Part shown: positions 1-64,000 of the stretch, piece by piece
Layout of the letters: every line of letters starts with the position of its first letter
How positions within the stretch are numbered: the stretch's first letter is position 1
Source: an uncultured Arenicella sp.
GTDB taxonomy: Bacteria > Pseudomonadota > Gammaproteobacteria > Arenicellales > Arenicellaceae
Reading direction: 5' to 3'
NCBI GenBank assembly: GCA_937974565.1
Contig: CALJWL010000037.1
Location: 62,001-126,000 of the forward strand
Length of the DNA stretch: 64,000 bases
Notes under the pieces: model-generated
Told to the model about the DNA's origin: nothing
Seen by the model: the letters and a program-made list of their open reading frames with translations, nothing else
The model's database searches: none
Program-made: the position numbers and the translations under genes

Positions 1-1291
1 GTGTAAGAAGAATCAGTGCAATCACATTAACCACTGTCATCAACCCCAAGGCCATATCAGCGGCAGCCAACACTTGGGTTAACGTAGCACTGGCGCCCCA
101 GAACACCATCGCTAAATAAATCGCGATGTAAGTCCAATTGCCAAACTTATTATCCATCTTGAATATGCGCAAATTACTTTGTGCGTACGCAAAATTCGCC
201 ACCACTGACGTAAAAGCAAACAAAGTAAGCGCAATGGCTACAAAATGGCCGCCGTAGGTTCCAATGTGTGATTCCATGGCGTCTTGCGTAATGCGGATAC
301 CACTTAACTCACCATTAACCCCGTCAAAATCTGACAATAAAATAATAATGGCCGTGCAAGTACACAGCACGATTGTATCGAAAAATACGCCCAACATTTG
401 TACATAACCTTGTGATGCCGGGTGGTTAGGTACCGGTGTAGCACCAGCCGCAGCGTGCGGTGCGCTGCCTGACCCCGCTTCATTGGAGAACAAACCACGT
501 TGGATGCCGTTCTTGATGGCGGCACCAATTGCACCACTGCCCGCTTCTTGTAAACCAAAGGCTGACAGAACAATGTCGCCTAGCATACTGGGCACCAATT
601 CAATATTGACGATGGTAATACCGACAGCAGTGAGTACATAAGCAATGCCCATAAAAGGCACCACCCATTCAGCGAACCGTGCGACTGAGCGTAAGCCCCC
701 CATCACAATAATGCCCGCTAACACCATTACCACAGCCCCCACATACTGTGTTGGAAAACCGTAACTGTGGTTCACGGCACTGGCAATATTATTTGCTTGA
801 AAGGCACTGAAAAACAAACCATAACCCATGAAAATACAAACGGAAAAAAGCACCGCCAACCAACTCTTCCCTAGGCCTTGTTTGATGTAATAAGCAGGCC
901 CACCACGAAACTCACCGTTGCTATTACGTACCTTATAAACCTGAGCTAGCAAACTCTCTGCATAGCCTGTAGCCATACCTAAAATGGCAATAACCCACAT
1001 CCAAAATACAGCACCAGAACCACCTAAAGAGATGGCAATCGCCACCCCAGCTAAGTTGCCGGTGCCAACGCGCGCCGACAAACTGGTACACAAGGCCTGA
1101 AACGAACTAATGCCCTCTTTGCTACTCGTAGTGCTATTGCGCAACAGTGAGAACATATGCCCAAAATGGCGCAACTGAATTGCCCCCAAACGCATCGTGA
1201 ACCACAGCCCTGCGGCCACTAACAGCACAATCAATACCTGCCACTTCCCCCAAAGAATGTCGTTAATAAGTGAGATGGCTGAATCAAGCAT
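1..1291 (-). CDS. Alanine/glycine:cation symporter, AgcS family (3' end outside window)
   Basis: Reading the minus strand from ATG at 1291 gives an uninterrupted frame to the window edge (430 codons), so the C-terminus is missing. The product is a multi-pass inner-membrane carrier. It opens with a hydrophobic helix, then has the family signature SARVGTGNLAGVA near residue 75, followed by AESLLAQVYKVRN and FRGGPAYYIKQGLG, and later GLFSNEAGSGSAPHAAA. These are typical of sodium- or proton-coupled alanine/glycine symporters (AgcS/DagA/AlsT). Family members take up small neutral amino acids; the exact substrate and ion cannot be read here. It lies downstream of ribH in the same direction, separated by about 210 bases with a strong inverted repeat, so it may be transcribed on its own. 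No clear Shine-Dalgarno precedes the ATG. Confidence 0.9.
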   Translation of the reverse strand, partial: MLDSAISLINDILWGKWQVLIVLLVAAGLWFTMRLGAIQLRHFGHMFSLLRNSTTSSKEGISSFQALCTSLSARVGTGNLAGVAIAISLGGSGAVFWMWVIAILGMATGYAESLLAQVYKVRNSNGEFRGGPAYYIKQGLGKSWLAVLFSVCIFMGYGLFFSAFQANNIASAVNHSYGFPTQYVGAVVMVLAGIIVMGGLRSVARFAEWVVPFMGIAYVLTAVGITIVNIELVPSMLGDIVLSAFGLQEAGSGAIGAAIKNGIQRGLFSNEAGSGSAPHAAAGATPVPNHPASQGYVQMLGVFFDTIVLCTCTAIIILLSDFDGVNGELSGIRITQDAMESHIGTYGGHFVAIALTLFAFTSVVANFAYAQSNLRIFKMDNKFGNWTYIAIYLAMVFWGASATLTQVLAAADMALGLMTVVNVIALILLT

Positions 1292-1436
1292 GGTGTTTTA
1301 TGATTAAGTGTTTGATGAGTAGATCATACTCTAAATCACAGAACCTAAACGACAAGGTTCACTGAGTAATACGCACTGGAAAGCCGTAAGACGTTTATTT
1401 TTATGCACACCGCAAGAAACTGAGTGCATTGCAATG

Positions 1437-1477
1437 GAATTAAGTGCTGCTATAGAACCAGTAACAGCACTTAATTC
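1437..1477. repeat. Perfect 13-bp inverted repeat between ribH and agcS
   Basis: Arms at 1437-1449 (GAATTAAGTGCTG) and 1465-1477 (CAGCACTTAATTC) are exact reverse complements around a 15-base loop. It sits just after the ribH stop, where a terminator would be expected, but no run of T follows the hairpin on the minus strand. It could be a terminator without a U-tract, an mRNA-stabilising structure or a protein-binding palindrome. A smaller palindrome, CATTGCAATG, lies next to it. Confidence 0.55.
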
Positions 1478-1503
1478 AAACGAAAATTGTAAGATATGGG
1501 GTT

Positions 1504-1959
1504 TTAGAGTGTGGCCAGTTGCTCTAGCGTAGCCGAGCATGCCTCAGCGGCTTCTTTGCCTTTAAGTATAAAATGCTCTTTAAAAAAAGCGTGATGTTCT
1601 TCACTTGCATGAAAGTGATGCGGTGTAAGTACAGCCGAAAAAATGGCAACGCCGGTATCTATTTGCACTCGCATTAAATTATCAATAACAGTGCTAGCCA
1701 CAAAATCGTGGCGATAAATACCACCGTCCACAACCAAGCCAGCTGCCACAATACCCGCGTATTTACCAGTGTCAGCCAATGCTTTACAGTGCAACGGTAT
1801 TTCTAATGCCCCTGGAACTTCAATAAAGTCTATTTGCTTATCATTAAGTCGGTTGAATTCGGTTTCAAATGAGTCCCTTAGTCGATCAACGATATCCCGA
1901 TGCCAGCAGGCCTGAACAAACGCGATGCGATCACGATTTGCGATGGATGAAATGCTCAT
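1504..1959 (-). CDS. ribH: 6,7-dimethyl-8-ribityllumazine synthase, type II
   Basis: This enzyme condenses 5-amino-6-ribitylamino-uracil with 3,4-dihydroxy-2-butanone 4-phosphate, the penultimate step of riboflavin synthesis. The 151-residue product has the family landmarks: VPGALEIPL near residue 48, the DGGIYRHDFVA stretch near residue 78, and TPHHFH near residue 112. The overall pattern (IAFVQACWHRDIVD at the start, DGGIYRHDF) resembles the type II, decameric lumazine synthases such as Brucella RibH2 rather than the icosahedral type I enzyme. It stands alone, without other rib genes beside it, and is preceded by an FMN riboswitch and by a hairpin covering its weak ribosome binding site. 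The main rib genes are presumably elsewhere, possibly with a type I ribH. Confidence 0.93.
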   Translation of the reverse strand: MSISSIANRDRIAFVQACWHRDIVDRLRDSFETEFNRLNDKQIDFIEVPGALEIPLHCKALADTGKYAGIVAAGLVVDGGIYRHDFVASTVIDNLMRVQIDTGVAIFSAVLTPHHFHASEEHHAFFKEHFILKGKEAAEACSATLEQLATL

Positions 1960-1968
1960 ATGTATTAT

Positions 1969-1995
1969 CTCAATTAAATTATTGGGTTAATTGAG
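1969..1995 (-). promoter_or_regulatory. Hairpin covering the ribH ribosome binding site
   Basis: On the minus strand CTCAATTAA and TTAATTGAG are perfect 9-bp complements separated by nine bases. The 3' arm ends in GAG, the only Shine-Dalgarno-like bases, nine bases before the ribH ATG at 1959. Pairing would hide the ribosome binding site, so this is a likely part of the riboswitch expression platform controlling translation. Two further 7-bp hairpins (2034-2052 and 2082-2098) lie between it and the aptamer. The link to ligand binding is inferred. Confidence 0.5.
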
Positions 1996-2109
1996 GGCAA
2001 ACAAGGCACGCATGCACACAACCGAAACCAATCACTTTGCGAGTAGCAAAGTAAATGATGCCAATACACAGCACGACTTTCGCTCATGTTGCATGAGCTT
2101 TAATACCTT

Positions 2110-2286
2110 ATTCTCATAACCAGACTGTCACTGTCGGCTCTGGAATCGCACCAGAATCTGCTTGTCCTCTCATCTGTTATTATTTATGGAAAAATAAAGA
2201 AACCTAGAGAGCGCCCGCGGGCTAAATGACCAAACTGTTAGTGGTCATCATTACCGCCGGTGGGGACTTTCACCCCGCCCTGAGAA
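2110..2286 (-). promoter_or_regulatory. FMN riboswitch (RFN element)
   Basis: Read on the minus strand, this leader carries the conserved RFN blocks in order. They are TTCTCAGGGCGGGGTGAAAG, then CCCCACCGGCGGTAA, then a variable stem ending in AGCCCGCGGGCGC, then GCAGATTCTGGTG and GATTCCAGAGCCGACAGTGA, and the closing TATGAGAA, which pairs with the opening TTCTCA to form P1. FMN-bound RFN elements repress riboflavin synthesis or transport genes; here the gene controlled is the type II ribH. No U-tract terminator is visible between aptamer and ribH, which favours control of translation. Confidence 0.95.
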
Positions 2287-2311
2287 CTCCGCTGATGTCA
2301 GCGGAAGAAAG

Positions 2312-2317
2312 ATTATA
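2312..2317 (-). promoter_or_regulatory. -10 box (TATAAT) for the riboswitch-ribH transcript
   Basis: The minus strand reads TATAAT exactly, placing a start site near 2305. The transcript would then begin with a tight stem-loop (2288-2305, TCCGCTGA paired with TCAGCGGA) immediately before the riboswitch. The -35 region is poor, so strength is uncertain. Confidence 0.5.
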
Positions 2318-2449
2318 AATCAATCACGCCATAATTGAGACCCTAAGGCGCATTAAACGGTAAAATAGCCGTCTAATTTTCTATCAGTAGCGCTTATCTG
2401 TGCTGCCAGTCTTTATGTTCTACTTTTATTTTCGAGTGAGTATTCACCA

Positions 2450-3133
2450 ATGAACGACAACGAAAAAATGATCCGCCCTATTCGAAGTTTTGTTAAACGC
2501 GAGGGAAAACTGACTAAAGGCCAACAAAATGCAATTGATCAAGGCTGGTCTATGTTTGGTGTTGATTTGGGTGACCAAAAGCTGGACCTTGATAACCTAT
2601 TTGGCCGTCATGCTCCGGTTGTGTTGGAAATCGGTTTTGGTAACGGTTTGTCTTTAGCTGAGATGGCATCACACAGCCCTGAGATGAATTTTTTCGGTAT
2701 TGAGGTACATAAACCAGGCGTAGGCAGCCTTCTTGTGCAAGTCAGGCAGCAGGAGTTGAACAATGTCCGCGTGTCTGGAGATGATGCGGTACGTGTGCTG
2801 GAGCAGCAAATCCCCGATCACAGCTTAAGCCGAGTGCAAATATTTTTCCCAGACCCTTGGCACAAAAAACGCCATCATAAACGTCGCTTAATTCAGCCGG
2901 CTTTTGTTGAAACCTTAGTGCGTAAACTTGAGCCAAATGGCCGCATTCATGTGGCCACGGATTGGGAGAATTACGCCGAACACATACTGGAAGTACTGAG
3001 TGCCAATAATGACATTAGAAACACGACCAAGGAGTATGCACCTAAGCCAGATTATCGCCCAGGCACCAAGTATGAAGCGCGTGGAGTTCGGTTGGGTCAT
3101 GGCGTATGGGATTTGGTGTTCGAGAAAAAGTAG
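2450..3133 (+). CDS. trmB: tRNA (guanine-N7-)-methyltransferase
   Basis: TrmB uses S-adenosylmethionine to make m7G46 in the variable loop of many tRNAs. The 227-residue product is of usual length. It shows the N-terminal RPIRSFVKREGKLTKGQ typical of gammaproteobacterial TrmB, the SAM-binding LEIGFGNG near residue 60, EVHKPGVG near residue 85, and the signature FPDPWHKKRHHKRR near residue 131. The C-terminal YEARGVRLGHGVWDL is also characteristic. It is divergent from ribH and appears monocistronic; the next gene starts 400 bases downstream. Confidence 0.96.
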   Translation: MNDNEKMIRPIRSFVKREGKLTKGQQNAIDQGWSMFGVDLGDQKLDLDNLFGRHAPVVLEIGFGNGLSLAEMASHSPEMNFFGIEVHKPGVGSLLVQVRQQELNNVRVSGDDAVRVLEQQIPDHSLSRVQIFFPDPWHKKRHHKRRLIQPAFVETLVRKLEPNGRIHVATDWENYAEHILEVLSANNDIRNTTKEYAPKPDYRPGTKYEARGVRLGHGVWDLVFEKK

Positions 3134-3532
3134 TGATGCAGCGGCACGGCGCTTTGGTTATCCAGCAATAAATAGTAATCGTTAAGACAGCTTTGCGCCT
3201 AGCTTTTTTAAAGGTTCCTTTCCTGGCTCATCGCAACACCCCATTAAGGGGCTGGTATTGTCTGTTAATAATGTGTCCGTGAACATTAAACCACGACACT
3301 AACGTTCAAACTGGGAATAGGCTAATATGCGCTCTCGTCATCGGTAAACGTACTCAGCCGAACCAGCTCATGACCATTCAATTCAATAATGAATTGAATG
3401 GGGCGACAGCAAACCTAACAACCTTCAACTGTCTTTAACTAAGGTCAAAAAAATGGTGACACTTTTGCCACCGTACGAGCAATGTGAAGAGTGTTCGTGA
3501 TACATAATCTGAGTTTAGAGAATCGATTGTAG
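3134..3532. other. Intergenic region with one perfect hairpin
   Basis: Nearly 400 bases with no supportable gene. The only clear structure is a perfect 10-bp inverted repeat (CATTCAATTC at 3375-3384 and GAATTGAATG at 3391-3400) with a 6-base loop. It has no T-run after it on either strand, so terminator function is doubtful; it may be a regulator binding site or an RNA hairpin ahead of the next gene. Confidence 0.5.
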
Positions 3533-4681
3533 ATGAACAGTGGAAAAAGCATGACTTCCTCCGAGAAACACAGACCAATACAACGCACAAAAAATCAACC
3601 CGATTGGTGGGACCCATATTCGTGCCAACCCTACAAAATGCGCGATGAAGATAAACCACGCTCAGGCTTAGGCAACGTTTGGGAATACTGTAAAGTTGCC
3701 TTCAGCAATTTAATTGGCCTGCCTTTAATTATGGCGCAGTACCTGACGCTTAAAAAGCAGGCATCCACGAAGTCCGCCGAAGATTTTATCGGTCTTAGCC
3801 TTTCGATGGACCTAGAGTACGCAGAGCAAATGGTCGAAATGGTGCAAGAGCTGGGGGTTAAGCGATTGCTGGTACGAATCCCGAGTTGGGATATTCAGGC
3901 GCTGCCTGATTACGTGCGTTTCATGGAAATGTTCCCCAATAAAGCCTTCGTAATCAACGTATTACAAAGCCGCGACAGCGTGCTGGAATTGAGTCAGTGG
4001 CAAAGCCAATTACGCGAGATAATTCAGGCCACACGCCACCTTACAAATACGTATTGGATTGGTAACGCAGTAAATCGTACGAAATGGGGGTGCGCGCATT
4101 CAGGTCAAGCTTTGAGCCTGCAAGAAAAAGCCGAAGAGTTGAGAGCCGAGTTTGAGGGCATCAAGTTATTGGGCTCCTCAATCATCGATTTTGAACCATT
4201 GCTAAGCTGGCGCACCCTGTTCAATTTCCGCCGTTATCGTTTAGACGCCAATGCAGCGCTTCTGTATGTAAACCGCCGGCATTCACCTTATGGCACTCAA
4301 TATGGTGTGTTTGATTTGGAAAATAAATTACGATTAGCTAAGGCCATGACCAAATTATCTAATCGCAGTGAAGATGAGCTTTGGATCACGGAAACAAATT
4401 GGCCTCTACTTAATACCAAACCTTACACCCCCAACTCAGGAAACCCAACTCGCACTTGCGATGAAGTTACCCAAGCCGAGTACCTAAAACTCTACTACCA
4501 AATAGCGTGGCAAAGCGGGTGGGTTGACAGTGTTTACTGGTGGCAGCTAATTAACCCAGGTTATGGCCTGGTTGATCACCGAGACGGCCGTTTACGTAAA
4601 ATGCCATCGTATTATGCACTAAAAGAGTTGATGCACGGCGAGCTGTATGATCAGCCTAAGCGAATCGACAACCCCTATTAA
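3533..4681 (+). CDS. Unknown TIM-barrel glycoside-hydrolase-like protein
   Basis: I do not recognise this 382-residue protein as a named gene. It has no signal peptide. Alternating strand/helix patterns (GVKRLLVRIPSWDIQ, KAFVINVLQSRD, NTYWIGNAVNRTKWG, IIDFEPLL, LWITETNWPL, VDSVYWWQLINPGYGLVDH) look like a TIM barrel of the clan-A glycosidase kind. ITETNWP is in the position of the nucleophile strand, but the usual acid/base Asn-Glu pair seems replaced by NAVNRTKWG, so activity is uncertain. A second in-frame ATG at 3551 has a better ribosome binding site (GGA six bases upstream) and may be the true start. The neighbouring permease begins 54 bases downstream and could be co-transcribed. Confidence 0.7.
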   Translation: MNSGKSMTSSEKHRPIQRTKNQPDWWDPYSCQPYKMRDEDKPRSGLGNVWEYCKVAFSNLIGLPLIMAQYLTLKKQASTKSAEDFIGLSLSMDLEYAEQMVEMVQELGVKRLLVRIPSWDIQALPDYVRFMEMFPNKAFVINVLQSRDSVLELSQWQSQLREIIQATRHLTNTYWIGNAVNRTKWGCAHSGQALSLQEKAEELRAEFEGIKLLGSSIIDFEPLLSWRTLFNFRRYRLDANAALLYVNRRHSPYGTQYGVFDLENKLRLAKAMTKLSNRSEDELWITETNWPLLNTKPYTPNSGNPTRTCDEVTQAEYLKLYYQIAWQSGWVDSVYWWQLINPGYGLVDHRDGRLRKMPSYYALKELMHGELYDQPKRIDNPY

Positions 4682-4735
4682 GGACGGTGTTAAAAAGGGC
4701 GGCAAAACCCGATCACTCGCACTCAGAGGCATAAT

Positions 4736-6013
4736 TTGAGACTAGAAAACACAAGTAAGCCCGTATGGCACGGTGTTGTTTTAGTCGCGGGCGGAGCCGT
4801 TGGCGCTGGCATGTTTGCACTGCCCATGGTTTCAGCCGGTGCATGGACGTTCTGGTCGTTTGTTGGCCTGGTGACTGTTTGGTGGCTCACGTATCTCGCA
4901 GCCAAGAGCTTGGTAAACACCAATTTAGCTGTGCTAGAAACCGTTAGAAAACCCACGTCAATAGCCAGCGTTGATGTTAAAGAGCCACCCACCTCCTTTA
5001 ACACCTTAGTGAAGCTGGTTTTAGGGCCGCGTTGGGCCATGTTGAACAACCTTAGTCTGATGTTCATCATGATGATTTTGATGTACGCCTACATTAGCGC
5101 CGGCGCCAGCATTTTGAGTGCGAACCTAACTCAGCTGGGATTCACTGGCCCTGATTCCCTTTTACCCGATCGAGCTTGGTTAAGCCTTTTATTTGCCACT
5201 GTCATCGCGCTTTTAGTTTGGTTTGGCACCGCTTTAGTGGCACGTATCAGCGTGGCATTGATGGTCATTATGGCAATCAGTTTTGCCGTGGTCATCGAAG
5301 GTCTAGTGCCGCATTTGCAGTTTACAGACTTATTCAATAACCCATTTTCTTGGTCGAAATTCGTTTGGGCGGCCTTGCCAGTTTACGTAACGGCTTTTGC
5401 TTGCGCAGGGCTGGTGCCAAGCTTGGTTAAGCATTATCAGGCTGACGTGCATAACGTGAAAAAGAGCAAGGTTTTAGCCAGTTTATTTTGGGGCACATTG
5501 CTTGCTTTATTAATCTATATGGTTTGGTTGCTGGCGACCTTTGGCGCTATTGGCCGAGCGGGCTTTGAGCCTATCTTGCGAGCCGGCGGAAATACCGGTG
5601 ACCTGATGCTTGCTCTAGGGAAAATTTCGAATACTGAATCCGTCATTGCGCTTCAATTGCGTATGACGTGGTTCTCACATTGCGCGATTATTACTTCTTT
5701 TCTAAGCATCGGGCTTGGCTTATTCCATTTTGTGCAAGATAAATTCAGTCTAAGTAACGGCTGGGCAGATCGCGCTACAGCGGCCGCCGTGTGCTTTCTG
5801 CCACCGACCATAGCGAGTTTTTACTACCCCAAAGGTTTTTTGGTTGCCATTGGTTACGCTGGCCTGTTTGTTGCGTTCAGTTTTTTCCTTATTCCGGCAC
5901 TAATGAGCCGTAAAGACAATAGACGCCGAGCAGGGATTGTCTTTGGTTTTGGGTTGATAATCGCCGTCTTAAAAGTATTGTCAAACCTAGGCGCTTTGCC
6001 AAAACTAATCTAA
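4736..6013 (+). CDS. Aromatic amino acid permease (Mtr/TyrP-type, HAAAP family)
   Basis: A 425-residue inner-membrane carrier with about eleven hydrophobic helices. It begins with the family's first-helix motif GAVGAGMFALPMVSAGAWTF (residues about 19-38), as in the E. coli tryptophan and tyrosine permeases, which import aromatic amino acids with protons. Later helices include LSLMFIMMILMYAYISAGAS and FHFVQDKFSL. The start is a TTG at 4736, chosen because AGAGG lies about six bases upstream and no in-frame ATG fits the first helix. A long soluble stretch between helices 2 and 3 (about residues 64-100) is normal for the family. The specific substrate cannot be told. A hairpin just after the stop may end transcription. 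Confidence 0.87.
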   Translation: MRLENTSKPVWHGVVLVAGGAVGAGMFALPMVSAGAWTFWSFVGLVTVWWLTYLAAKSLVNTNLAVLETVRKPTSIASVDVKEPPTSFNTLVKLVLGPRWAMLNNLSLMFIMMILMYAYISAGASILSANLTQLGFTGPDSLLPDRAWLSLLFATVIALLVWFGTALVARISVALMVIMAISFAVVIEGLVPHLQFTDLFNNPFSWSKFVWAALPVYVTAFACAGLVPSLVKHYQADVHNVKKSKVLASLFWGTLLALLIYMVWLLATFGAIGRAGFEPILRAGGNTGDLMLALGKISNTESVIALQLRMTWFSHCAIITSFLSIGLGLFHFVQDKFSLSNGWADRATAAAVCFLPPTIASFYYPKGFLVAIGYAGLFVAFSFFLIPALMSRKDNRRRAGIVFGFGLIIAVLKVLSNLGALPKLI

Positions 6014-6019
6014 CCATAG

Positions 6020-6049
6020 AACTGTTTGCTAACGGGTTGTCAAACAGTT
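6020..6049 (+). terminator. Probable terminator hairpin after the permease gene
   Basis: AACTGTTTG (6020-6028) and CAAACAGTT (6041-6049) form a perfect 9-bp stem six bases after the permease stop codon. The following bases (TTACGCGTTTTA) are only moderately T-rich, so it may be a weak or Rho-assisted terminator. Confidence 0.5.
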
Positions 6050-6344
6050 TACGCGTTTTACCGAACACTGAATGCCATTTTTGTAAATCGATGTTAAAGA
6101 ACACCAAAAGTGTCGATTCTAAAGTATGAAAAGATGACAATTGAGTGCTATATTTTGCTCCGGTTAACGCAACTTGCGTAAATATCGTGCGATTTTACCG
6201 TGCCCAGAATGTTGATGAGTGTTAAGCCGCTCCTTTTGAATAAAGCCAAGCAATTCATCACCTAGGCATAGTAAAAATATAAATAAATAACATTCGCGTG
6301 ATGCATGGGCGTTCTATAAATTCAGGTCGAAAAGGTTGGAAACT
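6050..6344. other. Intergenic region ahead of the CsgG-like gene
   Basis: About 300 bases without a supportable gene. It presumably holds the promoter of the next gene, but no convincing paired -35/-10 boxes or operator stands out. Confidence 0.4.
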
Positions 6345-7241
6345 ATGAAGTCTATTATTGAGACTGCGAGCGCCGCTCGCGGGTTGGTTCGTGTTGTTCG
6401 AAAATTAGCTAACGCTGCTATTCTTGGGGTTAGCCTAATCAGTTTTTCAGTGTCCGCACAATTAATTGGCACAATTGGCGTTGGTGACGTATTGTTAAAA
6501 GGTTCTAATGAGCTTTCTGTCTCACAGCAACACTTTGTGAGAGCGCTAAACAAACGTCTGCGCATGGCGTTGCTTGACACGCGAAAATTTACGGTTCTCG
6601 ATTATCCAATGCTAGAGGAGCGTGTTCATAATCAAGGCCTAAGCCTGCAAGGGTTTTACGATAAACAGTATAAGAGTACCGAATTATCGCAAGCAGGCTT
6701 GGATTATATTTTGACGTTGAATGTTATCGAATTTGGTGTTTCTGAGAAGCAACGAGAGCAAGGCACAGACGTGGTTGGCTTCAGCGATATTAGTTTTCGT
6801 CTACTCGGAGTTGCACATGCCACTCAAGATTTCACAGCCAAAGTAACGGCCGAGGGTGTTGTTAGGTCATCTGGAAACGATACCGACAACAGAAAGATGG
6901 CAGAGAATTTGGCCATCCAAAATTCAGTGGAAAAGCTAGTTAATAAAGTATTGTCAGTGTTACACCCTGTTCGAGTAATGATGATTGACGAAGACAGCAG
7001 TATTATCACACTAAACTATGGGGCTGGCGTACTGGACACTGGCGACACTATATCGATCTACCCTAAAGACGATGAAGGCAACCCTTTACCATTAAAGCCT
7101 AATGGCGACCCCAACGTTGCGGCCGTTGCATTGCTACAAGTCATTAATACTGAAAAGAAGTTCGCTAAGGCACAAGCCATAGATGGTTTTGTCGAATTAG
7201 AAAAAGGGCAAGAAGGTCGCGTGGTGTTAGGCGCTAAGTAA
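6345..7241 (+). CDS. Exported CsgG/FlgT-like protein of unknown function
   Basis: The product is 298 residues from ATG at 6345; a TTG nine bases upstream is a poorer choice, since GGTTGGA sits correctly before the ATG. After a basic N-terminus there is a hydrophobic stretch (about residues 24-42) ending in SVSAQ, a likely signal peptidase I site with no lipobox cysteine. The mature part resembles CsgG/LpoB/FlgT-type periplasmic proteins: a middle domain with ALNKRLRMALLDTRKFTVLD, and a C-terminal beta domain with IITLNYGAGVLDTGDTISIY, the recurrent 'G-x-x-x-G-D-x-x-x-Y' pattern of FlgT-like C-terminal domains. Such proteins usually help assemble secretion pores, flagellar bases or peptidoglycan synthases. 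No partner genes lie beside it. It is a single gene between the permease and a decayed mobile element. Similarity is judged by eye and moderate. Confidence 0.65.
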   Translation: MKSIIETASAARGLVRVVRKLANAAILGVSLISFSVSAQLIGTIGVGDVLLKGSNELSVSQQHFVRALNKRLRMALLDTRKFTVLDYPMLEERVHNQGLSLQGFYDKQYKSTELSQAGLDYILTLNVIEFGVSEKQREQGTDVVGFSDISFRLLGVAHATQDFTAKVTAEGVVRSSGNDTDNRKMAENLAIQNSVEKLVNKVLSVLHPVRVMMIDEDSSIITLNYGAGVLDTGDTISIYPKDDEGNPLPLKPNGDPNVAAVALLQVINTEKKFAKAQAIDGFVELEKGQEGRVVLGAK

Positions 7242-7325
7242 CCATCTCTGAAGAATCACCCTAACGGGTGAAGTGTGCGAGCCAGTAATCTCCTATTATT
7301 CATTTAACAACACATCATCAGGACA

Positions 7326-7734
7326 ATGCGTGGAACAGGGTGTTCGGTGTTGTTTCGGGAGTCGCCTCAGGGCGGCTCCTCGGGTCTAAATTCGAAAGTA
7401 AATTCGAGTTCTGAAGAAATACTCGAATCGAGAATAAAGAATTCGGAATCAAACCCGAATACGCTCGGAAATGATTCCGACATATTAGTTAATACAAATA
7501 AAAAGAAAACAATCATAACAGAGCAAACGCCTAATTTAGCACCCAGCAATCCCCGCACGGTGTCGACCATCATTTTTAAAGGCCTCAACTGGGTACACTG
7601 CTGAACACGCCCAAGATGCTATCGACGAACTAGCCGGTCGAATGAATTCTGGAGAAGCTATTAGAAATCCCGTCGGCTATCAGCTTAAGAATTCTAGGCA
7701 GGATAGGCCTTTTGTACGTCCACCTGTTTTCTGA
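7326..7734 (+). pseudogene. Frameshifted mobile-element gene remnant
   Basis: An ATG at 7326 opens a 92-codon frame that stops at 7602. From about 7575 the +1 frame carries a clearly protein-like continuation, ending at 7734, with AEHAQDAIDELAGRMNSGE and AIRNPVGYQLKN. That 'DELAGR...IRNPVGY' pattern recurs near the C-terminus of helix-turn-helix/replication-type proteins on integrated elements, so this looks like the end of such a gene broken by a frameshift. The N-terminal half is Ser/Asn-rich and unassigned. It converges on the decayed integrase gene, which suggests both are leftovers of one island at the tRNA-Lys site. Confidence 0.45.
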
Positions 7735-8369
7735 TGAGGTTTAATATCTGCCTTTTCTCATGGCAGTGTAAAGGGCTAGGCGCACGACCCAACCTAGAAA
7801 TGGATTTGAGTGGCTATCACATGCCTCGAGTAGTTTAGCTTCTTCGTCGCCTTCTAAGCGACGATTTCGCCCAGCACCAGCATTCAGCTTTCTGACATTT
7901 TTGACGGGGTTTACGACCAAACCAATGCCCCATTCTTGGGTGGCTACTGTGTAAAGGTTGCTGAGTAAGGCAAAGTCAAGTCGGACGATATTGTTCGCTT
8001 TACCAGCATCTAACTGTTTATCTCGATACTTCGTTACGATATCTGAATTTAGTGCGGCAATGCTGTACTCGTCAAGGCTTGATTTGAACTGTCGCGCTCT
8101 GTCCTTATCACCGTTTTGAGTAGAGGCTTTCTAGTGAGTGTGACCTCACGTAAATAGCGATCTAAGGCATCAGAGATTGTGATTTTCTCGGAGCCTGAAC
8201 GGTGAAAATAAATACCGCGTCGAATCTCATCTTCGACGGTACGCGCCCAGTCTTTGGCGTCGCGTTTCATTCGGAATGTTTTGGATACATGCGGCCAGCC
8301 TTTGCGGCGAATAATTGCCTTCCACATTTTAGATTCGGTCTTGGTAATCGTAGCGATGATGCACCTCAA
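7694..8369 (-). pseudogene. Decayed tyrosine recombinase (phage-type integrase) gene
   Basis: The first frame, from 8369, encodes a typical integrase N-terminal arm and core-binding start (WKAIIRRKGWPHVSKTFRMK, DALDRYLREVT). Near 8115 an A-run lacks one base and the reading continues in another frame (RARQFKSSLDEYSIAALNSD, then EWGIGLVVNPVKNVRK and LALYTAMRKG). A second one-base loss near 7752 shifts it again (EILNLIRKQVDV) before a stop at 7694. The first catalytic Arg region (TAMR) is present, but the His-x-x-Arg and Tyr end of the catalytic domain is gone. Integrase genes lie beside the tRNA they target; here tRNA-Lys is about 110 bases upstream. It is not functional as read. Confidence 0.85.
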
Positions 8370-8478
8370 ATATATCTCAATGTACCTAAATTACACCTTT
8401 CAAATATCTTTGAGAAAAATGAGAATTTTAAAATCTTAGCTAATTCCTTATGAGCTTTTGATTTTAAATCTGTTTGAA

Positions 8479-8554
8479 TGGTGGGCCGTGCGCGATTCGA
8501 ACGCGCGACCACCTGATTAAAAGTCAGATGCTCTACCAACTGAGCTAACGGCCC
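8479..8554 (-). tRNA. tRNA-Lys (anticodon TTT)
   Basis: The minus strand folds as a full cloverleaf of 76 bases including an encoded CCA. It has acceptor stem GGGCCGT/ACGGCCC, D-arm TAGCTCAGTTGGTAGAGCA, anticodon loop CTTTTAA (anticodon TTT at the centre) closed by CTGA/TCAG, and T-loop GTTCGAATC. The decayed integrase on its 3' side makes it the probable attachment site of an old island, but I found no direct repeat of the tRNA 3' end in the neighbouring 1.2 kb. Confidence 0.97.
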
Positions 8555-8786
8555 ACTTATTCAAATTTTCGCTCAAATTTCCTTCAGTTCAAGCGAGGCG
8601 TGATTATCTTGCCTAATGTTGGGTTGGTCAACCTTTTTTGGCAATTTCTTTGGTGAATTCTTACGTTTTTTTACTGCAAAACCAACCTTTACGGCCAATC
8701 ATTAACCAGAAACCAAGGCGAAGCCTTTTAGCGACGTTATGCCGTTGGAATTTACTATTTTAACGGGGCATTTCACAATGCAATGA

Positions 8787-9485
8787 TCAGTTAAGCGCAG
8801 GGTCCAATGCCCCTGCGGCTACGAAGCCTGCGGCTCTGATTCTACACGAATCGCATTCATTGCAGATCATGCCGTCTGTTCTTGGGTTGTAACATGAAAT
8901 GGTTTGTGAATAATCAACACCCAACTCAAGACCTTGTTGAATGATTTCAGACTTTGTGAGTTCAATAATCGGCGCTTCTATCTTGATTGCTCGGCCCTCC
9001 ACTCCAGATTTAGTAGCCAAATTAGCCATGGTTTGAAACGACTCAATGTACTCGGGCCTGCAATCTGGATAACCCGAATAATCTACGGCATTCGCACCGA
9101 TGAAAATTGCCTCTGCGTTTAACACTTCGGCCCACCCCAAAGCTACGGAGAGAAAAACGGTATTTCTTGCGGGTACGTAGGTAATTGGAATTTCATCGCT
9201 CTCTTGTGTTGGTACTTGAATATCTTGGTCGGTTAGCGCTGAACCACCAAAGTTACCAATGTCAATTCGGACCACACGATGCTCTTTGGCACCATTGGCT
9301 TTGGCTACTTTTTGCGCTCTATCTAGCTCAATACGGTGCCGCTGGCCGTAGTCCATGCTCAGCGCGTAGCAGTCGTAACCTTTGGTTGTTGCCATCGCCA
9401 ACACGGTGGCTGAATCAAGGCCACCAGAGACAAGCACAACGGCTCTTTTTTTTATTACGTCAACGCTGTTCACGGCTTTACTCAT
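8787..9485 (-). CDS. queC: 7-cyano-7-deazaguanine synthase
   Basis: QueC converts 7-carboxy-7-deazaguanine to preQ0 with ATP and ammonia, on the way to queuosine in tRNA. The 232-residue product has the PP-loop ATP motif VSGGLDSA at residues 19-26, [11 protein letters not shown] near residue 104, and the C-terminal zinc cluster [18 protein letters not shown] with four cysteines. Length matches the E. coli enzyme. It follows queE with one base between the genes, so the two successive pathway steps are co-transcribed downstream of the tol-pal-cpoB block. Confidence 0.97.
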
Positions 9486-9486
9486 A

Positions 9487-10125
9487 TCAACGACCTGCTT
9501 CGTTTGCCCACAATAACTTATGCAACTGAATTTGCATTCTCACCGACAGTTGATCTTTCACTATCCAGTCAGCCAACTCTGTTGGGCTCTGCTGATCAGC
9601 AGAAGGCGAGAAGAACACATCGCACTTGTCACTTAAGCTTCGGTCAGCAACAAACTGTTTAGACCATTCGTAGTCTTCTTTATTGCATATAACAAACTTA
9701 AAGCAATCACTTGGTTTGATGAAGTCTAAATTTTCGTAGCGGTTATTGGGTTCTTCATTAGAGGCGGGTGTTTTAATGTCTAACACCACGTAGACACGCT
9801 GATCCACCTCGTTAATAGACATAGCGCCGCCGGTTTCTAACGAAACTCTATAGCCTGCATCACACAATGCCGTCATTAATGTGTGGCATTCTGGCTGTGC
9901 TAAAGGTTCACCGCCGGTGACAGTGACATGTTTAACACGGTACTGCTTGACCTCATTTAATATTTCAGTGATTTCAACTTTTTTGCCGCCATGAAACGCA
10001 TAGGCGGTATCGCAGTATGAGCATCGCATTGGACAACCGGTCAGACGAACAAATACCGTCGGATAGCCAACCGTATTCGATTCACCTTGCAGCGAATAAA
10101 ATATTTCAGTGATTCGTAATGACAT
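9487..10125 (-). CDS. queE: 7-carboxy-7-deazaguanine synthase (radical SAM)
   Basis: QueE rearranges 6-carboxytetrahydropterin to 7-carboxy-7-deazaguanine in preQ0/queuosine synthesis. The N-terminus carries the radical-SAM iron-sulfur motif [10 protein letters not shown], cysteines 31, 35 and 38. [15 protein letters not shown] before it and [13 protein letters not shown] near residue 67 are family hallmarks, the latter contacting SAM. At 212 residues it is a standard short QueE. It lies directly upstream of queC and about 160 bases downstream of cpoB. Confidence 0.96.
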
Positions 10126-10242
10126 TAAGGCACCTTAGTATATGCATCTCTATGAGAACGTATCTGTTTTACAAACAATTTAAAACTAGACTGACCTTGA
10201 AATAGCTTCGAGGCCTCAAGAGTGTGCCGCAGGGTATTGAGA

Positions 10243-10272
10243 GCGATCAGCAATGTCAATATTACTGATCGC
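10243..10272 (-). terminator. Hairpin at the end of the tol-pal-cpoB operon
   Basis: GCGATCAG (10243-10250) and CTGATCGC (10265-10272) form a perfect 8-bp stem, ten bases after the cpoB stop. There is no T-run on the minus strand, so this may be a Rho-type end, a 3' stabiliser, or a pause between cpoB and queE. Confidence 0.4.
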
Positions 10273-10282
10273 GATGAGGCAA

Positions 10283-11506
10283 CTAATTTGTGGTTTGGAG
10301 GTTTTCCAAACGATTTTTTGCGGCAATGGCGGCATTAGATGAAGGGTGGCGTGCAACGATTTCCTGCAATAATATTCGAGCTTCAATTAAGTTTCCTAGA
10401 TCCTGTTCTATATAGGCGGACTTAAGCATGGCATCAGGTAATCTGGCACTTTGCGGATAGTTGTCAATAATGGCTCGCAGGTGCGGGCGAGCTTCATTAG
10501 GCTTACGATTAATGAACATCGCTTCGGCAATCCAATAGTGCGCGTCATCCGCTAAGTCACCTTGTGGGTAGTCAACGATTTGTTGTTTGAACACATTAAC
10601 CGCTTCATCGTACTGTGATTGCTTAAGAAATGAAAACCCTCGATCGTAATATTGATCTTCAGTGAATTTCGCTACTGACTGAGTAGTACGAGCTTGCGAT
10701 TGGTCACCGGGGGCAGTAAGCGGGGCACGAGCATCAATCGCTGTGTTTTCATTAATCACAGGGTCAGTAATCGGTAAGCCATTGGGCACCGCTATCACTG
10801 GGCGACCAGTTTGTTGTGGCACGGATGTAGGATTGGAACTATTGGTAGGAAACTGGTTTTGGCCAATATAAGGCCTCTGACCCTGAGGTAACGGCTGAAT
10901 GTCACCATTATTATTATCATTAACACCGACGTTTATTTGATCTGAACTTGGTATTGAAGCATTTGCTGGGACTTGATAACCGTCAATGCTTCGCTCAATA
11001 ATTTCCGGCCCATTGAGCCGAGGGTTTACCGCATTAGAAGAACCATCAATATCGCGTTCAAGCACCTGAACACCGTTATCAAGAACCGTTTGATTCTCCG
11101 TGTATTGCGGAACAGCTTGAGTATTTGGCGAAGAGACATTGCTGTTAGGGTCTAACGGGCTATCAGAGCTTATGCCTTCAAAACCGAATGTATTTGCAGA
11201 AGTCTGTGTATTTCTATCGCCTTGATAATTTTGCGAATACGCACCACCACCGACTCCACCTTGAGCATCAACTCCTCTCGATAGCTGTTGATTGGGGCGA
11301 TGAGCCTCTTTTTGCTTTAGCCGCTTCAACTCAAATTGTTGCCGCTCAACCATGTCTCTCAAATCCGCAATTTCGGAACGCAGAGCTTGCAATTCCAGCA
11401 AAATCGCGGCGGAATCCGTCGTGGATTGAGCACGGGCAGAATTAAAAAACGGGGCAACACTCAGTGCAACCCCGATGGCGAATACAGAAATTTTAACTGT
11501 CTTCAT
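10283..11506 (-). CDS. cpoB: Cell division coordinator CpoB (YbgF)
   Basis: A periplasmic TPR protein that in E. coli links Tol-Pal constriction energy to PBP1B during septum formation. ATG at 11506 is chosen because it starts a proper signal peptide (basic MKTVK, hydrophobic core, cleavage near SARAQ); the frame is open upstream only to a TTG. The 407-residue precursor has an N-terminal trimerising coiled coil (ALRSEIADLRDMVERQQFEL). An unusually long Asn/Gln/Pro-rich linker follows, from about residue 55 to 255. Three TPR units then occupy the last 130 residues, beginning at YDRGFSFLKQSQYDEAVNVF. It is the last gene of the tol-pal run. The linker is longer than the E. coli one. Confidence 0.94.
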   Translation of the reverse strand: MKTVKISVFAIGVALSVAPFFNSARAQSTTDSAAILLELQALRSEIADLRDMVERQQFELKRLKQKEAHRPNQQLSRGVDAQGGVGGGAYSQNYQGDRNTQTSANTFGFEGISSDSPLDPNSNVSSPNTQAVPQYTENQTVLDNGVQVLERDIDGSSNAVNPRLNGPEIIERSIDGYQVPANASIPSSDQINVGVNDNNNGDIQPLPQGQRPYIGQNQFPTNSSNPTSVPQQTGRPVIAVPNGLPITDPVINENTAIDARAPLTAPGDQSQARTTQSVAKFTEDQYYDRGFSFLKQSQYDEAVNVFKQQIVDYPQGDLADDAHYWIAEAMFINRKPNEARPHLRAIIDNYPQSARLPDAMLKSAYIEQDLGNLIEARILLQEIVARHPSSNAAIAAKNRLENLQTTN

Positions 11507-11617
11507 AATTTTTGATCTAGTTGGCAACCTTTGATTCTGTGATGACAATCATGTACGAAGCTTACATGAACTTGCCTATGGCACTGGGATACAAAGCAGT
11601 TGCTCAGTCACCAAGGT

Positions 11618-11666
11618 GCTAATTGGCTGATCAGCATAAATACACTGGTCAGCCAAATCGATTAGC
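11618..11666 (-). repeat. Long imperfect hairpin between pal and cpoB
   Basis: TTGGCTGACCAG and CTGATCAGCCAA (minus strand) pair with one mismatch, and flanking GCTAAT/ATTAGC can extend the stem. It lies right after the pal stop. A T-run lies on the plus-strand side, not the minus-strand side, so it is more likely an mRNA-processing or partial attenuation element setting pal:cpoB ratios than a full terminator. Confidence 0.45.
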
Positions 11667-11676
11667 TTTTGAATTA

Positions 11677-12198
11677 TTAGTACTTGATTTCAACGCGGCG
11701 ATTCTTCTGCCAAGCACTTTCAGTGTGCGCCGTATCAATAGGGCGTTCTTCACCGTAAGAAATAGTTTGATTGTTGCTCGCTGCACTATTTGCGTTCAAG
11801 TAATCTGAAACCACATTAGCACGACGCTCGCCTAGGGCAAGGTTGTAATCACGAGTTCCTCGTTCATCAGCGTGACCTTCTAAACTTACTCGTGTACCAG
11901 CGTTTTGTTTCAAGTAATAAGCATGAGCACCTAAAATCACTTGAGAACGACGATCAATGGCCGTGCTGTTATATTCAAAATAAACCACTTTCTCATCACG
12001 TGGATCACCATAAATACCTAAAGCACGTAATTCATCCGCTGTAAGGGATGTTCCAGAGTAAGGATAAACTGGACCTGAAGAGGGCTGTGTGGATGGTGCT
12101 TTCGTGGCAGGCTCTGGCGTGCTTTCGTCCGGTTTAGAACAAGCAGCAAGCGTAAGGCTCACAAGGATGGTTAGTATGAGGCCTAATTTACGATTCAT
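11677..12198 (-). CDS. pal: Peptidoglycan-associated lipoprotein Pal
   Basis: Outer-membrane lipoprotein that binds peptidoglycan and is released or concentrated by TolB during constriction. The 173-residue precursor has a lipobox LTLAAC with the modified Cys at position 20. A Pro/Ser/Thr-rich tether follows, then an OmpA-like domain with VVYFEYNSTAID and the meso-DAP-binding stretch LEGHADERGTRDYNLALGER. It ends in WQKNRRVEIKY, standard for Pal. It follows tolB in the usual tolQRAB-pal-cpoB order. Confidence 0.97.
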   Translation of the reverse strand: MNRKLGLILTILVSLTLAACSKPDESTPEPATKAPSTQPSSGPVYPYSGTSLTADELRALGIYGDPRDEKVVYFEYNSTAIDRRSQVILGAHAYYLKQNAGTRVSLEGHADERGTRDYNLALGERRANVVSDYLNANSAASNNQTISYGEERPIDTAHTESAWQKNRRVEIKY

Positions 12199-12240
12199 AA
12201 TGTCACTCCAAGAATGATTAGTGTTGTTGTGCCGTGTCTT

Positions 12241-13563
12241 TTATCTTCTCAAGTATGACCACGCCGGCTCACGCACGTCACCTTGAATGAATTCTACTTT
12301 GGTTCGAACTCGACCGTCCGCTGACGCAACAATCATCGTCGGCTCAAAGCCTTGCTCAGTCATATACAATACCATGTCTCCATTGGGAGAAAAACTAGGA
12401 GATTCATCAAATTTAGCCCTAGTCAACCACATAAATTCGCTGGTTTCGGCATTCATCAATACAATACTGCCACCATCATGCACCATCGCGATATTTGTGC
12501 CCGTTTCATCATAGCTGGCATTGGCGTTTTCATCGCCTTCAAACGTAATGCGCGACATCGACTGATCTAGCAAACTGTAACGATAAATTTGCGGCTTTCG
12601 CGAACGGTTTGAAGTGAATAATAAGCTCTCGCCTCTGGGCCCCCAACTCGGCTCAGTATCAATACCCCAATGAGTGGTGATACGCTGATGCTCACGTGTA
12701 ACTGTGTCGTAGATAAACACATCGGGGCTGCCATGTTTGGAACTTGAGTAAGCTAACTTAGAGCCGTCAGGTGACCACGAAGGAGCCGAATTTACGCCCT
12801 TAAAGTTAGCAATATTTTCAGCACGGCCGGTAGCCAAATCCAACGATTTCACAATCGGCCCTTTAGAACTTAAATTGACAAAGGCAAGTTTTTTACCATC
12901 GGGTGACCAATCGGGCGACAGGATAGAGTTCCAAGAAGCGTATACTTCGCGGGCGTCATAGCCATCCCAATCGGCGACCATTAATTTGTAGCGGTAGCGT
13001 TGGTTTTCCACACGCACGCGCTCAACAAAAGCAATGCGTGATTGAAATGCGCCAGTTCCGCCCGTGAATGCTTTATACACTTCGTCTGAAATTAGGTGAG
13101 CGGCAGCTCTCAGATCTTTTTGTCGCAAATTAGGAATACGCCTGGTTTGCCCAACCTGTTGATCTCTGGCCACATCGAACATTCTAAACTGCACTTCATA
13201 TCGATCTTCGGCCAAAGTCCAAATTTCACCAAAAACCAAAACGCGGGCATCAATTAATCGCCAATCTTTAGCGCGCACCTCTTCCACACGTGAAGGAAAG
13301 GTTAAAAATTTTTCGCTAGGTATGGGCTCAAACTTGCCTGTTGCATAAAGATTGTTAGAGACAATGGTGTGAATCTGATGTTCCAACACCGTCTCATCCA
13401 ATACTTTGAATGGAACGATCGCGATCGGAGTTCCTCGCTCAACGGCCCCACCCACATTGATCTCGACTTGAGCCCAAGACGCTGATGACAAGCATAAGAA
13501 CAAACTGATGCCTAAATAAAAAGCTGAGCGCGCCGTACTGAAAAAAGTTTTTTGAAAGTTCAT
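12241..13563 (-). CDS. tolB: Tol-Pal system beta-propeller protein TolB
   Basis: Periplasmic partner of Pal and TolA. The 440-residue precursor has a signal peptide (hydrophobic stretch about residues 10-30, cleavage near SWAQ), an N-terminal alpha/beta domain (GTPIAIVPFKV onward), and a six-bladed propeller whose blades repeat 'SPDWSPDGKKLAF', 'PSWSPDGSKLAY', 'PSWGPRGESLLF' and 'PSFSPNGDMVLY'. Length and order are typical. Lies between tolA and pal. Confidence 0.97.
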   Translation of the reverse strand: MNFQKTFFSTARSAFYLGISLFLCLSSASWAQVEINVGGAVERGTPIAIVPFKVLDETVLEHQIHTIVSNNLYATGKFEPIPSEKFLTFPSRVEEVRAKDWRLIDARVLVFGEIWTLAEDRYEVQFRMFDVARDQQVGQTRRIPNLRQKDLRAAAHLISDEVYKAFTGGTGAFQSRIAFVERVRVENQRYRYKLMVADWDGYDAREVYASWNSILSPDWSPDGKKLAFVNLSSKGPIVKSLDLATGRAENIANFKGVNSAPSWSPDGSKLAYSSSKHGSPDVFIYDTVTREHQRITTHWGIDTEPSWGPRGESLLFTSNRSRKPQIYRYSLLDQSMSRITFEGDENANASYDETGTNIAMVHDGGSIVLMNAETSEFMWLTRAKFDESPSFSPNGDMVLYMTEQGFEPTMIVASADGRVRTKVEFIQGDVREPAWSYLRR

Positions 13564-13615
13564 TATGAGATGCTTTTATGTAAGTTGCTTTTACTTTGGT
13601 TTGTTTCCGGCCAAT

Positions 13616-14542
13616 TTACTTGGCAATATTAATTGTCACATTTTGCATCTGTTCGTGTGCAATTTGATCTTCATCCGGCGTTGGTAAAGGCAACGGGCTG
13701 GCCTGCAGTACGGCCGTTTCAGCACTTTTATCAAATGTATCACTACCGCTGGATTCTACGATACGAATGTTAATGACATCACCACGTGGAGACAGTTTAA
13801 TATTCACCTTCGCTTTGCGCCATGCTTCAATGCCTGGCGGCACGTTCCATTTACTCTTAATTGCCTTTTCCATTAAAGCCGAATACTTTGCTTTAATAGT
13901 GGTGGTGCGTTCAGCCGCCGCTTTGCTAATTGCCGCCGCTCGACGCATCGCTTCTTCTTGCTCTAAGCGACGCGTTAATTCTTCTTGCTCACGCTGCCGT
14001 TGGGCCGCTTCGAACGCTTCTTTTTCCTTTTTAATGCGTGCCAATTCGGCTTCACGTTTCTTTTTTTCTTCGGCTAACTGTTTTAACTCTTTGCGTTTTT
14101 TCTCGGCATCTCGTTTAGCTTCTTCTTTTCGCTTTTTTTCTTTTAGCTCTTCTTCTTTCTTTTTCTTTTGCAGAGCGATAGCGCGCATTTTCTCAGCTTG
14201 TTCGGCGTCTTCTTTCTGTTTTTCCAACTCTGCAAGGCGTTTCTTTTCTCGCTCAGCTTGCTGCTTTAACTCATGCAGTCGTTTTTCTTCGTCTAATCGC
14301 TTTTTCTTCTTTTGTTGATCTTTCTTTTTTATTTCATCGCGGGTTTTCTGCAATTGATCTTCGTCTACGGCCCGTGCTTTGACAATGTCTATTTTTTCAG
14401 CGTCAAGTGCTTGAACTTGCTCAGTTTTATCAGCACCAAAGTTGAATATCATCACGCCAATAATGGCCGCGTGAATCAACCCAGCACCAATATAGGCGAT
14501 GATTTTATTGGTGGCCGCTGATTTTTTTCTTCTTTCGCTCAT
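13616..14542 (-). CDS. tolA: TolA, energy-transducing membrane protein of Tol-Pal
   Basis: TolA links the TolQR motor in the inner membrane to TolB-Pal at the outer membrane. The 308-residue protein has a short basic N-terminus and one transmembrane helix (about residues 14-33). Next is a very long Lys/Glu/Ala-rich helix, spanning about residues 45-210, with runs of KKK, EEK and AER. The C-terminal TolA domain starts around YSALMEKAIKSKWNVP and includes VNIKLSPRGDVINIRIVESS. It is somewhat shorter than E. coli TolA (421 residues), through a shorter helical spacer. Confidence 0.96.
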   Translation of the reverse strand: MSERRKKSAATNKIIAYIGAGLIHAAIIGVMIFNFGADKTEQVQALDAEKIDIVKARAVDEDQLQKTRDEIKKKDQQKKKKRLDEEKRLHELKQQAEREKKRLAELEKQKEDAEQAEKMRAIALQKKKKEEELKEKKRKEEAKRDAEKKRKELKQLAEEKKKREAELARIKKEKEAFEAAQRQREQEELTRRLEQEEAMRRAAAISKAAAERTTTIKAKYSALMEKAIKSKWNVPPGIEAWRKAKVNIKLSPRGDVINIRIVESSGSDTFDKSAETAVLQASPLPLPTPDEDQIAHEQMQNVTINIAK

Positions 14543-14572
14543 TTAATGCTTTCGTTTTTATTATTGCTTGCC

Positions 14573-14995
14573 TTATTCACTGGGCTTTTGCTCGGTCACC
14601 AAGCTGACGGTCTCAATACCGGCACTTTTTAATAAACTCATGGCGAGCATAACGTATTCATAGCGAACGTCTTTATCACCACGAATCAAGAAATTAGTGG
14701 TGGGTTTTTCCAAGTGCAACGCTTTTGAATAACGGACAATGCCAGCAGCGTCATACTCTCGATCATCAACATAGAACTTGCCTTGCGCATCCACCGTTAA
14801 CACAAACGGCTCCGGCGTTTCAGGGTCGGCTTGAATCGGCGCAGACTCAGTGGTCTGAGGCAAATTGACTTTAACGCCCTCGGTTAACAATGGCGCTGTG
14901 ACCATAAAAATAATGAGTAACACCAACATCACATCAATGTAAGGCACCACATTGATCTCAGCAATGGCTTTACGTTTTCGATTGCGATAGCTCAT
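14573..14995 (-). CDS. tolR: TolR, proton-channel subunit of Tol-Pal
   Basis: With TolQ it forms the proton-driven motor of the Tol-Pal system. ATG at 14995 gives a 140-residue protein with the usual start MSYRNRKRKAIAEINVVPYI; the frame runs further upstream but only into tolQ sequence. One transmembrane helix (about residues 19-40) carries the conserved Asp21 in PYIDVMLVLLIIF, the residue expected to carry protons. The periplasmic domain follows (VNLPQTTESAP; FLIRGDKDVRYEYVM). Thirteen bases separate it from tolQ. Confidence 0.96.
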   Translation of the reverse strand: MSYRNRKRKAIAEINVVPYIDVMLVLLIIFMVTAPLLTEGVKVNLPQTTESAPIQADPETPEPFVLTVDAQGKFYVDDREYDAAGIVRYSKALHLEKPTTNFLIRGDKDVRYEYVMLAMSLLKSAGIETVSLVTEQKPSE

Positions 14996-15008
14996 CGTTG
15001 ATATACGC

Positions 15009-15911
15009 TTAACGCGCTTCACCAATGGCAAGTTGACGATTGATAATGCTAATAAACTCTTCCATAAATATCTCGTATTGAGCAATCAGCTTTTCGACCT
15101 GTGTGTTGTAACGGTTATAAGCAATAACCGCCGGAATTGCCGCAAATAACCCCATGGCAGTGGCTACCAAGGCTTCAGCAATGCCCGGCGCGACACTGGC
15201 AACTGTGGCTTGTTGAGTTGACAAACCAAGGGCGCGAAACGAATTCATAATGCCCCAGACGGTGCCAAACAGCCCAACGTATGGGCTGGTAGAGCCGATG
15301 GTGGCCAACGTAGGAATTTGCGATTCTAAATGATCAATCTCTCGACTTAACTCCACTCTCATGGCCCGTTGGACGGCGTCAAGCAAATCGTTATTGTTGG
15401 CATAGCCGCGTTCACTCAGCCGTTGGTACTCTCGGTAACCAGACACAAATATCTCAGACATACCAGAGGATTGCTTAGTTTCAGCACCCCATTGGTTATA
15501 GAGTTGTTGCATGCTGCCGCCTGCCCAAAACTGGTCCTCAAACTTTTTGGTGAGCTTACGCTCTTTGCTCAGCAAGCGAGATTTGGTGAAAATAATCGAC
15601 CATGACATCAAGGATGCAAGCAATAACATCAACATCACCAACTGAACGGTGACAGACGCATCCAACACCAGAGAAACTATTGACATGCTGTCGCTGTGAG
15701 CGGCATTAGGCTCGTTTCTGGACGGTATAGCGAGGGCTGCTTGCTCTGTTAAACCGTCATTGGTAACAACATCTTCGGCTGCGATTTGTGCGAACGTAAA
15801 CGCCTGTGCCGCCACCGTCGCGTGCATGGAGCCAGCCAGAGAACCACTGGGGAAAATCACGCCAGTCAGCACCACGCTGAGCAAGACTACACTGAAAAAA
15901 TATTTAATCAT
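15009..15911 (-). CDS. tolQ: TolQ, with signal-peptide-like N-terminal extension
   Basis: TolQ is the channel scaffold of the Tol-Pal motor. Residues 76-300 align with normal TolQ: MSIVSLVLDASVTVQLVMLM as first helix, then the long cytoplasmic part, then IGSTSPYVGLFGTVWGIMNS and the last helix with VATAMGLFAAIPAVIAYNRY. The frame continues 75 codons upstream to an ATG at 15911 whose translation begins with a convincing signal peptide (MIKYFFSVVLLSVVLTGVIF). If used, the mature protein would have a periplasmic tail of about 45 residues, as seen in some ExbB proteins. The conventional start is ATG at 15686. Neither has a strong ribosome binding site, so the start is unresolved. Confidence 0.93.
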   Translation of the reverse strand: MIKYFFSVVLLSVVLTGVIFPSGSLAGSMHATVAAQAFTFAQIAAEDVVTNDGLTEQAALAIPSRNEPNAAHSDSMSIVSLVLDASVTVQLVMLMLLLASLMSWSIIFTKSRLLSKERKLTKKFEDQFWAGGSMQQLYNQWGAETKQSSGMSEIFVSGYREYQRLSERGYANNNDLLDAVQRAMRVELSREIDHLESQIPTLATIGSTSPYVGLFGTVWGIMNSFRALGLSTQQATVASVAPGIAEALVATAMGLFAAIPAVIAYNRYNTQVEKLIAQYEIFMEEFISIINRQLAIGEAR

Positions 15912-16017
15912 CTATTTGATTTACCCATTTATTGCTCTACTTGAGCCTATATTTTTTAGCCTATTACAAAAAGTGGCTGGCCAAATAAAATAAAGCAACA
16001 AGATATTGAAACACTTG

Positions 16018-16458
16018 CTATTCAACCATCGCTATTCTAAGCCACTCTGGCATAGCCACTAGTTTAAACGATGTTGCGTCCAAAACGGCGAGCTTTATCT
16101 GCGCAGAGCATAATTCTCGCTGTTTATTATAAACGGCCTGCTTTAGCACCAGCTTTACCTTACCTACTTGCAATACCTCGGCCGTAACGGTGAGTTCATC
16201 AAACAACGTTGCTGGCTCATGAAACACCAACGAAGCCTCCCGAACCACAAAGACAATATTGTGCTTTTTTTCAAGTTCTGCCACGTTAAAGCCAAGATGC
16301 AACAACCAATCGCAGCGGCACCGTTCCATAAAATTAAGGTAATTAGAATGGTAAACAATACCGCCAGCGTCTGTGTCTTCGTAGTAGACCCGCACATGTT
16401 TTTGAAACACACTCTGCTTAGTTTTTTGGCTTTTCGGCACAGACTTTGTGTTCGTCAT
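16018..16458 (-). CDS. ybgC: Tol-Pal-associated acyl-CoA thioesterase YbgC
   Basis: A 146-residue HotDog-fold thioesterase, hydrolysing acyl-CoA or acyl-ACP in the cytoplasm, found at the head of tol-pal operons. The motif [18 protein letters not shown] near residue 25 contains the catalytic Asp, and [10 protein letters not shown] follows. Its ATG overlaps the ruvB stop by four bases (ATGA), so translation is coupled to ruvB, and it precedes tolQ by about 100 bases. Confidence 0.95.
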
Positions 16459-17522
16459 TCATCGAATAATTTCTTTTGGCCGCTGTGTGGGTGGCCCTTA
16501 ATATTGTTTGACTCACTAGCCGCCGGGGCTTTAAGGCCAAAATAGGCCCACGTGTGTTTAGTCACTACCCGACCACGCGGGGTTCGCATCATGAACCCTT
16601 GCTGAATCAGATAAGGTTCGATCACGTCTTCAATCGTACCCCGCTCTTCCCCAATGGCCGCTGCTAAGCTGTCAATACCCACAGGCCCGCCATCAAATTT
16701 TTCCATAATGGCTTTTAGTAGTTGACGATCCATCCAATCCAAACCGTGCGGATCAACTTCCATCATATCTAAAGCGTTACCGGCCATTTCCTCGGTGAGA
16801 CGCCCTGTGCCTTTTACCTCAGCGTAATCTCGCACACGGCGCAGTAAGCGATTCGCAATTCTAGGAGTGCCACGCGCACGGTTGGCAATGGTCTGCACAC
16901 CGGCGTCTTCCGTCGGCACACCTAAAATATCCGATGAGCGCTGCACAATACGAGACAAATCGGTCGTGTTGTAGTATTCAAGCCGTTGTACTATGCCAAA
17001 GCGGTCTCGTAGCGGTGACGTAAGAAGGCCGGCACGAGTGGTCGCACCGATCAAGGTAAATGGCGGCAGAGCCAGTTTGACAGTACGAGCCGCAGGGCCT
17101 TCGCCAATCACAATGTCTAACTCAAAGTCTTCCATGGCCGGATACAGTATTTCTTCCACCACTGGACTTAAACGGTGGATTTCATCAATGAAAAGCACGT
17201 CGTGTGGTTCTAAATTTGTCAACACGGCCGCTAGATCACCAGCGCGCTCTAATACCGGGCCAGATGTTTGACGCATTTTGGTATTCATCTCACGCGCAAT
17301 AATATTCGAGAGTGTGGTTTTACCCAAACCTGGAGGGCCAAACAACAACACATGATCCAGTGCTTCACTGCGTGAACGAGCCGCTTGAATAAAAATGGAG
17401 AGCTGCTCTTTTAACTTCGGCTGCCCCACAAAATCTTGCAGATACTCAGGCCTAAGCGCGCGATCAACCACGTCATCATCATTGCCTTGAATTGAAGGAT
17501 TAATAGGGTTGTCTTCGATCAT
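16455..17522 (-). CDS. ruvB: Holliday junction branch migration ATPase RuvB
   Basis: Hexameric AAA+ motor that drives branch migration together with RuvA. The 355-residue product has Walker [10 protein letters not shown] near residue 64, Walker [11 protein letters not shown] near residue 113, sensor IGATTRAG near residue 160, and a C-terminal winged helix with [19 protein letters not shown]. The C-terminal 20 residues after that are a short Ser/Lys-rich tail. It follows ruvA by about 80 bases and overlaps ybgC. Confidence 0.98.
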
Positions 17523-17605
17523 TGCGTTCTTGAGCTGATGTTAGTGTCTTTAATGCGGGCTAAATAAGTCAAAAAAATAACGAACGGAGCATAACAGCTA
17601 GGCCG

Positions 17606-18205
17606 CTACAAGACATTACCAGATAAGCTTCTCAAGGCTTTTCGTATTAGTTCTTCACTCGTAAGTGACGCATCAAAGGTTTTAACAACTCGACTGGCAT
17701 CTGCATTTTTGTAACCTAAAGCCACCAATGCATCAACCGCATCACGGGTGTTGCTTGCATGGCTTTCACCAGCGCTGGATTCCAGTGCCACTTCTCCGAA
17801 TTCTTTTTCGAGGCGGTCTTTCATTTCAACCACTAAGCGTTGCGCCGTTTTCTTACCAATGCCCGGGACACGACAAAGTTGAGCAACGTCTTCATTCGCC
17901 ATGCATTGCATTAATTCTTGCGCGGATAAGGTAGACAATACAGCCAGCGCCACCTTGGGGCCAACGCCGTTCACTCGTATAAGACTGCGAAACATCTCTC
18001 GCTGTTGTTTGCTGGTAAACCCGAATAACAATTGAGCGTCTTCGCGCACCACCATGTGTACAAAAATCGTGGCGGTTTCACCCACACTCGGCAGCTCATA
18101 AAACGTTGACATTGGAGCTTCTAACTCATAACCAACGCCGTTAACATTAATCAACAGAGTAGGGACCTGTTTTTCTAATAGCTCACCTTTTAGCCACGCA
18201 ATCAT
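17606..18205 (-). CDS. ruvA: Holliday junction DNA helicase subunit RuvA
   Basis: Tetrameric junction-binding protein that guides RuvB. Of 199 residues, usual length. It has an N-terminal OB fold (MIAWLKGELLEKQVPTLLIN), two helix-hairpin-helix motifs (LIRVNGVGPKVALAVLS and LCRVPGIGKKTAQRLVVEMK), and a C-terminal RuvB-contacting domain ending in EELIRKALRSLSG. It lies between ruvC and ruvB. Confidence 0.98.
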   Translation of the reverse strand: MIAWLKGELLEKQVPTLLINVNGVGYELEAPMSTFYELPSVGETATIFVHMVVREDAQLLFGFTSKQQREMFRSLIRVNGVGPKVALAVLSTLSAQELMQCMANEDVAQLCRVPGIGKKTAQRLVVEMKDRLEKEFGEVALESSAGESHASNTRDAVDALVALGYKNADASRVVKTFDASLTSEELIRKALRSLSGNVL

Positions 18206-18243
18206 AATTATTCTCGTTACCCTAAAACAGTTATCTTACAAGC

Positions 18244-18801
18244 TCAGCGTTTAATAATCTGATTCACATTCTGATGGTGTGCGTGGCAAACAGCGGCCGC
18301 CAACGCATCAGAGGCATCGACGTCTGGCACCACCGTCAAGCCTAACAATACACGCATCATGTGCTGCACTTGCGCTTTGTCTGCACGCCCTCGCCCCACC
18401 ACGGTCTTTTTAATCTCGGTGGCGCTGTACTCCACTACGGGAATCTTATTGATAACGGCGGCCAGCATGGCAGCACCCCTGGCATGGCCCAGCACTAACG
18501 CCGATTGAGGGTTCTTCGCGACAAAAACGCGTTCTATCGAAGCCACGTCTGGCCGCGTTTGCGCAATAATGGTTTGCAATCTCGAATGCAGTTCTTCAAG
18601 GCGGGCAGGAAGCTCGCCTTTAGGCAGTTTCAGTGATTCTGAGTAGACGTGTTTTAATTCGCTGCCGTTCAACTGTATTACCCCAACCCCGGTGATTTGC
18701 GACCCAGGATCAATGCCCAATATGGTCACCGGATGCCCAACTGGGCTTCGCACTGTGCGCCCCGAACCGCTACTCGCACTAGGCACAACTATCTTAGACA
18801 C
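18244..18801 (-). CDS. ruvC: Holliday junction endonuclease RuvC
   Basis: Dimeric resolvase cutting Holliday junctions. The core starts at TILGIDPGSQITGVGVI with the first catalytic Asp. SIERVFVAKNPQSALVLGHARG carries the Glu and nearby elements, and the C-terminal HMMRVLLGL and DASDALAAAVCHAHH supply the remaining acidic residues. The frame permits GTG starts at 18801 (185 residues, with about 24 extra N-terminal residues) or 18729 (161 residues, the length usual for RuvC). Neither has a convincing ribosome binding site; the shorter form fits the family better. Follows yebC by about 50 bases. Confidence 0.95.
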   Translation of the reverse strand: MSKIVVPSASSGSGRTVRSPVGHPVTILGIDPGSQITGVGVIQLNGSELKHVYSESLKLPKGELPARLEELHSRLQTIIAQTRPDVASIERVFVAKNPQSALVLGHARGAAMLAAVINKIPVVEYSATEIKKTVVGRGRADKAQVQHMMRVLLGLTVVPDVDASDALAAAVCHAHHQNVNQIIKR

Positions 18802-18854
18802 AGAGGCTGGTAATAAAAAACATCGAGAAAAACGCTCAAATTAGGGTACCACTC

Positions 18855-19595
18855 TCACTCAGAAAAAGTCGATTCTGGAAAATCCGCATTACTGAATACT
18901 TCAACCACATCGTCAAGATCTTCTAAGGCGTCGATCAGTTTCATCACTTTTACCGAGTCTTCATCGCTCAACTCTATTTGGTTTTCGGCACGTTTAGTGA
19001 CTTCAGAGTTAGCAACGGCCATCTCGGCTTTTTCCAGCGCGTCCATCACCGCTACGTAATCGGCGGGTGGACAAGTTACTTCCACCGAGCCATCTTCATG
19101 CGTGACGATGTCTTCAGCACCTGCGTCTAACGCCACTTCCATCACCGCCTCTTCGTCGGCGCCGTCAGCCATTTCAATCACGCCAAGGGAATTAAACATA
19201 TAAGCAACCGAGCCAGAGTTGCCCATGCTGCCATTATATTTACTAAACGCATGCCGGACTTCGGCTACCGTGCGGTTCTTATTATCCGAACTGCACTCCA
19301 CCAATACTGCGATACCACAAGGCGCATACCCCTCATAGGTCATCTCTTCGTAGCTAACGCCTTCTAAATCACCTGTACCGCGCTTGATTGCGCGCTCAAC
19401 TGTGTCGCGCGTCATGTTCACGCCCAGAGCTTTGTCGACCGCTATTCGAAGGGCGGCATTAGAATCTGGGTCGCCACCGCCCTCACGGGCCGCTACGGTG
19501 ATTTCACGAATGTGCTTAGTAAACAGCTTGCCCCGTTTTGCGTCTTGCGCGGCCTTACGGTGCTTAATATTGGCCCACTTACTGTGTCCTGCCAT
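18855..19595 (-). CDS. yebC: YebC/PmpR-family protein
   Basis: A 246-residue cytoplasmic protein of the TACO1/YebC family. Members bind DNA as regulators or assist ribosomes at difficult sequences. It begins with the invariant MAGHSKWANIKHRKAAQDAK and has GGGDPDSNAALRIAVDKA and YEGYAPCGIAVLVECSSDN, all family hallmarks. It lies at the head of yebC-ruvC-ruvA-ruvB as in many gammaproteobacteria. Confidence 0.97.
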   Translation of the reverse strand: MAGHSKWANIKHRKAAQDAKRGKLFTKHIREITVAAREGGGDPDSNAALRIAVDKALGVNMTRDTVERAIKRGTGDLEGVSYEEMTYEGYAPCGIAVLVECSSDNKNRTVAEVRHAFSKYNGSMGNSGSVAYMFNSLGVIEMADGADEEAVMEVALDAGAEDIVTHEDGSVEVTCPPADYVAVMDALEKAEMAVANSEVTKRAENQIELSDEDSVKVMKLIDALEDLDDVVEVFSNADFPESTFSE

Positions 19596-19714
19596 GATAA
19601 ATTCAGAGTAATAATTGCTAAAAAATGCATTATATCACTGTTTCACACGCAGGCGGCACGCGGAAGTTTCTGCACTCAATATTAATCCGAAAACTTGCCT
19701 GTTTAAGTGTGTAC

Positions 19715-21262
19715 TTAGTTAACGGCGCCCTTGCCATCCGCTGACTCGGCTTTACGGCTGTCTTGATCGACTTTAACGCGGCGAATCTTTTTAATCCAAG
19801 TGCCAGGCTCTGCCTCGCCTTTAGGAAAGTAGCCATTAATAACTCGCAGCTCAGCCTCAGTGGCAACATTGTCGTCTTCTTGGTCACCAGCGATTGACGC
19901 AAACGTCTGACCTGGTTTTAGCTGCTCAAAGTAAATGCGTTTTAAGTGGGTTAAATTTTTATCGTTTGGGTGCAAACGACGAAAACTTGAAATCATACCG
20001 ACAAACACGTCATCAACCTCTTTGGTTAAGTTATTGTCGCGACTGATGCCTTGAAAATGAAATGTGTTTCGCCCGACTTTAATAAGACCAATACGTTGAT
20101 TTGGACGCGTGGCAATCACCCCTAAGTCTTTAGGGGATCTTGCATTAATCTTAGTAATGCCTTTCACATCATCGGGAAATTTTTCTTTTATCGCTTCTTC
20201 GCTGGATAGAGTTTTATCCGCCGTTTTCTCTATTTCTATTTTAAACTGTAGTGTCTTTTCTTGATCTTTAATCAGAATTTTCGAACCCTTTACTGTGCGG
20301 TTCCAGTTATCAGGATGCAGAAACGTAATGCCCAGACTGGCATTATTATATCGGACGTAACCTGGGGGGGCTGTCGGTTTTAAATTGGGCCCATACACCA
20401 CATCCCCTAACGCTTCTCTGAACTCATCTCGGCCTAAGTCCGCTTCTCCTGGTGGCAGTTCACCCACCTCTCGCAACACAGCGCGAAGTCGTTTATCCGT
20501 TCTAGGGTGTGACGAGAAAATTCCATGATAACGAGGGCCGGTTTCTTTACCAGCTTGAAGCCCAACATAATCGAACAAAGTACCCAAGCCATTCAATAAA
20601 CCGTTCGGTTCGTAATTCGAATTATAAAGATACGTTGCCCCAAAGCGATCGGCCTCTAACTCTAAATTGCGACTGTATTTTTGTAAATTAGCGACATTTT
20701 GTGTGGCGATCGCGTTGCCGACTGCATTTGACCCAGCAAGAACGCCAACGGCGGTTGCAAATATATTATCTCGTACATTTTTGCCTTGCTTACGCGACAC
20801 ATGCCGACCAATGTTATGCCCAATTTCATGCCCAAGCACACCGGCAAGTTGAGATTCGGATTGGTACAGCGTAATCAGGCCCCGATTGATGTAAATATAG
20901 TCTTCCCCCATGGTAAAGGCATTAGGGTTTTGGTCGTCTAGCACCAAAAATCGATAATCACGCCCAGCGTGCGGGCTCGCTTGCAACACTCTCATGCCTA
21001 CGCGCTGCACATAGTCGTTTAATTTTGGATTATCCAGGAGAGGCGTTCTTGCTAATACGCCAAGATGTCTTTTCAACGCCGCATTCGATAAATTAGGCCA
21101 CTTTTTCTTTTGCTCTTCTAAATACTGTTTCTGAAGCTGCTTACGGCTAGGTTTTTTATCGCTTTGCGCAATACTCAATGTGCCCACTGTAGAGACTGAC
21201 AGTGCCACAGCCGCCATCGTCAACAACTTTCCAAGGTTTCGAGTTTTGCCTATTTTGATCAA
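19715..21262 (-). CDS. Exported M48-family zinc metalloprotease
   Basis: A 515-residue protein starting at TTG 21262, chosen for the strong GGAGG five bases before it. A signal peptide (hydrophobic about residues 12-32) sends it to the periplasm. The M48 catalytic core has HEIGH at residues 145-149 and the ELEAD motif at 201-205 with the third zinc ligand, as in BepA/LoiP-type envelope quality-control proteases. Residues about 300-400 form an extra domain (YNNASLGITFLHPDNW, HFQGISRD). The end has LKPGQTFASIAGD and LRVINGYFPKGE, as in long M48 proteins. It is the last gene of the minus-strand run whose other members make a putative envelope complex; its role there is inferred from position. 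Confidence 0.88.
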   Translation of the reverse strand: MIKIGKTRNLGKLLTMAAVALSVSTVGTLSIAQSDKKPSRKQLQKQYLEEQKKKWPNLSNAALKRHLGVLARTPLLDNPKLNDYVQRVGMRVLQASPHAGRDYRFLVLDDQNPNAFTMGEDYIYINRGLITLYQSESQLAGVLGHEIGHNIGRHVSRKQGKNVRDNIFATAVGVLAGSNAVGNAIATQNVANLQKYSRNLELEADRFGATYLYNSNYEPNGLLNGLGTLFDYVGLQAGKETGPRYHGIFSSHPRTDKRLRAVLREVGELPPGEADLGRDEFREALGDVVYGPNLKPTAPPGYVRYNNASLGITFLHPDNWNRTVKGSKILIKDQEKTLQFKIEIEKTADKTLSSEEAIKEKFPDDVKGITKINARSPKDLGVIATRPNQRIGLIKVGRNTFHFQGISRDNNLTKEVDDVFVGMISSFRRLHPNDKNLTHLKRIYFEQLKPGQTFASIAGDQEDDNVATEAELRVINGYFPKGEAEPGTWIKKIRRVKVDQDSRKAESADGKGAVN

Positions 21263-21357
21263 AATGACCTCCGCGATTCATTACAAGTTTAGTACCACAC
21301 TAAACAGAATAGTTTTGGCTATAACCAAACTCTAGACCGTGCGAAGCACGGCTCTAA

Positions 21358-22074
21358 TTACTTAAGAGTTTTTAACCCATCACCGTCGCTTTCATTAAAA
21401 AAGCGTACTAACTGTCGCCCCATGCCATTACAAGCATCGCCTTCAACCTGTGCCAGCAAGGGGATGGGGACCACAAACGCAGGCACATATGAGGTGCCCA
21501 CGGCTTCGGTACTCACGCGCCCCACCTCTTCAAGGGTAGCGACATCCCAGATTGTGGTTTCGTAATCACTGGTGTCTTCCCAAGAACCAAAACCAAAACA
21601 ACCACCACCACCCGGACCTATGGAACAGGTCATGCTGCCTGAAGAGTTTGTTGTCTCGGTTGAACCTTCCACCCACACAAAGTACTTCACTTTCATTTCT
21701 TGTAATTTAGCCGCAACCAACGGTTCGTTCAGCACTTTCTTTAGCTTGGCCGGACGCAGTGGCGCTGTACGAGCTTCAAACCATGGATAAAACGCGTCGA
21801 CAAACTCACGCTCATCAATAATGCGAATGTCATTGGTGCCTCTCTGTAATTTGCCTCCGATGCATGAGACTAAACTGGCTTCCGTTTGAATCTCGGGCGT
21901 CTGATGACGGCCAAGCACCACCATCGCATCGCCTTTTTGCCACTCCACTGTGTCTTTTAAGCGGACTTGATCAATATTGATGGTGGTACAGGCTGACATT
22001 AATAAAGACAGCCCTAATATGCCTAAAATTTTAGCGCCATTTTTAATGGCGCGTTGCTTGCGTGGTTTATTCAT
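21358..22074 (-). CDS. Lipoprotein of unknown function (envelope cluster)
   Basis: ATG at 22074 is chosen because GAGGAG lies seven bases upstream, overlapping the end of the preceding gene by eight bases. The 238-residue precursor has a signal sequence ending in the lipobox LLMSAC, so it is lipid-anchored. The mature part has an N-terminal stretch with WQKGDAMVVLGRHQTP, a middle MKVKYFVWVEGSTETT strand, and a glycine-rich segment GPGGGGCFGFGSW with two extra cysteines. A conserved-looking end follows (TIWDVATLEEVGRVSTEAVG). 'ADLREIIDEREFVDAFYP'-like segments recall exported proteins that compute or sense levels, but no family can be named. Penultimate gene of the 19.7-36 kb run. Confidence 0.75.
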   Translation of the reverse strand: MNKPRKQRAIKNGAKILGILGLSLLMSACTTINIDQVRLKDTVEWQKGDAMVVLGRHQTPEIQTEASLVSCIGGKLQRGTNDIRIIDEREFVDAFYPWFEARTAPLRPAKLKKVLNEPLVAAKLQEMKVKYFVWVEGSTETTNSSGSMTCSIGPGGGGCFGFGSWEDTSDYETTIWDVATLEEVGRVSTEAVGTSYVPAFVVPIPLLAQVEGDACNGMGRQLVRFFNESDGDGLKTLK

Positions 22075-22852
22075 CACTAAGCTCCTCATCTGAATCTGGC
22101 TCTGTTACGGTTGCACTGGCTTGCACCGCTTCGCTGGTCGTTACTAACTCATCAACAGGCACCACCGTTTCTTCAATTTGTGCGGTTACCGCGCTCGGTA
22201 GCACTTCGGCCAACGGCTCGCTGGATGCCTTGCTGGCAACCAAATCTCTAATCTTTCGCTGCCCAGCAAAACGGGTAGCCAGCTGAGCGCCAACGTCTCT
22301 TAAGGCTACGTTGGCGGCCGAATTAAAAGCCTTAGACGCGCTGGTTAGTAATGCCGTTGGGGTTTTCCCGTACCCTTTTATGGTCCAGTCTGCTAATTTG
22401 GAGTTATCCGTGTTCAATAGCTTGATACGGTATTTTATCCATATCTCATATTGCTTTAGTTTGGTTTCACTAGGGGCTGTGTATTGAAAATCCAGCACTT
22501 CTGGCTCTATGGTAAGGTCATGTATGCCAGCGTCTGGATCGACAATAGTGGCTAAACCAGAAAAAATAGCATCAAACATACCAATCTGCGCATCGGCAAA
22601 ATTAAGACTACTAAGGGCACGTTTGCGTTCACGTTCAACATAGACGTAATTTTTAAATTCGTCTGTGTAAGACATACTCACGTTCAGCGGCACCTTGGTC
22701 ACTAATGGTGTGGGAACACTGCCCACCACCGTTACTTTGCTGGCGCACGCACTTAGCAATAGCACCAAAGATAGGATACTCAACTTTTTAAAGCGCAAGC
22801 CTATACGATAAAAATCTATGTTTAAATGAATTCTTGGGAAAAATATGTGCAT
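22067..22852 (-). CDS. Lipoprotein of unknown function (envelope cluster)
   Basis: A 261-residue precursor with an unusually long N-terminus before the hydrophobic core and lipobox LLLSAC near residue 35. The mature part runs through PLNVSMSYTDEFKNYVYVER, IHDLTIEPEVLDFQYTAPSE and YEIWIKYRIKLLNTDN. This alternating pattern suggests a small mixed alpha/beta domain like those of exported lipoproteins that accompany LptE/ABC-type auxiliary proteins. The last 50 residues are acidic and Val/Thr/Glu-rich. It starts 14 bases after the second vWA gene and overlaps the next lipoprotein gene, so it is firmly in the operon. I do not recognise the family. Confidence 0.75.
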   Translation of the reverse strand: MHIFFPRIHLNIDFYRIGLRFKKLSILSLVLLLSACASKVTVVGSVPTPLVTKVPLNVSMSYTDEFKNYVYVERERKRALSSLNFADAQIGMFDAIFSGLATIVDPDAGIHDLTIEPEVLDFQYTAPSETKLKQYEIWIKYRIKLLNTDNSKLADWTIKGYGKTPTALLTSASKAFNSAANVALRDVGAQLATRFAGQRKIRDLVASKASSEPLAEVLPSAVTAQIEETVVPVDELVTTSEAVQASATVTEPDSDEELSDE

Positions 22853-22865
22853 GCTGTGGCTCGTT

Positions 22866-23867
22866 CTATCTCAAATTATTTAGGCCTATAAACGTACCAT
22901 TATTCTGTTCAGCTAACTCTCGCATCAGAGCAGCGTAACGCATCGCATTACTGCGAATGCCTGGATTGGTACTCATATGTACAGGAAAACCAATACCGTG
23001 GATTCTAACCAGCCGTTCTCCACGTTTATTTCCCTCATTTAATTCACTTACAATATTAAGAACACGTCGAACTGAACGTCCAGAGTAATCATCACCAAGG
23101 ACATAAAGACTGATCTTCTTCTTTTTATCATAGTGCTGCCGAATCGCAGTGGTGATGCCTTCAACGGGGCTGGAGTTGCTAAACGCGTTCCAAGTACGCA
23201 ATTTGCTGATGATTTGTCTTCGACGCGATGGTGAATCGGGCATAAACTGCCCTCTGAATGTCGGAAACATATACTGACCTTGATCATTCATCACCTGAAT
23301 GCCTTTCACTGTGGGGTGTATGCGCAGCGTATTTACCACCTCATTGAGCAACCGGCCCCAAGCACGAGAGAACATACTGCCTGATGTGTCGATGATAAAA
23401 ATAATGTATTGCGAATCCACCGGCACACCGCCAATAAAATCATTCGACTTTTTACGGTTTTTGAGCAGCCGTTTCATTTCTCTGGACAACGACTGCAATG
23501 CTATTTCCAAGTCTTTTGCCTCAGTCGCATCATCAGCACCAAACTCTTCAATACTGGCTTGACGCGAATTAAGTTCGTCTAATTCACCACGTAAAATCGC
23601 CACACGACTTTTGTCTTTTCCCAACTGCTCTTGTTTCGCATTCAAGTCGGTTTCAAGATATTTGACTTGGCCGCGTATCTCAAACAAACGTTCTTGCAGC
23701 GCACGCACACGCCCTTGGTCTTGGATTGGCGACTCTTCTAATACCACCGGCACTGATGGGCGTACGATGACTAACAACAATACAATGGCACCAAAACCAC
23801 AACAAATTATATCCAGAAAGCTTAAACCGGCATCGCCCAAACCTCTTCTTGCCTTGCGTCTGCTCAT
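22866..23867 (-). CDS. Membrane-anchored vWA protein with TolR/ExbD-like helix (B)
   Basis: ATG at 23867 overlaps the stop of the upstream vWA gene (ATGA) and has AGGG eight bases upstream. The 333-residue product starts with a basic tail, then one helix LSFLDIICCGFGAIVLLL (residues 15-32) carrying Asp19. A coiled coil of about residues 50-135 follows, then a vWA domain. The metal-binding (MIDAS) motif is complete at its first part, IIDTSGSM (D160, S162, S164), with LGDD later as the likely second acidic site. The protein should sit in the inner membrane with its vWA head in the periplasm. It pairs with vWA protein A, which shares the same helix pattern. It replaces an ExbD/TolR gene that is absent from the cluster. 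Confidence 0.85.
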   Translation of the reverse strand: MSRRKARRGLGDAGLSFLDIICCGFGAIVLLLVIVRPSVPVVLEESPIQDQGRVRALQERLFEIRGQVKYLETDLNAKQEQLGKDKSRVAILRGELDELNSRQASIEEFGADDATEAKDLEIALQSLSREMKRLLKNRKKSNDFIGGVPVDSQYIIFIIDTSGSMFSRAWGRLLNEVVNTLRIHPTVKGIQVMNDQGQYMFPTFRGQFMPDSPSRRRQIISKLRTWNAFSNSSPVEGITTAIRQHYDKKKKISLYVLGDDYSGRSVRRVLNIVSELNEGNKRGERLVRIHGIGFPVHMSTNPGIRSNAMRYAALMRELAEQNNGTFIGLNNLR

Positions 23868-24943
23868 GGCCAATCCCTCGCAGGCGTCACAAATGACCCT
23901 TGCGTGCGAATCGCCAAACTCCAAAAAGCCCCCGCGGCGTAGTTATCGCCTTCTAATGGCAATAACATGGTGTTGACGGGAATGCCTGGAGCCAACTTTT
24001 GCACCGCTCTGCGAAAGACTTGATAGCGTTGCGCTCCGGATATGGAACCCGACTCAGGCGCACCTTCACCGATGGTGGGCAAGCCATCGGTTAACACAAA
24101 AATATTATCGGGCTTGGGGGTCATACTCATTGCCACCTCAAACACTTGCTCAAGATTAGTGCCGTTTTTAGGCACCACTTGATTAATGCCTTGCACCGCT
24201 GATGCCACGGAAACCCGGTCTGCGACTTCGTACCACGCATTCACCTCATCGCTAACCACAGGATTAACTTCATCACTAAACGATAAAATTTGAAAATCAC
24301 TTGAAAGCGGCAAATTAGCAACAATCCATTGAGTGATAGCCAAGGTTCGCTCCCACTTTGGCGCTTGCCGTTTGAGTTCATCGCTCATGTTTCTTCGGCG
24401 TAATACATTGACGATACTTTCATCTAACATGCTGGCTGAACTGTCGACTAGAATCAGCACATTATCACCACCAAGCCGTAAGCCGGTCAGGTATTGACGC
24501 TCACCGTCGCCAGTAAACTCAAACGCTTTATTACCAGCAGGAACCGTACTTTCTATCGCTGCTTTTTGGTTTTCTAACTTAGCCAGCTTGGCTTTCAAAC
24601 CGGGGATATCGGGAATCGAGTCAGGCGTAATTTCCACCAGCACACTCTTTAGCTCTTCCAATTCTTCTTGTATTTTACGAGCCAGGCCTTGAGCCGTAAC
24701 CGACTCATCGCTGACATCACTGATGGTGTTGCGGATGCGTACCAAGTCTTCTTCACCCTCAAGAATTTCCTCTTCTAATAAATCGATCTCAGCCATCACC
24801 TGAGGTTCTTGATTTGGGATAGGTGAATCAACCACGTGCTTGAGTAGTAAAAAGATCAACACCGCGGCACCCAACCCACAGGACATAATGTCCAAAAAAG
24901 ACAGGCTGAAAGTGGATGTTTCTCTGATTTTTCTACGTGGCAT
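23864..24943 (-). CDS. Membrane-anchored vWA protein with TolR/ExbD-like helix (A)
   Basis: A 359-residue protein with a basic N-terminus, one helix LSFLDIMSCGLGAAVLIFLL (residues 14-33) containing Asp18, then a coiled coil (about residues 48-135). A vWA domain with full MIDAS elements follows: LVDSSASM at 166-173, KNGTNL supplying the Thr, and LTDGLP supplying the second Asp. vWA domains bind partners through a metal ion. The helix matches that of the next gene nearly residue for residue and resembles the TolR/ExbD/MotB helix, where a single Asp carries protons. Located between the actin/Hsp70-like gene and vWA protein B. Confidence 0.87.
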   Translation of the reverse strand: MPRRKIRETSTFSLSFLDIMSCGLGAAVLIFLLLKHVVDSPIPNQEPQVMAEIDLLEEEILEGEEDLVRIRNTISDVSDESVTAQGLARKIQEELEELKSVLVEITPDSIPDIPGLKAKLAKLENQKAAIESTVPAGNKAFEFTGDGERQYLTGLRLGGDNVLILVDSSASMLDESIVNVLRRRNMSDELKRQAPKWERTLAITQWIVANLPLSSDFQILSFSDEVNPVVSDEVNAWYEVADRVSVASAVQGINQVVPKNGTNLEQVFEVAMSMTPKPDNIFVLTDGLPTIGEGAPESGSISGAQRYQVFRRAVQKLAPGIPVNTMLLPLEGDNYAAGAFWSLAIRTQGSFVTPARDWP

Positions 24944-24992
24944 CGCGGTGTTTTGGTTAACGTTTTAGTCAGCTCGTTTCAATGTTATTTAT

Positions 24993-26375
24993 TCAAATGA
25001 TGGTCGCTGCGGTGATTACGCCGTCCGCCAATGGCGACATAATTCGATCATTCGCTGATAGTTCTTTGCGTTTCTTATCATTCACTATGTGTAAACTTCC
25101 GTCTTTTAATAAGACGTTTACGTCACTTGCGTTCGCGGACTTGGTGAGTGACAAAACAGCGCCTTTGGTTGAGATACGAGCCTGAGCAATAGGCACTATC
25201 AAGCCAAACTGCATCAAGTGTGTTGCAGCAACAAATTTAGAATCAAGTGCGGCTGGCCGAGCCGGTTTAGCCTCGGCAGGGTTATCATCACAGCGTCCAG
25301 AGCTGGCCGTCACTTCCTCGCCATGCGCTTGCTTATTGGGCATTGCGCTAACGTTCAAATTAACCAAACTGGTTTGAAACACAACGTTTCCGCTGGCATC
25401 TTTGGTGTTGGTGGCACGGTACGTCAACAAACCAGCCGCAAGAGTGCTGTCATCACTTGCCCACGTAATCGCACGAGACGCCAAGCTTGGTAAGCGGCGT
25501 AAATTAAACGAAGTGTTGGTGTCGACAAGCAGTTGCTTAGAATCAAGTTGGTTTAACTGCGATATTAATTCACTCAACGCGGATTCAATTTCATTGCTGG
25601 CAATAACCGCGCTGTACAGTTTGCCTTGATGTTGAACGCCCACAGTGGATTTTTCGCCGTTAACGGCACTCGCAACAATGTCGGGCAACTGGTCAAATAA
25701 CTGTTGTTCGGTGTCGGCATCATGCAATGGGTCAAAGCGATCAGTGCGAATAAAATTTTCTTGCAATACCTGCAATAGAGATTCCTGCAAACTCTGAATG
25801 CCTAGCTTAGGCTTTATATCCACATCCACCAAATTTATTTTGGCATCAGTGATCTCAAGCGTTGAAATAACCGTCTCATGCAATTGAACGTCGACATGCA
25901 TGGCGTGGCCTTGACTTAAGTTTTGCTGCTGAGCAGCCAACACGGGTTTGCTGATTAACGCTGAAACTTCCAAGCCAGCGGCTTTCGCCACACCCAACAG
26001 TAACTGTAAATGCGAATCGCGATAGTTTGCTGGCACGATCATCGCCAGCGTTTCAAGAGTGTGCTTGCTTTTTAATTCGGCTAAGTGTTTCCAAATAAGG
26101 TCCGCCGCATGGCGCATGCCCGCACCATTACTTGCAATGGCTGTTTGCGCACATTGCTGCCAGTAACGGCTATTTATTTGCTGAGGCGCTATCCGGCAAT
26201 GCGCAACGGGCTTGTCATCGCTATTCACATCAAACAACACTTGATCACCTTTCAGCCAAGCATAGCCTTGGCTGCGCGCTACAAGAGTGTCTTGTTTTGA
26301 ATCACTGGGCGGCGACGTTGAATTTAAACGTTGAAGCAGCAAATTATGATCGCTGACATGAAGAATATGTGACAT
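24993..26375 (-). CDS. Actin/Hsp70-fold protein of unknown function
   Basis: A 460-residue protein without a signal peptide, so probably cytoplasmic. It begins after GGGGAG seven bases before the ATG. Segments such as TLETLAMIVPANYRDSHLQL, GVAKAAGLEVSALISKPV and LSELISQLNQLDSKQLLVDT follow the order seen in Hsp70/actin-type ATPases (the 'VPA...R..l..AA..AG' stretch). However, the usual glycine-rich phosphate loops (DLGGGT-like) are missing; the equivalent position reads VDVQLHETVISTLEI. It may be a pseudo-ATPase or a scaffold. The last 60 residues form a small beta-rich tail (VLLKDGSLHIVNDKK). It lies directly between the MotA/TolQ/ExbB-type gene and the vWA pair, 17 bases after the former. 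Confidence 0.65.
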   Translation of the reverse strand: MSHILHVSDHNLLLQRLNSTSPPSDSKQDTLVARSQGYAWLKGDQVLFDVNSDDKPVAHCRIAPQQINSRYWQQCAQTAIASNGAGMRHAADLIWKHLAELKSKHTLETLAMIVPANYRDSHLQLLLGVAKAAGLEVSALISKPVLAAQQQNLSQGHAMHVDVQLHETVISTLEITDAKINLVDVDIKPKLGIQSLQESLLQVLQENFIRTDRFDPLHDADTEQQLFDQLPDIVASAVNGEKSTVGVQHQGKLYSAVIASNEIESALSELISQLNQLDSKQLLVDTNTSFNLRRLPSLASRAITWASDDSTLAAGLLTYRATNTKDASGNVVFQTSLVNLNVSAMPNKQAHGEEVTASSGRCDDNPAEAKPARPAALDSKFVAATHLMQFGLIVPIAQARISTKGAVLSLTKSANASDVNVLLKDGSLHIVNDKKRKELSANDRIMSPLADGVITAATII

Positions 26376-26393
26376 AAATCGACTCCCCTTAAT

Positions 26394-27197
26394 CTAACTT
26401 TGCAAGTGTCTGATCAAATTGAAATCACAGTAATCTTGAGCGTCTGACACCATACGCTCCTGCATTAGCGTAATTTGATGCATCAAAAACATGATCACGA
26501 TGCTAATCAACAATGCGATAAAGGTCGAGTTAAACGCCACCCCTAAACTGGCCGTGACCGCCGCGATATTTCCTTGCACGGCTTCATGCGCGTTACCCAG
26601 CGCGGTACCGATACCGCGAACAGTACCGATAAAGCCGATAGAAGGAATAGCCCAAGTAATATAGCGCACCATAGACAACTCAGAATCCAACCGATCTGCT
26701 TCCGTATCGCATGTGTCTCTGACCACATTTGAAACATCAGCCACCGAACCCGTAGAACCGTATCTTTGTAAAGCGCCTCGCAGGGCTCTTGGTAATAAGA
26801 AACCACGTTCAGGTTCGGGTAACGCCTCTAGGGGGCGCGATAATTTTCGAGAGTCTTCCGGTAGCACCCGACGGCCATCCTCAATGCTTACCAGTGGTTG
26901 AGAAAACAAACGCCGTTGCGCACTTACATTTTGTGCCTTCAAGCCCATGATCGCCATCACCCAAAGCATCAGAATAAAGCAGGTTTCCTGCTCATAGTCT
27001 TTCAACACAACCCATGCCGAGCGCTCGATTTTAACCATCTCGCCAGAAGCCTCTTGTTCAGCAATGGCTTGCGCTTCAGCAGCCAATACCGCCTCGGCAT
27101 TAGGCCGAACAAGCCCCACATAAATCGTGTGTACGACCACAAACGAAAGCACTAATGCAACTATTTGGTAAAAGAATTCAGACTTTTGGAATTTCAT
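26394..27197 (-). CDS. MotA/TolQ/ExbB-family proton channel protein
   Basis: A 267-residue inner-membrane protein. Four hydrophobic helices lie at about residues 9-29, 72-87, 178-202 and 214-240, with a cytoplasmic stretch between the second and third. Helix 3 has AIPSIGFIGTVRGIGTAL, the hallmark of TolQ/ExbB/MotA channel subunits, and helix 4 has AFNSTFIALLISIVIM. Such proteins form pentamers around two copies of a small Asp-bearing subunit, and proton flow drives movement. Here no ExbD/TolR gene follows; the vWA pair two genes downstream carries the equivalent helices. It is preceded by a small acidic exported protein. Confidence 0.92.
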   Translation of the reverse strand: MKFQKSEFFYQIVALVLSFVVVHTIYVGLVRPNAEAVLAAEAQAIAEQEASGEMVKIERSAWVVLKDYEQETCFILMLWVMAIMGLKAQNVSAQRRLFSQPLVSIEDGRRVLPEDSRKLSRPLEALPEPERGFLLPRALRGALQRYGSTGSVADVSNVVRDTCDTEADRLDSELSMVRYITWAIPSIGFIGTVRGIGTALGNAHEAVQGNIAAVTASLGVAFNSTFIALLISIVIMFLMHQITLMQERMVSDAQDYCDFNLIRHLQS

Positions 27198-27304
27198 GGT
27201 GTCTTCTCAGTATCATGTGTTCTCGTTATTGTTATCGCTGCTAATGCTGGTTTTGCCATAGTGGCACTGGTCACCTTAGAACTTATCGCCCTGTGTGCTG
27301 ATCT

Positions 27305-27628
27305 CTAAATATCAACAGGGAAGGGGACAGGAGAATCCTCAGAAATTTCTTCTGTAGGATTAAAGACCTCACCCGGGGCTGGGTTCTTACTGGGCTCGCC
27401 TTGTTTTGGCACTGGGTTGGTTTGCTGCTTAGATTCAGTGGTTGCTAAATCGTCACTATTTTCGCCTTCTTCTTCACCACTATTGTCTTGCCCAACTTGT
27501 TCGTTAGAACTTGAGGTCGGTGCCCCCTGCTGTGCAACTGTGGCGGTTGAAAAAGCCACCCAGAGACACACTGAAAGTAGAGTCGGGATAAACGCTTTAA
27601 AATCAAACTTGGTCGGGTTATCAAACAT
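27305..27628 (-). CDS. Small exported acidic protein (envelope cluster)
   Basis: A 107-residue protein with a signal-like hydrophobic stretch (about residues 13-32, cleavage near TVAQ). A mature tail rich in Glu, Asp, Ser, Asn and Pro follows, with no cysteine and little predicted fold (DNSGEEEGENSDDL; PAPGEVFNPTEE). It lies ten bases after the PEGA/SUMF1 gene and about 100 bases before the channel gene. It could be an unstructured linker or assembly factor of the complex. No family recognised. Confidence 0.6.
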   Translation of the reverse strand: MFDNPTKFDFKAFIPTLLSVCLWVAFSTATVAQQGAPTSSSNEQVGQDNSGEEEGENSDDLATTESKQQTNPVPKQGEPSKNPAPGEVFNPTEEISEDSPVPFPVDI

Positions 27629-27638
27629 AATTTAAGCT

Positions 27639-29831
27639 CTAATTCTGAGCCACCCGCTTCTTAGGTTTATTCAAGCCGGCATAACGTGCAACCCGAAACC
27701 CAATGTCATGAGCGCCCTTAGCGCCGTAATCACGATACGCCAGCCGCAACTGAGGTAAGTGGCCTCTGGCCCAGCTAGCGCCTCTGACAACGTGGAATTC
27801 ACCATTGTCAGGCCCCAATGGGTCTTTGGCGATGCCATTTTTCACTAGTTCACTGCTGCCTTTAGATGAATACCAGTCATTAACCCACTCAGCGGCATTG
27901 CCACCCATGTCAAACAAACCTTTATGATTAGCCGGAAATCGGCCAACTGGGGCTGGGCCTTTATAACCGTCTTGGTAACCCTGCAAAGTGAAGGTGATCA
28001 AAGACTGGGCTTTTTCATCGGCCAAATTCTCTACCTTTTTACCTGACGGAGCCGATTTACTGTTGCCCCAAGGGTAAGTAAGCAAACCCTCGTTCGTATT
28101 ACGGGCCAACCATGACCATTCGGCTTCGGTTAATAGTCGATAGCCATTTGCATCAGGGTTGAGGCCAGACACAAAGCCAGAAACCGTTTGATAGAATGGG
28201 TCCAAACCTTCGCGTTCGCTCAGCCAGTTGCAATACTGGGCTGCCTGTTGCCAAGTAATATTAAGCGCTGGTGCTTTATTGGCATCCAAACTTTTACCTT
28301 TGTAATTACCTGCATTATGCGTGGCTTTAAACTGTCTGAATTGTTTATTGGTGGTTTCATGTAATGCCACATAGAACGGCTTAGTCAACTCCGCTTGATA
28401 CACAACCTCATTTGCGCGGCGGCCATCTTCGCGCCGTGATGAACCCAACTTCACAACACCCAAATCGCGAAATAATTTCATTTCATGGCCCAAACGATTG
28501 GTATACGAATTGGGTATTTGGGCCCAATAATGTTGCTCTTCGGTCAGAAGCTTAAAACTGAGAACTTGCTGGCTGCGCTTGGTGGGAATGATCTCAGTTT
28601 TTTGCGTGACGTAACCTGGTTTTCTCACACTGATTGAATGGGGCAACGTGTTCAACGCCAGTGTTTGACTGCCTGTTCCACGCCTTGCTCCATCTACGTA
28701 CACAGCCGCATCTGATGGCGTCACGCTCAGTTTGACGTTAATAATATCTGGCGACAACGCAAATTCTTCAACTTGCTGTTGGTCTGGGGCAAGGGAAAAC
28801 GACGAACGGGCAAGCTGATAGCCGGCTTTATATACTTTGAGTGTTTGCTCTTGATTCGGGGCAACGGCCAGAGAAATAGGCGTAACGCCTTTAAATTCAT
28901 CGTTAAGGATGACCGCAGCGCCATTGGGCACCGATGCTAACTCGATAATGCCGTCGGACGGCACAAGCGTTATATCAGGTACCTCAATGGACTCTTGTGC
29001 CACCACACTTAATTCTTGCTCAAAGGCTTTAAAGCCCAATGCTTTTAGTGATAAGCTTCTTGTTCCTTCTTCGATACGCACAGTGGCCGGTGTTTGCCCT
29101 TTAATAACACCATCAACACGGATATCAGCGCCTGTTGGGGTAGTGACGAACGAGTATTCTGCCCATGCTGGTTGCAGTTCAGCAACCACTTGTTGTGTTT
29201 CACCTTTTCCATGTACGGTAATGGTGGTGGAAAAAGGTCGATACAAATCGGCGTCAATGGTGACATCATGAACTCCAGCACTGATGTTTTTCAACAGGCC
29301 CGGCACTTCAAATGAATCTTCACCAATGGTGGCAATTGCTGATACACCCTCGGGCAGAGTCACATCCAATGTTCCAGGCAGACGCGTCATCACCACTTCA
29401 AACTGTTGATGTCGATCACCTGATACCGATAGCGTCTGAGTAACCGGCTGATAGCCGTCTGCCTTCAATGAAACGTCGTGTTCGCCGGGCAAGACCAACA
29501 CGCGATTCCCCAACGGGAGCTTTATCTTACTGGCAACAGTAACATCGGCGGGTTGCAATAACAGCTCTTCCGGCTTACTTAATTTTGGTGTAACGGCGGT
29601 TATCTGAATCGATTTAGCAAAAGTAATAAATGCAATAAAGGTCAAACACAATAAAGCGAGAAAAAATAAGCCGACATGAGCAGGGGTCAGTTTAAATGAA
29701 GCACGTGATTGTTCAGCACTGGGTGTCTCGAAATCACTAGCACCAATTGCAATATTGCCACCGCTGACCCCAAATGAATTGCCGAGTGAGTTATTAACGA
29801 CTTGATTATTATTGTCTTGTTGCTCTGTCAT
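27639..29831 (-). CDS. Bitopic PEGA-repeat protein with C-terminal SUMF1-like domain
   Basis: A 730-residue protein with a cytoplasmic tail of about 50 residues, one transmembrane helix (about 52-72), then five PEGA-type repeats between about residues 110 and 425. Examples are TTPTGADIRVDGVIKGQTPA, SVPNGAAVILNDEFKGVTPI and VTPSDAAVYVDGARRGTGSQ. From about residue 445 a formylglycine-generating-enzyme-like (SUMF1) domain follows: ALHETTNKQF, YRLLTEAEWSWLAR, LFDMGGNAAEWVNDW and VVRGASWARG, ending DIGFRVAR. The catalytic cysteine pair of true formylglycine-generating enzymes is absent from the last segment, so it is probably a structural or binding module. PEGA repeats often hold surface or envelope structures. 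It starts four bases after the TPR gene's stop. Confidence 0.87.
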   Translation of the reverse strand: MTEQQDNNNQVVNNSLGNSFGVSGGNIAIGASDFETPSAEQSRASFKLTPAHVGLFFLALLCLTFIAFITFAKSIQITAVTPKLSKPEELLLQPADVTVASKIKLPLGNRVLVLPGEHDVSLKADGYQPVTQTLSVSGDRHQQFEVVMTRLPGTLDVTLPEGVSAIATIGEDSFEVPGLLKNISAGVHDVTIDADLYRPFSTTITVHGKGETQQVVAELQPAWAEYSFVTTPTGADIRVDGVIKGQTPATVRIEEGTRSLSLKALGFKAFEQELSVVAQESIEVPDITLVPSDGIIELASVPNGAAVILNDEFKGVTPISLAVAPNQEQTLKVYKAGYQLARSSFSLAPDQQQVEEFALSPDIINVKLSVTPSDAAVYVDGARRGTGSQTLALNTLPHSISVRKPGYVTQKTEIIPTKRSQQVLSFKLLTEEQHYWAQIPNSYTNRLGHEMKLFRDLGVVKLGSSRREDGRRANEVVYQAELTKPFYVALHETTNKQFRQFKATHNAGNYKGKSLDANKAPALNITWQQAAQYCNWLSEREGLDPFYQTVSGFVSGLNPDANGYRLLTEAEWSWLARNTNEGLLTYPWGNSKSAPSGKKVENLADEKAQSLITFTLQGYQDGYKGPAPVGRFPANHKGLFDMGGNAAEWVNDWYSSKGSSELVKNGIAKDPLGPDNGEFHVVRGASWARGHLPQLRLAYRDYGAKGAHDIGFRVARYAGLNKPKKRVAQN

Positions 29832-29835
29832 AAAA

Positions 29836-31512
29836 CTAACTCGCGTCTACTATTTGATCAGTGCAGGCTATCGTAAACGACTGCACACCGTTCACGTTTG
29901 GATTCAATTCCAATTCAGTACGCACATCATGAAACCCGAGTCGGGTTCCAGTGACGGTGTAACGCCCAGGCTTTAATGCCAAATTTTTTACGTCGAACTT
30001 GCCTAAATTGATTCGCTTAGCACCGGCTTTCTTCAAGCTAATTTGAGTGAGTGCATCAGAGTTAAATGACACTTTTACGGTACTGTCGACCTGCTTGATT
30101 GATGACTCTAGGGCTGCGATTTGTTGCTTTAACATCGGCCCTTTACTGGCAATCCCTTTTGCGTCTTTAAGCACGGCCTCGGCCGCTGCTCGTTCAGTTG
30201 AGCGGCTAAGTGCTAACGGGTCACTGAGTATGTCTTTCAACGATTTATCTAACTCAACGCGCGCTTGACTGCGAATACGACCAATTTTAGCGCTGACCTG
30301 ATTACGATCACGCTGTAACACAGTTTGGTAGTTAGACAGCGCGCTGGCCCATTGCTCATTCTGCTCAAATCGTTGAGCGCCACTTAGTAAGGAGCTTAAA
30401 GATGTGCGCTTATCCGATGCCAAAGATTGGCGTAACGCCGACGCAGCAGTGGGGTCTTCTGGTTTGAATCGCAACGCCTGATTGAAGGCCGACCTAGCAT
30501 TGGTGTAACGACTGGCAAACAAGGCACTAAAGCCGTCGCTCATCGCCAACCGATACTGCTTATCAACTCGCAAGCTTTTAGTTCGATCCAACCCGTTGAT
30601 CGCGGTTTGTGATTGACTGTCTAGGTCTAAAGCCTGTTGATATTTTTGCTGCGCTTGCTCAATATCAGCCAGCAAGTCTGATACAGCGAAATCTTGTTCA
30701 TCAAGCGCTGCCGCCGCCGCCAATTGCAGAACCTGATCCAGTGTTTCCACACGTTGCAGACCCTGCAACGCGGGGATGTAATTTCGGTCTAATAGACGTG
30801 CAGCATCCAAGCGTTCGCGCGCGAGTTCTGATTTTCCTTCACGAATGGCAGCCATGCCTTCGGCAACTCGACGCTTGAGTTCGGCGGGCACTAATTCTTC
30901 AATTGACTCTAGCGAGCTGACCGCGTTCTTATACTGTTGAATCGCATTAGTATAGTCCTGTTGCTGATATAACTGATCGCCCTCTTCAGCGAGAGCTAAA
31001 GCGGATTGAAACGGCGCCTGGGCCCATACACTAACTTCTTTTGCTTCCAGCTTCTTTTTGATTTCAAGCAGTTCAGCCAGCACTTCTTGCGAGTCGGTTC
31101 GTACTTGTTCTCGTTGAGACTCATTGAACGGTGCAATTTGCTCTTCGACATCAGAGGCAACCAAAGGCTGCCCAATACTTGCCTCGCCAGAGGCACTGAT
31201 AAGAGTGCTATCACGACCCACGGTTGGCGCGGGTGTCAGGGTAATGAACAGCAAGGTTGCAATGCCTAACAAGGCAAACACGCACAACATTAAATTAAAT
31301 TGAGAATGCCACCAAGAAGCGCCACTGCGTTCGGCGATCAAGCCACGATTTGAACCCGTAACGGTGTCGTTGGCTTGGCTAAGGGTCAACTGGTCGTCAG
31401 GCGCTTGAAATTCGCTTGCTTCTATTGACTTGCCTTTTGCTTGACCCACTGGTTTGTTTGCAGAATGAGCCAAGGGTTTATTTAAGGGCTGATTTTGGTC
31501 CTCTACGCTCAT
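29836..31512 (-). CDS. Bitopic TPR-like protein with PEGA-type end (envelope cluster)
   Basis: A 558-residue protein with a cytoplasmic Gln/Ala/Lys-rich tail of about 65 residues, one helix (about residues 72-92), then a long helical region. TPR-like units include ALAEEGDQLYQQQDYTNAIQ, LAMSDGFSALFASRYTNARS and RFEQNEQWASALSNYQ. The last 80 residues resemble a PEGA unit (NLALKPGRYTVTGTRLGFHD). Topology and order match the next gene product, so the two probably stand side by side in the inner membrane with periplasmic arms. Start ATG at 31512 lies 30 bases after the lipoprotein gene. Named family not recognised. Confidence 0.78.
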   Translation of the reverse strand: MSVEDQNQPLNKPLAHSANKPVGQAKGKSIEASEFQAPDDQLTLSQANDTVTGSNRGLIAERSGASWWHSQFNLMLCVFALLGIATLLFITLTPAPTVGRDSTLISASGEASIGQPLVASDVEEQIAPFNESQREQVRTDSQEVLAELLEIKKKLEAKEVSVWAQAPFQSALALAEEGDQLYQQQDYTNAIQQYKNAVSSLESIEELVPAELKRRVAEGMAAIREGKSELARERLDAARLLDRNYIPALQGLQRVETLDQVLQLAAAAALDEQDFAVSDLLADIEQAQQKYQQALDLDSQSQTAINGLDRTKSLRVDKQYRLAMSDGFSALFASRYTNARSAFNQALRFKPEDPTAASALRQSLASDKRTSLSSLLSGAQRFEQNEQWASALSNYQTVLQRDRNQVSAKIGRIRSQARVELDKSLKDILSDPLALSRSTERAAAEAVLKDAKGIASKGPMLKQQIAALESSIKQVDSTVKVSFNSDALTQISLKKAGAKRINLGKFDVKNLALKPGRYTVTGTRLGFHDVRTELELNPNVNGVQSFTIACTDQIVDAS

Positions 31513-31543
31513 TGGTTGGTTTTTTTGCTCAGTTTCATTAATA

Positions 31544-32869
31544 CTACTTTCCAGAATTGGTTAGGCGGGCTTGGGTCTTATCACCAATCAAGCCACTACC
31601 TGACGTTTTATCAGAACGTTCGCCCGTTTCCTGATCTATTATTTGATCAATGCTTTCGCCCTCTTCGATTTCAAACATACGAGAAAGAATGCGGCGCCAT
31701 TCAATAAATTGGTCTTCGACTGTGCCCGACAAGGTAATGCTGCGGTCTTGCAGATCAACCACGCTTGGCTCTAACTCTAATTCTAAAGAACGGCCCATTT
31801 CACGTAATGTTTCACTGTGTGACAGCGCTTGGTCTGCTTTTAGAAAGCTACGAGCAAAAACACGTGCCCCGTAAACAGAACCGAGAATTCCCGCGGCCTG
31901 TGTGGTTCGACTTCGACTGCTATTAGCCGCCACCACACTGCCAGCAATAGCCACAATGCCTGCTATTTTCTCTTTCCGAGCCTGTTCACGCAATTGGCGC
32001 TCAAGCAACACTTCCTTGTAACTCAACTTACGCCACTCTTGATACGGAATAGACATGTTGTTATTAAAGGCGCGATAGTAATCTTGAATTACGTCTAGAA
32101 ACAAATCATTACGCGAACGAATGCGATCCACTTTCAGCATGATGGGGTCGTCATTGGCTGGGATACGAGTTAGCTTAAAAACACCTTGCTCATCTTGAAC
32201 CGCGTAATCATTAAACGCAGCGGGAACAAATTCACGTGCGAAAAGCACCTTAGCGGTGCTACGAATGGTTAATAACTGTCGATCACTGAGTTGTGCCCGA
32301 TGATCAAAGAGGTCATTGGCAATACGGTTAAAAAGCGCCTGAAAAGGGTCTCCTGGTAAATTCACCTCAGGGTTATAGGCATATTGACTCACGGTCTGCT
32401 CGTACTGTTCGGTGAACCAAAGATTACCGCCAGCGTCACTCACATCGACTTTGAGGATCACGGTTTCGCCATTCGAATCAACCAACGTGCCCCTAACCAT
32501 CACGTCCATAACGCTGCTGTTATTAGGCAGAGATCGAACCAAGCCCCAAGCATTGCTGCGATCTAAGGTGGTTTTTAGCTGCGAGGTATACCAAACCGCT
32601 TCGCTTTTTCGAATATTGGCGTAGGCCGCTGCGTCATCATCAAGTTCATCAACACCGTGATCAAACAGCACTACACCCACATCCAGCAATAGTTCTTCGT
32701 CTATTTTAGACTCTTGTTCGTCCGACAATTTAGAAATCGGCACCTCGACCGTTTCATGGTATTCATACGTGGTGCAGCCACTGAGAATTAGCGTTAACAA
32801 CGAGAGCAAACAAATGATCGCAATAGAACGCGTTGGTCTCCGTTGATTTACTTTCTGTGCTTTTTGCAT
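31544..32869 (-). CDS. Lipoprotein of unknown function (envelope cluster)
   Basis: A 441-residue precursor, ATG with GAGA seven bases upstream. The lipobox LILSGC (Cys near residue 32) marks it as lipid-anchored. The first half has ELLLDVGVVLFDHGVDELDD and KSEAVWYTSQLKTTLDRSNA, then VMVRGTLVDSNGETVILKVD, a pattern seen in proteins that bind or measure other envelope proteins. A glycine/alanine-rich, weakly hydrophobic stretch (IAGIVAIAGSVVAANSS) follows near residue 300. The C-terminal SITLSGTVEDQFIEWRRIL might be a BON-like fold. No named family. Lies between the Glu-Gly-Gln repeat lipoprotein and the TPR bitopic protein. Confidence 0.75.
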   Translation of the reverse strand: MQKAQKVNQRRPTRSIAIICLLSLLTLILSGCTTYEYHETVEVPISKLSDEQESKIDEELLLDVGVVLFDHGVDELDDDAAAYANIRKSEAVWYTSQLKTTLDRSNAWGLVRSLPNNSSVMDVMVRGTLVDSNGETVILKVDVSDAGGNLWFTEQYEQTVSQYAYNPEVNLPGDPFQALFNRIANDLFDHRAQLSDRQLLTIRSTAKVLFAREFVPAAFNDYAVQDEQGVFKLTRIPANDDPIMLKVDRIRSRNDLFLDVIQDYYRAFNNNMSIPYQEWRKLSYKEVLLERQLREQARKEKIAGIVAIAGSVVAANSSRSRTTQAAGILGSVYGARVFARSFLKADQALSHSETLREMGRSLELELEPSVVDLQDRSITLSGTVEDQFIEWRRILSRMFEIEEGESIDQIIDQETGERSDKTSGSGLIGDKTQARLTNSGK

Positions 32870-33088
32870 GGTTTGTCTCAGTCTAATTTTACAACATGGC
32901 GGAGCGTCTCTTGGCTTATTCGGGCATAACCTTATACGCCGTTGGCTGTGATTCTAAAAACTAATCCCACAGCCAAACGCTTCCACCAACTTCCTAAATA
33001 CCTCTACCTATGTTACCGATATGGCATTAGCGACACGCCAGAGAATACCCAATACCACAATGAAATGAAAAAGCGCACCGTTATAACT

Positions 33089-34192
33089 CTACAGACCTTT
33101 GTAGCTGTAATATTCTTCCCAAAGCTTCTTCTTTAGCTCTGGGTCCGTCTCAGCTTCAGCAGCCTCACGAATTTGCCGTGCGACGATGTCATCATTTTTT
33201 CGTAAATCTTCTATGTCAGGGCGCTTAGGATCGGCGTTCTCATCTTCGTCAAAGTCATTGCCAGGGTCGCTGCCTTTACGGTCTTCACCACCTTCTGAAG
33301 AAGCACCTCCGGCGCCACTATTAGATGACGACGACCCGCCTTTCTGCTCACCAGAGCCTTGACTTCCAGAGGGTGTTGGCGTTTTTTTGCCTTTGTCATT
33401 GCCATCAGCGCTTTCATCATACTCTTCAAAAGCGACAACGCCCCCTAGGCCATCTTCGCCTGCATTTTCGTTTGCACGCTCTTCGGCGTAGGTTTTTTCG
33501 CGTTCAATTTCTTCATCAAAATCGCCAAGAGTCTCATCAAGCTCTTTTTCCAATTCTTCAAGCTCTTTATCACTCAGCCCCCCACGTTCATCAAATTGCG
33601 GTTGTTCGAAACCGCCACCTTCGCCACTTTGGTCGGGCTCTTCGAAAGTCACGTCGTCTTCGCCACCTTCGCCCCCATTTTCACCTTCTAGATCTTCATC
33701 ATCTTCCCAACCATCGGGTGCTTCGCCCTGTGAACCTTCGTCGCCTTGACCTTCTTGACCTTCTTGACCTTCTTGACCTTCTTGACCTTCTTGACCTTCT
33801 TGACCTTCTTGACCTTCTTGACCTTCTTGACCTTCACCACTTTCACCGCCTTGCGCACCTTCGGGTGGTTCTCCAGACTCACCGCTTTCACTACCTTCTT
33901 GATCGCCGGCAGGAGGTTGACCAGATGGCGAGGAACTTGGGGTTGAAGGTTGACTTGGGGTTGATGGGCCAGGTAACGGTGGCGGTAAACCTTGATCACC
34001 ACTTTCACCGCTGCCGCCACCACTGGGTGGTGTGGGTATCGAAGGGCCACTTGGCCCTTGAGGTGAACCCTGTTGTTGGCCACCGTTTGGATTGATCGGT
34101 GTGGCACACGAAGCCAATCCCAAAATCAAACCAGCGACAAAAGTGAGCTTTAAAATTGGGCACTTAGTGGGTTGTGAATCAAGATTTTTCAA
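33089..34192 (-). CDS. Low-complexity acidic lipoprotein with Glu-Gly-Gln repeat
   Basis: A 367-residue precursor read from TTG at 34192 (GAGA about eight bases upstream), with lipobox ILGLASC near residue 29. The mature part is almost entirely disordered. A Gly/Pro/Ser-rich start is followed by a perfect tandem of Glu-Gly-Gln triplets (coded by ten 9-base repeats), then Glu/Asp/Gly-rich stretches. The final 60 residues are helical (DIEDLRKNDDIVARQIREAA; EAETDPELKKKLWEEYYS), likely a binding end. It could be an outer-membrane-anchored spacer. The tandem may change length by slippage without breaking the frame. No family recognised. Confidence 0.72.
   Translation of the reverse strand: MKNLDSQPTKCPILKLTFVAGLILGLASCATPINPNGGQQQGSPQGPSGPSIPTPPSGGGSGESGDQGLPPPLPGPSTPSQPSTPSSSPSGQPPAGDQEGSESGESGEPPEGAQGGESGEGQEGQEGQEGQEGQEGQEGQEGQEGQEGQGDEGSQGEAPDGWEDDEDLEGENGGEGGEDDVTFEEPDQSGEGGGFEQPQFDERGGLSDKELEELEKELDETLGDFDEEIEREKTYAEERANENAGEDGLGGVVAFEEYDESADGNDKGKKTPTPSGSQGSGEQKGGSSSSNSGAGGASSEGGEDRKGSDPGNDFDEDENADPKRPDIEDLRKNDDIVARQIREAAEAETDPELKKKLWEEYYSYKGL
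33745..33834. repeat. Ten perfect 9-bp tandem repeats inside the lipoprotein gene
   Basis: The plus strand repeats CTTGACCTT ten times without a mismatch, giving Glu-Gly-Gln codons on the minus strand. As a multiple of three it can expand or contract without a frameshift. Perfect identity between copies suggests recent or ongoing slippage. Confidence 0.95.
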
Positions 34193-34286
34193 TATTGTGT
34201 TCTCATTATTTTAGTGCTTTCTGATGCTCGTAAAGTGATCATCACCAAAGTAAAAATTGCCTTGACAATGAAGATCTTGGCGGACG

Positions 34287-35930
34287 TTATAGCCCCTCAT
34301 TGGCTTTTAACTCTTCCACTTTGGCAACCCGTTCTCCAGAGCGCAGTTTAACTCGTATATCGTAGTCAAAATTATGGGTGGCAATCATTTTGCCATTTTC
34401 AACCATGGGTCGAAACTTCAATCGCTTAGAAATTCGTTTGGCTCTGAATACGATCTTAGGCTCAGGAGCGTCGGCCGCTGACGTGTGTATTTTGCCTACA
34501 CGACCGTATTTATCAATATCAAAGTTCAGCGGCACTGCGACTATTCCGTCACGACTAATGCTCTCTTCACGCTGACTAACGTAGTTAAAATCGGGCAGCC
34601 GCACAGGGGTGTCAAAACTGGTAACCAGTTCATGTGTTTCATCCAGTTCAGCGGCTTTTAGCCACGCTAAATTGTAACTTCTGGCCGCTTGCTGACTGCC
34701 ATTAAACAATAAATACATATCACCAATACCACGCAGAGCGCGTACTTGATGCTCTACATTATTCTCTTTTTGGGCTTTTATAAGATACTTTTTTAAATGG
34801 TATAAACCATTGCCCAGATAATTACTACCCGTACGCGCCTTGGGCGACTTATCTATGTCCGTAAACTGACGAAATCTGGATTTTTCGTAAAAAGATCGAT
34901 CTATTTCTCGATTGATGGTGCTTTTAATAAACTGCAACAGCGCAAGCTCACCATAAGGCATTACTCGTTCCGTTAAAGGCGCATCGCCATAACGGTTAAG
35001 CGCGTAGTTAAAAAGCCTGATCGCACTATTTATTCGCTCAAGCGCCAGTTCTGTCACCTTGGGTTCAAAATAGTATTGATGAATATACAGATTGCCCAAC
35101 CTAATAATCATATCGAAGGTATAAGCATCGCGAATATCGGGGTTTTTCTTCTCTAACCAAATAATTTGCTTGAGGTGCTTTTCCATATCAGCGGCTTCAT
35201 ACTTTGCACCGTGCATATCGAACAACGCACGTAATACTGGCCGTTGTTCGATGGCATACACTCCATTATTAATTTTTGCTAGATGCAATGCTTTGGCATA
35301 CATATCCCGTGCTTCATCTAATCTGCCTGCTTGGGCTAGAAGCTTACCGTATGCCAAGTAGGATTCGCCTAAGTTATCACTGAAGGCGTCCTCCTCTTCT
35401 TCGATCTGTTGGATTTGTAGGAATTGCCTTTCTAAGCTTGCTCGAAACTCTGGGGTTAAGTCGACCACCGGAATTGGGCTGACGGTTTTCTCTATAATAG
35501 GTTCAACGTAGATATCTTCAGCAACAGGTTCAATCTCAACCCCTACCAAAGAAACGGGCTCACGAAGGCTTCCACCCTCCGAATCAGACCCGTTTTTCTC
35601 CATTTTAAGCTCGTTAGGGGTAGGGGCAACGTCTGCTTGCTGAGTAATAGACTTTTGATCTTTGTCTTCTGTAACAACCACATCAAACTCAAGCGTTACC
35701 TCTGGTACTTCAGTTGGCGCAACATTTTCGTTTGCCTCATCAATAAGACTATCGACTGTTTGTTGATTAGCCACATTGGAACTCGTATCAACTGGAGTTG
35801 ATTCGGACAGTTGCCACGAAGAGTCGGTCTGGGAAAGTGCAAACGTAGGCAATGTCGATATTATGAAACTTCCCAACACAACACACACGACAACAGCACG
35901 GGGGCGTTTATCTCGATGTCCACAGTCCAT
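34287..35930 (-). CDS. Exported TPR protein with TonB-like C-terminal domain
   Basis: ATG at 35930 (CGAGG seven bases upstream) starts a 547-residue precursor; an in-frame ATG at 35969 has no good ribosome binding site. A basic stretch and hydrophobic core (about residues 10-30, cleavage near FALSQ) form a signal peptide, so it is probably soluble in the periplasm. A Glu/Val/Pro-rich disordered part runs to about 165. TPR-like helices follow (GESYLAYGKLLAQAGRLDEA and RDMYAKALHLAK), continuing to about residue 440. The last 90 residues resemble a TonB C-terminal domain (VAVPLNFDIDKYGRVGKIHT, FRAKRISKRLKFRPM). Unlike real TonB it has no inner-membrane anchor. It is the first gene of the run, so the operon promoter should lie before it. 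Confidence 0.8.
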   Translation of the reverse strand: MDCGHRDKRPRAVVVCVVLGSFIISTLPTFALSQTDSSWQLSESTPVDTSSNVANQQTVDSLIDEANENVAPTEVPEVTLEFDVVVTEDKDQKSITQQADVAPTPNELKMEKNGSDSEGGSLREPVSLVGVEIEPVAEDIYVEPIIEKTVSPIPVVDLTPEFRASLERQFLQIQQIEEEEDAFSDNLGESYLAYGKLLAQAGRLDEARDMYAKALHLAKINNGVYAIEQRPVLRALFDMHGAKYEAADMEKHLKQIIWLEKKNPDIRDAYTFDMIIRLGNLYIHQYYFEPKVTELALERINSAIRLFNYALNRYGDAPLTERVMPYGELALLQFIKSTINREIDRSFYEKSRFRQFTDIDKSPKARTGSNYLGNGLYHLKKYLIKAQKENNVEHQVRALRGIGDMYLLFNGSQQAARSYNLAWLKAAELDETHELVTSFDTPVRLPDFNYVSQREESISRDGIVAVPLNFDIDKYGRVGKIHTSAADAPEPKIVFRAKRISKRLKFRPMVENGKMIATHNFDYDIRVKLRSGERVAKVEELKANEGL

Positions 35931-36147
35931 TGCAAAACCTCGAAGACTATCTTGTTGGACGAGTTTCATAGGCTAGCTTTTTAGTTTGGTTTTCTTTTAC
36001 CTTAGTACTGACCGCGTTACGAAAAGTTTCAGCATTACCAAATTTTAATAATTGCCCAGTATTTAGACGCAATAATCGTGCATTAGTTTCAATGCAATAA
36101 CAAAGCACAAGACACCATGTCCATCACGGTTGCCCTAGCAGGAGTCA

Positions 36148-37188
36148 TCAAACCCTTATAAGTCTGGGCTCTATTTCTAAATGAATTCCGTATCTGTCCT
36201 TGATATCCGCTTGAATTTCCTTAGCAAAACTTTCTATGGCACACCCATTTTGCTTATTTGGGTTGGTGATAACCAAAGCTTGAGTTTGATGGACACACAC
36301 ACCGTCTCGTCTTTTCGTTTTCCAACCGGCATTATCAATCAACCACGCGGCTGCCAGCTTAATTACAGTGTCTTGTTTAAAAGCCACAATTTCTGGGTGT
36401 ACACTTTTTAGCGCACTGAAAGTTTCTTGATCAATAATGGGGTTTTTAAAAAAGCTACCCGCATTAGGAATGTCTGCAGGGTCTGGCAGCTTCTCTGTTC
36501 TAAGGCTGACTACGGCACTAAAAACGTCCTTCAACGTCAATTCGCCTTGTGTTAAACGTTCAGCCCTGTCTTGCAGAGCGGGGTAGTTCAACACCAAACT
36601 TGATGCCGTCTTTTTAAGTTCAAACGTGACCGACGTTACGACCTTAACCTCAGACCAGTCTTGCTTAAAACGACTTTCTCTGTAGGCAAAATGACAGTCT
36701 TTGTTCGTGAATCGGTCTACTTGTAAGGTATTGAGGTCAAGCGCCTCAAGACTAATGATGGCGTCTTTAACTTCAACGCCATAAGCACCAATATTTTGAA
36801 TGGGTGCGGCACCAACAGTGCCCGGTATTAACGCTAAGTTTTCCAATCCGTGCCATGCTTTTTCGACGCAGCGTTTAACAAAGTCGTGCCAATTTTCACC
36901 GGCGGCAACGCGCACGTGAACTGTGGCCTCGTTTTCCTTAACCACCTCTAGCCCTTGCAAACGATTAAGAATTACATGGCCATTATAGTCACCCACAAAC
37001 ACCGTGTTGCTGCCTTCACCTAGAACTAAAAATGGCAGCCCCTCAGCTTTGGCATTCTTAACCGCTGTTATCAACTCATCAAGAGAGCCAACGGGCGTGA
37101 GTTGCCTACACTTGGCAGGAACGGCCAGTGTGTTGTGAGGGCCCAACTCCGCCCAAGCGGTTTTTTCCGTATTGGCCGGTTTAGGCAT
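36148..37188 (-). CDS. murB: UDP-N-acetylenolpyruvoylglucosamine reductase
   Basis: FAD enzyme that reduces UDP-GlcNAc-enolpyruvate to UDP-MurNAc in peptidoglycan synthesis. The 346-residue type I MurB has the FAD motif VLGEGSNTVFV near residue 58, ALIPGTVGAAPIQNIGAYG near residue 116, and the catalytic serine in PNAGSFFKNP near residue 236; it ends in LEIEPRLI. Length matches E. coli MurB (342). It lies about 180 bases upstream of the envelope cluster in the same direction and 36 bases after aspS. Confidence 0.97.
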   Translation of the reverse strand: MPKPANTEKTAWAELGPHNTLAVPAKCRQLTPVGSLDELITAVKNAKAEGLPFLVLGEGSNTVFVGDYNGHVILNRLQGLEVVKENEATVHVRVAAGENWHDFVKRCVEKAWHGLENLALIPGTVGAAPIQNIGAYGVEVKDAIISLEALDLNTLQVDRFTNKDCHFAYRESRFKQDWSEVKVVTSVTFELKKTASSLVLNYPALQDRAERLTQGELTLKDVFSAVVSLRTEKLPDPADIPNAGSFFKNPIIDQETFSALKSVHPEIVAFKQDTVIKLAAAWLIDNAGWKTKRRDGVCVHQTQALVITNPNKQNGCAIESFAKEIQADIKDRYGIHLEIEPRLIRV

Positions 37189-37224
37189 GATGTCTGAGTG
37201 TTTTGGCCGTAAAAAAGCTCACGC

Positions 37225-39039
37225 TTATTCGGTGGCATCGCCCCCAGATTTTGCCGCCTGTGCCGCTGGGCTTAAACGAATATGCAAATCGCGCAGTTGG
37301 GTTTTATCTACATCGCTTGGCGCATCGGTCAATAAGCAAGAGGCTTTTTGCGTTTTCGGAAAGGCAATCACATCACGAATTGAGTCTACATTAGACATCA
37401 TGGCGGTAATACGATCGATACCAAAGGCAATACCACCGTGTGGCGGCGCGCCAAAACGCAGTGCATCCAACAAGAAGCCAAACTTTTCTTCGGCTTCTGT
37501 GTCATCGATCCCCAGTGCCTCAAAAGCAAGTTTTTGCACATCAGTCTGATGGATACGAATTGAACCGCCACCAATTTCTGTGCCGTTTAATACCATGTCG
37601 TAGGCACGCGATAATACTTTGCCTGGGTTAGTTTGAAGCTGGTCAATCTGATCGGTTTTAGGCGCAGTAAAGGGGTGATGCAACGACGTCCATCGACCAC
37701 TGTCTTCATCACGCTCAAACATTGGGAAGTCAACCACCCACATTGGAGCCCATTGAGATTCAATCATATCAAGATCATGACCGACCTTAACCCGAAGTGC
37801 CGCCAATGAGTCATTAACGACTTTGGCTTTATCAGCACCAAAGAAAATTAAATCACCGTCTTGCGCTCCCGTACGCTCTATCACGCCGTTCAGTGCCTCA
37901 TCAGACAAATTTTTCACGATGGGTGATTGCAACCCATCACGGCCAGCCGCGATGTCATTAACTTTAATATAAGCCAGCCCACGTGCGCCGTAATTACCAA
38001 CAAACGTGGTGTAATCATCAATTTCTTTGCGACTCAGTTTCTGCGACCCTGCGGGCACTCGCAAAGCAGCAACACGACCATCGTCTGCATTAGCCGGCGT
38101 TGCAAAAACTTTAAAGCTCGAGTCTCGCATTAAATCGGTAACCGACACCAGCTTTAACGGAATACGCAAATCAGGGCGATCTATCCCATATTGCTCAACC
38201 GCATCGGCGTAAGTCATGCGTGGGAACTCTTTGTCCAGATCGACATCGAGTTTGTCTTTAAATAAATCACGAATCATGATTTCCATCATGGTCATGATTT
38301 CTTCTTCATTCATGAATGAGGTTTCGATGTCCAACTGAGTAAATTCAGGCTGACGATCAGCACGCAAGTCTTCATCACGAAAACAACGTGCAATCTGATA
38401 ATAGCGCTCAAAGCCGGCAACCATTAGCAATTGCTTAAACAACTGAGGGGATTGTGGCAGAGCAAAAAAGTCACCTTGATGCACTCGGCTTGGCACTAAA
38501 TAGTCACGCGCGCCTTCTGGCGTTGATTTAGTCAGAATCGGGGTTTCGATATCGACGAAATTTTCAGCCTCTAAGAAGTCACGAAAGTATTTGGTGACGC
38601 CACTGCGCAGACGGAAAATCTTCTGCATTGGCTCACGACGCAAATCTAAGTAACGATATTTAAGACGCACGGCTTCGCTGGTGTCATCTTCGTCTAGCTG
38701 AAACGGAATCGGGTCGGCTCTGTTAAGCACCTCGATCTGCGTGGCGTACACTTCGACCATGCCGGTTGGCATTTCAGGGTTAGTGGTGCCTTCTGGGCGT
38801 GGGCGAACTTTAGCCGTAACTTGCAAAACGTGTTCATTGCGAACCGTTTCGGCTAAAGCAAATGCGTCAATGGCATCTGGGTCCACAACCACTTGCAGCA
38901 AGCCAGAGGCATCACGCAAGTCAATAAAGATAACGCCGCCGTGGTCACGGCGACGATGCGCCCACCCCGAAACAGTAACAACTTGATCGATAAGGCTTTC
39001 GTTTACTTGGCCACAATTATGGCTACGCATTGCTTTCAT
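37225..39039 (-). CDS. aspS: Aspartyl-tRNA synthetase
   Basis: Class II synthetase charging tRNA-Asp. The 604-residue protein has an N-terminal anticodon-binding OB fold ([20 protein letters not shown]), motif 2 region ([20 protein letters not shown]), the large bacterial insertion domain, and motif 3 at [13 protein letters not shown]. This is the long bacterial type (E. coli 590). Its ATG shares one base with the stop of the DUF502 gene upstream (TAATG), so translation is coupled. Confidence 0.97.
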
Positions 39040-39710
39040 TATTTAACTCGTTTCGCTTTTTGCTTTTCTTTAGCTCGAATTTCAGCCGCTACTTTTTCGG
39101 CTTCAATTGGGTCGTCCAAAGGATTAACTACCCCCGCAGACAGGATCATTTTCAACCCCACCTCTACGGGTATATCAAGGCGCTTAATATCCGATGGCGG
39201 CACCATCAGATAAAAACCAGAGGTAGGGTTCGGTGTGGTGGGCACATAAATATTGGTCAAATCTTGGCTCACCACGTTCTTAAATTTTTTCGGTGTATCA
39301 CCAGTTACAAAGGCCAGCATCCACATACCACGACGTGGGTATTCAACTAACACAACCTCACGAAATGATTGGCTGGCATCGGCGAATAGACTCTGAGTAA
39401 TTTGTTTAACGGCACCATAAACCGTCCGCACCAGCGGGATACGCGACAATATAGCTTCCCATGCGCCAACTAATTTACGGCCAAAAAAATTGGCGGCAAT
39501 AAGCCCTGTCAGCATGACCAACATCACGGTAAGAATCACACCCAGGCCTGGTACTTTAAAGCCGATCAAGGTTTCTGGCCGGTAGGCAACAGGCAACAAC
39601 AATAAACTGCGATCAATAAGGTTGATTGCGAACGACAACACCACAAAGGTGGCCACCAGTGGCAGCCAAACCAGTAAACCGGCGACAAAATATTTGCGTA
39701 AGCTAGTCAT
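39039..39710 (-). CDS. DUF502 family membrane protein
   Basis: A 223-residue protein with two N-terminal transmembrane helices ([18 protein letters not shown] near 12-30 and [19 protein letters not shown] near 53-70) and a soluble C-terminal part with [20 protein letters not shown]. This matches the DUF502 family, of unknown function, often found next to aspS. The C-terminal 20 residues are Lys/Glu-rich. Confidence 0.9.
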
Positions 39711-39786
39711 ACTTTTTACCTATTCGTTTGTTTGTCGTATTGTTTAGAAACATTGAACACAGGCTAACAATGCAAGCGCTCTTAAT

Positions 39787-40122
39787 CTAGTCGGAACTCG
39801 CCGTGCTAGCCGAAGCCGACTCGGTTGAATTACTGTTACTTTCCGGGCTACCAGAACTCGGCGAAGCACCCTTAACGCTTGAGTCGCTTTTCGCCGCGCT
39901 TCCCTCTGATTTATTGGCGTTAACCGCGGGCTTTTTACCTGAGTTCTTAAAGTCTGTTTCATACCAGCCCGTGCCTTTTAATTTAAACGCCGCCGCCGTC
40001 ACTTGTTTTTTCAAAGCGGGGGCCGCACAACTCGGGCAGTCGATCAGTTTGGGGTCGCTCATTTTTTGCAGAGCTTCCATTTGATGGCCACAGTTGGCGC
40101 ATTTATATTGATAAATTGGCAT
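39787..40122 (-). CDS. FmdB-type zinc ribbon protein
   Basis: A 111-residue cytoplasmic protein with an FmdB/CxxC-CxxC zinc ribbon: YKCANCG (Cys8, Cys11) and LIDCPSCAAP (Cys34, Cys37). FmdB proteins are small possible regulators; function is unclear. The last 50 residues are a low-complexity Ser/Ala/Asn tail. It precedes the DUF502-aspS pair, as often seen. Confidence 0.92.
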   Translation of the reverse strand: MPIYQYKCANCGHQMEALQKMSDPKLIDCPSCAAPALKKQVTAAAFKLKGTGWYETDFKNSGKKPAVNANKSEGSAAKSDSSVKGASPSSGSPESNSNSTESASASTASSD

Positions 40123-40387
40123 AATTTAGAATGTCGATTAGTGTTATAACGCCATTAGCACTCAGTAAAACTGGCGCGTGATTATACTTTGATCAACGGT
40201 TTCAATAAAAACGATTTTACGAAAAGACCAAATAAAAACGGACAAAATAAGCCAATTGCAGATTTATCTGTTGCGATTAAAGGCGCAATTTTGATAGCAG
40301 GGCGTTGATTGCCGACAAATAAAGGTTATGCGATGGCACTCACAGTGCGGCCTTTAAAGCGTGTTTGGCTTATTGATTGCTACCAAA

Positions 40388-41710
40388 CTAGCTTCCGGCA
40401 ACGGTCATACCCTCTACTACGATAGAACCACACTCGGTGTTTCCTCTGCTGTCATAATCATTGCCGATGGCCACTATATTGCGATACATGTCTTGAAGGT
40501 TGCCAGCGATGGTGATTTCTTCGACAGGAAACTGCAGCTCGCCGTTTTCAACCCAAAAGCCAGCCGCCCCGCGCGAGTAATCGCCGGTTACCATATTGAT
40601 GCCTGAGCCAATCAATTCGGTTACCAATAAACCGGTGCCCATTTGTGCTAATAATCGCTGCGCGTCTTGCCCTGTGTTTGAGACAGTCAAGTTGCGCACC
40701 CCACCAGCGTTGGCGGTGGTTACAAGCCCCAGTTTGCGCGCCGCATAAGAACCTAACACGTAACTTTGTAACATACCGCTTTCCACTAAGGCTCGATATT
40801 CAGGAGTGGCAACGCCTTCACCGTCATACAAAGAGCTACTGGCACCACCCAGTTTATGCGGGTTTTCAGCAATGGTCACAAAATCAGGCAGCACAGATTC
40901 GCCCACTTTATCCAACATAAAGCTGGCTTTTTTGTAAATCGCTCCGCCTTTGATCGCACCAATCAAATGGCTGATAAGGCTCTTAGCCATTATTGGGTCA
41001 AACATCACCGAGGCCTGTTTGCTGCCTATTTGTCGAGCCCCCAGTCGCTGTAACGTGCGCTCGGCAGCCAGTTTTCCGATGGTTTCAGCAGGCTGTAACT
41101 TTGCCGCATTGCGGTTACTATCATACCAATAATCTCGCTGCATACCTTTATCGCTGGTGCCGATAACCGAGCAAGACAGACTGTGTTGACTGCCAGACCC
41201 ACTGCGTAAAAAGCCATGTGAATTGGCGTATACCGCATTGCCACTGTAAGAGCTGACCGATGCGCCCTCAGAATTAGTAATGCGATCATCAACACCTAAA
41301 GCCGCGGCTTCACACGCTAAAGCGATATCCACCATCTCAGCCGTGTCAGCCCGCCACGGATGGTGCAAATCCAACGACTTGCTGTCTGTCGCCATTAAAT
41401 CAGCATCGGCCAAACCTAAACAGTCATCAGCGCCAGTAAAACGAGCGATCGACATGGCCGCGTCGACGGTCGATTTAATCCCCGTTTCACTCATGTCGGC
41501 ACTGCTGGCTGAACCTGTTTTATGGTCTTTATAGACACTGACAACAAGCTGAGCGTCGTTGTGTTTTTCCACCGTTTCAAGTTCTTGTTGACGCGCGGTT
41601 ATGGAGATTCCCACACCTTGGTGCAACGCTGCTTCCACTTGATCCATGCCTTGCTGAGTTGCGTAATCTATCGCAATTTCAGCGGCTTTGGTTAAGTCTA
41701 TCTGGCTCAT
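40388..41710 (-). CDS. pmbA: Metalloprotease regulator/subunit PmbA (TldE)
   Basis: PmbA pairs with TldD in a heteromeric zinc protease that cuts unfolded peptides and matures microcin B17-type modified peptides. ATG at 41710 overlaps the tldD stop by four bases and gives 440 residues; the frame upstream holds only a spurious tail. It carries family segments [20 protein letters not shown] and [20 protein letters not shown], then [20 protein letters not shown], but lacks the HExxxH found in TldD, as expected for this subunit. Here tldD lies directly upstream in the same operon. Confidence 0.96.
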
Positions 41711-43155
41711 AAGCTGACGCCTCCAACGGTTAGCGCGTCCATTTTCAGTGTGGGTTGGCCCACGCCAACCGGCACGCTCTGGCCGTCTTTTCCGCAAACC
41801 CCCACACCTGAGTCCAACGCCAAATCGTTACCCACCATGCTGATGGTTTGCATCGCCTCAGGACCATTACCGATCAGAGTGGCGCCTTTAACAGGCTGCG
41901 TGACTTTACCGTCTTCAATCAAATACGCTTCGCTTGACGAAAACACGAACTTACCTGACGTGATGTCCACCTGACCGCCACCAAAGTTTACCGCGTAAAT
42001 GCCATTTTTAACTGATTTGATGATTTCTTCGGGTTCGTATTTACCTGCGTGCATATACGTATTAGTCATGCGTGGCATGGGCAGATGCGCAAAGGATTCA
42101 CGCCGCCCATTACCGGTAACCCCCATGCCCATCAAACGCGCATTATGCTCGTCTTGCATGTAGCCTTTGAGTATGCCGTTTTCAATCAAGACGGTATTTT
42201 GAGTTTGATTGCCTTCATCATCCACCGACAACGAACCACGACGATCAGCGATAGTGCCATCGTCAACAACGGTGCATTGCTCGGACGCAACCTTTTCACC
42301 TATTCGACCTGAGAAGGCTGATGTGCCCTTGCGATTAAAATCACCCTCTAAACCATGCCCGACGGCTTCATGGAGCAAAATACCAGGCCAACCTGCGCCC
42401 AACACCACTTCCATGGTGCCCGCAGGTGAATCAATCGCTTCTAAGCTCACTAATGCTTGCCTAACGGCTTCGTGTGCATAATGCTCAACCACTTCTTGTG
42501 AAAAATAATCCAAACCAAAACGGCCGCCACCGCCCATGGATCCGCGTTCACGCTTACCGTCTTGCTCAACGATAACAGAAACATTTAAACGTATTAAGGG
42601 ACGGACATCAGGGATTTGTCGACCATCACTGGTTAAAATTAACACCACTTCGTACACCGACGATAGGCTGGCCATCACTTCTTTGACTCGAGAATCATGA
42701 GTGCGAGCCAAACGGTCTGCCAATTCCAATAGGTTTACCTTCTCGATGTCGGTCATTGTGGCCACGGGATCAAGCGCCGAGTATAACGCCGTTGCGCTTT
42801 GCGCACGAAAGCTCGTTAAACCCTCAACGTTTTGACCTTGTCGGCCAATGGCCGTTACTACGTCAGCGGCCGTATTAATAGCCGCCACATTAAGGTCTTC
42901 GCTGTAAGCAAATGCGGTTTTTTCACCGCAAACCGAACGCAAACCAACACCTTGGTCGATATTAAAACTGCCCGTTTTAACCACGCCTTCATCCAAAGAC
43001 CATGTTTCGTGCTTGGCATACTGAAAATACATGTCGGCGAAATCACAGCCACCCACATTAGTCAGCTTGTGCATCATCGCACTCAAATCTGGATCACTTA
43101 AACCCGTTGGTTCAAGCAGCATCGCATGAGCGATGGACAGATGTTGCTCGTTCAT
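41707..43155 (-). CDS. tldD: Zinc metalloprotease subunit TldD
   Basis: Catalytic partner of PmbA. The 482-residue protein has the zinc motif [14 protein letters not shown] near residue 255, [19 protein letters not shown] near residue 358, and the typical C-terminal [20 protein letters not shown]-like stretch. Length equals E. coli TldD (481). It lies about 170 bases after the nitrilase gene and overlaps pmbA. Confidence 0.97.
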
Positions 43156-43328
43156 TTATACACCATAAGGTAACGGCGTTTCTCTGCATGATGACACATT
43201 GACTCATCAATCGGCAGAGTAAAAGCACTTTAAAAAGGATACCGCGCCACTTATTAGCTAAAACCGTAATAGTTAAAAGCGCAGCTTCAGAGTGTTATAA
43301 GGTTTGTTGGCAAAATAGCAAGCACGAA

Positions 43329-44198
43329 CTAGCCATCCAGTCTTTTATGTTTTGTCACAGGAAAGCGTTGCTCAAGTTTTTTTATCAAATTCAAATCAAG
43401 GTCAGCGCAAAGTAACCCCGTACTCGCTGCTTCAACCTTAAGCAGCCTACCCCATGGGTCAACGATCATGCTATGCCCCCATGTTCGTCTGCCACTGGCG
43501 TGCATACCAACCTGCGCGGCTGCCAAAACGAACGCTTGATTTTCAATTGCTCTGGCTCGCAGCAAGCATTCCCAATGCATTTTACCGGTTTCGTAAGTGA
43601 ACGCAGAAGGCACGGTAATAATATCCACGCCTTGACGTGAAAAACTTCGATACAGTTCGGGGAAGCGCAAATCATAACAAATTGACGCACCCAAACGCAC
43701 TGAATTTGAACCAATATGTAGAACTCGGCTGGACAGTTGCGATGAACTAAGTTCGCCATGTTGATACGTAGCCGATTCACGATATCGCTGTTTTCCACCT
43801 GCATTCTCAGTTGTCTCAACGTCAACATCGAATAAATGAAGTTTGTCGTAATGCGATAACTCGCCGTTTGGTGACGCAATTAGGCACCTTGCATACGGCT
43901 TAGGTTGACGCTTGTCGGCCTTTATCGGCAACGAACCTGCGACAATGTAAGTTCTGTAACGAAAGGCCAAATCCCGCACAAAACTCTGTATTCGACCAAA
44001 TTCACTCAATTCAATGATTTGTTCGTGTCGATTTAAAGGCATTTGCGCAAAGTTTTCTGGCAACACCAATAAATCAAGCTTTGGCGCGGACTTTAATGAC
44101 TCTTCAACAAAATTGAGGTTATCGTCAACGCTCGCCGAACTATTCATCTGCAAGCATGCGGCTTTGACAATTGCCATTTTCTGCTGGGCTTGGTTCAT
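43329..44198 (-). CDS. Carbon-nitrogen hydrolase (nitrilase family, Nit1-like)
   Basis: A 289-residue cytoplasmic amidase with the nitrilase catalytic triad: Glu48 in LPENFAQM, Lys119 in HYDKLHLFDVD, and Cys174 in GASICYDLRFPELYR. This set, with WECLLRARAIENQAFVLAAA, fits the Nit1/YbeM branch, which hydrolyses deaminated glutathione. It starts with an ATGA overlap of the yhdP stop and precedes tldD, a neighbourhood common in gammaproteobacteria. Confidence 0.93.
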   Translation of the reverse strand: MNQAQQKMAIVKAACLQMNSSASVDDNLNFVEESLKSAPKLDLLVLPENFAQMPLNRHEQIIELSEFGRIQSFVRDLAFRYRTYIVAGSLPIKADKRQPKPYARCLIASPNGELSHYDKLHLFDVDVETTENAGGKQRYRESATYQHGELSSSQLSSRVLHIGSNSVRLGASICYDLRFPELYRSFSRQGVDIITVPSAFTYETGKMHWECLLRARAIENQAFVLAAAQVGMHASGRRTWGHSMIVDPWGRLLKVEAASTGLLCADLDLNLIKKLEQRFPVTKHKRLDG

Positions 44199-47100
44199 TC
44201 AACTGTTGATTCACGGCGTTCTTCAGAGCCGGCTTTTCCATAGTCACTTTCGATCTCCTTTTTTGTGGTTTTTTGAGCCGCTTTAAGAGGGTTTCCTTCG
44301 CTGTCAATTTCGACCATTTCAAAGTCTTCCCACGACCCTTTGGCCTGATAACTTCTGAAACTGGCACGGCGCATATCATCCTTAAATATTTGCGAAGTTA
44401 AAAAAACAACGGCTCCGGCTGTCGGGTTTGCCAACGCACTTAATAGGGTTAAATTGCCACCCAACTCAGGAGAAATATGCACATCCATGTCAATCAACTC
44501 TTCGTCCAAACTAAGCTTACCTTCCATGCGAACAAATACAGCAGGGGTCAGAATAAACGCTTCTTGTAAGATCGCATCACCGTTGGACAACAGCCCTCGG
44601 TAACGCATTCGATCAAACTGCAAACCACTGGCAAACACATCGCGAAAGTCGAACACTAAACGGCGCGCAATTGTATTGAAATTAAGCAACCCAACAAGCT
44701 TGCCACTGCCCGGTTCCACTTGCACTAGTTCACCGTCTTTAACAAACAAATCAAACTTACCATTTAGCCTAGAGTAGTCAAATTCATGCGGTGCCCCAGC
44801 CCATTCCAGCGTGCCGCCCATTGAACCGCGACCTTTACGAATATAGCCTTCAAAGTCCATGTCATTTAACGCACCTTCCGCCTCATCTATGGTGGTGCTA
44901 AAATCGAATGACGACAAAGAGCCGGTCGTTTTTCGGTTTGTCCACCCGCCTGCCGCCACGGTTCGGATACCGTTATGCACTAATGCTAACTTTTCAACCA
45001 CCCATTGATCGTTGTTTGTCCTACCACGAAAATCCAACGCGCCTAATTGACGCCCATTCATCTTTAGCGCGTCAATGGTCAAATTAATTGTCGGATAGTC
45101 CGTGGGTTGCAACGTTTTCTCTATTGGCTCAACGTCAACATCAATATTGTCATCAAGGGGACCAATAATCAGTTTATCCAAATCAAAACTGTAAACGGCT
45201 TCGTCCGCCCTAGGCGTTAGAGTTGCTTGACCCGAGACATGGTCGCCATTTAGCTGACCAGTCCAAAGCAAACCATCGACTGTGGCCATCTTGATATCTA
45301 ACGAACCAAATGGTCGGCTCAATGAAATCGCAGACGGAGTCTTGATGCGAACACTTTTCATCGCATCAAGAAAATCGGTATTTTGACTGGCTTTTATCGG
45401 TTCAAATTGAGCCAATTCAATCACCGAATCAAGCAAATTGTCGATGTCCAATTGAGGGTGTTCTATGTGAATATTGATGCCCCGTGGTGGCTCGCTGTTT
45501 TGTTCAACTAAGGGCACATCAACCGCAGTGTTGCCTATTTCTATCAACGCGCGGTCAAACAAACTGCTAGGCTTGCCTTGTTCGTTAACGCTTGAGTCAG
45601 TCTCATCTATTACTGCTCGGGCTAATTCAGGGGCGTTATCAGCTTCAAATCTCGCTCTAAGCAAATCGTTGTAACTTAATAATAGACTGGCTTTTGGTGT
45701 CTTGCCATCGACGGTCCTTCCACCCAAATTAAGTGACAAATCAAATACGGCTGCCGCCCCAGCCGGTTTAGCCAACGGCTCGGGTGCCGTCACCCCCACA
45801 CCGACAAGATTCGAGTTACCGTTGATGATTAGATTTGAACCGTCTATGTCCAAAGTACCATTCCATGCAGTCTGCCCCGAAAACCAAGTAAGCATGTGTT
45901 CGCCAATCCATGGCTCTAACTCGGCCGTTTTAGCGAATCCAGACCCTTGCAATTGCATTTTGGGCGGACGAGTTTGCTCGGTGGTAATAAGCTTAGCCTT
46001 AGCTGTACCACCTAAAAACTTTGCTGTTATTTTTTCTGAAGTAACTGTTTTATCGGTGAAAGATATCACGCTATCAATATCGGTAAGCGGCACACCCGAA
46101 GGCAACGTCACCGCACCTGACTTTATCGTGGCGGTACCATTAACGGATAGATCTCGAATTTTGTTTAACGGAAACTCTAACGTCACATCAATATCAACCT
46201 TACCGCCAGTCGGTTGCACCGGTAACACCTTAGGGCGTTGATCAGCCGGGATCAATGGCCCTTGGAAAATAAACGCCATGCCCTTTTCTAATGAGGTCTG
46301 CGTTCTACCATTAAGCTTTAGCAGCGCACCGGGGGAAAAAATATTTTCTATGGTTAATTTGCCATCGCTAACTGAGTCACCGTTAAGCCGTAATTGGTTC
46401 GGGTATATGCTCAAAAGATCATTTTCTAACGTGGCAACGCCTTTACCATTGGTTGCTGCTGGCCAATCAAAGGCCGGCGAATAATCAATCACTGCGCCAT
46501 CAAAATCGCCTGTAATCAACAATTCAGCTTTACCATCCGCCATTGCTGTCGGGGTTAACTCACCACGATAACTGGCCCGGCCGTTTTCTAAATTGCCTTG
46601 TTTAAAAGCGACAGTGAGCCATTCTTTAAATTTGGCCAATTTCTTTACTTCGGGCAAATAGCCTGAAAGCGTGTCGATATCATCAACCGTGAATTTTGCA
46701 CTGACGTCCAGTAACAACGGTTTTACATTAGTCACAACGTCGCCGTTTTGAAAACTCAAGTCACTGATAGATTCAACGGTGAATAAGTCGCCCAAAGCGG
46801 AGACTTTTTGACTGCTATTAGCCACAGTCAAACTGGCGTTTATGTCATATATTGAAAGGTTTGGATCATTGAACTGCGCTTGGCGTAATGACGCTTGAAT
46901 TTCACCATTAGCGTTTCTAACCCAAGTGAAACGACCTTTCGCAGAATCAACCGGAAAACTCGTTGGATAAAGGCGACTCCATTCAAAAGTTGAATCCGTT
47001 GATTTAAAATTGAAACTGCCTTTATCAAGCCCCGCGACTAAGTCACCACTGAGGTTGTTCAATGCCGGTAATGATTCGAGCGACTTGAAACCCAAGTCAC

Positions 47101-48010
47101 TGACCGACGCATTAAGAGACCAGTCACTGATATCCATCAAAGCGCCTGTAAAAGTAAAGTCAACATCATGCAAAACACCAGACACTTGGGCGTCCAACAC
47201 CCAACGTAATTTATCCGTCAACCCGCTGAGAGCTAGAAAGTCTCTAATGCTTGCAACGTTCAAGCGTGCCAAACTTACACGCCCAATACCGTCTTCGACT
47301 TTAAACGATAAGTCCCCAGGCTTGACCAGCTGCTGATCTGCGCCACTGGTGAGTTCAATAGACGCATCCCAATTATCCGATGAAAACAAATCACCTTGCG
47401 CAACGGCAATGGCCGTTACCCGACCCTTGGGGCTGGTTATCGTCGCTTTCGAGGACCGACTCTGTTGCTGACGATCATAAACAAACGATATATCTTTATA
47501 GCGTTTAATTGAGCCATTTGATTGACGCCAACGAATTTCACCGTCATGCCAGGCCGCGCTTGATTGGTTGAGCATCCAAGAGAGCAGGCGTTTACGGTTA
47601 AACCCCAACTCTTTACGATCAGACAGGGTAATACCGGCAATCTGAAGTTTGTTATTGGGTAACGTCACCACTTCCAGGCTGGGACGCTCAACTGCGAAAT
47701 CAGTGAACCTTGGCCACAGTGTAAAAAGTGAACTAGGGCTGACAACCACCGCCGCACTATCAAACGATAAGGCTGCCTGGTTGGGGGTATCACTTTCGAT
47801 ATACAAGCCTTGTATACGCAACGCAGGCGACCCACCGACCCACGACGTTTCTAACTGCTCAATTTTTACGGGGCGCCCAAAAACCGATGTCAGATTATCT
47901 TCCAACAAACCTTTGTGTCGTTCCGCAGAACCAAAATACAAGGCCAAACCTACCCAACATAAACAGTAGAGTAAAAGCAGTATGCCTATAATTTTAGCTA
48001 ATAGTTTCAA
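44195..48010 (-). CDS. yhdP: AsmA-like envelope protein YhdP
   Basis: A very large protein (1271 residues) with one N-terminal membrane helix (IGILLLLYCLCWVGLALYFG) and a long beta-rich periplasmic body, as in the E. coli YhdP/TamB/AsmA group, which move phospholipids toward the outer membrane. The start LEDNLTSVFGRPVKIEQLET and the C-terminal LVGLLNFNTIARRLVFDFRD, then FEMVEIDSEG, are characteristic of YhdP. Lies between rng and the nitrilase gene. Confidence 0.95.
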   Translation of the reverse strand: MKLLAKIIGILLLLYCLCWVGLALYFGSAERHKGLLEDNLTSVFGRPVKIEQLETSWVGGSPALRIQGLYIESDTPNQAALSFDSAAVVVSPSSLFTLWPRFTDFAVERPSLEVVTLPNNKLQIAGITLSDRKELGFNRKRLLSWMLNQSSAAWHDGEIRWRQSNGSIKRYKDISFVYDRQQQSRSSKATITSPKGRVTAIAVAQGDLFSSDNWDASIELTSGADQQLVKPGDLSFKVEDGIGRVSLARLNVASIRDFLALSGLTDKLRWVLDAQVSGVLHDVDFTFTGALMDISDWSLNASVSDLGFKSLESLPALNNLSGDLVAGLDKGSFNFKSTDSTFEWSRLYPTSFPVDSAKGRFTWVRNANGEIQASLRQAQFNDPNLSIYDINASLTVANSSQKVSALGDLFTVESISDLSFQNGDVVTNVKPLLLDVSAKFTVDDIDTLSGYLPEVKKLAKFKEWLTVAFKQGNLENGRASYRGELTPTAMADGKAELLITGDFDGAVIDYSPAFDWPAATNGKGVATLENDLLSIYPNQLRLNGDSVSDGKLTIENIFSPGALLKLNGRTQTSLEKGMAFIFQGPLIPADQRPKVLPVQPTGGKVDIDVTLEFPLNKIRDLSVNGTATIKSGAVTLPSGVPLTDIDSVISFTDKTVTSEKITAKFLGGTAKAKLITTEQTRPPKMQLQGSGFAKTAELEPWIGEHMLTWFSGQTAWNGTLDIDGSNLIINGNSNLVGVGVTAPEPLAKPAGAAAVFDLSLNLGGRTVDGKTPKASLLLSYNDLLRARFEADNAPELARAVIDETDSSVNEQGKPSSLFDRALIEIGNTAVDVPLVEQNSEPPRGINIHIEHPQLDIDNLLDSVIELAQFEPIKASQNTDFLDAMKSVRIKTPSAISLSRPFGSLDIKMATVDGLLWTGQLNGDHVSGQATLTPRADEAVYSFDLDKLIIGPLDDNIDVDVEPIEKTLQPTDYPTINLTIDALKMNGRQLGALDFRGRTNNDQWVVEKLALVHNGIRTVAAGGWTNRKTTGSLSSFDFSTTIDEAEGALNDMDFEGYIRKGRGSMGGTLEWAGAPHEFDYSRLNGKFDLFVKDGELVQVEPGSGKLVGLLNFNTIARRLVFDFRDVFASGLQFDRMRYRGLLSNGDAILQEAFILTPAVFVRMEGKLSLDEELIDMDVHISPELGGNLTLLSALANPTAGAVVFLTSQIFKDDMRRASFRSYQAKGSWEDFEMVEIDSEGNPLKAAQKTTKKEIESDYGKAGSEERRESTVE

Positions 48011-48060
48011 TGCTATATGAACAGTAGGTCGAGTCTAATTATTTGCTACTTTCTCAATGT

Positions 48061-49539
48061 CTACGCCAGCACAATCTCATAATCTTGTTGTAGAAAATGC
48101 GTGTCTACCTGTAAGCTGATCGGTCGATCAATAAACTCTTGTAAGTCTGCCAAACTGCTGGCCTCTTCGTCCAACAATAAATTGACCACGGCCGACGACG
48201 CCACAATGGTATACGACTGTGCCTTAAATTGACGGTCTTCGCGCAACAATTCGCGCAAAATTTCGTAACACACGGTTTGCACCGTTTTAACCATGCCCCG
48301 CCCATTACAGCTTGGGCAAGTTTCACACATTGTGTGTTCTAAACTTTCGCGAGTGCGTTTACGAGTAACCTCCACCAAGCCCAATGGGGAAATATCCGTG
48401 ATATTAATCTTGACCCGGTCTTTAACAATGGCGGCTTCTAAAGCGGCCAAGACTTGCTTCTTGTGTTTTGCACTTTGCATATCGATAAAATCGATGATGA
48501 TGATGCCACCTAAGTTACGCAACCGCATTTGATGCGCTATTTCAGTGGCGGCTTCAAGATTGGTTTTGAACAACGTTTCCTCGAGATTGCGACGGCCCAC
48601 ATAGCTTCCGGTATTAACGTCTATGGTGGTCATTGCCTCAGTTTGATCGATGATCATGTCACCGCCAGACTTGAGCATCACCTTGCGCTGCATTGCATTT
48701 TCGATTTCTTGCTCGACCGAATACAAACCAAACACAGGTTGCTCACCAGGGTAGTATTCAAGCAGTACAACGGCTTCCGGCACAAATTCTTTGGCAAAAC
48801 TCACGGCTTTATCAAAGGTCTCACGAGAATCTATGCGAATTTTCTCAAGGTTATCATGCACCAAATCACGCATAGTGCGCAGCGCTAAAGGCACATCCTC
48901 GTGAATCAACGACGCGGGCTTTGCTGTCGTCATTGACGACGACACATAGCCCCACAAACGCTGTTGAAATACAATGTCGTGAGCAATATCTTCGTCACTA
49001 GCGGACTCTGCCAGCGTACGGATAATAAAGCCACCGGCCAGCATTTGCTGTTCTATACAAGTCTCAACAATGCCGCGCAAACGATCGCGCTCTTCTTCAT
49101 TTTCAATCTTCTGTGAGATGCCAATGTCGTCGCCGTTAGGGAGATACACTAAATTGCGAGACGGCATACTCAGTTCGGTGGTTAATCGCGCACCCTTAGA
49201 GCCAATCGGGTCTTTAAGGGCCTGCACGAATACGGATTCACCCTCACGCACTAACTCTTGAATGGGCGGAACTTGTTTGATCGGGGTGCCGGAAAACGCA
49301 GGGTCGCTTCGAGCTATGTCGGCGGCGTGTAAAAACCCATTTTTATCAAGCCCGATATCAACGAACGCCGCTTGCATACCCGGCAACACACGCACCACTT
49401 TGCCTTTATAGATATTGCCAACAATACCACGCGATAAAGTGCGCTCTAAATGCAACTCTTGCACTACACCATTTTCGATCACCGCCACTCGCGTTTCACG
49501 CGGCGTGACATTAATCAGTATTTCTTCTTTGCTAGCCAT
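48061..49539 (-). CDS. rng: Ribonuclease G
   Basis: Endoribonuclease that matures the 16S rRNA 5' end and cuts some mRNAs. The 492-residue protein has an N-terminal S1 domain (RGIVGNIYKGKVVRVLPGMQ), the catalytic DNase-I-like region with TIDVNTGSYVGRR and IIIDFIDM, and the zinc-link cysteines in CETCPSCNGRG. It lacks the long C-terminal scaffold of RNase E. Located 72 bases after maf and 50 bases before yhdP. Confidence 0.97.
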   Translation of the reverse strand: MASKEEILINVTPRETRVAVIENGVVQELHLERTLSRGIVGNIYKGKVVRVLPGMQAAFVDIGLDKNGFLHAADIARSDPAFSGTPIKQVPPIQELVREGESVFVQALKDPIGSKGARLTTELSMPSRNLVYLPNGDDIGISQKIENEEERDRLRGIVETCIEQQMLAGGFIIRTLAESASDEDIAHDIVFQQRLWGYVSSSMTTAKPASLIHEDVPLALRTMRDLVHDNLEKIRIDSRETFDKAVSFAKEFVPEAVVLLEYYPGEQPVFGLYSVEQEIENAMQRKVMLKSGGDMIIDQTEAMTTIDVNTGSYVGRRNLEETLFKTNLEAATEIAHQMRLRNLGGIIIIDFIDMQSAKHKKQVLAALEAAIVKDRVKINITDISPLGLVEVTRKRTRESLEHTMCETCPSCNGRGMVKTVQTVCYEILRELLREDRQFKAQSYTIVASSAVVNLLLDEEASSLADLQEFIDRPISLQVDTHFLQQDYEIVLA

Positions 49540-49611
49540 TTAATTGTTATTAATCATTCACAAATACCGGGGTTATAGACCCTAAAGACCCGCTTTTGAC
49601 AAAGAACAACG

Positions 49612-50229
49612 TTACAACCAGTTCAGGTTAATATCCGTCAACAGTTGGTTCACTTCACGCAACGGAAGGCCTACCACATTGCTATAACTACCATTGATTA
49701 GCTTAACCCACGCTGAAGCAAAGCCCTGAATCGCGTACGCGCCGGCTTTGTCGGTGGGTTCACCGGTTGCCCAATAACGTTGCATTTGCGCCTCAGTAAC
49801 GCGGCCAAACTCCACATCTGTAATGACCAATTTAACTTGAGGCTTACCAGAAACCATCAGACACACCGCCGTCATCACCTGATGTTTACTGGCACTGAGT
49901 GCCGACCAGATGCGGGTTGCGTGTTCATAGTCGCGGGGTTTACCAAAAACTCGGTCACCCTGCACCACAATGGTGTCGGCCGCTAAAATAGCCGTTGTTG
50001 TAAGACTTGTTGACGGTATTTTCAGATCGATCGCAGCTTGAGCCGCTTTATCACGAGCAAGGCGCACCACAAAGTCTTCGGGTGCCTCACCTTCGGTGCG
50101 GCTCTCATCGGTGTTCGTGCTGTGTACGGAGAAATCCAAGCCCATGCTTGTCAACAACTCTCGTCGGCGTGGCGAAGCGGATGCAAGCACCAAAGACAGG
50201 GTCGAAGTAGGGAGGTCGCTTGATGCCAT
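49612..50229 (-). CDS. maf: Nucleoside triphosphate pyrophosphatase, Maf family
   Basis: Maf-type enzymes hydrolyse non-canonical nucleotides such as dTTP/UTP analogues. ATG at 50229 gives 205 residues; upstream codons fall inside rlmH. Hallmarks are LVLASASPRRRELL at the start, ILAADTIVVQGDRVFGKPRD near residue 80, and EPTDKAGAYAIQGFASAWV near residue 156. It lies one base after the rlmH stop. Confidence 0.95.
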   Translation of the reverse strand: MASSDLPTSTLSLVLASASPRRRELLTSMGLDFSVHSTNTDESRTEGEAPEDFVVRLARDKAAQAAIDLKIPSTSLTTTAILAADTIVVQGDRVFGKPRDYEHATRIWSALSASKHQVMTAVCLMVSGKPQVKLVITDVEFGRVTEAQMQRYWATGEPTDKAGAYAIQGFASAWVKLINGSYSNVVGLPLREVNQLLTDINLNWL

Positions 50230-50230
50230 A

Positions 50231-50704
50231 CTAATCGCCTCGATGATACGGAAGGCTGGCGTTGATGCTCCACGCCCGATATAACTGCTCAGCCAGCATA
50301 ACTCGCACCACTGGGTGTGCAAAAGTCATGGCCGACAAAGACCATTTCATTGGCACTTGATTAAGAAAATTAGAGTCTATGCCCTCAGGGCCACCCACCA
50401 TAATAGCCACGTCTTGGCTTTCATCAATCCAGTTTTGCAAGTGCTTTGCCAAATCATCAGTGCTGATGTGCTTGCCTTTGCGATCTAATGCGATGGTTAA
50501 CGCCCCCTTAGGCACGGCCTCTTGTAATGCGCTTGCTTCATCGCGAAGTATGCGCGCCGTATCGGCGTTTTTACCTCGCTTTTTCGCTTGAATTTCAATC
50601 AAGTCTAATGCGCAAAGAGTTGGCATGCGTTGGGCGTATTCTTTATACCCTTGCTCTACCCATCTTGGCATTTTGGTGCCAACGGCTAACAGTTTAATGC
50701 GCAT
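50231..50704 (-). CDS. rlmH: 23S rRNA (pseudouridine1915-N3)-methyltransferase
   Basis: SPOUT methyltransferase that modifies pseudouridine 1915 of 23S rRNA. ATG at 50704 (six codons inside the longest frame) gives the usual length of 157 residues starting MRIKLLAVGTKMPRW. Landmarks: ITIALDRKGKHISTDDLAKH-type central strand, VAIMVGGPEGID (SAM loop), and MTFAHPVVRVMLAEQLYRAW at the end. Downstream of nadD-rsfS, as common. Confidence 0.96.
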   Translation of the reverse strand: MRIKLLAVGTKMPRWVEQGYKEYAQRMPTLCALDLIEIQAKKRGKNADTARILRDEASALQEAVPKGALTIALDRKGKHISTDDLAKHLQNWIDESQDVAIMVGGPEGIDSNFLNQVPMKWSLSAMTFAHPVVRVMLAEQLYRAWSINASLPYHRGD

Positions 50705-50774
50705 AGGCCGCAGGGCAGGCACTGGCGTTGAACTTTAAACTGCTCGACAAACCTAGCATACAAACAGTGTCAAA

Positions 50775-51806
50775 CTAATCACCACGCTCATCACGGGCTT
50801 GCTCTACTAATTTTCGCACGTCTTCGTCCCACAATTTTTCCAGGTCATAGTAATTTCGCACTTCCGGACGCATCACATGCAACACTACGTCACCAAAGTC
50901 AACCAACACCCATTCTCCGACATCCGCCCCGTCTTCATTTAACGGCTTAACGCCTTGGCTACGCAATTTATCAGAGGCTGAACGCGCCAACGCCTTCACG
51001 TGTGTGTCGGAGCTGCCACTGACCACAATCATGTAATCAGCGAAATCTGAAATATCGGCTATATTGATGGCCTTTATGTCTTGACCTTTCACGTCTTCAA
51101 GCGCATCGATAACGTGGTCTTTAATCTGTTCAGGATTCATAATACTTTTTGTTACGGGGCTGTCGCCCATCATATAAATTTTCTGTGCTTGAATATAGTT
51201 AATGACGTCTTCAGTCAGAAAATTCCGCACAATGGTCTGCTGAGCCCCTCTTTTTTGCGTTAGCTTAGCTCTTAACTGTGTGGAAGACACGTCATAATCG
51301 CTGGCTTGGTAGAGCCATAGCTTGCCAGAGGCGTGTTCAAGCAGCTGGGCGGGCGACTCTACCAGACGTGAGGTCAGTTCACTAGGCACTTTGAACGAAT
51401 AACCGGGCCTATGCATTACAACCCAGTTAACGGTTTGCATTAACTCATCGTACTGGCGCCAAGTGTGCAAGGAATGCAGACTATCACCACCGATGATCAC
51501 ACACAGCCGAGATTCCGTGTAGCGCTGTTGAAACGCCTTTACCGTATCAATGGTGTAAGACGGGGCTTGACGCTTTATCTCAATATCGTCGGCCACATAC
51601 CGAGGTTCGTCTTTCAATGCGATTTTCAGCATCTCGAAACGCTGTTCTACGGTCGCATTGACCTGGTCTTTGTGCGGGGGGCGGGCACTGAGTACCCAAT
51701 TTATTTGGGCAAATTCAAGGGTCTTACACAGGGCATCAACCGCGTTTCTGTGGCCCAAGTGAACTGGGTCAAAAGTACCACCAAAAATTCCGATTAACGG
51801 GGCCAA
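50775..51806 (-). CDS. nadD-rsfS: NadD-RsfS fusion: nicotinate-nucleotide adenylyltransferase and ribosomal silencing factor
   Basis: One uninterrupted 343-codon frame holds two proteins. Residues 1 to about 212 are NadD, which makes deamido-NAD: GIFGGTFDPVHLGHRNA at the start, ADDIEIKRQAPSYTIDTV, and SDYDVSSTQLRAKL. Residues about 226-343 are RsfS, which binds ribosomal protein uL14 and blocks subunit joining in poor growth: GQDIKAINIADISDFADYMI, then VSGSSDTHVKALARS, VDFGDVVLHVMRPEVRNYYD and LEKLWDED. No stop or start-separated frame lies between; the junction region is KIYMMGDSPVTKSIMNPEQ, and those Met codons could also act as internal starts giving free RsfS. nadD and rsfS are normally separate neighbours. 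Confidence 0.92.
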   Translation of the reverse strand: MAPLIGIFGGTFDPVHLGHRNAVDALCKTLEFAQINWVLSARPPHKDQVNATVEQRFEMLKIALKDEPRYVADDIEIKRQAPSYTIDTVKAFQQRYTESRLCVIIGGDSLHSLHTWRQYDELMQTVNWVVMHRPGYSFKVPSELTSRLVESPAQLLEHASGKLWLYQASDYDVSSTQLRAKLTQKRGAQQTIVRNFLTEDVINYIQAQKIYMMGDSPVTKSIMNPEQIKDHVIDALEDVKGQDIKAINIADISDFADYMIVVSGSSDTHVKALARSASDKLRSQGVKPLNEDGADVGEWVLVDFGDVVLHVMRPEVRNYYDLEKLWDEDVRKLVEQARDERGD

Positions 51807-51869
51807 TTTAAGCTCTTTTTATCTGCAAACAAATTCACTCTCAACATGGAAATGAGACTAGTTAGGCGA

Positions 51870-53105
51870 TTAAGTGCGTATATGACCATCACCAAACACC
51901 ACGTATTTCTGCGATGTAAGACCTTCCAAACCAACGGGGCCACGGGCATGCAGTTTATCAGTGCTAATCCCTATTTCAGCGCCCAACCCAAACTCAAATC
52001 CATCGGCAAAGCGCGTGGATGCATTCACCATCACTGAGCTTGAGTCGACTTGCTGAATAAATAAACGGCTGGTTGAATAGCTCTGCGTTACAATACTCTC
52101 GGTATGACCCGAGCTGTACTGATCTATATGAGCCATTGCTTGCTCGACATTATCAACAACACGAATCGACAATACCGGAGCCAAGTATTCGGTTTGCCAA
52201 TCTTCTTGGGTCGCCGCCTTCATGGCGACCACTCTCTGCGTGCGTTCACAACCACGTAACTCCACGCCTATTGCTTGATATTGCTTACACAAAGGGGGGA
52301 GTAACTCTTCCGCTCGATCGACATGTATCAACAGCGTTTCCATCGCATTGCACACACCGTAACGGTGAGTTTTTGCATTAATTGCAATGTCGAAGGCTTT
52401 TTTCGAGTCGGCGTCTTTATCAAGATAAACGTGGCAAATTCCGTCTAAATGCTTAATCACCGGCACCGTTGCATCAGCACTGATACGCTCAATTAAACCT
52501 TTGCCACCTCTTGGCACAATCACGTCCACGTATTCGGGCATACTGATCAGTTCGCCCACTGCCGCACGGTCAGTGGTTTGAATGACTTGCACCACATCAG
52601 CTGGCAAACCTGCCTCAACCAACCCAGCAGAGATGCATTTGGCAATGGCTTGGTTTGAGTTGATGGCCTCTGAGCCACCACGCAAAATAGTTGCATTGCC
52701 AGACTTTAAGCACAAAATAGCCGCGTCAACAGTGACGTTAGGTCTTGATTCATAAACAATCCCTATCACGCCTAATGGCACACGCATTTTGCCAACTTGA
52801 ATTCCGCTTGGCATGTAGCTCATGTCGGTAACTTCACCTACAGGGTCAGACAAACCAGCCACTTGCCGGCAACCCTTGGCCATCGCCAGCACCCCGTTGT
52901 CGGTTAACTCCAATCTGTCTAACAACGCGGCATCCAAACCTTTAGCCTTACCCGCTTCTAAGTCTATCGCATTGGCCGCACGCAGTTCAGGAATACGCTC
53001 CTCAAGTTGCGTTGCAATGGCCTCAAGAGCAGCGTCTTTAGTGCCTCTGGTGGTGGCGGCAACCAACTTTGATGCGGCTCGCGCTTGGCGGCCAACTAGC
53101 TTCAT
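51870..53105 (-). CDS. proA: Gamma-glutamyl phosphate reductase
   Basis: NADPH enzyme of proline synthesis, converting gamma-glutamyl phosphate to glutamate semialdehyde. ATG at 53105 has AGGA six bases upstream and gives 411 residues; a GTG nine codons upstream is less likely. Landmarks: [18 protein letters not shown] near residue 105, [12 protein letters not shown], and the catalytic Cys in [17 protein letters not shown]. Located between holA and nadD-rsfS. Confidence 0.96.
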
Positions 53106-53225
53106 GGTTTCCTGAATCTCTAATGTAGTCACGGCTTTTTACTTCTGTTTTTGTGTTAATTAAATTCGTTGTTGATTAAGAGTACTCAACCTATCAATTT
53201 AGACTGCGACTCTCGCTGCCTTGAA

Positions 53226-54275
53226 TTAGGCACTGACTTTAGTGCTGCACACCGGCACCAAACATAAACGCGCGCAAAGCTGCTCAATTTGATACCACAC
53301 ATCGCCCACATCGCTGTAGCGCTGGCCCTTGACGGTTTGATCTAAATTAGCGGCGTGTTCCAAAGCGCTGGCACATTGATCAGCACTTAAGCGCTGTAAA
53401 GCCGCGCTGACAATAGGCTCACGCTTACTCCAGATGCGGTGTTCTTTAAATAGCAGCCCTCGCTGTTGCCCCATTTGTTCACTGGCAGAGATCGCAGCCA
53501 AAGTGCGAATTTCTTTAACCAAAGACCAAATTAAAATGACCGGTTCAACCCCTTCACTCTGAAGGCGACTCTTAATTCTTAAGACACGATTGAAATCGCC
53601 TAAAAGTGCGGCGTCTGTTAATGCGTAAACGTCAAAACGGGCCTGATCGGCCAAGCTTTGCTCCAACAGTTCCAACGTGACGGCGCCTTCTTGGGCTAAA
53701 ACTTGTAACTTGTCAATTTCCTGCGCTGCGGCCAGCACATTTCCTTCGGTTTTTTCAGACAACGTATCCGCCACACCGGCTTCTAACCGTAACGCTCGGC
53801 TCTGAAAACGCTGTTTAACCCAGCGTGGAAATTGCGCCTTGCTTATTTCATAACCGTCGGCAACCCAAGCGATGGCGTCCAGCGTCTTAAACCATTTGGC
53901 ATTGCGCTGTCGCTTATCCAACAAGGGCATCAAAATGATCAAAATATCGTCTTGAGGCAAGTAGTTGCAGTATTCAACGATCGCTTTAGTGCCTGATGTA
54001 CCCAAACTTTTCGGCACACGAAGCTCCAAGATACGCTTTTCAGAAAATAAAGACATAGCCTGACCAACCCCTGTTAACGAAGACCAGTCAAACCCTGTTT
54101 CCACTTGATACTTTAAACGTTCAGCAAACCCGTGTTCTTTAATAATGGTGCGCGCGGCGTCTAAAGCTTCTTCCATCAACAGCGGTTCTGCGCCATTGAT
54201 CAAAATTATTTTGGGCAGTGTGTCTGGGCCACACGCCTTAAGGCGCTGGCTCAAATCTTCAATGGCTACCTTCAT
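53226..54275 (-). CDS. holA: DNA polymerase III subunit delta
   Basis: Clamp-loader delta subunit that opens the beta clamp. The 349-residue protein follows the pattern of E. coli HolA (343): ILINGAEPLLMEEALDAART near the start, LDAIAWVADGYEI, LSEKTEGNVLAAAQEIDKL near the middle, and LLGDFNRVLRIKSRLQSEG. It directly follows lptE, as in most gammaproteobacteria. Confidence 0.95.
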   Translation of the reverse strand: MKVAIEDLSQRLKACGPDTLPKIILINGAEPLLMEEALDAARTIIKEHGFAERLKYQVETGFDWSSLTGVGQAMSLFSEKRILELRVPKSLGTSGTKAIVEYCNYLPQDDILIILMPLLDKRQRNAKWFKTLDAIAWVADGYEISKAQFPRWVKQRFQSRALRLEAGVADTLSEKTEGNVLAAAQEIDKLQVLAQEGAVTLELLEQSLADQARFDVYALTDAALLGDFNRVLRIKSRLQSEGVEPVILIWSLVKEIRTLAAISASEQMGQQRGLLFKEHRIWSKREPIVSAALQRLSADQCASALEHAANLDQTVKGQRYSDVGDVWYQIEQLCARLCLVPVCSTKVSA

Positions 54276-54335
54276 AATCCACTTTCGCCGACATTACTCT
54301 GCCTTCACCCCGCAGTGAAAGCAAACCCAAGAGCA

Positions 54336-54965
54336 TTATTCATTGCTTTGCTCAGAGGCTTTTTGCTCAGTTGGGGTTTTGTTAACCGCATTAGGGTCAA
54401 AATCAGTAATCGTCGCCAACTTACGGAGAATTTTTAGCACCACTTCGTCTTCCATATCCTCAACCAAATCGGCTTCTTCTGATTCAGATTCAATTACGGC
54501 TTGTGGATCAAAATTATAACGGCGCGATTCTTTAACCTTTGCATTAGGACGAATTGCATTGCCGGCAATGTCTTTCAACATGTAACTTACATTAAAATTA
54601 ATGTTGTAACTGTTTACTTTACCGCGTTCATCCAAGGTACCAACCGTTCTGTTTGATTGTGCTTGGGTAATGTCTAAAATCGCATCAGCCGCTTGGGGGG
54701 TAATGGCCATAGTGGCACCCAGCTTAGTCAGACGCGATTCTAGCTTGTCTTTAAATGACCCCTCTGGCGCACTCAAATAAATATTCTTTAGGCCATCTGA
54801 CAAGGGTATGTTGCCACGCAAATGAAAGCCACAGGCCGTTAAGCTCATGGCCAGCATGGCCACAAGCGAAAAACGTACGGCATTGAAGCGAGGTTTTGCA
54901 AACACACCATTTTGATTGCGTTTGTTCACTAGTTTTGTCAAAAGAGTTGGCAACATGGTCAGCAC
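54336..54965 (-). CDS. lptE: LPS-assembly lipoprotein LptE
   Basis: Outer-membrane lipoprotein that plugs LptD for lipopolysaccharide insertion. The 209-residue precursor has an unusually long N-terminus before the hydrophobic core and lipobox MSLTAC near residue 45, directly followed by GFHLRGNIPLSDGLKNIYL, the family start. An in-frame ATG three codons downstream is also possible. The C-terminal tail is Glu/Asp-rich. It lies between leuS and holA. Confidence 0.94.
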   Translation of the reverse strand: MLTMLPTLLTKLVNKRNQNGVFAKPRFNAVRFSLVAMLAMSLTACGFHLRGNIPLSDGLKNIYLSAPEGSFKDKLESRLTKLGATMAITPQAADAILDITQAQSNRTVGTLDERGKVNSYNINFNVSYMLKDIAGNAIRPNAKVKESRRYNFDPQAVIESESEEADLVEDMEDEVVLKILRKLATITDFDPNAVNKTPTEQKASEQSNE

Positions 54966-55050
54966 CTTTTTATATTCTTATTCGTGTTGAAATACGGTTT
55001 ATTCTTTCACTTAATTATTCAATTCTATCGTATGCGCGGGGCACATGTGC

Positions 55051-57645
55051 CTAATTTGCAACAATATTAACCAGTTTATTAGGCACAACGATTATTTTTC
55101 GTATCGTAAGACCGTCTAGAAAGCGCTGTGCATTTTCATCAGCCTGTGCCAGTGCTTGAATTTCGTCTTTGCTAGCGGAGGCAGACACATCAAGTTTGGC
55201 ACGTAACTTCCCATTCACTTGGACCACATAAGTGATCTCATCTTTGATTAGGGCACTTTCATCAACGCTTATCCAGCCACTGTCGACCAAGTCGCCATCA
55301 GTGCCGTATTCTCCCCAAATATACTCAGCCAAGTGAGGGGTAACTGGAGTCAGTATCTTTAATAATGCATGGCAAGCTTCAGCTAATACAACCTCACCGT
55401 GGTCACCCATGCCGCTAAAATCGGCTTTCTCGATGGCGTTAGTCAACTCCATTGCCGCAGCTACCACGGTGTTAAACTGCTGTCGCTCGTAGTCAAATGT
55501 CGCGCGCTTCATAATCGTGTGAGTGGCCAAACGCAATTTTTTCGCTTCACTGTTGGCACCTTCAAGGTTACTCAGTGATTGCAAACGAGTCGATTTAAGA
55601 GAGGTCGCGTGTTTTTCAAACAAATTCCAAACCCGACGTAGAAACCTTGAGCCACCGGCAATAGCATCGTCATTCCACTCTAACGATTGTTCGGGCGGAG
55701 CAGCAAACATTGTGAACAGGCGCACCGTATCAGCACCGTATTTATCGATCATGCTTTGTGGGTCAACGCCGTTATTCTTGGATTTGGACATTTTTTCAAC
55801 GCCACCAACCACCACGGGCTGACCGTCGGTTTTCAACACGGCCCCCACCACATGACCCTTATCGTCCAATATTCGATCAACCTCATTAACGTTAAAAAAC
55901 TCACGTTTACCCGCATCGTGATCACGATAATAAGTCTCAGACGTCACCATGCCTTGCGTTAATAAACGCTTAAATGGCTCATCGGAATTCACCAAGCCAA
56001 CGTCACGCATCAACTTATGAAAAAAGCGTGCGTAGAGCAAGTGCATAACAGCGTGTTCAATGCCACCAATATATTGATCCGCGGGCAACCAATAATCAGC
56101 ACGCTGATCTAACATCGCTGTATCAAGGTTGGGACAACAGTAGCGTGCGTAGTACCAAGAGCTTTCGAAAAAGGTATCAAACGTGTCGGTCTCTCGCTGA
56201 GCAGGCTCACCGGTTTGCGGATGAAGCGTATCGATAAACGACGACATTTTTTTTATCGGTGAACCCACGCCGTCCATCACCACATCGGTTGGCAACTCGA
56301 TTGGAAATTCGGTGGCCGGTGCCGCGTTACCCTCAGCATCATAAACAAAAGGAATCGGGCACCCCCAATAACGCTGGCGCGAGACACCCCAATCACGTAA
56401 ACGATAGTTAATTTGCTCCTCGCCCTTATGATTGTCCGTTAGCCATTGGGTGATAGAGCGTTTGGCTTGCTCTGAAGTTTGGCCATTAAAATCACCGGAA
56501 TTTTTCAATACACCGTATTCGGTGTACGCGCCTTGCGATATATCTAACTCACCATCGTCGCACGGGTAGATGACCGGTGTAATATCGATGCCGTATTTGC
56601 TGGCAAACTCATGATCACGTTCATCGTGTGCAGGCACGGCCATCACCGCGCCCGTACCGTAGTTCATCAACACAAAGTTGGCACACCAAACCGGCACCGG
56701 CTCACCAGTCAGTGGGTGAGTTGCTTTAATATTCAAATCCAGACCAAGCTTTTCCATGGTTTCCATGTCAGCCTCAGCCGTGGAGCTTTGCGCACATTGC
56801 TTTCTAAACGCCGCGACATTTTCATTGGATTGCGATGCCTTGACGGCCAACGGGTGTTCAGCAGCAACCGCCAAATAGGTCACCCCGAAAATGGTGTCTG
56901 GGCGAGTCGTAAAGACTCTTAATGCCTCTTCGCCGTCAACTGAGAACTCAACTTCGGCACCAACCGACTTACCAATCCAGTTCCGCTGCATAGTTTTAAC
57001 CGCATCGGGCCAACCTTCCAGGTCGTCCAAACTGCTTAACAGCTCTTCAGCGTAATCGGTAATCTTAATGAACCACTGGGGGATTTTCTTTTTTTCCACC
57101 AACGCGCCCGAACGCCAACCTCGACCATCAATGACCTGCTCGTTGGCCAGCACGGTTTGATCGACTGGGTCCCAATTTACTTCGGATTCTTTTTTATAAA
57201 CCAAGCCTCGTTCATACAATTTAGTGAAAAACCATTGTTCCCATTTATAGTAATCTGGTTTACAGGTGGCCAACTCACGACTCCAATCGTAACTAAACCC
57301 TAAGCGCTTAAGTTGGCCCCGCATGTTTTCAATATTATCGTCGGTCCAGGATGCGGGGGCCGTCTTATTTTGAATAGCGGCGTTCTCCGCTGGCAAACCG
57401 AATGCGTCCCAACCCATAGGGTGCAAAACGTTTTTACCCAGCATGCGTTGATAGCGACTGATCACATCACCGATGGTGTAGTTACGCACGTGACCCATGT
57501 GCAACTTACCAGACGGGTAGGGAAACATTTCAAGGCAATAGAACTTTTCCTTATCACTGTCTTCAGTGACATTAAACACTTGATTGTCTTCCCAATATTG
57601 CTGGATTTGGGCTTCGATTTTGCTTGGTTTGTATTCGCTTTGCAT
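55051..57645 (-). CDS. leuS: Leucyl-tRNA synthetase
   Basis: Class I synthetase charging tRNA-Leu. The 864-residue protein has the HIGH-type motif [15 protein letters not shown] near residue 42, the editing domain ([20 protein letters not shown]), and KMSKSKNNG near residue 627. The C-terminal part ([20 protein letters not shown]) is complete. Length matches E. coli LeuS (860). Begins the leuS-lptE-holA block. Confidence 0.98.
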
Positions 57646-57709
57646 TTCGTTAAATCGAGAAGGTTTTCTGGTTTGGTGTTGATTGAGGTTGGTTTGATGA
57701 CTCTGCGTT

Positions 57710-58135
57710 TTAGCAAGGCTGGCGTGTTAACGTACCTGCCTGTTGATAAATGGTTCGCAACATTGAGTGCAAGCCATTACTCCGAGTAGGGCTTAAATGG
57801 TCAGTAAAACCAATATCTTTAATAAAATCAGGCTTGGCATCCAATATGTCTTGTGGTTTTTGACCTGAATACACACGCAACACAATGGCCACTAGGCCTG
57901 AGACAATGGCGGCATCACTGATGCCGTCTATGAGCATTCGCTCGTTTTCTAAGCGCATATTTAACCACACTTGAGACTGACAACCTTGAATCTTGTTTTC
58001 TTCGGTTTTCCAACCTTCAGGAAAGTCGGGCAACTGCTTGCCCAAATCAATCACATATTCATAGCGCGCCATCCAATCATCAAATATTTCAAATTCGTCA
58101 ACCAGCTCTGCTTGTATCTCTTCAATCGTACTCAT
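57710..58135 (-). CDS. sufE: Cysteine desulfuration protein SufE
   Basis: Sulfur carrier that accepts persulfide from SufS for iron-sulfur cluster assembly. The 141-residue protein carries the acceptor Cys52 in [11 protein letters not shown], preceded by the family stretch [20 protein letters not shown] and followed by [19 protein letters not shown]. No sufS or other suf genes lie nearby; it sits alone between cysS and leuS, 33 bases after cysS and 64 bases before leuS. Confidence 0.93.
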
Positions 58136-58168
58136 ACTTATTCAGCGTTTATATACGCCATTAACGTG

Positions 58169-59542
58169 CTAACTTTCAATTCGCCATATGGTGCCATTAG
58201 CGCTGTCTTCCAGCACCACTTTTTTTGCGGACAAACGATCTCGAATTTCATCGGCTCTGGCCCAATTCTTATCCGCCTTAGCTTGCGCGCGCTCAACGAT
58301 CAACCGCTCAATTTCGTCCGCTTGCGCGGCATCGCGGTCACCAGAAAACCAAACCTCGGGGTCTTGTTGCAATAAACCCAACCACTGCCCACTTTGCATC
58401 ATTGCAGCTTTGATTGTGACTTGCTCATCAATTGACGTTGCTGTATTTGCTTGTTTTGCTAAGGCAAATAACTCGGCCAACGCTTTGGGCGTATTAAGAT
58501 CGTCCGACATGGCGTCATCAAACGCTCTCGGTATTTGATTGCCGATGTCCGATGGAACATCAACATCGACCATCTTACGCAGCGCACCGTACAATCGCTC
58601 TAAGCTACTTTTGGCCTGCTGAATGACATCGTCACTCCAATCCAACGGCGCACGATAGTGAGCAGACAACAAGATATAACGAATGACTTCACCTGGAATT
58701 TCCTTTGCCAAATCTTTTAGCAACAACACATTACCAAGAGACTTAGACATCTTCTCTTGGTTCATATTAATTAGACCGTTATGCAACCAGTAATTAACAA
58801 ACTTGGCACCGTGAGAACAAGTGGATTGCGCTCGCTCATTCTCGTGATGTGGAAACACCAAATCATTACCACCCCCGTGAATATCAATAGTATCGCCTAA
58901 GTGTTTTGCGGCCATCGCCGTGCATTCAATGTGCCAACCAGGGCGGCCACGCCCCCAAGGGCTATCCCAGCCTGGTTGATCATCGTCAGAGGGCTTCCAC
59001 AACACAAAATCGCCTGAGTCTTTTTTATAAGTCGCCACGTCCACTCTGGCTCCGGCCAACAACTCCTCGGGGTCACGCTTTGACAACTTACCGTAGTCAG
59101 AATAAGACGCCACACTGAACAACACGTGCCCTTGTGCTTCGTAGGCGTAACCACGATCTATCAGCGACTGAATTTCTTGATGTATCTCAGTCACGTGTTC
59201 GGTGACCTTTGGCTCAACGTCAACATCACGCACGCCAAGCACCGCCAGATCGTCGTGATAAGCTTGGGTAAATTTCTCGCTTATGTGCGCAATACTAACG
59301 CCCTGCTCAGCAGCAGCGGCATTAATTTTATCGTCAATGTCCGTAATATTTCGAACGTAGGTGACCTTTGGGTACTTTGCGCGCAGTACGCGAGCCAATA
59401 CATCAAATACCACCGGCGGACGAAAATTACCGATATGACAATAATTGTATACCGTTGGCCCACACACATACATGGTGACGTGTTCGGGGTTTATGGGCAC
59501 AAACTCGGTCTTAATTTTGGTTTCGGTGTTATAGAGCTTCAC
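58169..59542 (-). CDS. cysS: Cysteinyl-tRNA synthetase
   Basis: Class I synthetase charging tRNA-Cys. The 457-residue protein has GPTVYNYCHIGNFRP (HIGH motif and a zinc Cys) near residue 30, the zinc residues in GWHIECTAMAAKHLG and FPHHENERAQS, and KMSKSLGN near residue 266. The C-terminal anticodon domain is intact (WARADEIRDRL). Length close to E. coli CysS (461). Confidence 0.98.
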   Translation of the reverse strand: MKLYNTETKIKTEFVPINPEHVTMYVCGPTVYNYCHIGNFRPPVVFDVLARVLRAKYPKVTYVRNITDIDDKINAAAAEQGVSIAHISEKFTQAYHDDLAVLGVRDVDVEPKVTEHVTEIHQEIQSLIDRGYAYEAQGHVLFSVASYSDYGKLSKRDPEELLAGARVDVATYKKDSGDFVLWKPSDDDQPGWDSPWGRGRPGWHIECTAMAAKHLGDTIDIHGGGNDLVFPHHENERAQSTCSHGAKFVNYWLHNGLINMNQEKMSKSLGNVLLLKDLAKEIPGEVIRYILLSAHYRAPLDWSDDVIQQAKSSLERLYGALRKMVDVDVPSDIGNQIPRAFDDAMSDDLNTPKALAELFALAKQANTATSIDEQVTIKAAMMQSGQWLGLLQQDPEVWFSGDRDAAQADEIERLIVERAQAKADKNWARADEIRDRLSAKKVVLEDSANGTIWRIES

Positions 59543-59683
59543 GGTAATACAATCGCGCGATGTCCGCGTATAAGTTTGTCTATGCTAACGGGCGATTGTA
59601 CCAAGCTTTGAAAGGCTTTACGCCTGCTGATTACTTATTTAGTGGGCAAAAACACCCTCATCAAGCATTAAGTGAACCATTAA

Positions 59684-61927
59684 CTATTGGCGCCAGCGTA
59701 CGGTTGCCATTATCAAGGCTTCGTCATCGTGATCACTCACGTGATTGGGATCTGAACGGTAACTGATAAAACCGCCCAATTCTAAATGTTCACTGAGCAT
59801 GGTGCGGTAATAAGCCTCAACGCTTCTCTCTGTGGCATTGGTATCAGAGAGGTTAACTCGCTCCGTATCAAACCGCACATCACCATTCGCAAATCGACCA
59901 ATTGGAATGGAGTAATTAAGTGAGCCTTCTCGAATCTTCAATGGCTGTGAAAACGCCACCCCCATTTGATCTTGTCGGCGAAACACGTTATTCCCAATCG
60001 CGCCAACGCTATACCAGTCGCTGCGAAGAGTTGAAAAGTCAGTTAGCAAACTGTCAGCGATGGCGTCAACCTGAGTCCGCCCGATGCCGTAATTGGCAAC
60101 CACATTAAACTTATCGTTCAACTGCATTGTGCCCGTTAGGTTCATCGCGTAAGTGGTGGCGCTTTTTACACCAAACACACCTCCGGCGGCGCTGCCCAAT
60201 ACGCCGCCTTTTTCTTCAAGCTGACCGATTTGCAGTTTCAGATTTTTATTGTCATTAAACTGATACGCGCCTTCAAAAATAGAGGATACGGACTCTTGTT
60301 CGTATTGATTATTACCCGCGGCCGCGGACACCAAACCGAGTTTAAAATGGGTATTACTGATGACTCTAGGAGAGTAATTAAGGCTCAACGTTTCGGCTTG
60401 TGCGTTAAACCCTGATAACACTGAACCAAATGATTGGCCTGTGATAAACGACGAGCGCCCAAAATAGTGATTATCAACCGTCTCACTCAGCCCTGAGAAC
60501 TCCTGCCTCGGATTGACTTTATAACCCGCATTCAGCTCAACGGTTTGACTAAGATGACTGCGCAACCCCATGGACACATTCACCCGCTCATCAGCAAAGG
60601 CTTTATCGTCTGGCCCCGAAAAATATTTAATCATATCCTCACGTGGGTCAGTTTGAGTAATGGCTGAAAAGGCGACTTGAGTGTTAATTGTTGGTAGATA
60701 GACGCTATCGGATACGCCCGTTTGCTCCAATGAATGAAAGAACTGGTTTAAGTGTAATGCTTGGTCGTTAATCTCAACATGATCATTCAAGTCAATAACG
60801 AAACCACGACCATAAGCGTCAAGCACCAATGTTTTCTCTAATTTATCGGACGGTTTACGCAATAACAACAAAGCACCCGCAAGGGCACCACCCAATAGCA
60901 GGGCTCCGCCACCGCCACCGCCACCGCCACCACCACTAACTGGCTCGGGTGTCGATGGTGTTGTCGGAGTCACGGGGGTGGGCACTGTCGGTGTGCCTAT
61001 GACATTATTAAGTACTTGTTGCGCACTTAAAATAACGCCCCTGCCATATTCGGCATCAGTGCCGACTGCGCCACGGTCTTCAGCTGAGCGCAAGATCACA
61101 TCAACAACTTGAGCAGCTGTTAAGTTTGGGTTTTGCATTAAAACCGCGCCCGCGATACCAGAAATTCTTGCCGTAGCCCAAGATGTGCCACCTAATTCAG
61201 CGTCCGTTGTAGGCAAACCAATCGCCGCTACGTATTTGTCTTGCGTGATGCCCGCACGATTGGAGGTGGCCAAAAGGTCACCATTGATATCCGTAGCGCC
61301 AACAACAATGGCACCATCAAGATTAAAGTGAGCTTGTGATAACGCATTTGGGTTGTCTGCACTTTCATTGCCCGCCAAAATAGCAACCACCTTATTGGCC
61401 GCAACCAAACCTGAGACCAAAGGGGCGGGCGTGTCTCTTATTCCGGATGTGCCCCACGTAAAACCAACAACCCTAACCTCACTGCGGCCCATAATGTCAT
61501 TCAATGCCAAGTCTCTGGCAACGGTAACCTGACTTTCATTCGACGAAGCCGGCGACACCCCGTCCGTTATTACAAAGGGGACTATTTCACCAGAAAACGC
61601 CTCGGTAATAACCCGTGCTGACACCGTACCATGACCCTCGCCTTCTCGATCAGACACATCGCTTGTATCAGACGTGTTACTAAAATAATTAAATCCACCA
61701 ACAATATTAAACCCTCTTGTCGGGTCAACACCGGAATCAAGTATCGCCACTTGCTGGGCATAAGCGTCGCCGACAGTGCCTATAAATAGTGTTGCAGAAC
61801 AACTCAGCACGGCGGCTAAATTGCGGGCCACGTTACTGGGCACCAAACGACTTTTGGGTGTACCTATCGGAGAGGTTTCAACGTCGACTTTAGTAGAGCC
61901 ATACTGATCAGTTTTGGATTTTGACAT
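59684..61927 (-). CDS. Subtilisin-like (S8) protease with autotransporter-like C-terminus
   Basis: A 747-residue exported protein. A 37-residue n-region precedes the hydrophobic core (about residues 38-57) and cleavage near DAYAQQ, a long signal like those of autotransporters. The S8 domain (about 58-315) has the triad Asp64 (AILDSGVD), His99 (GEGHGT) and Ser249 (GGTSWA), with oxyanion Asn187 (AGNES). A Pro/Thr linker follows, then a run of ten glycines and a short hydrophobic stretch (about 340-360). About 380 residues of amphipathic strand-like sequence then run to the C-terminus (FKLGLVSAAAGNNQYEQESV, ATVRWRQ), probably an outer-membrane barrel. The last residue is Gln, not the usual aromatic residue. 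It lies 141 bases upstream of cysS but is probably transcribed alone. Confidence 0.85.
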   Translation of the reverse strand: MSKSKTDQYGSTKVDVETSPIGTPKSRLVPSNVARNLAAVLSCSATLFIGTVGDAYAQQVAILDSGVDPTRGFNIVGGFNYFSNTSDTSDVSDREGEGHGTVSARVITEAFSGEIVPFVITDGVSPASSNESQVTVARDLALNDIMGRSEVRVVGFTWGTSGIRDTPAPLVSGLVAANKVVAILAGNESADNPNALSQAHFNLDGAIVVGATDINGDLLATSNRAGITQDKYVAAIGLPTTDAELGGTSWATARISGIAGAVLMQNPNLTAAQVVDVILRSAEDRGAVGTDAEYGRGVILSAQQVLNNVIGTPTVPTPVTPTTPSTPEPVSGGGGGGGGGGALLLGGALAGALLLLRKPSDKLEKTLVLDAYGRGFVIDLNDHVEINDQALHLNQFFHSLEQTGVSDSVYLPTINTQVAFSAITQTDPREDMIKYFSGPDDKAFADERVNVSMGLRSHLSQTVELNAGYKVNPRQEFSGLSETVDNHYFGRSSFITGQSFGSVLSGFNAQAETLSLNYSPRVISNTHFKLGLVSAAAGNNQYEQESVSSIFEGAYQFNDNKNLKLQIGQLEEKGGVLGSAAGGVFGVKSATTYAMNLTGTMQLNDKFNVVANYGIGRTQVDAIADSLLTDFSTLRSDWYSVGAIGNNVFRRQDQMGVAFSQPLKIREGSLNYSIPIGRFANGDVRFDTERVNLSDTNATERSVEAYYRTMLSEHLELGGFISYRSDPNHVSDHDDEALIMATVRWRQ

Positions 61928-62167
61928 AGGGCATTAGACACTGTTGGATAGCAGTTAGATAGGGTAAATCATAACGATATATTTAAAGATTATAGTTTAT
62001 TCATTTAGGCCACAAGACCTGCGCTTTAAAACATCAAAAAAGCAAGAATGCTAAGCACGGAGGACTGACAATCCATATAATAGAAAAGGGTTCACAAGTG
62101 ACAAGCCTCTAATGGGCGACCAACAAAGTTGCCACTCCTTAGCGATGCATCCCTGAAAACAGTCGCC

Positions 62168-62683
62168 TCAACGGCCCAGTGCGCCAGAAAAATAATTTCG
62201 TTCACGTTTAAATAAAAACCGCAAACCAATAATCGTTATCACCAAGAACACAAACACCATCCACTCAGGCATGCTGAAACTCAACCATGTCCATTGAACT
62301 TCTGCGCACTCCCCACTGCCTTGAAATACCGTGCTTATGACCTGTGATAAAGGAAAAACATCCAACATAAACGCCAAATCAGGGCCACACTCCGGCACTT
62401 TATCTTCCGGTAAATGTTGCAACCAAACTTGACGACCGGCAATCGCCAAACCCAGCCCCGAAGAGAGCGTGGCACCAAAAGCGATAAACTTTGCAAACAC
62501 CTTGCCAGGCAAAAACACCACCCCTAGCAAGCAAAACGCAGCCACCCCAATCAACGCCGCGCGCTGAAACATGCACAAGGGGCACGGAGCCAACCCTAGG
62601 TGTTGTTGGAAATAAAAGTAAGCGATCGCAACCAGAGCCAAACTACCCAACAAACCAAACCAATACCAACCTTTTGCAATCAA
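62168..62683 (-). CDS. dsbB: Disulfide bond formation protein DsbB
   Basis: Inner-membrane quinone oxidoreductase that reoxidises DsbA. The 171-residue protein has four predicted helices and both cysteine pairs: APCPLCMFQR in the first periplasmic loop region, and two further cysteines in VPECGPDLAFML and GSGECAEVQW. Divergent from the OmpA-type gene, with a CRP-like site about 50 bases upstream of its start. Confidence 0.95.
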   Translation of the reverse strand: MIAKGWYWFGLLGSLALVAIAYFYFQQHLGLAPCPLCMFQRAALIGVAAFCLLGVVFLPGKVFAKFIAFGATLSSGLGLAIAGRQVWLQHLPEDKVPECGPDLAFMLDVFPLSQVISTVFQGSGECAEVQWTWLSFSMPEWMVFVFLVITIIGLRFLFKRERNYFSGALGR

Positions 62684-62734
62684 TGTGTTCTCCGATTGTT
62701 GTTCATAGCGATAGATTGCGAGAGTGAGAATATT

Positions 62735-62751
62735 TTGTGACCTAAGTCACG
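62735..62751. promoter_or_regulatory. CRP-like binding site upstream of dsbB
   Basis: The sequence TGTGACCTAAGTCACG at 62736-62751 matches the CRP/Vfr consensus TGTGA-N6-TCACA at nine of ten conserved positions and contains the perfect inverted repeat GTGAC/GTCAC. It lies about 50 bases upstream of the dsbB start and 240 bases from the OmpA-type gene. Which gene it controls is unknown. Confidence 0.45.
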
Positions 62752-62917
62752 ATGACCAAAAAGTATACACCAAGATACCTCTTAGCGTGGTTTTTGCTGA
62801 GCAACACCATCTAAATGACATAACTTATTTCCATATACGGTACAAAAAACAGCGTTGTTGGACATATTATTAAAGAATTGATGGTTTAATCCAAGGGGAC
62901 AGTGAACAACCGATTCC

Positions 62918-62931
62918 TTAATCATGATTAA
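62918..62931. promoter_or_regulatory. 14-bp perfect palindrome upstream of the OmpA-type gene
   Basis: TTAATCATGATTAA reads the same on both strands and lies about 63 bases before the OmpA-type lipoprotein start, where an operator for a dimeric regulator could sit. No matching known consensus can be named with confidence. Confidence 0.35.
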
Positions 62932-62993
62932 TCTTATGTTCAGCTTAATTCTCTTAGGATAGCGCTATCACAACCTTTTCTGACTTAACCAAC

Positions 62994-63674
62994 ATGAAAC
63001 CAACTTACTCAAACGCCCTCAGACCCATTATTATCGCTACTTGCGCGGCACTTACTTTAAGCGCCTGCACCACCATCAATCCCTACACCAATGAAAAGCA
63101 AACCAGCAAAGCCACAATAGGCGCAGCAACCGGAGCAATCGCCGGCGCTGTGGTTGGTCTGATCAGCGGTGACAACAGCCGAGAACGCCGCAAACGCGCT
63201 TTGCGTGGCGCAGGTTTGGGAGCATTAACCGGCGGGGCCGTTGGCTATTACATGGACGTGCAAGAAGCGAAGTTAAGACAAACGTTACAAGGTACGGGTG
63301 TCAGTGTCACGCGCCAAGGTGACAACATTATCCTCAATATGCCTTCCAACATCACATTTGGCGTGGACAGTGCCGCCATTAATGGTCGTTTTTTTGACGT
63401 TCTTAATTCGGTTAATATCGTACTCAAAGAACACAATAAAACATTGATCGAAGTAATGGGCCATACAGACAGCACCGGAAGCCACTCGCACAACCAAGCA
63501 CTTTCAGAACGCCGCGCAGAGTCGGTGGCTGCTTATTTTCGCAGCCGGGGGATCAAACCATTGAGGCTGGCCACCTATGGGCATGGCGAAGACTACCCGA
63601 TTGCCAACAATCAATACGAATCTGGTCGTAAACTAAATCGTCGGGTTGAAATTGCGTTGGTGCCGATTACTTAA
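62994..63674 (+). CDS. OmpA-family lipoprotein with glycine zipper (YiaD-like)
   Basis: A 226-residue precursor with lipobox LTLSAC (Cys25), so anchored in the outer membrane. Two glycine-zipper stretches follow (ATIGAATGAIAGAVVGLISG and GAGLGALTGGAVGYYMD), as in YiaD-type proteins. The C-terminal OmpA-like domain binds peptidoglycan: ITFGVDSAAINGRFF, then EVMGHTDSTGSHSHNQALSE with the Asp and Arg (ERRAESVAAYF) expected to contact diaminopimelate. It is a lone gene read divergently from dsbB. Confidence 0.93.
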   Translation: MKPTYSNALRPIIIATCAALTLSACTTINPYTNEKQTSKATIGAATGAIAGAVVGLISGDNSRERRKRALRGAGLGALTGGAVGYYMDVQEAKLRQTLQGTGVSVTRQGDNIILNMPSNITFGVDSAAINGRFFDVLNSVNIVLKEHNKTLIEVMGHTDSTGSHSHNQALSERRAESVAAYFRSRGIKPLRLATYGHGEDYPIANNQYESGRKLNRRVEIALVPIT

Positions 63675-63690
63675 AACTTAAAGTTTTTTT
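63673..63690 (+). terminator. Weak terminator after the OmpA-type gene
   Basis: AAAACT and AGTTTT pair around TAA right at the stop codon and run into a seven-T tract on the plus strand. The stem is short and AT-rich, so efficiency is doubtful. Confidence 0.4.
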
Positions 63691-63963
63691 GGGGAGGAGT
63701 ACATTTACCACAACAGCTTAGTCTGAAACGTACGTCAGGCACTTACCTATTGCGCCTGCCTCCCTGCTATGCAAGACATTCATGGCAACACCCACTGGGC
63801 AACAAACCCGGGCGCAAGGAAATTCACCAGCAACAGAAGCCATTTTGCTAAAAAGTGGCAGAATGCCTCTGAAACTCAATAAAAAACGATTTTTTAACCG
63901 TATCACCAAATAAGTTGAACTGGGTATATTCGATTTTTTGCCTCCCTGCGGTACACTCGCGAC

Positions 63964-64000
63964 ATGAATTTGAGCCTCACAGATCCTGCTTTTTTATTCC
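63964..64000 (+). CDS. Start of a probable DUF2721 membrane protein (truncated by window end)
   Basis: Only 12 codons are visible (MNLSLTDPAFLF). This matches the characteristic opening of DUF2721 family proteins, small membrane proteins of unknown function that begin 'M-x-L-x-L-T-x-P-A-L-L-F'. The call rests on this short stretch alone. No strong ribosome binding site precedes the ATG. Confidence 0.4.
   Translation, partial: MNLSLTDPAFLF

Follow-up and report, generated by a model that had tools for sequence, protein, structure and literature searches.

To our knowledge, the solved motors of the family that includes TolQR, ExbBD and MotAB have an axle made of two copies of one protein, and the rotation models for these motors rest on the 5:2 mismatch. 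In the part of the published account available, the 5:2 motors consist of a pentamer around a dimer (PMC9389320), and the accessible part of a second paper proposes, for TolQR, ExbBD and MotAB, a proton path that runs over the channel threonines and the Asp (PMC10666116). A question about unequal axles has been raised for the AglRQS system of Myxococcus xanthus gliding: in the available text, the formation of an AglQ/AglS heterodimer was called not yet known in 2022, and both proteins are described as carrying TolR-like wall-binding domains (PMC9389320).

The window analyzed in this study is a stretch of 64,000 nucleotides from an uncultured Arenicella sp., and its minus strand carries a gene cluster that encodes a channel subunit and two proteins, A and B, which the initial annotation had suggested might act as an asymmetric motor pair. 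The best reading of our data, at about even probability, is that these three proteins would form one ion-driven motor of the inner membrane, in which one A helix and one B helix would fill a pentameric pore (5:1:1). No description of the cluster or of a vWA axle was found in the literature searched, some of which was available in part, with subscription papers and preprints outside its scope.

The channel subunit (positions 26394 to 27197, minus strand) is a member of PF01618 and is TolQ/ExbB-like in its predicted fold. Its match to MotA_ExbB (53.2 bits, with a cut-off of 22.9) agrees with the earlier claim of a cluster that has the channel gene and no ExbD/TolR, since no ExbD was present among the cluster proteins scanned. 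Thr192 (26622-26624) and Thr225 (26523-26525) are both aligned with threonines of TolQ from the same genome and are present in 88/88 rows; an extra N-terminal hydrophobic segment lies outside the TolQ-aligned part. In a single-chain model of a channel-A read-through from an orthologous locus (L101), the channel part matched TolQ 8odt (Z 15.2, 210 residues, rmsd 4.1) and 8vlw (Z 15.0, 203 residues), the TolQ match being only slightly higher than the Z 13-14 seen in some helical models that have no clear counterpart; therefore, the assignment to the TolQ fold leans also on the Pfam match and on the Foldseek ranking of this model, where TolQ and ExbB were among the best matches (E 5.6e-05). The A helix of the same model had a pLDDT of about 50-60, too low to place the helix with confidence.

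Protein A (23864 to 24943, minus strand; 359 aa) and protein B (22866 to 23867, minus strand; 333 aa) share one layout, an N-terminal helix followed by a coiled coil and a vWA head. The N-terminus of A, MPRRKIRETSTFSLSFLDIMSCGLGAAVLI, contains Asp18, and that of B, MSRRKARRGLGDAGLSFLDIICCGFGAIVLL when read from the ATG at 23867, contains Asp19; TolR of the same genome has Asp21, numbered from an inner MSYRNRK start. The putative membrane helices, called from hydrophobicity only, span residues 14-34 of A (24842 to 24904, minus strand; Asp18 codon at 24890-24892) and residues 15-34 of B (23766 to 23825, minus strand; Asp19 codon at 23811-23813), and the stop codon of A overlaps the start codon of B in an ATGA (23864 to 23867, minus strand) read from the sequence. 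All of the coordinates, strands, helix sequences, Asp positions and the overlap given for A and B in the initial annotation were correct on re-reading. By manual count, A and B agree at 12 of the 17 helix residues quoted, and the average identity of the two helices of one locus is 0.55 (n=64). Among 20 N-terminal membrane-like segments, drawn from the 54 non-overlapping open reading frames of at least 100 aa in the window, only those of A, B and TolR contain an acidic residue; together with the presence of the Asp codon in every orthologue row, this makes a chance occurrence of the Asp unlikely. Its offset into the best hydrophobic stretch is 2 residues in 63/64 A rows and 48/66 B rows, counting the rows where the search pattern picked up the motif, and three of the five ExbD/TolR helices of the same genome have an offset of 2, with TolR at 5 and the remaining helix at 7.

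Conservation of the Asp in orthologues, on which the motor proposal had been made to depend, is complete in both proteins, so the proposal was not refuted. In A, Asp18 is encoded in 74/74 rows: 67 are aligned, 6 carry it upstream of the called start, and in 1 (L197) the gene is broken and its first piece carries the Asp. The seven alignment gaps at this position are thus artefacts of the ORF caller, six of them encoding FLD or FID just upstream. Six loci (L198, L200, L201, L183, L203 and L184) have no ATG, GTG or TTG upstream of the Asp helix of A; a CTG start is possible there, in which case standard ORF callers would lose the helix. In B, Asp19 is present in 71/71 rows, including one sister protein (L075). 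Furthermore, constraint is strongest on the helix in both proteins: its mean pairwise identity is 0.66 in A and 0.63 in B, compared with 0.20 and 0.22 for the coils and 0.43 and 0.50 for the heads, the other two blocks.

A TolR-like axle role is well supported for A and B. The proteins themselves are not ExbD/TolR, either by profile or by head. Window A and B had no ExbD match in Pfam at E 0.01, and the 25 Pfam families listed per set (of 157 and 191) for 25 A and 25 B members at E 10 included neither ExbD nor MotB. In a sequence search of the PDB, B had no match at E 1 and A matched only a GTPase at E 0.51. Accordingly, the TolR/ExbD-like helix of the initial annotation holds as a likeness of design but not as sequence kinship: with no ExbD kinship in the Pfam listings, we use TolR-like for the design and not for shown homology.

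The helices of TolA and TonB bind the outer face of the channel. If the A and B helices did the same, a TolR/ExbD from elsewhere in the genome would sit in the pore, an arrangement that we consider improbable. The window's genome has five ExbD-family matches, none of them in the cluster; four lie beside channel matches and one, at 1447-1872 of L011 (contig C23 of G000), does not, so this arrangement keeps some weight. ExbD-family and channel matches were compared in 22 genomes that carry the system, selected by us from those found, and 16 of them have 2 to 8 ExbD-family matches, which would also leave a candidate for the pore. However, exactly one such match is present in the other six (G185, G187, G189, G196, G216 and G356), with another channel match no more than about 120 bases away, in a tolR/tolQ- or exbD/exbB-like pair; no spare ExbD for the cluster's channel was found in these six genomes (92-97% complete; G189 is a single contig at 97%), which argues against outside packing unless that TolR is shared. 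A conserved Asp that falls, as here, within the first turns of a hydrophobic stretch is likewise the mark of a pore helix.

The MIDAS motif of vWA domains comprises DxSxS, a Thr (or Ser instead) and an Asp. In A, the DxSxS residues D167, S169 and S171 (24431 to 24445, minus strand) are each present in 73/73 ungapped rows of the 74, position 262 is Thr in 70/72 rows and Ser in 2/72, and D286 is found in 72/73. In B, D160, S162 and S164 (23376 to 23390, minus strand) are present in 71/71 rows each and D259 in 69/69; there is no Thr, and S230 and S232 each occur in 68/70 rows, the choice of which of them replaces the Thr being assumed. A matched VWA_2 in Pfam (31.7 bits), and the head of an A orthologue, in the L101 read-through model, has a predicted vWA fold (4fx5, Z 17.3). 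Window B had no Pfam match at E 0.01; its model has a head with pLDDT mostly 82-96, weaker near residues 291-310, and a helix with pLDDT of about 50-68 by block, and the 50 Foldseek matches listed for this model were mostly vWA proteins. The retention of metal-site residues in both alignments therefore upholds the earlier assignment of heads of a putative metal-binding type to A and B.

Among the genomes searched, A was found in 51/109 of the same order as the window. B was found in 8/143 genomes of the class, three of these being weak matches to A or to sister helix proteins, and a B profile matched 17/398 genomes sampled from the phylum, the G429 match being unrelated. The channel profile matched 40/369 class genomes, including sister and distant families. 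The only close relative returned by a search of genome contigs was an Arenicella MAG, and a plasmid search with B gave no match. We examined 88 fetched neighbourhoods and the window, 89 loci in all, and in 70/89 the channel, A and B lie on one strand, two of the 70 (L071 and L178) having the order A-B-channel; these loci are related and some are nearly identical (e.g., L175 and L176), so that the counts do not represent independent events. The 19 remaining loci are accounted for by contig ends, masking, sister or distant families, one rearrangement and one unrelated match. Contig ends fall in the A region of L093, L096, L097 and L184; at L179 (G706), the roughly 19 kb around the channel contain neither A nor B, but the same genome has the two genes in tandem on a different contig. 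In L070, a masked run of N had produced a spurious fusion of A with a 1751-residue frame, so this locus was left out of both the tree and the 70, and the match in L180 (G429) was to an unrelated coiled coil with no channel. Two copies of the cluster occur in G144, of the window's genus (L082 and L083), the second strongly diverged. These data support the view that the channel, A and B go together as a gene set.

A and B had been presented as two vWA proteins with a common helix, and their likeness in fact extends further: the helix is indeed shared, but the proteins are not otherwise unrelated, since hhalign identified them as paralogues over most of their length (probability 99.8, E 5.5e-29, 16% identity over 249 profile columns). 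In a tree of 54 rows, rooted by midpoint only, A formed one group (100/99) and B another (97/96), with two single-partner vWA relatives outside both (100/97). This topology fits one old duplication that would have preceded the spread of the system, with both copies kept. Outside the cut-short, masked or sister-family loci, none of the 89 loci examined had only A or only B in an intact form. The start and stop codons of the two genes overlap in 58/70 loci (ATGA in 52 and GTGA in 6) and do not overlap in 12/70.

Relatives with a single partner are known from a sister channel family (L065, L075 and L165-L168), in which the channel goes with one helix protein whose helix has the form MSALDLFASALGAFIL; L212 and L214 also belong to this family. 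The head of the partner is a vWA domain in L075 and L165 and was not recognized in L065, and in L166 and L167 the single helix protein is encoded elsewhere in the genome. More distant channel families are represented by L169-L174. Among them, a third family, found in 5/369 class genomes, has a longer channel followed by a short Glu-helix protein, a long Asp-helix protein and an FGE-domain gene; its loci are L170 (G097), L172 (G804), L173 (G710), L174 (G047) and L171/L207 (G656). The Glu lies in the helix of the short protein in L170, L172, L173 and L174, and the truncated G656 copy has no acid there. The Asp was seen in the helix of the long protein in L170, L172 and L174, and L173 matched by phmmer; the FGE gene was recognized by Pfam in L174 and by phmmer in L170, L172 and L173, the remainder of the locus being cut off in G656. 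A search of the 369 class genomes with alignment A5 returned the same five known genomes with this second heteropair, and a search of 398 phylum genomes with alignment A6, which had no positive control among them, found none. The heteropair of the third family, few as its genomes are, is the strongest indirect argument for axles with unequal subunits.

Whether A and B enter one pore together or separate pores is the question on which the 5:1:1 reading turns. A common channel might instead take A2 or B2, giving two alternative homodimeric motors of the classical 5:2 kind, both of them needed, for example for different partners; we regard this as unlikely, while giving it real weight. The solved family motors known to us have homodimeric axles, in line with the available part of PMC9389320, A and B have diverged, as their low profile identity indicates, and single-partner sister families exist. 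However, each of the 70 loci has one channel gene and one tandem A-B pair, no complete locus has A or B alone, both groups have been kept since they split, and start-stop coupling is widespread. The paired retention in 70 loci, the two groups retained since the split and the overlap in 58/70 favor one-to-one use, with the proviso that joint retention of A and B is also compatible with separate rings. The axle that we favor, an obligate heterodimer (channel5-A1-B1), would make the pore permanently asymmetric and would provide two Asp sites and two heads with separate jobs; we place its probability just short of even. The two-partner design itself is suggested by its conservation across many genomes.

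The neighboring genes, all on the minus strand, are arranged in the order TPR protein, low-complexity lipoprotein-like protein, lipoprotein-like protein, second TPR protein, PEGA-FGE protein, small protein, channel, 'mid', A, B and two lipoprotein-like proteins. The first TPR protein (34287 to 35969) was recognized only in the window's genus and weakly in one family member; a TonB-like C-terminus suggested by its look had no Pfam match at E 0.1. The low-complexity predicted lipoprotein (33089 to 34192) and the next predicted lipoprotein (31544 to 32869) were both called by eye from the sequence; the former has a long EGQ repeat, and its C-terminal end, DDIVARQIREAAEAETDPELKKKLWEEY, has similar counterparts in the orthologues compared. 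The second TPR protein (29836 to 31512) has a putative membrane helix, read from the sequence. The PEGA-FGE protein (27639 to 29831) combines an N-terminal hydrophobic segment with PEGA repeats and an FGE-sulfatase (SUMF) domain, and its best NCBIfam match was GldK (79.4 bits, E 3.2e-22, below the cut-off of 350). The small protein 'sml' (27305 to 27628) and the two small predicted lipoproteins downstream of B (21358 to 22852; called by eye) were recognized in some lineages only, and 'mid' (24993 to 26375) lies between the channel and A. Beyond vWA, MotA_ExbB, PEGA, FGE and TPR, searches of Pfam, NCBIfam and PADLOC with 10 cluster proteins gave only weak matches below the cut-offs.

Some relatives carry domains associated with signaling. 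In G017 (L072), the orthologue of the second TPR protein (12619-15048) carries a protein kinase domain at its N-terminus and the 'mid' orthologue (7589-8983) an FHA domain at its C-terminus (Pfam), so phosphorylation may switch the system in that lineage. Near the sister-family channel, Pfam identified PP2C in L075, L165 and L167, FHA in L165 and L075, and trypsin in L075. The PP2C, FHA and kinase domains would suit a static or sensing assembly that is no motor at all and in which the Asp is structural, for example for assembly, but the channel threonines, invariant in the alignment, and the Asp together correspond to the proton path that the accessible text of PMC10666116 proposes for TolQR, ExbBD and MotAB, and we judge such an assembly to have only a small chance of being correct.

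From the comparisons outlined above we infer the pore location, the ion flow, the one-of-each axle and the candidate partners of the proposed 5:1:1 motor. The channel, A and B would constitute an inner-membrane motor of the MotA/TolQ/ExbB kind, its pentameric pore filled by an A helix and a B helix, each from the N-terminus of a single copy, instead of by two copies of one protein. A proton (or other ion) would move between the channel threonines and Asp18/Asp19, and its passage would turn or flex the A-B pair. The coiled coils would then pass this motion into the periplasm, to two different vWA heads with metal sites, and the heads may take hold of partners, for instance the PEGA-FGE protein or the cluster lipoproteins. 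If this proposal is correct, then together with the third channel family, in which the partner helices differ in their acid, heterodimeric axles would be a recurring design. Furthermore, each Asp site could be mutated alone, providing a direct test of whether the sites act in turn, and vWA heads and FGE-domain partners would join the things that such motors may drive.

The proposed motor is reminiscent of several described systems. Zorya (ZorAB) also pairs a MotA-like channel with a partner that is not flagellar. In PADLOC, the 10 cluster proteins scanned gave a weak match to ZorA (15.7 bits, E 0.0014) and none to ZorB, ZorC or ZorD. The GldLM motor of type IX secretion and gliding, with GldK, likewise has a motor gene beside a gene for an FGE/SUMF-domain protein, GldK being a ring lipoprotein of another motor-driven machine. 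GldM is one protein and is not known to have a vWA head, and GldL, GldM and GldN had no NCBIfam match among the 10 cluster proteins scanned. With TolQR, ExbBD and MotAB, the cluster shares the channel profile, the predicted fold, both threonines and a partner with a single N-terminal Asp helix. Unlike those motors, it has two unlike partners, whose coiled coils bear vWA heads and not ExbD-type or OmpA-type domains, and its channel has an additional hydrophobic segment at the N-terminus.

In conclusion, AglRQS is the nearest precedent for this design, since it has one TolQ-like subunit and two different partners with Asp helices, an arrangement seen here in 70 loci. It differs in that A and B carry vWA folds and have no ExbD match, whereas AglQ and AglS are described as having TolR-like wall-binding domains (PMC9389320). 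Judged by its sequences, the Arenicella system is probably a variant of the ion-driven 5:2 motors, in which two different proteins with vWA heads would serve as the axle.
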